36,973 nt of DNA from a virus. Positions 1-36,973 of the stretch are shown here, piece after piece (the first letter of the stretch is position 1; every line of letters starts with the position of its first letter). Below the pieces are notes generated by a model. That model made no database searches. It was not told the origin of the DNA and was given only the letters and a program-made list of their open reading frames with translations. Where the stretch lies: positions 1 through 36,973 of the IMG/VR virus record IMGVR_UViG_3300047457_000632; one strand, 5' to 3'. Both the position numbers and the translations under genes were made by a program.

Positions 1-19
1 CCACCACCACCTCCCCCAC
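1..19. repeat. Left copy of 19-bp terminal direct repeat (circular join)
   Basis: Bases 1-19 are identical to the last 19 bases of the window (36955-36973). Together with the tape measure reading frame that continues in phase through the join, this indicates a circular or circularly permuted molecule of about 36,954 bp cut at an arbitrary point. The repeat is low-complexity (it encodes glycines on the minus strand), so the exact number of glycine codons at the join could be wrong in the assembly. Confidence 0.85.
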
Positions 20-389
20 CGCCACGTTGATTTTGATTCACGTTGATGTTGACAGTCCGCATCTGGCGAATCTGTCGAAGTGTGTTTAACGCATTCTGTA
101 ATTCAGCGTTGACGGCTTGAACTTCAGTAGCTAAATTACCGACACTAGGCATCACTGGTTGTGGTATTTGAGATAGTTTTTGCATGCTACCAGCCATCTT
201 AGCGACGGCTGATGCATACGATTTGATGCCAGTGGTATTAGAAAACTCTTGATTAATCTGACGAATAGTGGGAATAATACTACTGTTTACTTGAACATGC
301 AGTTGTGCAAATTCAGTAGCAATTTGTTGAATAATAGGCGTAAGCCTATCATTACCTATAAAATCAACTTTGAATTGCTCTGACGTCAT
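1..389 (-). CDS. Tail tape measure protein, N-terminal part (continues at 36973)
   Basis: This is the 5' part of the tape measure gene, about 129 codons from ATG 389 down to the left edge, in the same frame as the open frame reaching 36973 once the 19-bp overlap is removed. It begins MTSEQFKVDF and ends in a glycine-rich linker at the cut. The ATG overlaps the stop of the upstream chaperone extension (ATGA) and follows AAGGGAAGTG, so translation is probably coupled. Joining both parts gives about 1019 residues. Its place after a G/GT frameshift pair is the standard siphovirus order. Tape measure proteins set tail length during assembly; at the usual ~0.15 nm per residue this implies a tail near 150 nm (inference). 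Confidence 0.85.
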   Translation of the reverse strand, partial: MTSEQFKVDFIGNDRLTPIIQQIATEFAQLHVQVNSSIIPTIRQINQEFSNTTGIKSYASAVAKMAGSMQKLSQIPQPVMPSVGNLATEVQAVNAELQNALNTLRQIRQMRTVNINVNQNQRGGGGGGG

Positions 390-586
390 TTCGCACTTCC
401 CTTAAAACTATTTACCTTGCCCTCAACAGAGAGCGTGGTAATCAATGGCATTAGTAGGTGTAGCGGCTCTTTTTCGAGCGCACTCGGTAGGCAGTGAAAC
501 TCTCTACAGAGCCGCAACACCAATAGTTCTATGGGAGGATCTTCAGTACCTGTGTGCAGGTGCGCCATGACACGGTACTCTAGGCT
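386..586 (-). CDS. Tail assembly chaperone C-terminal extension (T part of G/GT, made by -1 frameshift)
   Basis: This is an open frame in the -1 phase relative to the upstream chaperone gene. It has an internal ATG at 568, but no convincing Shine-Dalgarno sequence precedes it, whereas a GGGAAAA slippery heptamer lies at 592-586 in the correct phase. After slippage the frame reads S-L-E-Y-R-V-M-A-H and continues for about 60 residues, ending in ATGA overlap with the tape measure start. In lambda, gpG and the frameshifted gpGT are both needed to assemble the tail around the tape measure protein. Position, small size, slippery site and phase all match that arrangement. The protein itself has no motif I can recognise. 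Confidence 0.75.
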   Translation of the reverse strand, partial: SLEYRVMAHLHTGTEDPPIELLVLRLCREFHCLPSALEKEPLHLLMPLITTLSVEGKVNSFKGSAK

Positions 587-837
587 TTTCCCTCGTTATC
601 AGTTGGATTGCCAACGTTGTAGTATTGCTTAGCTATGTCATTGTACACAGTATTAAATTCACTGCGTGGTAGGTGCATCACACCACCCTCGACAAGCTTA
701 TCCATCCATTCAACAACCTGATAGTCAAGGATTAATCCCTCACCAACCATTGAAAAGAATCGGATGTCAGCAAAAGTCAACTCGTCAACCTTTAACTTAT
801 ACTTTGGAATATAAGCCTGTTTCTTCCCATCGCTCAT
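580..837 (-). CDS. Tail assembly chaperone (G-like)
   Basis: An 85-residue protein between the major tail protein and the tape measure gene, the normal place of the lambda G-type chaperone. It is mostly helical and acidic/amphipathic with no enzyme motif. Its last codons GAG GGA AAA GCC TAG contain G GGA AAA, a canonical -1 slippery heptamer, just before the stop. A minority of ribosomes would therefore make an extended protein ending at 386. Identification rests on synteny and the frameshift signal rather than on sequence similarity. Confidence 0.75.
   Translation of the reverse strand: MSDGKKQAYIPKYKLKVDELTFADIRFFSMVGEGLILDYQVVEWMDKLVEGGVMHLPRSEFNTVYNDIAKQYYNVGNPTDNEGKA
586..592 (-). promoter_or_regulatory. 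Programmed -1 ribosomal frameshift site GGGAAAA
   Basis: The minus strand reads G GGA AAA in the zero frame (X XXY YYZ), three codons before the TAG of the chaperone gene. Lambda uses GGGAAAG at the same place. A -1 slip joins the chaperone to the downstream open frame without a stop. Confidence 0.8.
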
Positions 838-839
838 AA

Positions 840-1334
840 TTACGTCCCACTTCCACCGCTAGTGTTGCTGGCTGATGTCTTCTGGATTTCTGGAGTATGC
901 ACACGGAACATGCCCATGATTGGACCTGCGCCATTGGCGTCAATGTCGGGGTACTTAAAGGTTTTGAGTGTAGCAGCTTTTGTAATCGGTGTGCGATACA
1001 TTGCCGCAGTCCCACTCGAACCACCCTTGGGAACCCAACGAACATAAATAGCACCAAGTGTGTTGGCATTCTCAAAGGCTGCACGAACAAGTTCGTATGC
1101 CTCTCCAGCAACCTCAGTATAAACGATGTTAAAATCAATGTCCATTGCGTTACGCTTGCCACCCTCGGAAAGTGGAACGTCACCATCGAGGGTGTGCTCG
1201 TCACCAGTGTTGCGCTCTTGCTCAGTGCTAGTGATTGACTGAGACGAGCCACTCACATTCACCCAAGTGGTGAGGTCAGTGCTAATCTCAATACGACCTA
1301 ACGCCTTGCTCACAGAACCAGTAGTCTGTGCCAT
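840..1334 (-). CDS. Major tail (tube) protein
   Basis: A 164-residue protein just upstream of the chaperone pair, the position of the siphovirus tail tube subunit. The opening (MAQTTGSVSKALGRIEIST) and the STDLTTWVNVSG segment look like the tail tube beta-barrel family, and the C terminus is a small Ser/Gly-rich tail (SNTSGGSGT). It has no signal peptide or membrane segment. The ATG follows a good AGGAGTAAT site. The function is inferred from order plus general resemblance; hundreds of copies would polymerise into the tail tube. Confidence 0.75.
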   Translation of the reverse strand: MAQTTGSVSKALGRIEISTDLTTWVNVSGSSQSITSTEQERNTGDEHTLDGDVPLSEGGKRNAMDIDFNIVYTEVAGEAYELVRAAFENANTLGAIYVRWVPKGGSSGTAAMYRTPITKAATLKTFKYPDIDANGAGPIMGMFRVHTPEIQKTSASNTSGGSGT

Positions 1335-1344
1335 GATATTACTC

Positions 1345-1791
1345 CTAGTTATTCTCTACTACGGTAACAGTACATACTATTGCGTCATAGTATTGCTCAG
1401 ATCCCTCTGGCCACTCAACTAAACCGCTTGTCTGCTCAACATCATCTACAACATAGTGCTGTGCGGCTATGTCCCTAATGAGTGCGGCATACTCGCCCAT
1501 GTAGTTAAAGACGTCAAAGGCAATACTAGAAACACCAATCCCAAGTGACACTGGCTGTAACAAGATAATATCTTGCAATCGCCATGCCGCATTAAATGAG
1601 CGACCTGATAACGTTGATCGCTCGTACCGTGTCGCTGCCATGCCAGCCCCACGATGAGAAATAAACCGATACGGTAGCTGAGCAGTAGATACACCATCCA
1701 GCAGTGTACTACTATAGCTTGCAGTGTACCCAAGTACACTTGTGTCAGCAATCGCTTCAATAATCTCACTGATTCCCGTATAGTTTGGCAT
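1345..1791 (-). CDS. Tail terminator-like / tail completion protein
   Basis: A 148-residue protein between the head-tail connector and the tail tube gene, where siphoviruses encode the tail terminator (lambda gpU-like) that caps the tube and joins it to the head. The sequence is mixed alpha/beta, starting MPNYTGISEIIEAI and ending with strand-rich AIVCTVTVVENN, which fits the alpha/beta fold of the family. The ATG overlaps the previous stop (TAATG), indicating coupling. Identification is mainly positional. Confidence 0.6.
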   Translation of the reverse strand: MPNYTGISEIIEAIADTSVLGYTASYSSTLLDGVSTAQLPYRFISHRGAGMAATRYERSTLSGRSFNAAWRLQDIILLQPVSLGIGVSSIAFDVFNYMGEYAALIRDIAAQHYVVDDVEQTSGLVEWPEGSEQYYDAIVCTVTVVENN

Positions 1792-2444
1792 TACAGTACC
1801 ACTCTTACATAGTTTTCCAGCAACTTAGTCAAGAATGCTGGATATGATTGACTAAATACCTGACCATCTTTGCGCGTGAATGGAGACCCAACATTACTTG
1901 CAATCATATTATCCTTTTGCTTATACAGCAGTGATGTAAGATATGTTGCCGCATATTGAATCTGTCGAGGCGCGGTTATTGAGTATGCCCACCGACCAGT
2001 TACCTGAATACATGCATCTGGTGTGTTATCCCACGTCCAAACGATTGGAGCATCAAGTTTAAGTCGTACACCATACATTGGCTGATTGATTGCCACTGCA
2101 TTGATTGGTAGTGTGACATAGTAGTTTTGATTTACCACTGTACCGTCGCCATTGATAATTTGCGTAATCTGGCAACAGTCGTAGCGATTAAACCATAACA
2201 TACGCCAGTCGTAATAGTCATAGTAATTGTTGTAGTAGCTACGAAACAGATTGAGATACTGTTCGTACATTACTGCATCAAACTTTAACGTTGTATCAGT
2301 TGGAGCTTCAAACGTGCGGTCTGTTGCCTCATCAATGATTGCTTTAGCATCAGCAATCAATTCAGTAATCAAATCATCATCGGTAGTTGTTGCTGTTGGA
2401 ATTTTCAACAGCTGTTTTACTCGTGCTAATGTGGTGTATGCCAT
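1791..2444 (-). CDS. Head-tail connector (gp6-like adaptor)
   Basis: A 217-residue protein starting MAYTTLARVKQLLKIP. The opening helix followed by DDDLITELIADAKAIIDEATDRTF is the classic start of the phage gp6-like head-tail connector/adaptor family. I chose ATG 2444 because it overlaps the stop of the upstream gene (TAATG) and follows GGAGC; a longer frame upstream has no such support. The middle is unusually tyrosine-rich (YYNNYYDYYDW). The protein would bind below the portal ring to form the neck. Confidence 0.75.
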   Translation of the reverse strand: MAYTTLARVKQLLKIPTATTTDDDLITELIADAKAIIDEATDRTFEAPTDTTLKFDAVMYEQYLNLFRSYYNNYYDYYDWRMLWFNRYDCCQITQIINGDGTVVNQNYYVTLPINAVAINQPMYGVRLKLDAPIVWTWDNTPDACIQVTGRWAYSITAPRQIQYAATYLTSLLYKQKDNMIASNVGSPFTRKDGQVFSQSYPAFLTKLLENYVRVVL

Positions 2445-3103
2445 TACAACAGCTCCGATCTGTGTAGGTGCGGTTGTGTGATATCGGGAATAAGGATTCT
2501 TCGTGTCCCTGCTACCATTATATGCCCACAGAGTACACCGAAGTGCGCAGTTTGTGTATACCCATGCTTCTGGCAATCAATACTGAAATACCAGTCGTTA
2601 CAAGCGTTTCCACGTCGCTCAAATGCTATCTTCTCAAGTACATGCCGATTGATGAGCGTGATACCAAGCCCAACACCAGCAACGTCTTTGACTTCCTTAT
2701 TCTTGACCAAACGCATGCATTCCCATGCGTCTTTTTCGGTCCAACTCAGACCCTCGCCATCTTGCACCGTCACAAATGCATTCCAACGGTGACTTGGCTT
2801 TTGACGTAAGCAATACACACCCATTGCCACATCTGTGTCAATGTCAGCCAATTCACAGATGGCGTCTTCTGGAATGACAATATCATCCTCTACTGCAAGA
2901 AATGCGTCACAGTCGGTTTGTAGGAAATGCTGACGTGCTTGTTCGTAATTCAATGTCACATTGTCATACCCATCAGCATGTGGCTGATTGTGTTGATACT
3001 CAACATACATGTGAGACTTACCCCACCGTTTGCGAGCATTCCACAGTGCCACATGTGTTTTGCCAATGGTACGCAATCGAGGCATGAATATAAACAATTT
3101 CAC
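2444..3103 (-). CDS. Glycosyltransferase-like protein (GT-A fold) within the head operon
   Basis: About 219 residues, starting at GTG 3103 after AAGGAAGTG. The features resemble family-2-like glycosyltransferases found in phages: a Rossmann-like start (MKLFIFMPRLRT), an acidic nucleotide-sugar/metal motif FLAVEDDIVIPEDA near residues 68-81, and a later NDWYFSIDCQKHGY segment matching the region where such enzymes place their catalytic acid. It lies between the connector and a head surface-like protein, with overlapping stop and start, so it is expressed with the virion genes. The role is inferred: modifying a capsid or tail protein, or host surface sugars. The substrate is unknown. Confidence 0.6.
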   Translation of the reverse strand: MKLFIFMPRLRTIGKTHVALWNARKRWGKSHMYVEYQHNQPHADGYDNVTLNYEQARQHFLQTDCDAFLAVEDDIVIPEDAICELADIDTDVAMGVYCLRQKPSHRWNAFVTVQDGEGLSWTEKDAWECMRLVKNKEVKDVAGVGLGITLINRHVLEKIAFERRGNACNDWYFSIDCQKHGYTQTAHFGVLCGHIMVAGTRRILIPDITQPHLHRSELL

Positions 3104-3121
3104 GTCAGCACTTCCTTACTG

Positions 3122-3565
3122 TTAGGCTACGATTTCAGCCACTGATGCCAAGTCATAGTCGCTAGCTGGCTCGTAACGAGCTTCACCAGCAAGTACAACA
3201 GCCGACAACAGAGCTGCGCCACTTGGCGTGATTTCAGCGCGAATGTAGCGCACGCTTTGCGTGGCACACTCTTGGTCAAGCACTTCAATCAAACCTTGTG
3301 TGTTGTTATCACCACTACCGCTAAACGTTCCAGCACTCAAGGTTTTGCCAGTGAGCGTAGTGGGGAACGTGCTACCATCAGTCCCACCCTTGATTACCAC
3401 AGACACCGTGTTCGAGCCAATAGCACCAGCCGACACGATGAACAAACACCGACGAAACAACTGCATATCTACCGCATCGCTGTTGGTCTGCGAGTTGTAG
3501 CTTGCAGGATCTACCGTTGCAACGATAGCAAGCGACTGACTAAGACGCTCCGTATAAATTGCCAT
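3122..3565 (-). CDS. Putative capsid decoration / head-associated protein
   Basis: A 147-residue beta-rich protein immediately downstream of the major capsid gene. It opens MAIYTERLSQSLA and contains segments such as RRCLFIVSAGAIG and VSVVIKGGTDGSTF. The composition (Ala, Ser, Thr, Gly; few charges) and position fit a capsid decoration or stabilising protein. It has no signal peptide, coiled coil or enzyme motif. The ATG follows AGAGGTG. The assignment is positional, not based on a recognised domain. Confidence 0.5.
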   Translation of the reverse strand: MAIYTERLSQSLAIVATVDPASYNSQTNSDAVDMQLFRRCLFIVSAGAIGSNTVSVVIKGGTDGSTFPTTLTGKTLSAGTFSGSGDNNTQGLIEVLDQECATQSVRYIRAEITPSGAALLSAVVLAGEARYEPASDYDLASVAEIVA

Positions 3566-3579
3566 CTCTACACCTCTTA

Positions 3580-4719
3580 CTATGCATTCAACTTAACAAA
3601 TGGACTTACCTGATACGTGCCGCTTGCGAGAGTGATTTTGTCATTCAACGCAGGCTGGCCGTCAACGCGCACAGTCATCTTGATAGTCATCACGTCAGTC
3701 AAGAAGCCAGGTGCATCAGACGAACTCACCTGCATAGTACCACGGTCAGCAATGTAATATGCTTGACGATCAACAAGCATTACGTCACCAGCAGTACCCA
3801 ACTCGGGAAGCTTTTCAGTGAAGTAAATCTCACGACCAAGCAAGCGCATTACTGGCATGCCCTGCAAGTTTGGCAAGAATGTAACAAAGTTACCGCTCGT
3901 TGCTAACTGCATGACCTGAGGCTCAACTGACTGATTCATAATCCACACTGCGCGACTCTTGGAGCTAGCAGGAAGACGTGCAATCATGTTGACCGCATCA
4001 GCAATCTTAAACTGATTGGCAGTATCACGAGATTGACCATAGGTGGCAGGTGCATTCAAAATACCCAACGGTTTGCCTACACCATTACCCTGCAAGAAGT
4101 TGTAATCCTCGAACCATGCTTTAGCCAAACCAAACTGACGAATGAGCATCGAGCTAAGAGCTGGCGCATCACGCATGGCTTCTTCCGATGCCTGAACATA
4201 CCCACCAAGCTTGTTGACTTTGAGATCAATTTGGTCAAACTTCAAACTTGTCTGGCTAATGTTGCCAGCCTCGGCTGTCCAATAGAGCTTTACACCAGCC
4301 AAGAATGCAGACGAACCATCAGGTGAGATGGTTTGGTCAAGACGTGGTGCTTTGAACTCTGGGCTTGTCAACGGCAGCACAAATGCGCCTGGGCGAATAA
4401 TGGATTCTTCGAGCGCAATACCGTCAATCATTGCGCCATACTCAGGTGGGATTGCGTAACCAACGGTTGTACCACTGGTTTCAATCTGCGTCTGCTTAAT
4501 GCCATAGATGTCGGTAAGACGTTTGCTGTCACCGCGAGTGGCAGCAGTACAGAAATCGGCGAAGTTCTTAATGCCAGCATCAGCAGTGCCACCATCAGGA
4601 GTGACGATACCGTTCTTCGCAAGCGCAGGATCATTGAGAATGGCGTTAATCACGTCACTCTTAATCATTCCTGCCAGTTGTGATGCCAATGCATCAACTT
4701 CAATCGTGTTGATTGTCAT
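3580..4719 (-). CDS. Major capsid protein, HK97 fold
   Basis: 379 residues. An N-terminal helical stretch of about 70 residues precedes the HK97-type core: TTVGYAIPPEYGAMIDGIALEE, then LPLTSPEFKAPRLD, KLGGYVQASEEAMRDA, FLQGNGVGKPLGIL, AVWIMNQS, MPVMRLLGREIYFTEKLP and DVMLVDRQAYYIADRG. These are the typical signatures of the phage major capsid family. The N-terminal part probably acts as a scaffold (delta domain) removed by the protease encoded just upstream. The start overlaps the protease stop (ATGA). Confidence 0.95.
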   Translation of the reverse strand: MTINTIEVDALASQLAGMIKSDVINAILNDPALAKNGIVTPDGGTADAGIKNFADFCTAATRGDSKRLTDIYGIKQTQIETSGTTVGYAIPPEYGAMIDGIALEESIIRPGAFVLPLTSPEFKAPRLDQTISPDGSSAFLAGVKLYWTAEAGNISQTSLKFDQIDLKVNKLGGYVQASEEAMRDAPALSSMLIRQFGLAKAWFEDYNFLQGNGVGKPLGILNAPATYGQSRDTANQFKIADAVNMIARLPASSKSRAVWIMNQSVEPQVMQLATSGNFVTFLPNLQGMPVMRLLGREIYFTEKLPELGTAGDVMLVDRQAYYIADRGTMQVSSSDAPGFLTDVMTIKMTVRVDGQPALNDKITLASGTYQVSPFVKLNA

Positions 4720-5789
4720 CGTTTTCCTCGTACAAACAAAATTACGTTCTGACTAGCACTCGAACTCTGTTCCTCTTTTGGTGTTTCAGGCTCAACCTTG
4801 GAGATGAATGTTTTATACTCAGCTGGCGTTGGCGTTACTGAAATCTCAGTAACAACCCAGCTTTTCAATTCACCTTCTTCTCTTCGAGTGAGATGATTCG
4901 CACAACCTGTTGATAGACCGAGTGCACCAGAATTAATCAACTCTTTGATTCGACCAACATACTTGTTACGTCGATTCAGTTGAAATTCAAACCACACTCC
5001 TGTGTCATCAACTTCAGATTTAACTACACTTCCAATTGGATCAGGTATAGATTCAAGAGAGTGATCCCAGTAGAGTGGCATACCTTTGAAGTCACGCTCT
5101 TGTCCTATGTAGGTATTCTTTGTGAATTTGTCGTTATACAAATCCACAGACCCAAACACAATCCCCAAGCCACGATAAACATCATCATCAACATTCACCG
5201 ACTTAATAGACGTGAAATCATCGAATGACTTTGCACTATCCATCCATGAGGTTGGCAAAGCCTTTTCAAGACCTTTGCGCTTTGCCAGTTTAATCAATCG
5301 CTCTTTGAATACATCGAACGTAATCTTTCCACGGTAACGACCCCAACTCGACACCGCATCTTTTACGTCTGATGTATCTAACACTGGGAATGCTCTATCC
5401 TCAGGAATAACGAAATCACTGTCGGCAAGTTTATTTCGCTGTGCTGATGATAGCATTGATTTCATCTCATCTTCAAGCGAATCATACTCACTTTCATCTT
5501 CTGACTCGTCTTCCATTCCATCTTCTGATTCATTCTCTTCAAGTGACTGATCACTAATGAGCCAGAAGCGACACAATCCATGTGGATCTACTTGACCATT
5601 AACAATAGCACACCCACCACCACGATAGAACGCACATTCCGAACAGCACTTACCATAGTGTGGAGTGTTTTCCTCACCATCCTTATAGTCACAACCGTTT
5701 GCATCATCGCCAAGCTCGAATGGTCCATATCGAGTGACGATTGCGTTGAGTGCATCCGCCAAGGCAATCTGTTTATCAGTTAACATCAT
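4716..5789 (-). CDS. Prohead protease (U35/HK97 family) with extra N-terminal domains
   Basis: 357 residues, longer than the usual ~200 for HK97 proteases. There are three parts. Residues ~33-76 hold a cysteine cluster (KCCSECAFYRGGGC ... GLCRFW) that could bind metal or an Fe-S cluster. After an acidic linker, residues ~112-178 hold the SDFVIPEDRAFPVLD domain seen in some phage head proteins. Residues ~205-330 are the protease, with likely catalytic His243 (YWDHSLE) and Ser293 (GALGLSTG), followed by the EISVTPTPAE motif. It cleaves capsid and scaffold during maturation. The ATG overlaps the previous stop. The added domains may link protease to scaffold or capsid (inference). Confidence 0.85.
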   Translation of the reverse strand: MMLTDKQIALADALNAIVTRYGPFELGDDANGCDYKDGEENTPHYGKCCSECAFYRGGGCAIVNGQVDPHGLCRFWLISDQSLEENESEDGMEDESEDESEYDSLEDEMKSMLSSAQRNKLADSDFVIPEDRAFPVLDTSDVKDAVSSWGRYRGKITFDVFKERLIKLAKRKGLEKALPTSWMDSAKSFDDFTSIKSVNVDDDVYRGLGIVFGSVDLYNDKFTKNTYIGQERDFKGMPLYWDHSLESIPDPIGSVVKSEVDDTGVWFEFQLNRRNKYVGRIKELINSGALGLSTGCANHLTRREEGELKSWVVTEISVTPTPAEYKTFISKVEPETPKEEQSSSASQNVILFVRGKR

Positions 5790-6880
5790 TGTGATTCCTC
5801 TGTTTCACTACTTGTCATTGTTGGCTTACCATCTTTTGGCATTCCCTCACGCCTTTTCCGTGCTACAAGTTTTTTGCGCTCGTCTTCAGTGAGACGCATT
5901 GCTTTGGACTTTGGTAAGCACTTTGGGTATCCATCTTCACTCTCCGTATCAGATCGTCCACACGGCTGATATCCAACAATCTTACCATTCTCTCGAATTG
6001 GCTTCGATATATCTACCCAAGCCTCATCAAACCAATCGCGCAAATCCTTTACTGCTTTTGCGCTACTGGCTTTCCACTTTCCACCACGTTGCTTATACCA
6101 ACGAGATGCCCATGCATTTGCATATGCTGATGGGTATACATCGAACCTACGTTTTGCCTCAGCAATAGCGCGATTCCATAAGTCAGTATCTAACGGCTCG
6201 TTTGCACGTTTTACCGAATCATCAACAAACTTTTCACGCCAATACTCTATCACAATTTCTTCTATTGATTCAATAGACTTGGTTGTGACATACGGCTTCT
6301 TTCCACCGCGATTTTTGACAAGCTTCTCATACGTTGACACTAGATATGCAGACGAGTATGGTGATGGAAACTTGTCATACTTTTGACGTGCCATGCGTCG
6401 TGCTTTGCGGTATAAGGCAGGGTATTTTACCTGCGATGGTATTGGCGTTTGTCCAGATGTAGCTGGTTTTGCTTGTGGTGCGTTTGGTTGATTGGATTGT
6501 CCAAGACGATTATATCCAGACACTCTACGACCACCACGATAGTATGGTTTTACTTCAACGGCTTTACGGCTGTCTAGTTGTTTGACAATCCGTGACACCC
6601 AAGAGAATGCAGAGTCACCCCCCCATCCATGCCACGCTTGCCAGCCTTTACCTTGTTCACTCCAAGTGCTACCTTGTTTGTCTACTGCATGACGTCGAAA
6701 CCATGCATACATGGTGCGAATGTCTTGCTCGGTAAAATCCTCATTGTTGATAAGCTGTCTAGCTCGTGCCATGCCTTGTGCAATCATGCCTCTCTGGCTT
6801 GGTGGCTTTTCCGCACGAACTTCTAATGCTCGTCGAGCTGCTTCTCTAGCCGCAGCTGGTGCTTTCCACGTTTGTTTCAT
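5786..6880 (-). CDS. Basic head-associated protein with two YPSAYANAW-type repeats and a DUF5872-like end
   Basis: A 364-residue, very basic protein between fibre-like genes and the protease. The N-terminal part holds GMARARQLINNEDFTEQDIRTM and a tryptophan-rich GWQAWHGWGGDSAFSW (residues ~78-95). Two copies of a repeat follow, around KFPSPYSSAYLVSTYEK and VYPSAYANAWASRWYKQRGG. The C-terminal part (DLRDWFDEAWVDISKPI ... YQPCGRSD ... YPKCLPKSKAMRL) resembles a small domain of unknown function shared by phages and large eukaryotic viruses (DUF5872-like, from memory). No catalytic motif is evident. DNA or capsid binding is inferred from charge and position. Both ends overlap neighbours by ATGA. 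Confidence 0.6.
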   Translation of the reverse strand: MKQTWKAPAAAREAARRALEVRAEKPPSQRGMIAQGMARARQLINNEDFTEQDIRTMYAWFRRHAVDKQGSTWSEQGKGWQAWHGWGGDSAFSWVSRIVKQLDSRKAVEVKPYYRGGRRVSGYNRLGQSNQPNAPQAKPATSGQTPIPSQVKYPALYRKARRMARQKYDKFPSPYSSAYLVSTYEKLVKNRGGKKPYVTTKSIESIEEIVIEYWREKFVDDSVKRANEPLDTDLWNRAIAEAKRRFDVYPSAYANAWASRWYKQRGGKWKASSAKAVKDLRDWFDEAWVDISKPIRENGKIVGYQPCGRSDTESEDGYPKCLPKSKAMRLTEDERKKLVARKRREGMPKDGKPTMTSSETEESQ

Positions 6881-7440
6881 ATTGAAACCTTTACCAAACG
6901 TAAAATCATGTTACCTGGCACGGCAGCAGTTGGAGCTTGTGCAGTACCAGTTCCTGCATTTGCACAATTAACTGAAATAGTAATCGTACTTCCTGCTGCC
7001 TCCGCAAATATTAGTGTGGTAGTAAGCACTGCTTCACCTGCAATGAATGCCAATCGAGAAGACTGCAATTCTGAAGTAACACCGTTGCTTTGCAAAAATC
7101 GAATCGTGGTATTAGATGTCACACTGTGTGCGTAAAGAAACGATGCAACATACATACCACTACTAGGAAGTGGTACTTGCGTTACTGGTGTGGTTACTGT
7201 GAAGTTCTGTTGTTGATTGGTGTACGTTGTAATAATCGTATCAAACGATACGTCAGTATTGGTTGCCGCATTCACCGTCAAGTTTGTACTTCGACGGAGT
7301 ACAATGTTGCGTGCAGTTGCCACTGGCGTGAGTGTATTGTACAGATATTGCAAACTACCGCTTGAGCCTAGCTGATTGTTCCATAACAGCGCAGTTAACG
7401 CTGTTCCTGTGGTTACATTTGCTGGTGCTGTCCAAGTCAT
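6877..7440 (-). CDS. Phage structural protein, C1q/TNF-like beta-sandwich (fibre or spike)
   Basis: 187 residues beginning MTWTAPANVTTGTALTALLWNNQLGSSGSLQYLYN, the short motif that opens many phage surface proteins (typically MTWTxPxxWxxGxxVTAxxxN). The remainder is strand-rich (TDVSFDTIITTYTNQQQNFTV, MYVASFLYAHSV, STITISVNCANAG) as in C1q/TNF-like trimers. It is made after the lectin-like gene upstream and lies within the head module rather than at the end of the tail module, so a head fibre is as likely as a tail fibre. A good AGGAGAG site precedes the ATG. Confidence 0.6.
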   Translation of the reverse strand: MTWTAPANVTTGTALTALLWNNQLGSSGSLQYLYNTLTPVATARNIVLRRSTNLTVNAATNTDVSFDTIITTYTNQQQNFTVTTPVTQVPLPSSGMYVASFLYAHSVTSNTTIRFLQSNGVTSELQSSRLAFIAGEAVLTTTLIFAEAAGSTITISVNCANAGTGTAQAPTAAVPGNMILRLVKVSI

Positions 7441-7449
7441 GATACTCTC

Positions 7450-8460
7450 CTATAGAAACTGATGTAATCCGTCAAACTGTCCAGATGTAGATGAAAACAC
7501 TGGTACTTCTGATGCACCAAGTGTAGTATTAGCTGTGCTATTGTGTGCAGTATCTGGTGGGCTTGGAAGACTATACCGATATACCGTAAGTGGTGTCACC
7601 TCAGCAATCCAGTTTGTCACGCTATTTGTTTTTGTGTGCGTAATAGCATGAACGCCATAGTTTCCAGTGTAGTATGTATATGTATCTGCTAAGTGCAAAT
7701 ACCCATAGTTCCCACCAACCCACATAGTATTAATGACGCTTGTCCAGTTTGTGCCGTCTGCGCCCCATAAGCCACCAACTGCAATCGCATTGTGTGAAGT
7801 TATCAGTAAGTTATCAAGATAAATATCATACGTAGAACCATTGTAGGCAATAGTATATACATGCACATCTTTGCTGTCCCACCCAGTGATGCGCGAAGAC
7901 TTATAGCTTGAGCCAACACGACTAATAAGATGATCGTGATTTGTTGACCCATTACGATATACGTGAATATCTGCATATGTCCATAGTGGATTGCCACCAA
8001 TTGTTGCGCTGTTACCAATTGACATGACAAATGCTTTTTTATTCTGCTCAAAGTTATCAAAGCGCATAATAGCAGTGTATACACGAGATGTGTATGTACC
8101 ATCAATAAATATATTATTCGAGCCATCATATCGTATTGCGGCCTCTTGATTGAAGTCCATCAAAGGATATGGCAATGTCACGTATGGTGCTACTGTTGAC
8201 CACTGATCTTGTGCTTGGTAAAAAAATGGCAAAAATCCTTGAAGAGAGAATGCCTCTTCATACGTTGCATACACAGTTGCCATGTTCTGTGTGGTTGACA
8301 TTTCAAATTCATTCCACAGTGCATATGTACTTGATGGAGATGAAGTTGTACTCTGCCATAAATTATCATTATTGACAGTAGAATCCCATGCTGAAATTGA
8401 AAATGCGCCAGTGGGATTTGCATTGCGTAGCACTCCATTGCGAATGACTATCTGTGTCAT
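7450..8460 (-). CDS. Lectin-like (LamG/concanavalin-type) virion protein
   Basis: 336 residues with strong beta-sandwich character. It contains FEQNKKAFVMSIGNSATIGGNPLWTYADIHVYRNG, DVHVYTIAYNGSTYDIYLDNLLITS and TMWVGGNYGYLHLADTYTYYTGNYGV. The pattern of a phrase like YTIAYNGSTYDIYLDN followed by a glycine turn is typical of LamG/concanavalin-like lectin domains that bind glycans. It sits between the neck protein and the C1q-like gene. It probably decorates the virion surface and contacts host or environmental sugars; whether on head or tail is unresolved. The ATG follows AAAGGTGG. Confidence 0.55.
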   Translation of the reverse strand: MTQIVIRNGVLRNANPTGAFSISAWDSTVNNDNLWQSTTSSPSSTYALWNEFEMSTTQNMATVYATYEEAFSLQGFLPFFYQAQDQWSTVAPYVTLPYPLMDFNQEAAIRYDGSNNIFIDGTYTSRVYTAIMRFDNFEQNKKAFVMSIGNSATIGGNPLWTYADIHVYRNGSTNHDHLISRVGSSYKSSRITGWDSKDVHVYTIAYNGSTYDIYLDNLLITSHNAIAVGGLWGADGTNWTSVINTMWVGGNYGYLHLADTYTYYTGNYGVHAITHTKTNSVTNWIAEVTPLTVYRYSLPSPPDTAHNSTANTTLGASEVPVFSSTSGQFDGLHQFL

Positions 8461-8461
8461 G

Positions 8462-8965
8462 CTATACCACCTTTATCAACGGTATAATCCGTCGTTTATA
8501 CTTACTGCGCATATATCGTGTGACATATCCAAGCATCTGTTGCTCGTTTCGCCATCCACGCCGAAAGTGATAACTTTTTTGCGTGTTCTGCCAATGAACT
8601 ACTGGTGCATATGAGGCTGGATTAGTCAACGTGAGTACATTTCCTTGACGCAATATAGTCCACTTTGTGTACAGTAATTCTGATGGCGTAGTCACTTTAC
8701 GTGATCCGTCTTTGCCATATTGAATCCACCCGACACCACGTTGCCAGTAACTTTTCTTGACACCAATTCTGCCGTTTTTTGTGCGGCGTGTAGCTGGTGG
8801 TGGTGGTGGTGGATATACCTTAATCCATTCCTCACCAGTCATTGCAAGGTCTTGAATCATGTCCTGTATGAGACGCTTGACCTTTTGCTCATACGTGTCT
8901 CCACTTTGCTGTGCTTGCACCATCTTGGTGAGAAACCTACTCATTGTCACTTTACTTTGTGCCAT
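8462..8965 (-). CDS. Neck protein, HK97 gp10-like head-tail joining protein
   Basis: 167 residues immediately after the portal gene. It has a helical start (YEQKVKRLIQDMIQDLAMTGEEWIKV), a run of six prolines, and then basic strand-rich segments (KSYWQRGVGWIQYGKDGSRKVTTPSELLY, LTNPASYAPVVHW). It closes with the long basic helix YVTRYMRSKYKRRI. The order helix, beta domain, APVVHW and terminal helix resembles the HK97 gp10 family of neck proteins, although its position next to the portal rather than after the connector is unusual. An AAGGAAC site precedes the start. Confidence 0.55.
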   Translation of the reverse strand: MAQSKVTMSRFLTKMVQAQQSGDTYEQKVKRLIQDMIQDLAMTGEEWIKVYPPPPPPATRRTKNGRIGVKKSYWQRGVGWIQYGKDGSRKVTTPSELLYTKWTILRQGNVLTLTNPASYAPVVHWQNTQKSYHFRRGWRNEQQMLGYVTRYMRSKYKRRIIPLIKVV

Positions 8966-8966
8966 G

Positions 8967-10970
8967 TCAGTTCCTTAGCACGAGATAGCATCGGCAGTAT
9001 GGATGCGCAGGTGGTGGTGTTGTCCACACTCCCTGCATTTTGTTGTTGAATCCACGACAGATTGTACACACCATCTCATCTTCCTGTGTTTGCCAGTACG
9101 CTTTCACAGGGACACCAATGCTTTCCATATAGGCTTGCATTTGCATTAACACCATGGCTGACATGTTGGTGTACTCAGTGATAGCAATAATCTCAGACCG
9201 TCGAGCACCAAATGCAACATCAAGCACCGCACTTGTCAGTGGAGTATTACTACCAATGATGGTGGCTAAGTACCGTCGTGTAGTGTCTTCGAGTTGTGCA
9301 CGTCGCTTCTCGACATACGAATTCCACTCTGGTGCAAGTGTAATTGCTAGTTCTGATGGATCTATCGCTATACCACGTTGCTTTATCTCTTGTTCAATCT
9401 TGGCAGAGTAGACGTTACTGATATTGATATTCAGAATCTCAGCAATCTTCTGACCAACGAGTTTGGCATACTTGTCAATATCTATCTGGCCAGAATCGGC
9501 AAGCATCATGCGCTTTACCTCTTCCATAGCTTTGACAATCATGTCATACAGCTCTCGCTCATCTTCCTCGAAGCCAGTGCCAGCTACACGCTTCATGCTA
9601 TTGAATAGCATATTAATCTCATCAGTACATGATGCGTGAGTAAGTGATTCACGAATGATGTGTTGCTCATCAATCGGGATTGTATCTGATACAAACTTCA
9701 CATTTGGATTTTTGCCATTGTTGAATGACTTCAATGACTTGGTGCGCCACTTGCTTAAATCGAATGACTTCTCTGGTGGTGGCACAACATTAGGATTCAT
9801 CTGCTCTGGTTGCGCGCTTGGCGCAGTAGCATCAATAATCTCCTCTGGAGTGTCAAACTTATCATCAATGTTCATCGGAGCTTCTTGGATTGGTCCATAC
9901 CCCATCATGTCACGCGCTTCATTGACAGTAAGAATTGGCGATCCAGTAAGCTGGATTACTCCCTGTGCTTTGTCAATCTCATTACGCTGATATGTTTCAA
10001 GCTTATTTGGCACTGGCACGATGCGAATGTTGAAACGTGTGAAGTATTGGTCGTTAAGTGCGTTACAGATAGAAAGTGCCTCTGGATATACCGTATTCTC
10101 ATAGAAGCCAAGGCGATCAACTTGTGCTGTTGCATATGTGGCAGCATTGCTTAGCACCAGACTATGCGGTACACCAAGTGCCGTAAGAACATCGGTACGG
10201 CTTTGTTCGGTTAAGTCTGGATTGACGGTATCTTTTAGCGTGTCTCCAATTACGATTGGCTTGACATCGGCGCGAATGCCAACGGATTGCCATGCGTTTT
10301 TTACTCCACTAATGAATCGCTTCCACCATGCTTCCAGTTTTTCAATCTCAGCCTGTTGTGTCGCTCCACCAACGGTCAGCAATGTAGCTTTGATTGCGCC
10401 ACGCTTCCAGAAGTTTTCGAGAAACGTGTCTAGGAAATACAGTGTAGATGCTGCTCGCATTGCTGTTTCTGCATCAGATGTACCTGGCCCAATCTCAGCA
10501 TCTACCGAATCAGTCCAGAAGTAGATAACTTCATCAAGTGAGAGCTGATACGTTTTCTCATTCATAGTGCGATAAAAACCAACCAAGCCTTTTGTTTGGT
10601 CAATGATTGGCTTCATCGTCAGTGGCATGAGTGATCGCATGCGCTTGGATATGCCAAAACGATTCTTTTCAATGAGTAAATATGCATGACCGTAGATACA
10701 TAGATTGAGTTCTACTTTTTTTAGTAGCGGTCTCAACGTGTGCATCAGCTCAATCATATCTTGTGCGTGAGTGACATCCTCACCATTGCGCACTATCTGA
10801 TAGGGAAACGAAGCGACACTATTCGCACGGAGTTGAATAGCAGACTTCATTACTGGCACCATCTTGTATGCGTTTTGCACACTGATGGGATTACTATCGT
10901 CTGGTTTCCCCTCGAGGATGCGCCAATACGACGCTGGAAACGCTTCAATCGGTATGGATTTTACTCCCAT
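8967..10970 (-). CDS. Portal protein fused to a MuF/SPP1 gp7-like C-terminal domain
   Basis: 667 residues. Residues ~1-370 are an HK97-type portal (MVPVMKSAIQLRANSVASFPYQIV, LNLCIYGHAYLLIEKNR, LTEQSRTDVLTALGVPHSLVLSNAATYA, and GSPILTVNEARDMMGYGPI, the usual end of the portal core). A linker follows, then a helical domain ending in VCTICRGFNNKMQGVW ... PPPAHPYCRCYL. That final Cys/His pattern is the signature of MuF/SPP1 gp7 minor head proteins. The ring-forming portal would therefore carry the minor head protein in cis. Start ATG 10970 overlaps the terminase stop and follows GGAGGGAAG. Confidence 0.9.
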   Translation of the reverse strand: MGVKSIPIEAFPASYWRILEGKPDDSNPISVQNAYKMVPVMKSAIQLRANSVASFPYQIVRNGEDVTHAQDMIELMHTLRPLLKKVELNLCIYGHAYLLIEKNRFGISKRMRSLMPLTMKPIIDQTKGLVGFYRTMNEKTYQLSLDEVIYFWTDSVDAEIGPGTSDAETAMRAASTLYFLDTFLENFWKRGAIKATLLTVGGATQQAEIEKLEAWWKRFISGVKNAWQSVGIRADVKPIVIGDTLKDTVNPDLTEQSRTDVLTALGVPHSLVLSNAATYATAQVDRLGFYENTVYPEALSICNALNDQYFTRFNIRIVPVPNKLETYQRNEIDKAQGVIQLTGSPILTVNEARDMMGYGPIQEAPMNIDDKFDTPEEIIDATAPSAQPEQMNPNVVPPPEKSFDLSKWRTKSLKSFNNGKNPNVKFVSDTIPIDEQHIIRESLTHASCTDEINMLFNSMKRVAGTGFEEDERELYDMIVKAMEEVKRMMLADSGQIDIDKYAKLVGQKIAEILNINISNVYSAKIEQEIKQRGIAIDPSELAITLAPEWNSYVEKRRAQLEDTTRRYLATIIGSNTPLTSAVLDVAFGARRSEIIAITEYTNMSAMVLMQMQAYMESIGVPVKAYWQTQEDEMVCTICRGFNNKMQGVWTTPPPAHPYCRCYLVLRN

Positions 10971-12142
10971 AGCAACAACTTCCCTCCATATCCAAGCATC
11001 GGCATTGCGCCACTGACACTATCAACATAGTCATCGTGTTTGCCAGCGGGAAACATGCACACCTCATCAAGAAACTCATCTACCCATTTACCATTGACAA
11101 TGCAAATCTTACCACTTTCAGCTCGACTTGCCCATGCCATAGCACGTTGTATCTTGTCATTCCTCACGTCAATAGCGTATATCGGTACGTGTGCAATCTC
11201 TGGAATGCGCATCAGCTCTTGTAAAGCTGCAATACCGTGTAACGCTTTTTCGATGTAGTGAGATGTAAACGGCTCTGAAAGCATTGTGCGAATCATGAGC
11301 TTTTGTACATCTGGCCATTCTGCGCGAACATGGATTCCATCTCGTAGAAAAATTGTGCCGTTGTTATCCATGCCAACTGCCACAGATGCAGTGTAGTCTG
11401 AATTTGACTTCACGCTTGCTGCCAAGTCCCAGTAACGAATCCAGTTCACTTCTGGCATGAAACTAGTCGTGGTAAACCAGTTGCGCTTGAACATCGAGCC
11501 TGATGGGTCAACAAAGTCACCGTCAATCTCTTGCGCTTGCCAGTCAGACGTGTACGTCTCCATGAGCGTTTCCACGAAGTCTTCTGGTAGGAAATGATTC
11601 TCTCGTGTACTTGACTTGATTATTTCATACTTGCCACCTGAGGTAAAGCGTTTATACACCCAGTTTGATTTTCCTCTTGGCGTGGTCACTGCCCATCCAC
11701 GGCTTGGTCGTTCACGAATACGACCAACAATGATTTTCCATATGAGATCATCTAGCATTGCAGCTTCGTCGAGCATGAACCATCCAATGTTTGGACCACG
11801 GAGTTTGTCTGGATCTTCACCTGACCGAAACATGACAGTACGATCGCCACGTAATGTAGCGACACGGAGTTTTTTCTCATACTCTTTGAGGATTTTGGCT
11901 TCTTCTGCAAGTTCAAGAAACGTGCGTAGCGTGGTGTCTTCGAGCATGGTATAGGTAGGCGCAACAATCATTCCTGTTGTGCCAGCACTTTGCCGAAAAG
12001 CTTCTATCGTTCCTGCGCGAGTCTTTCCTGACCCTACTCCACCGACAAAGAGTCTAAACTTCGCTTGGCTTGTCCAGAAGCGGCGTTGCGGCTCCGTCAT
12101 CGTTGAGTGCTTGATGACTTGTAAGTCCGAGGTCGATGACAT
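10961..12142 (-). CDS. Terminase large subunit
   Basis: About 393 residues. The ATPase part has Walker A GGVGSGKT, an adenine-binding TMLEDTTLRTF segment, Walker B FMLDEAA and a coupling-like TTPRGKSNWVY. The nuclease part has RYWDLAAS (first acidic residue), YAIDVRND and the terminal KHDDYVDSVSG acidic pair. It cuts and pumps DNA through the portal. Three in-frame starts are possible (12166, 12142, 12100). I chose 12142 because AGAGG lies just upstream; all overlap the small-subunit gene. Confidence 0.93.
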   Translation of the reverse strand: MSSTSDLQVIKHSTMTEPQRRFWTSQAKFRLFVGGVGSGKTRAGTIEAFRQSAGTTGMIVAPTYTMLEDTTLRTFLELAEEAKILKEYEKKLRVATLRGDRTVMFRSGEDPDKLRGPNIGWFMLDEAAMLDDLIWKIIVGRIRERPSRGWAVTTPRGKSNWVYKRFTSGGKYEIIKSSTRENHFLPEDFVETLMETYTSDWQAQEIDGDFVDPSGSMFKRNWFTTTSFMPEVNWIRYWDLAASVKSNSDYTASVAVGMDNNGTIFLRDGIHVRAEWPDVQKLMIRTMLSEPFTSHYIEKALHGIAALQELMRIPEIAHVPIYAIDVRNDKIQRAMAWASRAESGKICIVNGKWVDEFLDEVCMFPAGKHDDYVDSVSGAMPMLGYGGKLLLWE

Positions 12143-12452
12143 AGTCCTCTGTCCGATCATGTTCAATTACTTTGCGACCATACGAATGTGGGTATCGTCG
12201 CTCCAACTTCCATGCGGCAGCTTGCCATACGCCATCTGCTGCAGCCTGCTCAATGCGCGCTAGCCATCGCATAGCCGCCTTGCCCTCAGCCATTGCAACA
12301 ATCTCTTCAAACTCTGGATAGTCACGCTTCCAGTTCTTGAAGGTATTTTCGTTTATGCCAGCAGCTTGTGCGGCTAGTCTATACGTCGTACCAAGCTCTA
12401 TGGCTTGTCGAATGATTTCAACGCGCTCAGGTGTATACTTATCGTTCGCCAT
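12054..12452 (-). CDS. Terminase small subunit
   Basis: 132 residues. The N-terminal helix-turn-helix (YTPERVEIIRQAIELGTTYRLAAQAAGINENTFKNWKRDYPEF) is the DNA-recognition domain of phage small terminases. A helical central part follows (FEEIVAMAEGKAAMRWLARIEQAA, AAAWKLERRYP). A short C-terminal tail overlaps the large-subunit start. It selects viral DNA for packaging. The ATG follows AAAGGGC and overlaps the ParB-like stop by 14 bases. I see no cos-like site that I can prove nearby. Confidence 0.85.
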   Translation of the reverse strand: MANDKYTPERVEIIRQAIELGTTYRLAAQAAGINENTFKNWKRDYPEFEEIVAMAEGKAAMRWLARIEQAAADGVWQAAAWKLERRYPHSYGRKVIEHDRTEDYVIDLGLTSHQALNDDGAATPLLDKPSEV

Positions 12453-12990
12453 TTCTGTTGCCCTTTATCGTATACCCACGTTCACTCAGTTCATCTTTGA
12501 GTGCGTTATAGTCGTCACGACTATATACCTCTACCAATACTATATACTTTTTTTGCCCATCAAAATCAATATCTGATGAGTGTTGTTTTGGTAAGTGTGC
12601 GGTATCTGATATCAGCAAATCTTTGATGCTGTTATCGAACTGTTCCATATCCTTTATGAGGTCTTGAAACTTTTCCGTGTCAATCTTGGCTAGTGAACCT
12701 ATTGGGTCAAATGACGCCAATATCTTTTTTTCTTCCTCTTCACTTAGCTCGACGTGCGTTACTGGCACTAATGACACATTGTTTTTCAGTGCCATATGGA
12801 CTCGAAGATGCCCATCTATGATATGACCAGTGACATCATTGACAATGACTGATTGCACAAATCCAACATCTTTCAGAATGCCATGAAGTACATCCTGCTG
12901 GCGATATCCATGAATGCGGTAGTTCTGTGGATTTGCCAGCAGTGAAGCTGGGTCTTCGTCACTGTGTCCAACAATGCGTAAGTTATACAT
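12439..12990 (-). CDS. ParB-like (ParB/sulfiredoxin fold) protein, IbrB-like
   Basis: 183 residues. Residues ~15-70 hold the ParB-type core: LLANPQNYRIHGYRQQDVLHG, GFVQSVIVND and IIDGHLRVHMA, where DGHLR (59-63) matches the GHxR nucleotide-binding box. The C-terminal part is a small alpha/beta domain (KYIVLVEVYSRDDYNALKDEL). Such proteins in phages occur near terminases and near PAPS-reductase-like proteins (the IbrB/IbrA pair), and this window also has such a reductase at 16004-16804. The likely activity is nucleotide or DNA binding; a partition role is unlikely because no ParA is present. Confidence 0.75.
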   Translation of the reverse strand: MYNLRIVGHSDEDPASLLANPQNYRIHGYRQQDVLHGILKDVGFVQSVIVNDVTGHIIDGHLRVHMALKNNVSLVPVTHVELSEEEEKKILASFDPIGSLAKIDTEKFQDLIKDMEQFDNSIKDLLISDTAHLPKQHSSDIDFDGQKKYIVLVEVYSRDDYNALKDELSERGYTIKGNRNGER

Positions 12991-12999
12991 ATGTACTCA

Positions 13000-13206
13000 C
13001 TATGGTTTCACCACGTTCTTTACGTGACGAATCATTGCCATACGTTCCATGTCGGTCAAGTCTGGATTGTGCCTTACTTCGTAGTATCTCATTCTCCTAC
13101 CAAGGTTATCAGCAAATTGACCAATGACCAGATTATCTTTTTTAATCTGCTCATCTGGTACAAACTTTACGATGATTCCATTATGCTCAATGAATGAATC
13201 TTGCAT
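13000..13206 (-). CDS. Small hypothetical protein
   Basis: 68 residues, MQDSFIEHNGIIVKFVPDEQIKKDN to KNVVKP. The start overlaps the stop of the upstream coiled-coil gene (TAATG), so it is a real coupled gene. The charged alpha/beta sequence has an R-rich middle (DNLGRRMRYYEVRHNP). I do not recognise a family. Confidence 0.55.
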   Translation of the reverse strand: MQDSFIEHNGIIVKFVPDEQIKKDNLVIGQFADNLGRRMRYYEVRHNPDLTDMERMAMIRHVKNVVKP

Positions 13207-13874
13207 TACTTTGCTCTTTTGATTAGTGATACTAAATCATCTACATACGAGCGAATGTCAGTATCTGGTGACTTTGCTGGCCATATATTGAATGCCAACC
13301 GATAGAGATAGTTGGTGTCTTTTATCTTCTGCCATACCAAGTCTGCAATTTGACTCGGAGTAAGCATACTGTTTACTTGTTGCTGAAGTTGAAACACTTT
13401 TGCTTCAAGTGACTTCACCGTGCCATAGAGCGCAGTCACATCATCCTGCGCACGTTGCGCTTTTGAGTTTGCTACGTTTGCACTGATATTGATTGCATTG
13501 ATAGAAGCCTTGAGCGCATTTAGTGCTGTTTCATCAACGTTCACCACTGTGCCACTTGGGTGATCACCCCATGCAATATACCCAGCAACCTTGAGTGTAC
13601 GTTGCCGCCACTCGTTGGTAGCAAAACCAATCCATAGTTCGTCATTGATTATTGACAAGTTAGCATGGTCGTTCTCACCAAACCATAGCATTTCAGGATT
13701 GCTATTTGGTTTAACACGATATAGACGTGTACCCCATGGACCGTTTGCCACCAAACGACCCACATGCAGAAAGAACAGTGTTCCTGTCTTATCTACTGTG
13801 AATTGACATCCACCAGCAGGATATGCTGGTGCAACTTCTGGTATGACAATTACATCTGGATTGTTCGTAGTCAT
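13206..13874 (-). CDS. Unknown protein with beta-rich N-terminus and coiled coil
   Basis: 222 residues. The first ~105 are strand-rich (TLFFLHVGRLVANGPWGTRLYRV, LSIINDELWIGFATNEWRQ), like a blade or carbohydrate-binding fold. Residues ~125-165 form a coiled coil (NVANSKAQRAQDDVTAL, KSLEAKVFQLQQQV). The end is helical (SYVDDLVSLIKRAK). This plan is typical of a trimeric fibre or accessory virion protein. It is coupled by TAATG to the methyltransferase-like gene upstream. The function is not established. Confidence 0.5.
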   Translation of the reverse strand: MTTNNPDVIVIPEVAPAYPAGGCQFTVDKTGTLFFLHVGRLVANGPWGTRLYRVKPNSNPEMLWFGENDHANLSIINDELWIGFATNEWRQRTLKVAGYIAWGDHPSGTVVNVDETALNALKASINAINISANVANSKAQRAQDDVTALYGTVKSLEAKVFQLQQQVNSMLTPSQIADLVWQKIKDTNYLYRLAFNIWPAKSPDTDIRSYVDDLVSLIKRAK

Positions 13875-14404
13875 TAGTTTGTTACCTTTGGTATCAGCTC
13901 TGCATAGACGTACAAATCGCTGTTGGTATTGTTAAACTTCTCGTAGTAGACTACACACTCAAAGTTTCCATTATTTGCCAAAATCAGTGACTTAAGTTCT
14001 ACTGGATTTACGTTGTCGTAATACTCTCCATCACGAAGATGCCCACCATCAATTGCGCTATGTGGCTCACGTTTCCCTGTAGCACAGGTGATAATAATCT
14101 GACAGTCACCTGATACATAGTCAAACATCGCTGGCACAATGCTTGCTGGTGGTACGTGCTCGAGTGTCTCAGTGCAAATGATTGTGCGATACTTGCCCAA
14201 GTGCGCTTTTGCTTTGGTTTTGGTAATGTCAACAATCACATCAACACCATTACCGCCAGCAATGTCGATGCCAACATACTTACATCCTGAAAACGCATCG
14301 CGTGCGCTGCCGTTAATGTTGCGTGATCCAATTTCAATGATTGGCTCTCGAACTACCTTTGTGTCTGCAATCTGTTTGATAAACTGATAGGCTTCTGCGT
14401 GCAT
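13874..14404 (-). CDS. Class I SAM-dependent methyltransferase-like protein
   Basis: 176 residues. Motif I-like IIEIGSRNINGSARD (22-36) is followed by an acidic motif II YVGIDIAGG, then motif IV-like IICTETLEHVP. This arrangement is that of type 11/12 class I methyltransferases. No base- or sugar-specific motif (such as DPPY) is present, so the substrate is unknown; small molecules, protein or glycans are all possible. The ATG has a perfect AAAGGAGG site, so it is well translated. Confidence 0.7.
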   Translation of the reverse strand: MHAEAYQFIKQIADTKVVREPIIEIGSRNINGSARDAFSGCKYVGIDIAGGNGVDVIVDITKTKAKAHLGKYRTIICTETLEHVPPASIVPAMFDYVSGDCQIIITCATGKREPHSAIDGGHLRDGEYYDNVNPVELKSLILANNGNFECVVYYEKFNNTNSDLYVYAELIPKVTN

Positions 14405-14812
14405 CTAATCCTCCTTTGTGTTCGTAAATGTCATGATATTAAAGTACACTGACCCTAATAACTCTGTTGGGGTGGCATACGTGTAGATTTGTTGAATCAC
14501 AAACCACTCAAAGATATTAATTGTATCGTTTGTAAAACAAATAAATGCTACTGGACCACTCTTGGCGCACTGCTCTACTTTCTCTTGGATTACCTCTATA
14601 TTTTCAATTGTAACTGGCTCAAGACACAAAACACAGTCTGCTACTGAAATCATAGTGTCATCGAATTTTTCGATGTGATAATTAGACCAAAGCCTGACAA
14701 TTTCTGATGCATTGCCATAGTTTAGGTCTACAATTTTTGCATCGTAGTTATCTTTTAATGTCATTTGTAATGCCATAAGAACATAATCATGCACTTGCAT
14801 AGGCGCAGTCAT
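14405..14812 (-). CDS. Degenerate methyltransferase-like protein
   Basis: 135 residues. AKIVDLNYGNASEIVRL and SVADCVLCLEPVTIENI sit where methyltransferase motifs I and IV would fall, but the glycine-rich loop is lost. It may be an inactive paralogue or partner of the methyltransferase that follows. I chose ATG 14812 because it overlaps the upstream stop (ATGA) and has GGAG six bases before; an ATG at 14824 is too close to that site. Confidence 0.45.
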   Translation of the reverse strand: MTAPMQVHDYVLMALQMTLKDNYDAKIVDLNYGNASEIVRLWSNYHIEKFDDTMISVADCVLCLEPVTIENIEVIQEKVEQCAKSGPVAFICFTNDTINIFEWFVIQQIYTYATPTELLGSVYFNIMTFTNTKED

Positions 14813-15435
14813 TCCATACTCCATTTCGCTGTCAATACACGTTCAGATACGGCACGCCCATAATGCTCGCGAATATAGAGTGCCAACTTCACTCTATTAT
14901 GATACAACACGTTAGCAAACTTAAAATCATGTTCTGGAAGTTTGCCAGTACGACACCACTTTAGTATGCTTTGACCATTGATGAATAGTACACGCTGAAG
15001 ATAGAGTGTTGGTATCTTCTCTGCGTATATTTGTTGTCTTGCATTGTTGAGCATGTTTACATACTCTGGCAATGTTGGTCGTATTGCTTTTGATAGTGCA
15101 TACCCCTTAGACAACCATTCTGGTAGACGTTTTTTATCAACAATGCGAAACATTTTGCCAATATCACTTGAAAGCGGCAACAATGGTAATTCGTTGTGAG
15201 ATATAAACACGGTTATCGTATTGTGATTACAGTTCCACAACTTAGCGAGATGATACACTGGTATTCCATTTTCGTGTCTTTTATCCAGCATTGAAACATC
15301 ATGCTGTTTGCAATAACGAGTCACACAATCAATTGTCGTGCCAATATGAGTTGCTATTGATTGTGCTGGCATGATGCCAATCATAGAATTTATGAATTGG
15401 TAATCATCTACTGTGAAGTGCTTACGCTGTTTCAT
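14809..15435 (-). CDS. Multi-HTH putative DNA-binding protein
   Basis: 208 residues. The first 50 (FTVDDYQFINSMIGIMPAQSIATHIGTTIDCVTRYCKQH) look like a homeodomain/SANT-like helix-turn-helix. A second module follows around YHLAKLWNCNHNTITVFISHNELPLL with a MerR-like recognition helix, and a third segment near ILKWCRTGKLPEH. The plan (helix-turn-helix then excisionase-like module) matches the protein at 30225-30845, so the two may be distant paralogues. It is possibly a regulator. It is coupled to both neighbours by ATGA. Confidence 0.55.
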   Translation of the reverse strand: MKQRKHFTVDDYQFINSMIGIMPAQSIATHIGTTIDCVTRYCKQHDVSMLDKRHENGIPVYHLAKLWNCNHNTITVFISHNELPLLPLSSDIGKMFRIVDKKRLPEWLSKGYALSKAIRPTLPEYVNMLNNARQQIYAEKIPTLYLQRVLFINGQSILKWCRTGKLPEHDFKFANVLYHNRVKLALYIREHYGRAVSERVLTAKWSME

Positions 15436-15677
15436 TTCTTTCTCATCATACTCTTGTACGGCTCGATTACCAAATTCACTGCTTGCACTGGCACGATAAC
15501 TGTTTCAGAGTGAGGAAACACTAAGCCAACCTTGCGCCGATGCGCATCAACGTCAACTTTGACTTTCATGGCAAGATCCTCAGAGTCAAATACTCCAACA
15601 ACCACATGTCGTGCGTCTCCATTACCACAACAAATACACTCAACCTCTAGCACTGCGTAGTGAAAGAAGTTACTCAT
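15432..15677 (-). CDS. Small hypothetical protein
   Basis: 81 residues starting MSNFFHYAVLEVECICCGNGDARH. A cysteine trio (CICC) plus His near the start could bind metal; the middle (LAMKVKVDVDAHRRKVG) is charged. ATG 15677 lies just before the stop of the gene upstream, giving an overlap, whereas an ATG eight codons earlier has no ribosome site. No family recognised. Confidence 0.5.
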   Translation of the reverse strand: MSNFFHYAVLEVECICCGNGDARHVVVGVFDSEDLAMKVKVDVDAHRRKVGLVFPHSETVIVPVQAVNLVIEPYKSMMRKK

Positions 15678-15942
15678 CTTTTTTTGTCCAGTCTGCAACA
15701 TACGATGCTGCTTGATATGAGTTTAGAAATTCTGGAGTCTTTACTGTAGTGCCATCTGGGTACACAATGGACTTCGAGTGCATTCCCATCACCTTCATTG
15801 TCTTGTGATGGTGAATTTCATAATCAGCACCAGTGTCTTGTGTTTTGATATCATTCATTGAAATGCCGTAATGCAAAATATACCACACTACTGATGCGCC
15901 AAGACAAAAACCAATCATGCCAGCTAATACATAAAACATCAT
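15670..15942 (-). CDS. Small membrane-anchored protein
   Basis: 90 residues. Residues 3-25 (FYVLAGMIGFCLGASVVWYIL) form one membrane segment and the rest is polar, with a His cluster (YEIHHHKTMKVM). It probably has a short outside end and a cytoplasmic or periplasmic tail. AAGGAG precedes two adjacent ATGs (15942 and 15939); the second has the better spacing. Its role is unknown; with the lysozyme-like gene nearby, an envelope function is possible. Confidence 0.55.
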   Translation of the reverse strand: MMFYVLAGMIGFCLGASVVWYILHYGISMNDIKTQDTGADYEIHHHKTMKVMGMHSKSIVYPDGTTVKTPEFLNSYQAASYVADWTKKDE

Positions 15943-16003
15943 TCACTCCTTAATAATTTGCGTAATCAAAATAAGTCTACCTATTGATACTCCTAAGTAC
16001 CTA

Positions 16004-16804
16004 CTACGTCATGCAATGGCCAGATTCGCAGTGCATTTCCTCATCATCGAACATGTCTACCGTGTCAGCCTCGAGTAGTGTGCGCAGTGGGCGTTGCTTA
16101 TTCCACAAGTACACCTCGTCTTTGTTGCCAAACTTTTTGCGCTTGGCGTTAAGGATATCTTCAAGCTCAATCACCTGCGTGAAGAGTTGCGGCTCTTTTG
16201 CCTTGAGTTGAATCCAGTCATAGTCACTCTTGTATGGACAGAACCAACACGACGACTTTGGCGGCACTGGCAATCCTGCATCAGCAATAATCTGCTGGCA
16301 CTGCTGACGACTTAAGCGTAGGTCAATGAGTGGGTATTCTTTGCGCGTAAGCACGTCACGTTCAGGATCATCGGTGCGCATTCGATGAACCTCATCAATG
16401 CTGATACCAACACCAACTGGAATGCGATTAGTGCGAGATGCGCCAAGCACGTCACGACAGTAACGGTCAATGACCTGTACTTTCCACTTGGTCGTGCAGT
16501 TGCGATAGCCAGGACCAGCACCTTTCATGCGCACTGGAATAGCGATATCGTTGTAATCCTCAACGAGTGCCTCGAGTAATGTCTTCCCATGATTCTTGCG
16601 ATCCCACGACATCTCTACGTAGGTGATGCCATTGTTGTTGGCATACGGCACAACGGTTTCGTTGATGTACTCAATTGTGCGTGGATTCTCACTATCGTTG
16701 CCTACGTTGGCAAAAAGAAAGTGCGTGTATGGCAGTTTCCCTTGAGCGGAGAGCACCATAGCTGCCATACTCTGCACGCCACCACCAAAGCTAAATACTC
16801 TCAT
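16004..16804 (-). CDS. PAPS-reductase/PP-loop family protein, IbrA-like
   Basis: 266 residues. PP-loop SFGGGVQSM (5-13) is a variant of the SGGxDS nucleotide-binding loop. The adenine nucleotide alpha-hydrolase fold continues with LFANVGNDSENPRTIEYI. Cys103 (RNCTTKW) and the CWFC pair (186-189) could ligate an Fe-S cluster, as in sulfur-transferring members. Relatives include PAPS reductases, DndC and IbrA. IbrA-type proteins pair with ParB-like partners, one of which lies at 12439-12990. The reaction here is unproven; sulfur transfer or nucleotide-dependent regulation are both possible. The start overlaps the previous stop (ATGA). Confidence 0.8.
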   Translation of the reverse strand: MRVFSFGGGVQSMAAMVLSAQGKLPYTHFLFANVGNDSENPRTIEYINETVVPYANNNGITYVEMSWDRKNHGKTLLEALVEDYNDIAIPVRMKGAGPGYRNCTTKWKVQVIDRYCRDVLGASRTNRIPVGVGISIDEVHRMRTDDPERDVLTRKEYPLIDLRLSRQQCQQIIADAGLPVPPKSSCWFCPYKSDYDWIQLKAKEPQLFTQVIELEDILNAKRKKFGNKDEVYLWNKQRPLRTLLEADTVDMFDDEEMHCESGHCMT

Positions 16805-17082
16805 TGTTTCACCGTCGCTTCGTATGTACCTTCTGGCGTTTCGACATTGTAGACCACGCCACTTGAAACGTAGCGCAAAAACTCTACCACTGGTTGTCCC
16901 ACGTAGCCAGTATGCTCACATGCGGCTTTCCCACACGCCTTAGCGCGTCCATTCGCCATAATGTCGTACACAATTCCGTCAATCTCAACCTCATATCGTG
17001 CTGGCATTGGTTCGCTCTCTTTCCCCGCAATTAGATTATAAATAGCATCACGTACTAATTTGTTCAGTCCTCGTTCTTCCAT
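16801..17082 (-). CDS. Small hypothetical protein
   Basis: 93 residues from ATG 17082, which has a strong AAAGGGGAGA site five bases upstream (an ATG further upstream lacks one). The start is helical (MEERGLNKLVRDAIYNLIAG). A strand-rich middle follows with two cysteines (AKACGKAACEH), then a beta end (GVVYNVETPEGTYEATVKQ). It has no family I recognise. It overlaps the reductase by ATGA and the lysozyme-like gene by 19 bases, so it may be co-regulated with either. Confidence 0.6.
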   Translation of the reverse strand: MEERGLNKLVRDAIYNLIAGKESEPMPARYEVEIDGIVYDIMANGRAKACGKAACEHTGYVGQPVVEFLRYVSSGVVYNVETPEGTYEATVKQ

Positions 17083-17489
17083 ACCGCTCTCCCCTTTCGT
17101 ACTACTATCCACTGCTCCCAACATGGCTTACTGGCACTCCAGTGCCACCACCCATACCCGCCATCCCATAGATGCTGAAACATCGCATACTGCACGTCTG
17201 GTGGTGCGTCTGCGGCTGTGGGGTACATGCCGAGAAAACGTGTGCTGGTCATTTCGTACACGCCATTGGCTAGTGGGATGATTGCCCAACGATCATCTTT
17301 TGACCACACCCAGTACGAGTTGAACTGCCATGCGCCAGTGTCAATTGTGCCATCACGATTGACGTTGACTGCGGTGTAGTTGATAGTGCCAAGCGTCTTG
17401 GTGTCACCGCTCTCACACGTCGCTATTGCTGTCGCTTCTGGGCTGATTGTCATCATCAGTGCGGTCAGGAGGAGTAACCTCCCCATCAT
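17064..17489 (-). CDS. Secreted lysozyme / transglycosylase-like protein
   Basis: About 141 residues. A signal peptide is clear (MMGRLLLLTALMMTISPEATA, cut before IATCESG). CESGD provides the catalytic Glu of the lysozyme-like superfamily, followed by NYTAVNVNRDGTIDTGAWQF, which matches the NxxAxNxNxxGxxDxGxxQ pattern of transglycosylase/lysozyme families. Two later aromatic segments (YAMFQHLWDGGYGWWHW) are consistent with substrate binding. It would cut peptidoglycan after export and so could act in lysis or in entry. It is made with the late operon, separate from the amidase cassette. GGAAG precedes the start. Confidence 0.7.
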   Translation of the reverse strand: MMGRLLLLTALMMTISPEATAIATCESGDTKTLGTINYTAVNVNRDGTIDTGAWQFNSYWVWSKDDRWAIIPLANGVYEMTSTRFLGMYPTAADAPPDVQYAMFQHLWDGGYGWWHWSASKPCWEQWIVVRKGRAVWKNED

Positions 17490-18048
17490 CAAACTTCCGA
17501 ATTGTTTCAAGTGTGTGTACAAGTGTAAGCCCTCCTAGCCACTTAATGTAGCTCACCATGTGCCTGTGCACCTCTTTTATGCTTTTCGCAACCATGCCAT
17601 TCGACTCGCAGTAGATTGGCAACGTTGCAATCACATACCGATTACGACCAACTTTGCGCGCTTGAAAGACTGTTCGATAGAAGAGCTGGAGTTGCACACG
17701 CACTATCTGGTTAGCGTTATCGTAGTGATAGATTACTTCTTGTGGGTGTGTTTTGCGAACAAGTTTCATCTTGTACTTCTTCTGTAAAACATCGTCCAAA
17801 TCGTACTTGACTTGCGCGTCAATCCACTCACGATTTGATAATCCAAACACCATGTCCAGCTTCAACGCAAAGTCTGCCGTAATGCGGACGTACCCCTTGA
17901 ATATGTCGTTGATGTGCTTTTTGGTGACGCCAGTGCGCATTGCAAGTTCGGTCTGTGTCATTCCTAACCGAGTGAGATGGATATAGAGTAGCTCACTCGG
18001 CGTTACGTAGTCTGGAGAAACAATTGGTTTGCCAATCTTGCGACCCAT
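17413..18048 (-). CDS. HigA-like XRE regulator with extra C-terminal domain
   Basis: 211 residues from ATG 18048 after GAGGAGTAAC. Residues ~5-75 match the HigA/XRE antitoxin family: TPSELLYIHLTRLGMTQTELAMRTGVTKKHINDIFKGYVRITADFALKLDMVFG then REWIDAQVKYDL. The remaining ~110 residues are alpha/beta, with VQLQLFYRTVFQARKVGRNRYVIATLP and a charged end (PPDRTDDDNQPRSDSNSDV), a domain I cannot name. No HigB-type toxin lies beside it, so it is more likely a transcription regulator than an antitoxin. Its end overlaps the lysozyme-like gene by 77 bases. Confidence 0.65.
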   Translation of the reverse strand: MGRKIGKPIVSPDYVTPSELLYIHLTRLGMTQTELAMRTGVTKKHINDIFKGYVRITADFALKLDMVFGLSNREWIDAQVKYDLDDVLQKKYKMKLVRKTHPQEVIYHYDNANQIVRVQLQLFYRTVFQARKVGRNRYVIATLPIYCESNGMVAKSIKEVHRHMVSYIKWLGGLTLVHTLETIRKFDDGEVTPPDRTDDDNQPRSDSNSDV

Positions 18049-18049
18049 G

Positions 18050-18139
18050 TTACTCCTCGTGATCAGCGTAATGGTCAATTACCAGAATCGGCACAAGAAA
18101 CATTGCGAGCAGTGCTAAGAGAATCAAAAAGTCAATCAC
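18050..18139 (-). CDS. 29-residue single-span membrane peptide
   Basis: A short gene of 29 codons starting at GTG 18139 (GTGA overlap with the upstream stop) after GAGAGGA, and ending one base before the regulator ATG. The peptide begins MIDFLILLALLAM, continues FLVPILVIDHY and ends in an acidic tail ADHEE, i.e. one membrane helix. The tight overlaps on both sides support translation. Possible roles include a small holin-like or membrane-modulating peptide. Confidence 0.55.
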   Translation of the reverse strand: MIDFLILLALLAMFLVPILVIDHYADHEE

Positions 18140-18489
18140 TTCATCCTCTCAATCTTCACAAGAAACGAATACTCGATGGGAAACACGTTGTTGATGTGTT
18201 GTACGATGCTGTGCCAGTTAATACTGTCTTTGTAGTGATGAACATCAGCAAAACCAGTATCATTACGACCAATATACACTATATTACTCATACAGTCAAT
18301 ATGTACAAAGCCTGCTGTTTTTATCCATTCACGCTGAACTAGATACGGAATTTTGTCGTTGGTCGCATTGATGATGGATAATTCATCGAATACTGGCACC
18401 TCGTACATTGCCCAGATACCGCGCACATGTGCTGTGTGTGTCATCAAGTGCTTGCTTGGCTTCCCGAGTGCGACAACTGAAATAAACAT
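18136..18489 (-). CDS. Hypothetical protein, first gene of the long leftward operon
   Basis: 117 residues, starting MFISVVALGKPSKHLMTHTAHVRG. ATG 18489 has a perfect AAAGGAGGTGA site seven bases upstream. The alpha/beta sequence has two His-rich stretches and an IVYIGRNDTGF segment; no family recognised. It lies immediately downstream of the proposed phage promoter at 18541-18510, so its transcript would have a leader of only about 15 bases. First in the operon, it is well placed to be a highly expressed early protein. Confidence 0.6.
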   Translation of the reverse strand: MFISVVALGKPSKHLMTHTAHVRGIWAMYEVPVFDELSIINATNDKIPYLVQREWIKTAGFVHIDCMSNIVYIGRNDTGFADVHHYKDSINWHSIVQHINNVFPIEYSFLVKIERMK

Positions 18490-18509
18490 ACACTCACCTC
18501 CTTTCATGA

Positions 18510-18541
18510 CTATACCGTATCACAAGAGCAAAAAGATACGG
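18510..18541 (-). promoter_or_regulatory. Phage-type promoter A, head of the leftward operon
   Basis: The minus strand reads CCGTATC (18541-18535), 17 bp, CGGTATAG (18517-18510), matching the six-site consensus. The two half-elements form an inverted repeat CCGTATC-N13-GATACGG. TTGA precedes the -35 element, so host sigma70 might use it weakly. It drives the structural operon from 18489 leftward. Confidence 0.65.
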
Positions 18542-18563
18542 TCAATTTCCATTTATTCTTTTG

Positions 18564-18572
18564 TGATATAAT
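18564..18572 (+). promoter_or_regulatory. Extended -10 promoter for the tRNA-like cluster
   Basis: TGATATAAT is a perfect extended -10 (TGnTATAAT), 60 bases before the first tRNA-like element, with no clear -35. It is divergent from promoter A, and the inverted repeat at 18515-18541 lies between them. Confidence 0.55.
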
Positions 18573-18631
18573 AATCATATCGCACGGAAGATTGACACTT
18601 TGCTGCTGGTAAATCACCACCGTGCGTTCAT

Positions 18632-18736
18632 GGGTTGGTAGCTCAACGGTAGAGCATATAGGCAGAAACTGACGATCGTTGGTATCGAACAGGAAGTAAG
18701 TCTAGCGTATTGGTTCGAATCCAATTCAACCCACCA
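18632..18736 (+). tRNA. tRNA-like element 1, enlarged anticodon region
   Basis: The 7-bp acceptor GGGTTGG/TCAACCC, D-arm GCTC-AACGGTA-GAGC, T-arm ATTGG-TTCGAAT-CCAAT and encoded CCA are canonical. Between D- and T-arms are 52 bases instead of ~21. A TAGGC/GTCTA stem (18659-18663 with 18700-18704) encloses 36 bases, in which CTG-A-CGAT...ATCG-AA-CAG forms a second hairpin. No ordinary 7-base anticodon loop with U33 is visible, so the amino acid cannot be assigned. It may contain a small insertion, or be a tRNA mimic. Confidence 0.6.
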
Positions 18737-18739
18737 CTT

Positions 18740-18820
18740 GGGGATGTAGCATATAGGTAATGCGCCCATCATAGTATCAGTATGGGAAGAATGTAGGTTC
18801 GATTCCTACGAGCCCCACCA
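18740..18820 (+). tRNA. tRNA-like element 2, 12-base anticodon loop
   Basis: D-arm GCAT-ATAGGTA-ATGC and T-arm GTAGG-TTCGATT-CCTAC are intact and CCA is encoded. The acceptor has two mismatches (GGGGATG with GAGCCCC). The natural anticodon stem CCCAT/ATGGG leaves a 12-base loop. An alternative stem TCATA/TATGG gives a 7-base loop with U33 and anticodon AUC, but then five bases separate it from the D-arm. It begins four bases after element 1 ends. Confidence 0.55.
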
Positions 18821-18824
18821 ATTT

Positions 18825-18899
18825 GGGGGATGTAGCGTATTGGTGAAAGCGGCCGCCCATTGCGGAAGAGATCGGGTTCGATTCCTGGCTCCCCCACCA
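18825..18899 (+). tRNA. tRNA-like element 3, possible CAT anticodon
   Basis: 75 bases with acceptor GGGGGAT/CTCCCCC (six pairs), T-arm TCGGG-TTCGATT-CCTGG and encoded CCA. The anticodon region CCG-CCCATTG-CGG gives anticodon CAT, but position 33 is C instead of U and the stem is only three strong pairs. The D-stem (GCGT/AAGC) has one mismatch. It is the most tRNA-sized of the three, yet non-standard. Confidence 0.55.
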
Positions 18900-18903
18900 C
18901 TAG

Positions 18904-18935
18904 ACAAGTCACGAGCAATCGTGGCTTGTTTTTTT
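18904..18935 (+). terminator. Rho-independent terminator after the tRNA-like cluster
   Basis: An 11-bp stem ACAAGTCACGA / TCGTGGCTTGT (one T-G pair), loop GCAA, followed by seven T. It ends the rightward tRNA transcript. Confidence 0.85.
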
Positions 18936-19209
18936 GCACAAAAATGCGCTGACCCGATCTCTCGCTATCATGGTCATGCATGTAGGTCGAGAGTGGATAT
19001 GCCAGCGCAGGAAAATTGTACCACTATTTGCCATCAACGATGCCACCGCACATGCGAAATGCGGAGCATTTAGCACACATATATATATTATCTATATATG
19101 GTAGAAAAAACTTCTATACTTGACTAGAAGAAACTTCTATACTTTTGGTATAAGTATAGAAAAAAGTTCTATACTTGCTATAGAAGAAACTTCTATACTT
19201 TTAGTTGAC
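18936..19209. other. Intergenic region between tRNA terminator and methyltransferase
   Basis: No credible gene on either strand. It contains a short inverted repeat (AAATGC-GGA-GCATTT near 19060), an imperfect CTCTCG...CGAGAG pair at 18958-18992 and, on the right, the four iterons with their AT-rich flank. Confidence 0.6.
19100..19198. repeat. Noncoding iteron cluster, four palindromic sites
   Basis: Four copies of a near-palindrome, best form TATAGAAG-AAA-CTTCTATA, with its right half at 19111, 19134, 19166 (GTTCT variant) and 19190; spacings are 23, 32 and 24 bp. An AT-rich tract (ATATATATATTATCTATATATG) lies to the left. The same sequence is repeated inside the replication initiator gene at 28.82-28.91 kb. 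It is a likely initiator-binding locus: a second origin, an incompatibility/handcuffing site, or an operator. Confidence 0.75.
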
Positions 19210-20412
19210 TTAAAGAAACGGTGACTCAACAGCGTAATATGCAATTCTCTTTTTTGCAATTTCAACATACTCGGGGTTTATGTCAATTCCAATAAATTCA
19301 TTTCCCTCAAGCACTGCGGCGCACCCAGTCGAGCCTGAGCCGGTGAACGGGTCTAATACGATGCCACCCTTCGGCGTGACCATGCGCACCAAGTAGCGCA
19401 TCAAGGCGATGGGCTTGACGGTGGGATGGTGATTGGCTCTGCCGTCGGCGCTGTCTAGCCCCGCCTCGCGCTCAGCCTTCGACGCTTTGGCCACATAGAA
19501 AAAGCGTGATGCACCGCCGGCGTCACCCCCAAATGATTTTTCCCAATTTTTACCGCTGTATTTTCCATAAATATTACGTTGCTCACTTCTTAAATGATGA
19601 GGTTCTAAATTACCACTTTTCAATGTCCCACTCTGTTCGTCCAGCACCTGCGCCGCCTCCTCGTCGAATATGACGTTGGCGGGCCAGCGTCCGGCGGTTG
19701 GGCGTGGCTCGCCGTCTTTTAATCCATATTCATGAGATGCGGTGTCGTTGTTGCGTCCGTTGCCACCCCAACCAACAACATCGGTCCCCACCCTGCACCC
19801 GTCAATGTTCAACGCCCCAACGCCCCACGTCATCACATTGTCGGCAACGGTACCAATCAGTGGTTTGCGGGCGAGCACGGCGGGTTCATTGGCCGGCTTC
19901 AACGCAGTGCCCCAGCCGTGCCATGCCTTGGCGGCGTCGGTGCTGGGGGTGGTGATGGTTCGCAGTGCATTGGGTCTTCCTTTGTCAAAATCATGTACAA
20001 TAATTTTTTCATTTTTTCTTTTGCTAAAGTCATAATGCGGGTCTTCGACTCCCACCACCTCCCGCTCCGCTCCTGCCTGCTTATCAATCGCCTTGCTGAC
20101 ATCGAGCGACTTCGGGAATCCGCTCCCATAAATCCATTGGATGCAGTCCCGAATCTCAAAGCCCGCATCCTCGATGGCCACGGTCATGCGGTGATATGTC
20201 CGTGACCCGCCGAAGGCAATCAAATGTCCACCTGGCTTCAATACCCTCAGACACTGCTGCCATACGGTGATGTCGTAGGCAATGCCAGATTTATCCCATG
20301 CATTGCCCATAAATCCCAGCTCGTATGGTGGGTCGGTCACAATGCTATCAACGGAATTGTCAGGAAGTGACGCGAGAACTTGACGGCAGTCACCAAGATG
20401 AATTGTTGTCAT
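19210..20412 (-). CDS. DNA methyltransferase (N6-adenine / N4-cytosine, beta-type order)
   Basis: 400 residues. The catalytic motif DPPYELGFMG is near residue 28 and the SAM-binding motif DPFTGSGSTG near residue 358; motif order catalytic-then-SAM is that of beta-class N4-C/N6-A methylases. A long central region, rich in short Gly/His segments, is the probable target recognition area. Base composition switches sharply within the gene: G+C-rich blocks alternate with AT-rich ones at about 19530-19620 and 19975-20040. No restriction enzyme is adjacent, so it likely protects phage DNA or alters gene expression. I chose ATG 20412 over an adjacent GTG. Confidence 0.85.
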   Translation of the reverse strand: MTTIHLGDCRQVLASLPDNSVDSIVTDPPYELGFMGNAWDKSGIAYDITVWQQCLRVLKPGGHLIAFGGSRTYHRMTVAIEDAGFEIRDCIQWIYGSGFPKSLDVSKAIDKQAGAEREVVGVEDPHYDFSKRKNEKIIVHDFDKGRPNALRTITTPSTDAAKAWHGWGTALKPANEPAVLARKPLIGTVADNVMTWGVGALNIDGCRVGTDVVGWGGNGRNNDTASHEYGLKDGEPRPTAGRWPANVIFDEEAAQVLDEQSGTLKSGNLEPHHLRSEQRNIYGKYSGKNWEKSFGGDAGGASRFFYVAKASKAEREAGLDSADGRANHHPTVKPIALMRYLVRMVTPKGGIVLDPFTGSGSTGCAAVLEGNEFIGIDINPEYVEIAKKRIAYYAVESPFL

Positions 20413-20482
20413 CACTTTTCTCTTATCATTTGACCATCAGTCAATTTTGTCTTATAATGCTCTTGCATATACACGGCGATAC

Positions 20483-20527
20483 ACACACGAGTGCCAGCAG
20501 TTACCACCCCTGCTGGTGCTCGTGTGT
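20483..20527 (-). terminator. Strong hairpin after the holin gene
   Basis: An 18-bp stem (20483-20500 with 20510-20527, two G-T pairs) and a 9-base loop directly after the holin stop. There is no T-run on either side, so it may be Rho-dependent, protect the 3' end, or act as a pause. The methyltransferase gene starts 70 bases further on. Confidence 0.5.
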
Positions 20528-20704
20528 TTACCGCTGAATTGGTGCACTGGTGATGAACCGCAGTACCACATTCAAGAGTGCAGCCACAATCGCCAAGATG
20601 CGCTCGTCAAACACCGCAAAGTCCACAAACACCCCAACAATCGCCAACGCCAACACAATCACATTCACCCACACCGTCTTGCTCTGCCACCACTGCTTGC
20701 TCAT
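20528..20704 (-). CDS. Holin
   Basis: 58 residues from ATG 20704 after AGGGGGTAGT. It begins MSKQWWQSKTVWVNVIV. Two hydrophobic segments (VWVNVIVLALAIVGVFVDFAV and RILAIVAALLNVVLRFI) flank a short charged turn, and the end is basic (SAPIQR). The W-QSKTVW start is typical of small phage holins. It would permeabilise the membrane to release the amidase encoded just upstream. Its start lies nine bases from the stop of the XhlA-like gene. Confidence 0.75.
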   Translation of the reverse strand: MSKQWWQSKTVWVNVIVLALAIVGVFVDFAVFDERILAIVAALLNVVLRFITSAPIQR

Positions 20705-20712
20705 ACTACCCC

Positions 20713-20937
20713 CTACTGCATTAAATAGCGAATTACCAACGGCCAGACAAACGTGATGAATGCCAGCGCACCCTTCCAAAACGCGACCTGCTTCTCCTGC
20801 TCGACCAAGCGCGCTTTCACATCCGCGAGTTCCTGCTTAATCTGCCCAAATGACCCATCACCCTTTTTTAACTCGTCTCGAAACCCCTCGAGCAGGGTCT
20901 CAATTCGCATCAGTCGCTCATCAACCGTTGGTGGCAT
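20713..20937 (-). CDS. XhlA-like holin-associated membrane protein
   Basis: 74 residues. Residues 5-48 form a charged amphipathic/coiled-coil segment (ERLMRIETLLEGFRDELKK, IKQELADVKARLVEQEKQV), followed by one C-terminal membrane helix (FWKGALAFITFVWPLVIRYLM). This is the plan of XhlA, which works with the XhlB holin and an amidase in lysis cassettes. AAAGGAAT precedes ATG 20937. Its place between amidase and holin supports the assignment. Confidence 0.75.
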   Translation of the reverse strand: MPPTVDERLMRIETLLEGFRDELKKGDGSFGQIKQELADVKARLVEQEKQVAFWKGALAFITFVWPLVIRYLMQ

Positions 20938-20941
20938 TCCA

Positions 20942-21469
20942 CTATTCCTTTCGTAAGTAATACCCTACATACCCCCAGAATCGTAAGTATGGAAACTTGT
21001 ACGGATCGTACTTCCCCATTTTATCAATTCCCCCATGCGATGTCACCATTTCTATCTCGTATTTTCTCATCCACTCCGCAACTTGCTCTGCACAACTATC
21101 AACCTGTACATCTGGCCACGCATCCAATAACCGCTTGCTGCCAGTGTTCACTAACTCAATCCCTAGTGACATACTATTCGGTGTCACTACTGGCACTCCA
21201 CTACCCTTTCCAATTGTCCCAATCTCACTATTCCCTACATGATGCGCTATCACATCATCCCTTACCATCCGATATCGCGTCCCATCTTTCCCAATTACCA
21301 CATGCGCAGATACCCTGCGATCATTCTTCTGCAAATACTTTAGCTGGTCCTCTACCTTCCCATTCCCCCCAGTATGATGTAACACAATTACTCTTGGATT
21401 CCACCCACGCACTCCCCCTACTACACTCTCGTCTGCTGGGTACACTATCACCTTATGATTTGTTGGCAT
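20942..21469 (-). CDS. N-acetylmuramoyl-L-alanine amidase (endolysin)
   Basis: 175 residues, a single-domain amidase_2/PGRP-like enzyme. Zinc-site signatures: VIVLHHTGG (first His), SAHVVIGKDGTRYRMV, HHVGNSEIG, SLGIELVN and, near the end, TSHGGIDKMGKYDPYKF, which supplies the last His and the KxDP motif. It cleaves the bond between glycan and stem peptide. There is no signal peptide or cell-wall-binding domain, so it depends on the holin. AAAGGAG precedes the start. Confidence 0.92.
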   Translation of the reverse strand: MPTNHKVIVYPADESVVGGVRGWNPRVIVLHHTGGNGKVEDQLKYLQKNDRRVSAHVVIGKDGTRYRMVRDDVIAHHVGNSEIGTIGKGSGVPVVTPNSMSLGIELVNTGSKRLLDAWPDVQVDSCAEQVAEWMRKYEIEMVTSHGGIDKMGKYDPYKFPYLRFWGYVGYYLRKE

Positions 21470-21491
21470 ATCTCACTCTCCTTTCTCCAGT

Positions 21492-21497
21492 ATTGTA
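21492..21497 (-). promoter_or_regulatory. Possible -10 of the lysis cassette promoter
   Basis: TACAAT on the minus strand, 23 bases upstream of the amidase ATG; the -35 is poor (CATACC at 17 bp). Proposed only because the gene needs a promoter on this side of the divergent region. Confidence 0.35.
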
Positions 21498-21754
21498 CCC
21501 TCACTCACTCTTAGGGTATGCAACGTGCTCCCATCACCGTGCGCTCGTTGTGGCCAGTTGTGTGTGTATTGCTTACCGCTTGTCTTGGAGTGGCTAGAAT
21601 CAATTCCCGGGCTGAGTGGTCAACAAAGACCCTGCACTTTGTTTGTGTTAACCATTACGGCACGGCTCGGCACTGCCTCGAGGGTCGCGGGTCGGTCCTG
21701 TCGGTGGCACTGCCTCGAGGCTGGTCGGCTGGTTGGCTGGTTGGGGGCTGGTCG

Positions 21755-21810
21755 GCTCCGTGCTCCGTGCTCCGTGCTCCGTGCTCCGTGCTCCGTGCTC
21801 CGTGCTCCGT
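21755..21810 (+). repeat. Perfect tandem heptamer array, 8 x GCTCCGT
   Basis: Eight uninterrupted 7-bp units end 9 bp before the -35 of the sigma-operon promoter. Such arrays vary by slippage, and could be repeated binding sites or a spacing element. Confidence 0.9.
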
Positions 21811-21819
21811 GCTTACCAC

Positions 21820-21848
21820 TTGACACAAATACAATGATGATATACAAT
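21820..21848 (+). promoter_or_regulatory. Near-consensus sigma70 promoter of the sigma-factor operon
   Basis: TTGACA (21820-21825), 17 bp, TACAAT (21843-21848), the best host-type promoter in the window. Downstream, CACGG-N10-CCGTG is a possible operator or leader hairpin before the AGGAGGT site of the first gene. Confidence 0.8.
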
Positions 21849-21903
21849 GGTGCCACGGTATATCAATGCCGTGTGTGTATCGCTTGTATAGAGGAGGTCT
21901 GCT

Positions 21904-22176
21904 ATGGGTGCTCGTGTGCTGTGGGGTGTGTATCTGACTGATGGCCTGATTGCTCGCATGGGTGGCACGGGTCGGGGTCTGTATCTGACGTCGACCGTCA
22001 TCGACCGCTTGGACTACTTCGGCACTGCTGAGGCGTCTATGGACTACGGCACGGCCGTGTCAATGGCTCGTCGGCTGTCGGTGTCCTACGGTGAGGTGGC
22101 GGTCATCCGGTGGTCATCGTGTGGCAGTGGTGCGACGGTGGCCATATGCTATCGCAATGGTCAGGAGGTGCGCTAG
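21904..22176 (+). CDS. Small protein, first gene of the sigma operon
   Basis: 90 residues after a strong AGAGGAGGT site. It begins MGARVLWGVYLTDGLIARMG; the middle (YGTAVSMARRLSVSYGEVAVIRW) resembles the two proteins that follow, suggesting a duplicated small domain. It ends NGQEVR, the same last residues as the next gene, because the DNA there encodes an internal ribosome site (GGAGGTGCGCTAGTGA) that starts the next gene at an overlapping GTG. No known family. Confidence 0.65.
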   Translation: MGARVLWGVYLTDGLIARMGGTGRGLYLTSTVIDRLDYFGTAEASMDYGTAVSMARRLSVSYGEVAVIRWSSCGSGATVAICYRNGQEVR

Positions 22177-22346
22177 TGAGTACGTTCGTTTTCGTTCGTG
22201 GTGTCGGTACCTGGTTCTGTGAGACTCTCAAGGAGGCTAGACAATGTGCTCGTCGTGTGTCACGTCAGTACCCTGAGTCGGTCGCTACTATCGTCTGGTG
22301 TGGGCAAACGTTCGGGCACGCTATCAACGGCAAGGAGGTGCGCTAG
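22176..22346 (+). CDS. Small protein, second gene of the sigma operon
   Basis: 56 residues from GTG 22176, overlapping the previous stop (TAGTG) with GGAGGT ahead. MSTFVFVRGVGTWFCETLKEA, then CARRVSRQYPESVATIVW, shares the helix-then-strand pattern of its neighbours. It ends NGKEVR over an identical coupling element. No known family; because of position it may affect sigma factor activity or early host takeover. Confidence 0.6.
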   Translation: MSTFVFVRGVGTWFCETLKEARQCARRVSRQYPESVATIVWCGQTFGHAINGKEVR

Positions 22347-22681
22347 TGACTAACGCAATTAAAAACGCTCGAGGTTGGCAGGTGTCGGGCTCTTCTCGCA
22401 CGTTCGTGCGCTTGTGGTTCTGTCCTGAGGAAAATGCGGGGTTTCCCTACGCTGTTGTCGATGCGCCCTCACTCCGTGGTGCTGTGCGCTTGGCACACGC
22501 CGAAATGCGGTCGATGGCGTGCCGTGTGTATCCGTGGTATGTGTCCGCTGATGTGTGCGTGCGCCATGGTCGTGGTGCATACGATTTCGACGTGGTCGGT
22601 GGCTGGTCGTGGGCTGGTGGGCAGATCGTTTGGATGTCTAACGCTGATATGATTGCTAGCATGATGAAGGGTGGCAAGTAA
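22346..22681 (+). CDS. Small protein, third gene of the sigma operon
   Basis: 111 residues from GTG 22346, again TAGTG overlap after GGAGGT. It contains VSGSSRTFVRLWFCPEEN, a helix SLRGAVRLAHAEMRS and the aromatic end DFDVVGGWSWAGGQIVW. It shares a loose plan with the previous two. TAATG overlap leads into the sigma factor gene, so its amount is probably tied to the sigma factor; an anti-sigma role is conceivable but has no direct evidence. Confidence 0.6.
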   Translation: MTNAIKNARGWQVSGSSRTFVRLWFCPEENAGFPYAVVDAPSLRGAVRLAHAEMRSMACRVYPWYVSADVCVRHGRGAYDFDVVGGWSWAGGQIVWMSNADMIASMMKGGK

Positions 22682-23247
22682 TGACAACTCCGTTGCAATG
22701 GTACGTTAATTACCCTGAGCAATTGGCTCGGCTGGTTCGGTCGCTTGATTTCCGTATGGGCGGTATTGCTCTTGATGGCGTATCCGCTGAAGACGTGGTG
22801 CATGACGTCTTGGCATACCGTGGTGACTATCCTCTGACAGGCAACGTGTATAACTCGATGTACCGCTTGGCTCTCTCTCGCCTCCGTGACGTGATGCGCC
22901 ATCGCTCGTGTGGTGTGGTCAAGGTCGAGCAACTCGAACGTGACACCGTGGTTGTGTCTGAGTCTGCCGAGGTCGTAGCACTGCGCAATGTAGGGGAGTC
23001 GCACTTGCTCAAGCTGTGCGGTCGTCTTACCAATAAGCAATCGCAAGTTATCATCATGCACTACTACCTCGATATGTCATACGATGACATTGCATTGCGG
23101 TTAGGGTGTGGCGTGGGGTCTGTCAAATCGCTACGCAATCGGGCTATAGAACGTCTTCAGGAGCTAGGTCGGCTGATTGATGCCGACCTTGCGGAGAATA
23201 TGCCAATGGCACACGACACGAATAGCAACTTGACACGCTACTACTAG
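22681..23247 (+). CDS. ECF-like RNA polymerase sigma factor
   Basis: 188 residues. Residues ~35-80 are region 2: SAEDVVHDVLAYRGDYPL then YNSMYRLALSRLRDVMRHR, the AEDLVQ...WL.RIA..D..R pattern. Residues ~117-163 are region 4: LTNKQSQVIIMHYYLDMSYDDIALRLGCGVGSVKSLRNRAIERL, the classic LP..Q..V..L.Y...SY.EIA..LG...GTVKSR..RA...L motif. There is no region 1 or 3, as in group 4 (ECF) factors. It would bind host core RNA polymerase and select phage promoters. The six CCGTATC-N17-CGGTAKAT sites are the natural candidates. The operon is read from a host promoter. Confidence 0.85.
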   Translation: MTTPLQWYVNYPEQLARLVRSLDFRMGGIALDGVSAEDVVHDVLAYRGDYPLTGNVYNSMYRLALSRLRDVMRHRSCGVVKVEQLERDTVVVSESAEVVALRNVGESHLLKLCGRLTNKQSQVIIMHYYLDMSYDDIALRLGCGVGSVKSLRNRAIERLQELGRLIDADLAENMPMAHDTNSNLTRYY

Positions 23248-23257
23248 AATCACCTCG

Positions 23258-23293
23258 ACACCTCCCACGCTACGGCGTGGGGGGTGTTTTTTT
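23258..23293 (+). terminator. Terminator of the sigma operon
   Basis: A 13-bp stem ACACCTCCCACGC / GCGTGGGGGGTGT (one T-G pair), loop TACG, seven T. It lies 11 bases after the sigma factor stop. Confidence 0.88.
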
Positions 23294-23334
23294 GTGCCTT
23301 TTTGCCAGTGGTACTTTTTGGCTATGCCAGTGGT

Positions 23335-23600
23335 GCACATAGTTGCACGGTGTAGCGTGGTCGTGGTGTCCTGCTGTGGTCGATGTGGTGTAGCGTGGTC
23401 GTGTCCTGTGCTGTCCTTGATGTCCTGTAGCGTGGTCGTGGTGTAGCGTGCTGTGGTGTGCTGTGTCCTGTGGGTGTGCTGTGCTGTGTCCTCTGGTCGT
23501 GCTGTGTGCTGTGTGCTGTGGGCACGGCATGGTGTAGCGTGCTGTGTGCTGTGGGTGTAGCGTGCTGTGCTGTGGTGTAGCCATGGGGAGGTGCTGTGCT
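23335..23600 (+). repeat. Low-complexity G/T-rich repeat tract
   Basis: About 265 bases almost free of A on the plus strand, built from a few words: TAGCGTGGTCGTG (three times), TAGCGTGCTGTG (four), GTGTCCTG and GCTGTG. Long frames on the other strand are His/Thr/Gln repeats and overlap the sigma gene, so they are not genes. Origin and role are unknown; a recombination hot spot, packaging or polymerase-blocking site are possible. Confidence 0.75.
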
Positions 23601-23741
23601 GTCCTGCTGTGGTCGTGGCTATCCGTTTACACTTTACAACGTGGACCACATCAACGCCACCACCAGACGCGCCAAGCATGGCCAAAAAACGGCCAAAAAT
23701 CTGGAGCACAGCACGACCAGGCACACGGCCGCACTATCTCC

Positions 23742-23767
23742 TACTACTCGGCGTCAAAATTCGCGCG
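23742..23767 (+). repeat. Upstream element, copy 1 (isolated)
   Basis: TACTACTCGGCGTCAAAATT followed by CGCGCG, 26 bp identical to 24728-24753. Here no CCGTATC element follows; instead GGGTAGAT comes directly, as if the promoter core had been deleted. Confidence 0.65.
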
Positions 23768-23780
23768 GGTAGATGCAACA

Positions 23781-23806
23781 AGGCCGGCCTATTGCTAGGC
23801 CGGCCT
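23781..23806. terminator. Perfect 11-bp inverted repeat (terminator-like, no T-run)
   Basis: AGGCCGGCCTA-TTGC-TAGGCCGGCCT. It is very stable in either direction and lies where rightward and leftward transcription meet (the leftward gene ends at 23864). The lack of a T-run leaves open a terminator, a protein-binding site or a recombination site. Confidence 0.55.
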
Positions 23807-23863
23807 CGGTTCTGGTTCGTGTGTGTGTTGGTTGGTTGGTTGGTTCGTTGCTTCTGTTGTTTT

Positions 23864-24544
23864 TTAGTGGTAGTTGAACTGGATTACTCGGCGCGTTGCG
23901 TTGCTCTTAAATCGTGACGGTGAACACAACATACAATCAATGCATTTAATACGACCATTTGTAATTTGGTTAGGGCATGGCACTATCTTCACATCATCTT
24001 GTAGTACCGCGTTTTCATTCCCTTGCTTGACGGTGGTACACATCCACCCAAGCGCGCGTGCTTCTGCTATTTGCTCGTATGTATCACACGATGCCATAAA
24101 GTAGCGTTTAAGCGGTTGCGCGTCCTCGTCTTGCCAGCAGTGAGTATATCCTATGATTGTTATACCTACATCGAGAAGTTGTTCACATACATCTACAATG
24201 GCATTCACATACTCAGCATGTACTTTTTCGGTCTTTGGGTCTATGATGTCACCGACCTCGTGAAAACGAACAAGTGATATATACTTATATTCCTCGTCGA
24301 AGTCACGACACAAAAAGAACTTTTTAAACTCGTTGCGGAACTTGTCTACATCAATACCACCGTTTTTGTTGTGGAATGCCACGCGCCCTTTTAGCGTGTA
24401 GCACTTGTACGGACTTTCATTTTCAGGATGAAACACACACGACAACGGGCAATTGTCACCGACATTCGTATACGTTGCAATAACTTCGTGATGTCGATTA
24501 CGACCAGATAACTTGCTGACCTCACTATTAAAAACGACCTTCAT
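23864..24544 (-). CDS. Cysteine-rich protein, Gp88-like family
   Basis: 226 residues beginning MKVVFNSEVSKLSGRNRHHEVIATYTNVGDNCPLSCVFH. The Cys patterns CPLSC, YKCYTLKG, GYTHCW, MASCDT and, near the end, IKCIDCMLC, together with LVRFHEVGDI, resemble a phage family related to gene product 88 of actinophages and possibly Fe-S or radical-SAM-like proteins (from memory, uncertain). It is the only leftward gene in the early right-hand block and has its own phage-type promoter (B). Function unknown. Confidence 0.6.
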   Translation of the reverse strand: MKVVFNSEVSKLSGRNRHHEVIATYTNVGDNCPLSCVFHPENESPYKCYTLKGRVAFHNKNGGIDVDKFRNEFKKFFLCRDFDEEYKYISLVRFHEVGDIIDPKTEKVHAEYVNAIVDVCEQLLDVGITIIGYTHCWQDEDAQPLKRYFMASCDTYEQIAEARALGWMCTTVKQGNENAVLQDDVKIVPCPNQITNGRIKCIDCMLCSPSRFKSNATRRVIQFNYH

Positions 24545-24577
24545 ACAATAACCTCACTATATAATAATATGCCTACA

Positions 24578-24609
24578 ATCTACCGTATAGATGATAGAAA
24601 ACGATACGA
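24578..24609 (-). promoter_or_regulatory. Phage-type promoter B
   Basis: The minus strand reads TCGTATC (24609-24603), 17 bp, CGGTAGAT (24585-24578), 34 bases before the ATG of the Gp88-like gene. One mismatch from the six-site consensus. Confidence 0.6.
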
Positions 24610-24727
24610 CGGTATACACATTACACAATAGGACCAATTGCAGCACATCGAGACGATCACCACGACTGGCACCGCGGCTATTGCGCAACAAGCGCGAAAC
24701 GCGACGCGCGGCGCGCGCATTTTTTTA

Positions 24728-24753
24728 TACTACTCGGCGTCAAAATTCGCGCG
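24728..24753 (+). promoter_or_regulatory. Upstream element, copy 2
   Basis: 26-bp element identical to 23742-23767, ending 8 bp before the CCGTATC of promoter C. It is preceded by a G+C palindromic run (GCGCGAAACGCGACGCGCGG) and seven T. Its fixed place before promoter cores suggests an activator or repressor site. Confidence 0.6.
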
Positions 24754-24761
24754 CATATTTG

Positions 24762-24793
24762 CCGTATCTTTTCGGTGTGCGTGGTCGGTAGAT
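24762..24793 (+). promoter_or_regulatory. Phage-type promoter C
   Basis: CCGTATC (24762-24768), 17 bp, CGGTAGAT (24786-24793). The 42-bp stretch 24762-24803 is repeated exactly at 25243-25284 (promoter D). The gene begins at 24830. Confidence 0.7.
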
Positions 24794-24829
24794 AGGTGTG
24801 AGTCGTTTGTATATGGGAGGTTTGCTGTT

Positions 24830-25189
24830 ATGTTACTTTATCCTACTCAGGCGGAGAAAGAGCGTTTTAGCGAGTATGTGATTCGACAAGCATTCAATGA
24901 TGCGCAAGAAAAGATTGCAAACTTTTCTCCAACGTTTGCGTGTGGGTTTGCGTGGTTGGATGTCGAGGCGGTCGGTGCTATGGCAAAAGTGCTCAAACAG
25001 ATTGGTTTTACCAAAGTCACTGGCAAGCGCAATACGTACCGTAAGCACATCCAGATTGACACGCAAATGGTGATGACACAATACGAGTTTGCGACACACG
25101 TTGCAAAAATGCTTCTCGAATATGCGCGCGATAAAGTCGGCAAGCAAATCGGTTTGCGTGGTGCGAAAGTTGATTACATCCTAGACTAA
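24830..25189 (+). CDS. Hypothetical early protein
   Basis: 119 residues from ATG 24830 after GGGAGG. It is helical and basic: YPTQAEKERFSEYVIRQAFNDAQEKIANF, a small hydrophobic patch (TFACGFAWLDVEA), then KQIGFTKVTGKRNTYRKHIQI and a helical end KMLLEYARDKVGKQIGLRG. No family recognised. It is a single-gene unit with its own phage-type promoter and terminator. Its basic charge would suit nucleic-acid binding (inference). Confidence 0.6.
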   Translation: MLLYPTQAEKERFSEYVIRQAFNDAQEKIANFSPTFACGFAWLDVEAVGAMAKVLKQIGFTKVTGKRNTYRKHIQIDTQMVMTQYEFATHVAKMLLEYARDKVGKQIGLRGAKVDYILD

Positions 25190-25203
25190 ACAAAACACAC
25201 AAT

Positions 25204-25240
25204 AAAAAACCGTGTCAGCGTAATGCTGGCGCGGTTTTTT
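25204..25240 (+). terminator. Terminator abutting promoter D
   Basis: A 14-bp stem (AAAACCGTGTCAGC / GCTGGCGCGGTTTT, two T-G pairs), loop GTAAT and six T. Its T-run ends two bases before the CCGTATC of the next promoter. Confidence 0.88.
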
Positions 25241-25242
25241 AT

Positions 25243-25274
25243 CCGTATCTTTTCGGTGTGCGTGGTCGGTAGAT
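25243..25274 (+). promoter_or_regulatory. Phage-type promoter D
   Basis: CCGTATC (25243-25249), 17 bp, CGGTAGAT (25267-25274); identical to promoter C over 42 bp but without the 26-bp upstream element. Confidence 0.7.
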
Positions 25275-25307
25275 AGGTGTGAGTTGTTCGTATAATTGGA
25301 GGAAGTT

Positions 25308-25640
25308 ATGAAGTACAGAGTTGTGGTGTTACATTGTGATCGTGTTGCTGGTATGTACGTGGTTGATGCAGAGCATACTCCTGTTACATCACTGCCAGAA
25401 TTTTGGTTGCGGAGACACGCAGATGAAAATGCTAAAATGCAATCAAATGGTGATGACATCAATATGTATCGTGTTAGCACTCAGTACAACGCATCGCATG
25501 ATAATGACAACTTGCAACATACGTATGCAGTAATCACAGATGACAATTTGATTATGGCAACGTATCGCAATGGAGAAACAAAATCATATGCAATGCATTC
25601 ACACGATGGTTTTTTGATTACGAGTCGCGTGTTATCCTAG
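25308..25640 (+). CDS. Hypothetical early protein
   Basis: 110 residues from ATG 25308 with GGAGGAAG ahead. It is alpha/beta: MKYRVVVLHCDRVAGMYVVDAEHTP, then a polar Asn/Asp/His-rich middle (QYNASHDNDNLQHTYAVITDDN), then strands LIMATYRNGETKSYAMHSHDGF. No signal peptide or membrane segment, and no family I recognise. It is a single-gene unit between two strong terminators. Confidence 0.6.
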   Translation: MKYRVVVLHCDRVAGMYVVDAEHTPVTSLPEFWLRRHADENAKMQSNGDDINMYRVSTQYNASHDNDNLQHTYAVITDDNLIMATYRNGETKSYAMHSHDGFLITSRVLS

Positions 25641-25653
25641 CGTGCATATTTAT

Positions 25654-25692
25654 AAATACCGTGCCAGTGTAATGCTGGCACGGTATTTTTTT
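25654..25692 (+). terminator. Rho-independent terminator
   Basis: A perfect 14-bp stem AAATACCGTGCCAG / CTGGCACGGTATTT, 7-base loop, then a T-run. Stem and loop sequence resemble the terminator at 25204, suggesting a duplicated gene-terminator cassette. Confidence 0.92.
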
Positions 25693-25767
25693 GCACTCGA
25701 TGCTGGTATACATTACACATCTGGCCACAACCCCACCACCAACACCCATCACCCCATGATACACATA

Positions 25768-25796
25768 TTGCATTGATAAATCATCCATGATACAAT
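25768..25796 (+). promoter_or_regulatory. Sigma70-type promoter upstream of promoter E
   Basis: TTGCAT (25768-25773), 17 bp, TACAAT (25791-25796). It would let host polymerase transcribe the recombination/replication genes before the phage sigma factor is made. Confidence 0.6.
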
Positions 25797-25819
25797 AGTA
25801 ATTAGCACATATATTAATA

Positions 25820-25845
25820 TACTACTCGGGGTAAAATTACGCGCG
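25820..25845 (+). promoter_or_regulatory. Upstream element, copy 3
   Basis: 22 of 26 bases match copies 1 and 2 (TACTACTCGGGGTAAAATTA then CGCGCG). The centre GTAA-AA-TTAC is a perfect inverted repeat, suggesting a dimeric regulator. It ends 9 bp before the CCGTATC of promoter E. Confidence 0.6.
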
Positions 25846-25854
25846 CAGATTTGA

Positions 25855-25886
25855 CCGTATCTTTTCCTCGTGCGTATACGGTATAT
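25855..25886 (+). promoter_or_regulatory. Phage-type promoter E
   Basis: CCGTATC (25855-25861), 17 bp, CGGTATAT (25879-25886), preceded by TTGA as in promoter A. The two elements nearly form the inverted repeat seen at A. It drives 25937 and genes beyond. Confidence 0.68.
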
Positions 25887-25936
25887 GTGTAGACGTCGCA
25901 AGACGTTTGGTTCTTCTTCTTTGCTAGGAGTGTATC

Positions 25937-26452
25937 GTGAAAAAACACAACCCAACCCATGTCGAGATGTTGCTCATGCTCGACGAAATCGACGAGTCAA
26001 TCACCAGCGTGGCCAGTGAGAGTGACGGCAATCTGATTGCGCACATGCGTCACAGCATGCATGAGGACAGCATGGTGTCTGACGCCGAGATTATGGACGC
26101 CATCAACGAGTGGCGTGAGATTCACTACGTGCCAGCAGTCACTGACATTGAGAGCGACATTGCAATGTTCGTATCTCTCAAGGGCAAAGCTGAGGTGATT
26201 GAAGGACAAATCAAAGATGTGCGCACGCGCATCCATGAGTACGTCACCACCAATGGCACGACTAAGACCGAGCTGGCTACCGCATCACTGACAAAAGCGT
26301 CAACGCGTGTCACCTATGATGCCAAGATGCTTGACTCACTTATGGCAACCATGGTGGCCAATGGACACCACGAGTATGCTGAGGTGTTGAGCCATGCGCG
26401 CAAGGAGACCACTGGTGAGCCAGTCCTGTTGATTAAGCGTAATAAGGAGTAA
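25937..26452 (+). CDS. Putative Gp157/Gam-like helical early protein
   Basis: 171 residues, mostly helical and acidic (VEMLLMLDEIDESITSVASES, AVTDIESDIAMFVSLKGKAEVIEGQIKDVRTRIHEYV). A conserved-looking end follows: TKTELATASLTKASTRVTYDAKMLDSLMATMVANGHHEYAEVLSHARKETTGEPVLLIKRN. The layout (coiled coil then small domain ending in a strand) resembles siphovirus Gp157 or Gam-type nuclease-inhibitor proteins, and such genes sit upstream of recombination proteins, as here. The resemblance is from memory and modest. Confidence 0.5.
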   Translation: MKKHNPTHVEMLLMLDEIDESITSVASESDGNLIAHMRHSMHEDSMVSDAEIMDAINEWREIHYVPAVTDIESDIAMFVSLKGKAEVIEGQIKDVRTRIHEYVTTNGTTKTELATASLTKASTRVTYDAKMLDSLMATMVANGHHEYAEVLSHARKETTGEPVLLIKRNKE

Positions 26453-26454
26453 TC

Positions 26455-26898
26455 ATGAAAAAGTTCATTGTCATTGCTGTGGTGTTTAGCTTCTGCGCTG
26501 TCCTTGGCACGTGTGTCAAGCCAACCACGCCAGCCACGCAGACACGCCCAACTGACGTGCCAACGAGTACCACTGAGAAACCTACCTACACGGTGAGTAT
26601 GTGCGACCGTTGGACGTGGACGGAGAACACGCTCGAGGTACTAGAGATGATGCCAGACGCTATCACGCTTGATCTCGTCGATGCACTTATCACAAAGTAT
26701 GATGCGATTCGCGCTCCATATGACTGTGGTCACAGTGAGTTGTTGGACCAAATCGACACCGAAGTACGACTGGCACTTGCCGCAAAACGTACTGCATTCA
26801 TGGTCAGTGAAGGCAAGGCAATCAACCGCAATGCAGAAGCCGAAATGCACATGATAGCTGCAACCAAGGCTCTCACTGAGTACACCGCAAAGCAGTAG
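26455..26898 (+). CDS. Secreted lipoprotein-like protein
   Basis: 147 residues. MKKFIVIAVVFSFCAVLGTC is a signal peptide with a lipobox-like LGTC, followed by a Thr/Pro-rich linker (KPTTPATQTRPTDVPTSTT). Then comes a helical domain with a Cys pair (SMCDRW ... YDCGHS), ending IAATKALTEYTAKQ. Early-expressed phage lipoproteins commonly block injection by other phages (superinfection exclusion); that role is inferred from placement. LGTC is not a perfect lipobox (Thr at -1), so simple secretion is also possible. It is coupled closely (two bases) to the gene before. Confidence 0.65.
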   Translation: MKKFIVIAVVFSFCAVLGTCVKPTTPATQTRPTDVPTSTTEKPTYTVSMCDRWTWTENTLEVLEMMPDAITLDLVDALITKYDAIRAPYDCGHSELLDQIDTEVRLALAAKRTAFMVSEGKAINRNAEAEMHMIAATKALTEYTAKQ

Positions 26899-26902
26899 TT
26901 CA

Positions 26903-26946
26903 TACCGCACCAGTACACCGTATCGCTATGGTGTACTGGTGCGGTA
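26903..26946 (+). terminator. Perfect 17-bp hairpin overlapping promoter F
   Basis: The stem is 26903-26919 with 26930-26946, loop GTATCGCTAT, five bases after the lipoprotein stop. No T-run. The -35 element of promoter F spans the end of the 5' arm and the loop, and the -10 starts in the 3' arm, so terminator/attenuator and promoter share DNA. Confidence 0.7.
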
Positions 26947-26949
26947 GAT
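26918..26949 (+). promoter_or_regulatory. Phage-type promoter F
   Basis: CCGTATC (26918-26924), 17 bp, CGGTAGAT (26942-26949). The next gene starts at 26974 after AAAGGAG, giving a short leader. Confidence 0.65.
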
Positions 26950-26973
26950 ATATGCACAAGAAAGGAGCTGTGT

Positions 26974-27306
26974 ATGAGCGTGGTAACAATGAATCGGGTG
27001 GTGTTTGGTGGTGCGCACATCTTTGCACCAGAGCGTGTTGGATGGTCTGGCATATCGGTAATCGGCGAGAGCAAAGTACACATTGACATCTCATTTCAAT
27101 CTGGAGTCAATCGGTTCTTGCTTTTGGTTGTCACTGACTCGTATCGCGAAACCTATTGGGGGTCAGCAGAGCAGGTGATTGACTATGCAATGACTGCATG
27201 TGGCGAGGGTCTGTACTTCCCAAAAGACAATCTCATGAATCAATCGGTTGAGCGTGTGGTAATGGAACGTTTTAATAGAAGTGAGGCAACCAATGACGAA
27301 TCGTAA
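26974..27306 (+). CDS. Hypothetical early protein
   Basis: 110 residues after AAGAAAGGAG. It starts strand-rich (MNRVVFGGAHIFAPERVGWSGISVIGESKVHIDISFQSGVNRFLLLVVT) and ends helical (SAEQVIDYAMTACGEGLYFP, MNQSVERVVMERFNRSE). Compact alpha/beta, no family recognised. Its 3' end overlaps the start of the ERF-like gene, so the two are coupled, hinting at a role in recombination or replication. Confidence 0.55.
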   Translation: MSVVTMNRVVFGGAHIFAPERVGWSGISVIGESKVHIDISFQSGVNRFLLLVVTDSYRETYWGSAEQVIDYAMTACGEGLYFPKDNLMNQSVERVVMERFNRSEATNDES

Positions 27307-27877
27307 GCTTGAGAACTACGTACCAGTTGCGAAGCGCATCTATGATGCATCGCCAGAAATCATCCGCATTGAAACATCTGCGCCAGTCATGTTGACTGAC
27401 AAGATGGGGTACATCCGCGCTACGGTATTCATGCGTGGTGATCGCTCGGCAAGTGCCACAGCAACGTTCGTGCTTGGCCTCCAAGGGCAAGGCGCACGTG
27501 CCACCAATCCTATCGAAGACTGTGAGACTTCTGCCGTGGGTCGCGCACTGGCATTCCTTGGGTATACTGCTGACGAGCGACTTGGCTACAGCGTAGCAAG
27601 CCGTGAGGAGGTCGAGGAAGCCATTCGGCGTGAGATGGCAATTGGTAAGCTACAAGATACGGTGGCTACCGTTACTCAACCAAAGAATTCGCGCGAAGAC
27701 TTGACTGACCGCATGGTGCTACGCATCATACAGCTCGTAAAGGAAGCAGAGCACAAAGCAGTGAACTTGAATCACCCACTGCTGACCCTGTTCAACGATG
27801 ACATTGACCAGTTATCTGAGGCTGAACTTGTCACGCTTGGCAAGTACATTACTGAGGAGATAAAGAGCTATGCCTAA
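27293..27877 (+). CDS. ERF-like single-strand annealing protein candidate
   Basis: 194 residues from ATG 27293, six bases after AAGTGAGG. The signature is ATATFVLGLQGQGARATNPIEDCETSAVGRALAFLGYTADERLGYSVASREEVEEAI (residues ~50-105). The C/AETSAVGRALAxLGY motif is found in phage proteins of the ERF/single-strand annealing type and related families. The C-terminal half is helical and charged. Together with the Gp157-like gene upstream and the replication genes downstream, this supports a recombination role; catalytic detail cannot be read from the sequence. Confidence 0.6.
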   Translation: MTNRKLENYVPVAKRIYDASPEIIRIETSAPVMLTDKMGYIRATVFMRGDRSASATATFVLGLQGQGARATNPIEDCETSAVGRALAFLGYTADERLGYSVASREEVEEAIRREMAIGKLQDTVATVTQPKNSREDLTDRMVLRIIQLVKEAEHKAVNLNHPLLTLFNDDIDQLSEAELVTLGKYITEEIKSYA

Positions 27878-28193
27878 CCAACTCGCAAGGGCTCTCGTTG
27901 ATGCCATCAAGAACACACGACAGTGCATTGCGTCAGAGCAAACGATCATGAAAGATTTGGACCGCAAGCTTGAGTTAATGCTCACGTTTGCGAACGCACT
28001 TGACCACGTTGGATTTTCTGATGATGATGGACTAGCAGACCAACAGGCTCGTATGCTGGCAAAATCAATTCAGGATATGTCTAAGACAATCATTGCATGT
28101 TCGATACGTATCGAAGATTCACACAAGTCGTATGTGGTTCTGGACCGTTGCATCAAGGAAATGATGCCGACAATTAATGAGAAGATGAAATAA
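27870..28193 (+). CDS. Hypothetical helical protein
   Basis: 107 residues, almost entirely helical, with heptad-like segments (LVDAIKNTRQCIASEQTIMKDLDRKLELMLTF and ARMLAKSIQDMSKTIIACSIRI). The ATG overlaps the ERF-like stop by eight bases after GAGGAG. It may be a coiled-coil partner of the recombination protein; no family recognised. Confidence 0.55.
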   Translation: MPNQLARALVDAIKNTRQCIASEQTIMKDLDRKLELMLTFANALDHVGFSDDDGLADQQARMLAKSIQDMSKTIIACSIRIEDSHKSYVVLDRCIKEMMPTINEKMK

Positions 28194-28202
28194 TCTAAGC
28201 AT

Positions 28203-28228
28203 GGGTGGGCATGGCAACGTGCCCACCC
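28203..28228 (+). terminator. Hairpin before the next gene
   Basis: A perfect 9-bp stem GGGTGGGCA / TGCCCACCC with an 8-base loop, just upstream of AAAGGAG and ATG 28242. No T-run; more likely an mRNA stability or translation control element than a terminator. Confidence 0.5.
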
Positions 28229-28241
28229 AAAGGAGAATCAG

Positions 28242-28547
28242 ATGCGCGCAAAACAACTTGACATCATTGGGAACACCACGGTTACGACCACGGTTGATGA
28301 GCATGTGTACAATGAGGTGGTAGCAACAGGAAATCTGTCACAAGCAATTCGTACTGCATATGATGCGTGGGTAGGTGCGTACTGCCCATTGGTGCCAGCA
28401 CCATTTAGTCGCAAGCACGTGAGCATCGGTTGCTACATGACTGAAGATGACTACTACAGCACACGAGCCATTGCACTTTCACGTCGATGGTCAATCGCCA
28501 AGACACTACGTACCGCACTCAACTGGTACTACTATCATCGGAGCTAG
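28242..28547 (+). CDS. Hypothetical protein
   Basis: 101 residues after AAAGGAGAAT. Two similar patterns, VDEHVYNEVVATGNLSQAIRTAYDAWV and MTEDDYYSTRAIALSRRWSIAKTLRTALNWYY, each start with a short strand-like stretch and then two helices. These look like two ribbon-helix-helix-type units and might bind DNA. Three bases separate it from the initiator gene. Confidence 0.55.
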   Translation: MRAKQLDIIGNTTVTTTVDEHVYNEVVATGNLSQAIRTAYDAWVGAYCPLVPAPFSRKHVSIGCYMTEDDYYSTRAIALSRRWSIAKTLRTALNWYYYHRS

Positions 28548-28549
28548 TC

Positions 28550-29302
28550 ATGCATTACACACGAATACCACAAGCGTATTTTGATATACTCCCACAGCTA
28601 TCTGGTGCAGATGCCAAGATCCTGCTTGTGGTATTTCGGTGTACGCTTGGGTGGAATAAGAACACCGCAATCATTAGCTTATCAGTCATGGCTAAACAGA
28701 CTGGTGTGACCACACGTCAGATTACTGAATCCATCAAGCGCATACGGCTGATGGGGATTGTCACGGTAGAGCAGACAACTAAAGGGTATCGCTATACCGT
28801 CAACGATACACCAACATCACCAACTATAGAAGAAACTTCTATAGAAGAAACTTCTACACCAGAGCCAACTATAGAAGAAACTTCTATAAAAGTATCGAAG
28901 AAAGTTCTACCATATAAAGAAAAGAAAGAAAGTATAGATACTACATCTCACGATGTAGTACGAAAGCGAGCACGCAAGCCAAAGCAAGTGCCACCAGCTG
29001 ACGAGCAAGAGCGTACCGCACTTACGATATTTCGACAGGTGCATAGACTAAACGTACCGATTGCGGTACGAGACACGGTAGTACAACAGGTGACAGATCT
29101 CGACAGGTGGACACAGATTTGCACCGAGTGGATAGGTAAGGGCTTTAGACCTGGCAACGTAAATGGATGTCTACAAGTGTATCAGCAGGGATGGAGAACA
29201 AATGAGTCACGACAACGACAACGCGGAGATGTACAGGAACAACGTCGTAACGAGCGGATGGCGCAAAATCTTGCCGAGTATGACAAGCAAAACCCCACTT
29301 GA
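28550..29302 (+). CDS. Replication initiator, lambda O-like, carrying the origin iterons
   Basis: 250 residues from ATG 28550 after GGAG. Residues ~1-85 are a phage replication protein O-type winged helix: YTRIPQAYFDILPQLSGADAKILLVVFRCTLGWNKNTAIISLSVMAKQTGVTTRQITESIKRIRLMGIVTVEQTTKGYRYTV. The linker (residues ~90-125) is repetitive (TIEETSIEET ... PTIEETSI) because its DNA is made of the palindromic iterons. The C-terminal part (QVTDLDRWTQICTEWIGKGFRPGNVNGCLQVYQ) resembles helicase-loader interacting tails. It would bind its own gene and recruit the DnaC-like loader, whose gene overlaps it by 101 bases. Confidence 0.85.
   Translation: MHYTRIPQAYFDILPQLSGADAKILLVVFRCTLGWNKNTAIISLSVMAKQTGVTTRQITESIKRIRLMGIVTVEQTTKGYRYTVNDTPTSPTIEETSIEETSTPEPTIEETSIKVSKKVLPYKEKKESIDTTSHDVVRKRARKPKQVPPADEQERTALTIFRQVHRLNVPIAVRDTVVQQVTDLDRWTQICTEWIGKGFRPGNVNGCLQVYQQGWRTNESRQRQRGDVQEQRRNERMAQNLAEYDKQNPT
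28823..28909. repeat. Origin iterons inside the initiator gene
   Basis: Four iterons, best form TATAGAAG-AAA-CTTCTATA, with right halves at 28836, 28851, 28881 and 28904 (the last a GTTCT variant). They encode TIEETSI-like repeats. An AT-rich, purine-rich stretch follows (about 28910-28950), as expected for an unwinding element. Same sequence as the cluster at 19.1 kb. Confidence 0.8.
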
Positions 29303-30134
29303 GGAAATCGGTGTAGTCACTCCAAGCATGACTGGCGAGGAAGTCTACGAGGCATCTAAGGCATACTGGAAAGACTACTACCAGAATCGTGCCAAGAAGC
29401 GCAAAGCGGTTACCCTTAATCGCACCAAGCCTTGGGTAGATGGGTGCAAGTGCGACGGTGCTGGGTGGTATATGCTCGATGTTGACCCAATGGACTATCG
29501 GTATCGCCAGCTACAACGGTGCATTTGCAACGGATCTGGCCAATCATTTCGACACTCTTTGCATACCTTTGCAGAGGACACGTTCGAATCGTTTGATATT
29601 GAACGCAAGCTTGAGCCTTTCAATGCTGGTGGTATCACTATCAACACGGACACACAGAAGCGCATGTTGCTTCGTGCGTACAACACGCTACTGAATGATG
29701 ACATTGCAAATACCACGAGTTACTACCTGTGGGGTCTTGTAGGGTGTGGTAAATCGCACCTTGCACGTGCATGGGGCATCAAGTACGCTGATGCTGGCTA
29801 TAGCGTTGAGTATCGCGCTATGCTAAATCTGGTTGGTGAGTTGATGAACGCCATCAAAGAGAAGCGTGTTGAGCATGTAATCAGCACCATGATTGACGCA
29901 GACATTCTCATCATCGACGACATCGGTGCAGAGTCAGAGCAATCAGACTTTATCCGTAGCTGTGTCCTGCGTATCATTGATGGTCGTATGAGAAAGAAAA
30001 CGTTGTTTACTAGCAACGTTGACCCAGCTGACTTGCACACAGTGATGGATGAGCGCATTGCCGACCGCATCAATCAGAGCACTCGACTCTGGCTACCACT
30101 TCAGTCATATCGTAAGTTACTACGAAAGGATTGA
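29202..30134 (+). CDS. DnaC-like helicase loader ATPase
   Basis: 310 residues from ATG 29202 (GGAG ahead; an upstream ATG lacks a site). An N-terminal part has a Cys cluster CKCDGAGWYMLD ... CICNGSGQ (likely zinc). The AAA+ domain has Walker A GLVGCGKSH, Walker B ILIIDDIGAE, sensor LFTSNVD and the arginine-finger region DERIADRINQSTRLWLPL. It should load the host replicative helicase at the iteron origin. The gene overlaps the initiator by 101 bases. Confidence 0.9.
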   Translation: MSHDNDNAEMYRNNVVTSGWRKILPSMTSKTPLEEIGVVTPSMTGEEVYEASKAYWKDYYQNRAKKRKAVTLNRTKPWVDGCKCDGAGWYMLDVDPMDYRYRQLQRCICNGSGQSFRHSLHTFAEDTFESFDIERKLEPFNAGGITINTDTQKRMLLRAYNTLLNDDIANTTSYYLWGLVGCGKSHLARAWGIKYADAGYSVEYRAMLNLVGELMNAIKEKRVEHVISTMIDADILIIDDIGAESEQSDFIRSCVLRIIDGRMRKKTLFTSNVDPADLHTVMDERIADRINQSTRLWLPLQSYRKLLRKD

Positions 30135-30135
30135 T

Positions 30136-30207
30136 ATGAATAAAGCCAGCTCAGGCTTTTCTAGGACGCGTTGTAATTGCGATAGTGGCACATCGTATAG
30201 GTATTAG
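30136..30207 (+). CDS. Possible 23-residue peptide
   Basis: ATG 30136 lies two bases after the loader stop, with AAAGGA five bases upstream, and is open for 23 codons (MNKASSGFSRTRC, then NCDSGTSYRY). Its DNA also forms AAAGCC-AGCTCA-GGCTTT, a small hairpin followed by TTCT, so the stretch may instead be an mRNA control element. Confidence 0.35.
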   Translation: MNKASSGFSRTRCNCDSGTSYRY

Positions 30208-30224
30208 AATTATGGAGGCTTACA

Positions 30225-30845
30225 GTGGCAAACAAGTGGACTAGCGAGCAAGTCAACGAGTTACAAGATTTGGTATCTCGTGGTCTGACAGTTAAGCAGA
30301 TAGCAAAACTCATTGACCGTACCGTGGCGTCGGTACATCTAAAGGTCAAGCGCACAAACGTCAATACCGAAGTTGAAACCATTGCACTCTCTGAACTGGC
30401 TACAAAGATTGGCATACATCGCAACAACCTTGGTGCATACCTAATCAGAGAAAACATCAAGCCACATCTGATACGTGGTAATAAGTATTACTATAAGCTT
30501 TCAGACATCCAAGAGTGGTTTGACAATGGTTTTGCGCTTTCATGTGTAGTGCATCATGTTCCACTCTCAAATGAGATTTGGGATATGATACATGCATCAA
30601 CTCGGGATAGCGAACATCTTACGACCAGAAAAATAATCTGTGATGCGTTTAACGTGTATAGTAGCCACGTAGGTTACTGGATTCGAAGTATGGGATTCCC
30701 AAGTCCAGTATCACGGTCGAACATTGGTCATGTGTTTATTCGCAAGGATGTTGAAGAGTGGGCAGTGAAAAACAACAAGACTCATGGCAGTCTAAAAATC
30801 AACGTAGACGATCTCATTGCAAATCGTTTCAACGATGGGGAGTAG
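30225..30845 (+). CDS. Multi-HTH DNA-binding protein
   Basis: 206 residues from GTG 30225 after ATGGAGG. First module: WTSEQVNELQDLVSRGLTVKQIAKLIDRTVASVHLKVKR, a homeodomain-like helix-turn-helix. Second: IALSELATKIGIHRNNLGAYLIRENIKPHLIRGNKYYYKLSDIQEWF, an excisionase/MerR-like helix-turn-helix. A third helical part follows (TRKIICDAFNVYSSHVGYWIRSMGFP). Same plan as the 14809-15435 protein. It could be a late regulator or repressor of the replication genes. It is coupled to the resolvase by a TAGTG overlap. Confidence 0.65.
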   Translation: MANKWTSEQVNELQDLVSRGLTVKQIAKLIDRTVASVHLKVKRTNVNTEVETIALSELATKIGIHRNNLGAYLIRENIKPHLIRGNKYYYKLSDIQEWFDNGFALSCVVHHVPLSNEIWDMIHASTRDSEHLTTRKIICDAFNVYSSHVGYWIRSMGFPSPVSRSNIGHVFIRKDVEEWAVKNNKTHGSLKINVDDLIANRFNDGE

Positions 30846-31261
30846 TGCTTCCATATCCACCCAGCATTAACCATGCGTATCAAATGCACCATGGGCGCAA
30901 GATACTTAAACCAGAAGTGGCTGAGTATAAATCAACCATTGCGCTCATGGTGGCAAGTGCCAAGCAAACGTATGGAGAACCACCAACACCATTTCAAATG
31001 TTTGTCTATGTGTATCCACCAGATAGACGAAAGCGCGACTTGGACAACATATTGAAAATAATGCAAGACGGTGTTGCCACTGGCTTATGCGTTGACGATT
31101 CAATCATCAATGCAATAGCAGTAATTCGATGCGATATTGTTCAACACGGTTTGGTAGAAGTGATATTTACGGAATGTAATGCTGACGTATGGATTGAACA
31201 ACACGGCAGATGTCAGCATGATAGGCTTGAGAAGTTTGGACTTTTGTTGCCAAATCGTTGA
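30845..31261 (+). CDS. RusA-family Holliday junction resolvase
   Basis: 138 residues from GTG 30845 (TAGTG overlap after GGGGAG). Family signatures are clear: LPYPPSINHAYQ at the start, YVYPPDRRKRDLDNILKIMQDG (metal-binding Asp residues) and LCVDDSIINAIAVIR. It resolves recombination and replication junctions before packaging. About 25 residues beyond the usual end overlap the convergent leftward gene (31167-31664) by some 95 bases, a real tail-to-tail overlap. Confidence 0.9.
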   Translation: MLPYPPSINHAYQMHHGRKILKPEVAEYKSTIALMVASAKQTYGEPPTPFQMFVYVYPPDRRKRDLDNILKIMQDGVATGLCVDDSIINAIAVIRCDIVQHGLVEVIFTECNADVWIEQHGRCQHDRLEKFGLLLPNR

Positions 31262-31664
31262 ATGTAACCATAGTACCACGTTGTGGGACGCGCAGTTGTT
31301 TTTGTGACATCTTGGTAAACGTCTTCAAGTGCTCGTCTAATCCATCATCGAGCACCGTGTATTGCAAGAGCAATGCGTAGTATGATGCAATGCCGTGACT
31401 CAGTGATGCGTGCTTTACTGGCAACAATGCAGATACGCTATACTTGCGCATTAAATCGTTTCGAAAGAAATCGGTATCTACTACTGACATAGCAAATGGA
31501 ATGAGATTGCCAATGCCAGTAAGCGCGCCATACGTAGAGTAGGTGCTTACCAGCAAGTGCTTTTCGTCATAGTCTATGTGCTGGATGTTGCTGTTACACC
31601 AGTTTATTAGAAACTGATAGCGACAATGTGAGCCTAACAAAATGTTCTGATTCAGATAATCCAT
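31167..31664 (-). CDS. Hypothetical tail-module protein (last gene of the leftward operon)
   Basis: 165 residues, starting MDYLNQNILLGSHCRYQF. It is mixed alpha/beta with a hydrophobic middle (TYGALTGIGNLIPFAMSVVDTDFF, LSHGIASYYALLLQYTVL) and a basic end. GTG 31670 (GTGA overlap with the previous stop) and ATG 31664 (AGG six bases before) are both possible starts. From its place after the distal tail genes it is probably a tail tip or adhesion accessory protein; no family recognised. Confidence 0.5.
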   Translation of the reverse strand: MDYLNQNILLGSHCRYQFLINWCNSNIQHIDYDEKHLLVSTYSTYGALTGIGNLIPFAMSVVDTDFFRNDLMRKYSVSALLPVKHASLSHGIASYYALLLQYTVLDDGLDEHLKTFTKMSQKQLRVPQRGTMVTFNDLATKVQTSQAYHADICRVVQSIRQHYIP

Positions 31665-31666
31665 AA

Positions 31667-32821
31667 TCACCTACTACTAATCTTGAACTTCTTACCCTTG
31701 CGTAGAACTGCAATATCGTACATGCTGTCATTGAGTGCGCTTGGCTCGAGTACAAGCTGATAGCCGTTGCGGTCAATCTGAAGTGATACACGATCAACGT
31801 ATGAAAACCCAGGGTATGCTGTTGGGCTATTCACGTAATATAGTGGCTTCAATTCTTGAATAGCCAAGTTGCGATCTGGTAGTACCTGTGTGGGTGGTAT
31901 CTCATTTCCAGCAACGCTATATATCTTTGAAGACCCCACGCTTTTCACGTAGTGCACTGTCTTGTCATTGATGGCCGATAGTTGAAACGAGAAAAAACCA
32001 TACGGATCTACTCCATACGATATTACTTGACCAGTTGACGTGCCAGCACTAAATGCGTCATCAAGAAGCTGATTGTATGTGGTGTATGCTTGCCACGTGC
32101 TCGTGTTGTCAATATTGACACCAGTGGTAAGCATTCCACTGCCAATCTGAAAATACGTATTATTCGTGATAGCCGCATTAATCCACGTATTGATTTGCAC
32201 AGCAGTGTCAGTAAGAGCTGCTGGTGTGAATGCGGATGTTATTGCTGTCCAGTTAGTGATGCTGTAATATCCTAAGCACTCGAGGGTGACTTGACATCGC
32301 TGGCTAGATCGTGTGTCCGCATTGGTACGTGTTTCTACCTGTGGCGCACCAAACAGCGTAAGTTGCTGAGTAAGAATGGCAGTGCGAGCACCAGCACTGA
32401 TTGCAGTAGAGTATGGTGTTACTACACGCAACTTGTCTGCGTAGGTCTGTGCCACGTTGGCGTCAAACAATGTAGCAGTTACTGCGTTGTTTTGATACAT
32501 GATGTATCGTGATGCGTAATTCTCTAAGCCAATAGAAGTGGTAGAGCTACCATAGTCTACCGTGACGCGATTAACAAATCCTGACCATATCTGTTGTGCG
32601 TATTGGTCAAACACACGCACATGACGCAAAATACAGTCGAGGTACTGCATTGCATCGTCAAGTGGTACATCAATGTTGATGGTGGCAGACTCGCATCCAC
32701 CACGCGCTGTGATGGAGTGTTGGTACGTTGTCATACCATCAGTGATATTAAACACATCATCTGTGGATGGGCGGCCATATAAACCACGATTAAGTAGTGT
32801 AAGTGATAGTGATTCTATCAT
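31667..32821 (-). CDS. Distal tail / baseplate hub-like protein
   Basis: 384 residues. The beginning ITDGMTTYQHSITARGGCESATINIDVPLDDAMQYLDCILRHVRVFDQYAQQIWSGFVNRVTVDYG has the pattern of tail hub (Tal/gp27-like) first domains: a strand-rich start and the V-D-WxGxV element. A central Thr/Ala-rich domain follows, then DRVSLQIDRNGYQLVLEP. It is coupled by ATGA to the gene upstream. It probably forms the tail tip with it. No protease or lysozyme motif is seen. Confidence 0.6.
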   Translation of the reverse strand: MIESLSLTLLNRGLYGRPSTDDVFNITDGMTTYQHSITARGGCESATINIDVPLDDAMQYLDCILRHVRVFDQYAQQIWSGFVNRVTVDYGSSTTSIGLENYASRYIMYQNNAVTATLFDANVAQTYADKLRVVTPYSTAISAGARTAILTQQLTLFGAPQVETRTNADTRSSQRCQVTLECLGYYSITNWTAITSAFTPAALTDTAVQINTWINAAITNNTYFQIGSGMLTTGVNIDNTSTWQAYTTYNQLLDDAFSAGTSTGQVISYGVDPYGFFSFQLSAINDKTVHYVKSVGSSKIYSVAGNEIPPTQVLPDRNLAIQELKPLYYVNSPTAYPGFSYVDRVSLQIDRNGYQLVLEPSALNDSMYDIAVLRKGKKFKISSR

Positions 32822-34284
32822 GAACCCACCGATTGATATAAGTGAGCAAAACGAAATTGACCATAAAGAAACGGCTCAGTAATTGGGTCGTTGTCAATTT
32901 CACAATTGGCGTTCATGAAAACCACATACCCATACAGTATGCTGTCATTTTTTTGCATACGAATGGGGGTTCCTCGAACCTCCATTGCCTGATTATACTT
33001 ATACCGCAAATCAATACCAGTGCCAAATAAGTAATTTACAGATGTGGAAATTACACCCTTTATTGATGGCAGTGGTTGTGATGGCAGATTCAGATTGTCA
33101 TAGAATGATGAAACACGATATTGTACTGCTGGCGTGCTTGAGCCAATTAAACTGCTTGATACTGTAGGAAACATCTGCACGACGTTCATTGACCGAAACA
33201 TTGTTACTGATGTAAGCGAGTATGTGCGAGATGAGCCACGATTGATGTTTCTGGCCGTAATTGTGATGGGTATCTGATATGAGTTATCGTAGTTTGGCAT
33301 GCCAGCAAAGATACCTTGAATGTCTATTGGTGGCAACTGAAATACTCTGCGTGTTCCGCTAGAAGAAATCTGTGTACCTACTGACCTCACATATGGTGTA
33401 GAAAATCCTTGGATAGTAGCGCGAATTTCAATCTCATTTGATTGCACATCACCAACCATAATAATGGATAGTGGGCATCCAATTGAGTCAATATCTTGCA
33501 CGTTGTAGTTATATGTACCAATAGTGACACTTGATCCAGCAGTAAGTGTGCCAGATGCCAATATTGACTGTTGAAAAAATGTGTCATCAGTAATAAAGTT
33601 AAATATGCATGGACCAATAGTTGATGTTGCTACTGGTAGTTGAAAGTTAAAGTCAATATTGACCATATCTCCAAGATTAAAAAGCGTACCAATATTATCA
33701 TATACAGTAAATCGTAACTGATTAAAAATATTTGTAATTATTGACGTATATGATACTGCGGCATCACTTCCGTATGGAGAGCGAGTAATTTTCAATCGTA
33801 AATACAACGATGGCAATGGTAACTTTACGTCACGACCAAATGTTGTATTGTCTTCTTGAATGTTTGCAGACTGTACAAACCACTCTGTAAAAGTGGTGTC
33901 ACTTGGACGTTTGATACCAATCACCGCTGGCATGCCATATGATTGGCTTGTAAGCGCAAGACGCAAATACTTCACTACTTCGTATACTACTTCGCGTGTT
34001 TTACCACTAATTACAATTCGTAGTTCATCATCTTGCACCTCAGCACCACGTTGAACAAGCTCTTGCGTGAGTGTGAATGGACTGCCACCACTATACACGT
34101 CAATAAAATTGGTGGCACGTGGCATAAACGTGTTGCCATTGCCATCAGACAATACTGATATATGTGTCGTAGTGCTACTAAATAAGTTAGTCACATCGAG
34201 CGTACTTGAGTTGCCCACGTATGGATTGCCATTGGTGTTGTTGATATGCATTGGTGCATAGTATTTTGACCACGATCCGTACAT
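32818..34284 (-). CDS. Distal tail protein (Dit-like)
   Basis: 488 residues directly after the tape measure gene, where siphoviruses encode Dit. It is almost wholly beta, with many Asn/Thr/Ser (VTNLFSSTTTHISVLSDGNGNTFMPRATNFIDVYSG, LRIVISGKTREVVYEVVKYL, ITDDTFFQQSILASGTLTAGS). The length is roughly twice a minimal Dit, so an added carbohydrate-binding or evolved Dit domain is plausible. The start overlaps the tape measure stop (TAATG). Confidence 0.6.
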   Translation of the reverse strand: MYGSWSKYYAPMHINNTNGNPYVGNSSTLDVTNLFSSTTTHISVLSDGNGNTFMPRATNFIDVYSGGSPFTLTQELVQRGAEVQDDELRIVISGKTREVVYEVVKYLRLALTSQSYGMPAVIGIKRPSDTTFTEWFVQSANIQEDNTTFGRDVKLPLPSLYLRLKITRSPYGSDAAVSYTSIITNIFNQLRFTVYDNIGTLFNLGDMVNIDFNFQLPVATSTIGPCIFNFITDDTFFQQSILASGTLTAGSSVTIGTYNYNVQDIDSIGCPLSIIMVGDVQSNEIEIRATIQGFSTPYVRSVGTQISSSGTRRVFQLPPIDIQGIFAGMPNYDNSYQIPITITARNINRGSSRTYSLTSVTMFRSMNVVQMFPTVSSSLIGSSTPAVQYRVSSFYDNLNLPSQPLPSIKGVISTSVNYLFGTGIDLRYKYNQAMEVRGTPIRMQKNDSILYGYVVFMNANCEIDNDPITEPFLYGQFRFAHLYQSVGS

Positions 34285-36973
34285 TATGGTGCTCTCTGAT
34301 TCTGCTGGCGTTGCAACGTGTCCAGCACTATGCGAGCGATTTCATTCGGGTCTGCCTGTGTAGTGACTGAAATCGAAATACCACCAACGTTGACTGTGGT
34401 TGTGGTTACAGTCACATCACCACCACCACCACCACCAACGTTGACCCCACCAATCGAATTGAACATGTTTAGTTGTTCTGGTGTAAGTATGCTGGCATTC
34501 TCTTTTACGTTTGCTAGTGCTTGCGCAAGTAGTATTAAGCTGCCGCGCATCGCATCAACCTTGTCAACATATGTACCAGATAAATCAGTGATTGCTGTTT
34601 TGGCAATCTCCAGACCCTCAACAATAGACTTACGTTTTGTTTCGTCTACATCTGTGAGTGCCATCACGCCATCAATGGCGTCCTGAATCATCTGCTTGCG
34701 TGCGGCTCGCTCTTCTTCACCCTCTTGGTTTGCCGCAGCTTGAGCTAATCCTACTCGAGTGTCATAGTACGTATTGAGTTCGCCAAGTGCTTGGTCATAA
34801 ATCTGTTGCGCACGTTGCTGGGCCTCTGGATCACCTTCCAAACGCACCTTAGTATCATGCAACTTCCAATTAAGTTGCTCAGTATCTTTGATGCGGTCTT
34901 TTTCAATTCCAAGATACTCTTTGGCAAAACTAGCTTGACCATTTACTGCAAGGTCATTTGCTTTGCGCGTAGCTTCAATCAGTTGCAGTCTAGAATACGC
35001 TTCAATGTTTTCACGAGCAAGTAGGCGTTGTCGGTCTTTATCTTCAAGCTTGCTGTTTCGACCTTCTACCAAATCGAGGTCGTTTGCAGTCATTTCGTAC
35101 TGGCTACGTTGAAGCGTCGTAACCATATCGGCATAGAATTCCTGCAAGTCACGAATGCGCTTGCGGTACATTTCTTTGTCGTACTCAATGATTTTTTCGT
35201 TTGCCTCAGCCGCCATTTGAAGCATACGGTCATTGTTGTCCTTGACAACACCGTTGCGCTTCTTAAGCTCCTTGTCAACGTTCTCAGAGATAGCTGCTGG
35301 AACATTAGCAAGACCAGAGTATGCGCGAAACATTTCACGGTCTGCTTGGCCAAGCTTACCAAGACCCTCAGTACCAGGTATGTATATGCCAGTAATCTCA
35401 CGTCGAATCTTAGCAAAGTCAATGCTTTGCAAGTTGTGGAATGAGGTGATGAGTGAGATTACTTGTTCAGTGCTCACCCCCATAGCCCTTGCAATTTCAT
35501 CAGCATTCTTAGTAAGCAGACTCAACGGTAAGAGCGTCTCTTCGGCAGTATATCCAAGCTGATACATTGCCTGATTGTTGTTTGCCAATTGCTCAAATAC
35601 AATTTGCATATTTTGAGCAAGCAACATGTTCATATACGAACTTTGCTCTTGCTGTTGGTTTGCCTGAATTGTTGATGCAATCAAGTCCTGATATGTGCGC
35701 TTTACCTCATCAGCAGCTTCTGCCAATCCATATAGCTTATTGATCCCCTCTTCGGTAAGGTTATTCAATAACAGTTGTGCATCAATATATTCTTTGGCTT
35801 GATTTGTTGTTGTACCAAGCGCAGTGGAAAGAATATGAACCGCTTTATTGTAGTCAGTCACCGCAAGCTTTGCGGCTGCATTTGTGTGCAACTCTAATCG
35901 GCGAGCCTCAATTGCCTGATTCGACTTTTCAATTGCATCATCAATTGCTCGTCTATAGTCACCAGAGTAAATGCCAGCAAACGCAATGCGTTGTTCTTCG
36001 GCTAATTGCAGTGCTTCTGTTGCCATGCGTCGTTGTATAGCAGCACTTGTTCTATATGCTTGTTCTTCAGCATCAATGCGCGCTTTTACTGTTTCGCTTT
36101 GAATAACACCAGAACGCACATACTCTTCATACAGTATTTGCTGTTCTTTTGTTAGCTGACCAGTTAGGTCTAATTGCTGTAATGTGCCATCCATTCCAGC
36201 TCTATTGTAGGCTTGAAACGCTTGCAATCCCAGACTTGCATATGCCAGATGTTCTGCCATTTGTGCAAACGCTGGTTGAGCCAGCTGAGAAAAAAATTGA
36301 CCAACAGTATCAGCTGCATTTGAAGATGCCACCTCAAAATGTCGGTATGTTCTAGTCACATTCTCTAAACGAGCTTGAAGTACACTGGCCTCAATACCTT
36401 GAGAACGAAGTAATTCATTCAAGCCAGCAACCTGAATTGATGCGTTTCCTGCCTGTCTTGCAAGCCTATTCACATCATCAGCTGGCAATTCAAAACGACG
36501 TCGTAGCGACATAGGATCGCCCGACATCAATTCTTGCAGTGCTATGGTTGCGCCTTGGATTCCCTGTACTGGGTCTCGAAGTGTCAACAGCTGAAGTGCG
36601 TCATTGATTTCTCTAACGCTTACTCCATACGCATGTGACATCTGTTGAACTTTCAACAGGTTGTCTGTATTTTCTGCAAGCGTGCCACCAAATGCCATTT
36701 GGTTACGAATAGCCGTTGATAGCGACGTGTTGTATAACTCGGTTGTACGAGATGCGTTATATCCTTGCGCTGATATCAACGCTAGCATTGTTGCATGAGC
36801 ACGAGTAACTTCATTACCGCGTTCAATTAAGTTAAAGAAGTTTTGAAATGCAATTTGCGCTGTGCCAATAGCAAATGTCAGTGAATTGAACACGTGCAAG
36901 CCGTGCTCAAATGCACTAAATGCGCCACCACCAAATCTACCACCAGCACCGCCACCACCACCACCTCCCCCAC
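34284..36973 (-). CDS. Tail tape measure protein, main part (continues at position 389)
   Basis: The frame is open to the right edge and continues at the left end of the window; the complete protein is about 1019 residues. After the glycine-rich linker come hydrophobic-then-helical segments (FNSLTFAIGTAQIAFQNFFNLIERG), then long alpha-helical, Ala/Gln/Glu-rich stretches typical of tape measure proteins (LQLAEEQRIAFAGIYSGDYRRAIDDAIEKSNQAIEARRLEL, ANEKIIEYDKEMYRKRIRDLQEFYADMV). The C terminus has a GGVNVGGGGGGDVTVTTTTVNVGG tail. No peptidase motif is visible. Length and place after the chaperone pair set the identity. Confidence 0.9.
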   Translation of the reverse strand, partial: GGGGGGGGAGGRFGGGAFSAFEHGLHVFNSLTFAIGTAQIAFQNFFNLIERGNEVTRAHATMLALISAQGYNASRTTELYNTSLSTAIRNQMAFGGTLAENTDNLLKVQQMSHAYGVSVREINDALQLLTLRDPVQGIQGATIALQELMSGDPMSLRRRFELPADDVNRLARQAGNASIQVAGLNELLRSQGIEASVLQARLENVTRTYRHFEVASSNAADTVGQFFSQLAQPAFAQMAEHLAYASLGLQAFQAYNRAGMDGTLQQLDLTGQLTKEQQILYEEYVRSGVIQSETVKARIDAEEQAYRTSAAIQRRMATEALQLAEEQRIAFAGIYSGDYRRAIDDAIEKSNQAIEARRLELHTNAAAKLAVTDYNKAVHILSTALGTTTNQAKEYIDAQLLLNNLTEEGINKLYGLAEAADEVKRTYQDLIASTIQANQQQEQSSYMNMLLAQNMQIVFEQLANNNQAMYQLGYTAEETLLPLSLLTKNADEIARAMGVSTEQVISLITSFHNLQSIDFAKIRREITGIYIPGTEGLGKLGQADREMFRAYSGLANVPAAISENVDKELKKRNGVVKDNNDRMLQMAAEANEKIIEYDKEMYRKRIRDLQEFYADMVTTLQRSQYEMTANDLDLVEGRNSKLEDKDRQRLLARENIEAYSRLQLIEATRKANDLAVNGQASFAKEYLGIEKDRIKDTEQLNWKLHDTKVRLEGDPEAQQRAQQIYDQALGELNTYYDTRVGLAQAAANQEGEEERAARKQMIQDAIDGVMALTDVDETKRKSIVEGLEIAKTAITDLSGTYVDKVDAMRGSLILLAQALANVKENASILTPEQLNMFNSIGGVNVGGGGGGDVTVTTTTVNVGGISISVTTQADPNEIARIVLDTLQRQQNQRAP
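36955..36973. repeat. Right copy of 19-bp terminal direct repeat
   Basis: Identical to bases 1-19; marks the circular join inside the tape measure gene. Confidence 0.85.

Follow-up and report, generated by a model that had tools for sequence, protein, structure and literature searches.

Six spaced promoter-like sites and an ECF-type sigma factor gene in the genome of a small phage

Introduction

The IMG/VR virus record IMGVR_UViG_3300047457_000632, analysed here over its whole length of 36,973 bases (the window), contains six copies of the spaced pair CGTATC-N17-CGGTA, all intergenic and each pointed toward a gene, together with an open reading frame for an ECF-like sigma factor. This raises the question of whether a small phage may read promoters dispersed over its genome with a sigma factor of its own. 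ECF factors require both of their promoter elements and an almost fixed spacer between them. Among phages, such factors are known from phiEco32 gp36 and its relatives (PMC4281155, PMC4331800, PMC7881722). A sequence-only reading of the window had proposed a system of this kind, and its claims were followed up here in the window and in related contigs (about 20) gathered by terminase and capsid searches. A search for the host, with terminase and capsid profiles, gave no match among 84,980 genomes of bacteria and archaea.

Results

Position and statistics of the six sites

All six sites claimed by the sequence-only reading were recovered where it had placed them, on the same strands and with a 17-bp spacing in every case. 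As pattern matches, these candidate sigma promoters are P1 (CCGTATC-N17-CGGTATAG, 18541-18510, minus strand), P2 (TCGTATC-N17-CGGTAGAT, 24609-24578, minus strand), P3 (CCGTATC-N17-CGGTAGAT, 24762-24793, plus strand), P4 (25243-25274, plus strand, with the spacer of P3), P5 (CCGTATC-N17-CGGTATAT, 25855-25886, plus strand) and P6 (CCGTATC-N17-CGGTAGAT, 26918-26949, plus strand). Their placement ahead of gene starts in the matching direction, also claimed before, was borne out, with distances of 20-50 bp between box and start. These were 33, 36, 33, 50 and 24 bp for P2 to P6, respectively, and 20 bp for P1 when counted from the second ATG of its gene (18489), as compared with 2 bp from the start in the ORF list (18507). 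A Shine-Dalgarno sequence (AGGAGGTGA) precedes ATG 18489, which is likely to be the actual start.

Searching the window with the pattern of that reading and up to three mismatches gave 7 matches against 0.77 expected, a number that none of 100 shuffled sequences reached; the seventh match is the partly palindromic site at 18510-18541 read in reverse. The window has 8 copies of the shorter pair GTAYC-N17-CGGT, where 300 dinucleotide shuffles gave 0.26 on average and 2 at most, and chance repetition was rejected on this ground as the origin of the sites. At spacings from 8 to 29 other than 17, the pair GTAYC/CGGT was found 0-3 times each. A genome-wide search over all spaced pairs revealed others that score similarly, several of which are palindromes that were counted once per strand; a spaced pair in six copies is not extraordinary in itself, and it is position and conservation that set these sites apart. 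With regard to position, 9.4% of the window is intergenic and 1.15% of placements are both intergenic and at most 80 bp upstream of a gene on the same strand, a situation in which 6/6 sites are found. The six sites cannot all be counted as separate, as had been claimed, since P3 and P4 (starting at 24762 and 25243) have an identical spacer and 96% identity over 52 bp, which indicates a duplication to be counted as about one event. This duplication is recent, and the independent sites in the window are about five.

A further GTACC-N17-CGGTA was considered at 29052 (plus strand), inside the gene at 28487-29302 and 111 bp upstream of a DnaC-like gene. It is conserved in the relative G003 described below (counterpart at 23510), and it was left uncounted because its GTACC half is also present in relatives without the sigma gene, the Val-Pro codons being conserved.

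Genes behind the sites

The first gene behind P1 (18136..18489, minus strand) has a 36% identical ortholog in G003 only. Gene order suggests that P1 probably precedes the minus-strand packaging/structural operon too. Behind P2 lies a DUF7227/PHROG 2554 gene (23864..24544, minus strand), with an ortholog likewise in G003 only. On the plus strand, P3 is followed by a 119-aa gene (24830..25189; G003 ortholog 33% identical), P4 by a 110-aa gene taken from the ORF list (25308..25640), whose product matched no Pfam family up to E 1, and P5 by the gene at 25937..26452. The genes behind P6 (26974..31261, plus strand), whose functions were assigned by eye from the translations, probably form a replication module, with a DnaC-like ATPase at 29163-30134 and a likely RusA-like resolvase at 30758-31261.

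An intrinsic terminator (25202-25242) stands directly upstream of P4. P6 is overlapped by an inverted repeat (26903-26946; 20-nt arms, 4-nt loop, RNA fold of -37.5 kcal/mol, z -10) without a U-run, and the G003 counterpart of P6 also overlaps a terminator-like hairpin. With a strong terminator before P4 and, in both phages, a strong hairpin at P6, the units appear to be shielded from read-through.

The sigma gene and its operon

The open reading frame at 22681..23247 (plus strand, 188 aa), previously called an ECF-like sigma factor, proved to be a real one, and its product matches Pfam Sigma70_r4_2 (PF08281) with E 6.6e-13 and 48.5 bits, against a cut-off of 25.7. Residues 8-162 match PHROG 1740 (RNA polymerase sigma factor), a single-sequence search matched the bacterial sigma factor 5uxx, and a profile made of the window protein and its G003 ortholog best matched the Mycobacterium tuberculosis ECF factor SigL (positions 29-166). 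Residues 36-163 could be aligned, with no long gap, to a sigma factor of 164 aa (its positions 33-160). The protein is small and appears to have domains 2 and 4 only, without regions 1.1 or 3, as is characteristic of ECF factors. No Pfam Sigma70_r2 match was obtained, region 2 being covered by the weaker PHROG 1740 and PDB ECF alignments. These alignments support a predicted likeness to ECF factors over both domains, with region 4 alone passing a curated cut-off. An AlphaFold model built from the two sequences was poor (mean pLDDT 46).

The operon of the sigma gene was said to have a host consensus promoter and none of the spaced sites, and both statements hold. The window has a single perfect host-type promoter, TTGACA-N17-TACAAT at 21820-21848 (plus strand), which precedes this operon, and no CGTATC-N17-CGGTA site does so. 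The operon also contains small ORFs upstream of the sigma gene (21904..22681, plus strand), which are without relatives in the nine compared records. An adjacent anti-sigma gene, a common though not universal companion of ECF genes, was not recognised.

Low-complexity tandem repeats flank the sigma operon at 21755-21810 and 23340-23620, and G003 has different repeats of a similar sort at the equivalent positions.

A relative with a diverged sigma factor

G003 (IMG/VR 3300034101_002578; 36,556 bases) matches the window over almost its full length in circularly permuted form, and its large terminase (TerL) is 85-86% identical to that of the window. Its sigma ortholog, encoded at 16794-17279, is 30% identical and also above the PF08281 cut-off. 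In G003 a site is present at 6/6 orthologous positions, with strand and 17-bp spacing unchanged: 14469 (minus) for P1, 19150 (minus) for P2, and 19299, 19773, 20182 and 21268 (all plus) for P3 to P6, respectively. The spacers of orthologous sites are identical at 3-11 of the 17 positions. The pattern GTAYC-N17-CGGTW was counted 9 times in this genome and not at all at any other spacing from 8 to 27.

The left box differs between the two phages, being CCGTACC in four G003 sites, GTGTACC in one and GCGTATC in one, so that T is replaced by C in 5/6 sites of G003. A matrix trained on G003 ranked the window sites 1-5 and 8 among all positions. The reciprocal matrix, trained on the window, ranked three G003 sites 1, 2 and 4 and the remaining three 32, 33 and 69, as box divergence would predict, yet this uneven ranking may be taken as the weaker support. 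The G003 sigma operon is also preceded by a host-type promoter (TTGACA-N18-TACAAT, 16162-16191). Altogether, the data support that boxes and sigma factor may have diverged together, over a scope of two lineages, G003 being the sole sigma-bearing relative found.

Wider searches of viral contigs gave the same picture: a single-sequence search with the sigma factor detected no relative, one with the two-sequence alignment detected G003 only, and searches with the early proteins A2 and A3 detected G003 and, besides it, two remote partial matches. The motif is absent from the 774 bases read of one of the latter (L115). An exact scan for the motif over all viral contigs revealed 62 contigs with a single site, which look like chance, and none with several.

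Consensus of the twelve sites

The twelve sites of both phages gave the consensus cCGTAYCTTTTT-N12-CGGTAWA. Invariant in 12/12 sites are the 17-bp spacing, CGGT, a single T within the T-run and, in the left box, GTA and the final C. Each of the five positions following this box is T in nine or more of the 12 sites, and the remaining spacer is low in information. As a sequence pattern, this consensus resembles an ECF -35 element with T-run plus a -10 element beginning with CGGT. A T-run close to the -35 element is expected in ECF promoters (PMC7881722), and M. tuberculosis sigma-H uses the elements GGAAYA and GTT with an optimal spacer of 17 bp (PMC6411747).

Relatives without the sigma factor

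A small set of six related records (G004, G009, G014, G015, G019 and G020; TerL 61-69% identical) share structural and many replication genes with the window, and are without the sigma, DUF7227, 24830 and 18136 genes. Several of them are fragments, and absence was judged where the orthologous region is present. A PF08281 search of these relatives gave nothing above the cut-off. Weak Pfam sigma-4 matches in G014, G015, G017 and G020 were rejected: they cover only the second, helix-turn-helix half of the domain, and their position points to an HTH regulator.

The sequence-only reading had suggested checking whether the spaced motif goes together with the sigma gene in related phages. While G003 has all six orthologous sites, each of the six sigma-less relatives has 0-1 sites, which is the chance level. 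In four of them (G020, G014, G004 and G009), a perfect TTGACA-N16/17-TANNAT precedes early genes. The G020 ortholog of the gene behind P5 lies about 75 bp downstream of TTGACA-N17-TACTAT instead, in upstream sequence identical in G015, and TTGACA-N16/17-TACAAT is found upstream of early genes in the other three. In the window and in G003, on the other hand, there is exactly one TTGACA-N16-18-TANNAT each, upstream of the sigma operon.

Other elements in the window

Three tRNA genes were detected by Rfam at 18632-18736, 18740-18820 and 18826-18899 (plus strand; 44.3, 38.1 and 33.0 bits, respectively). All end in CCACCA and ARAGORN calls none of them; by eye, their anticodon loops are abnormal, with about 36, 12 and 5 nt vs the usual 7. 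The equivalent region of G003 has one ordinary tRNA-Met. The abnormal tRNAs could be decoys, intron-bearing or decaying.

The sequence TAGAARAAACTTCTATACTTK is present in four copies at 19102-19201, a non-coding stretch 90% conserved in G003, and looks like an operator array. A separate repeat, TACTACTCGG-N10-CGCGCG, was found in three plus-strand copies at 23742, 24728 and 25820. G003 has three copies as well, and in the sigma-less G014, G015 and G020 it is clustered before the early operon. This repeat is independent of the sigma factor and possibly represents origin iterons or an operator.

Discussion

We consider it very probable, on this comparative evidence, that the phage makes an ECF sigma factor from a host-type promoter and that this factor reads the six CGTAYC/CGGTA sites as promoters. 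Host polymerase would transcribe the sigma operon from the promoter at 21820, and the small two-domain product would bind the core enzyme of the host. CGTAYC with the T-run would be the -35 element, read by domain 4, and CGGTA, at a fixed 17 bp, the -10 element, read by domain 2; transcription is predicted to begin 20-50 bp upstream of each of six units. Four of these are on the plus strand, where P3 to P5 would each drive an early gene or gene pair and P6 the replication module, while P2 would serve the minus-strand unit with the DUF7227 gene and P1 a minus-strand unit probably including the packaging and structural operon. From the directly observed sites and their placement, the sigma homology, the conservation with co-divergence in G003 and the absence from sigma-less relatives, we infer binding, transcription, timing and the extent of the P1 transcript. 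As for the cascade proposed by the sequence-only reading, its link between sigma factor and promoters is supported by the relatives, whereas the order of expression and the control of the structural operon are likewise steps that we infer.

It could be argued that the sites are operators for a phage repressor or activator, such as the HTH_3 protein encoded at 17413-18051, with host polymerase transcribing the genes. Three window sites are near-palindromic (CGTAT-N15-ATACG), and the HTH_3 gene is also confined to the window and G003, so that co-occurrence alone cannot single out the sigma factor. The six sites of G003 are all non-palindromic, however, which lowers the case for a palindromic operator, and the orientation, spacing, gene distance and asymmetry of the sites are those of promoters. 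Furthermore, no host-type core promoter was found between site and gene in either phage, with up to three mismatches allowed and TA...T kept, and the recognition region of the HTH protein (KKHINDI) is the same in both phages, whereas the -35 box changed. We regard operators as an unlikely explanation.

An arrangement like the middle promoters of T4, in which a phage activator would bind CCGTAYC at -35 and the host main sigma factor would use a -10 within CGGTATAnT, is very unlikely in our view, even though some boxes hold TATAGT or TATTAT, near TATAAT. The invariant CGGT falls mostly outside such a TATAAT box, whose final T is present in about 5 of the 12 sites; moreover, the ordinary host-type promoters of these phages match TTGACA/TANNAT perfectly, which makes the six sites a class apart. 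It is hardly conceivable that they are a conserved repeat, either replication iteron or mobile repeat, with no promoter role. Two of them do belong to a duplicated 52-bp stretch and the TACTACTCGG-N10-CGCGCG repeat lies near two sites, but the latter is a separate element that also occurs in sigma-less relatives, and the sites use both strands, are each aimed at a gene start and have mostly divergent spacers.

If the sigma factor does read these promoters, window and G003 would offer natural sigma/promoter pairs, possibly mutually orthogonal, and the promoter-level map of gene control obtained for an uncultured small phage would go beyond motif-spotting by way of comparative genomics. We propose tentatively, as a possibility that falls a little short of an even chance, that a small-phage lineage gained an ECF sigma factor and switched its promoters genome-wide from host to sigma type, with one host-type promoter left for the sigma factor itself, and that sigma factor and six promoters then co-diverged into such pairs. 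The two sigma phages and their sigma-less relatives would form a compact natural series on how promoters are moved to a new sigma factor, suited also to the question of how -35 specificity tracks changes in domain 4.

In T4 and SPO1, the phage sigma factors gp55 and gp28 turn host polymerase to later genes; these belong to other sigma families, with other promoter types and in far larger phages. No small siphovirus with a comparable system was found in the literature covered, which left subscription journals mostly outside. Closer to the present case, phiEco32 gp36 (Kuravirus), 7-11 and SU10 also encode an ECF sigma factor that recognises a dedicated promoter class; in SU10 the gene for it, like the operon described here, has a host-consensus promoter (PMC4281155, PMC4331800). 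The phiEco32-type promoters consist of a -10 motif (tAATGTATAtA; TGTGATGTTATA) with no recognisable -35 (PMC5333181), in contrast to the strong -35 element, T-run and 17-bp spacing seen here, and phiEco32-type genomes are twice the size of this one and unrelated to it as far as tested. A tblastn search with the sigma factor over 50,697 phage records, which may or may not include phiEco32 and 7-11, matched only 55 residues of one unannotated record. Neither sequence homology to the phiEco32/7-11 sigma group nor its -10-only promoter type seems to be present, and the range of phage ECF systems would be widened beyond this known type by one with canonical -35/-10 promoters. The M. tuberculosis factors SigL and SigH resemble the present system in the alignment of domains 2 and 4, in two short stringent elements and in a spacing of about 17 bp (PMC6411747), and differ from it in that the factor here is phage-encoded and the boxes are GTAYC and CGGTA instead of GGAAYA and GTT.
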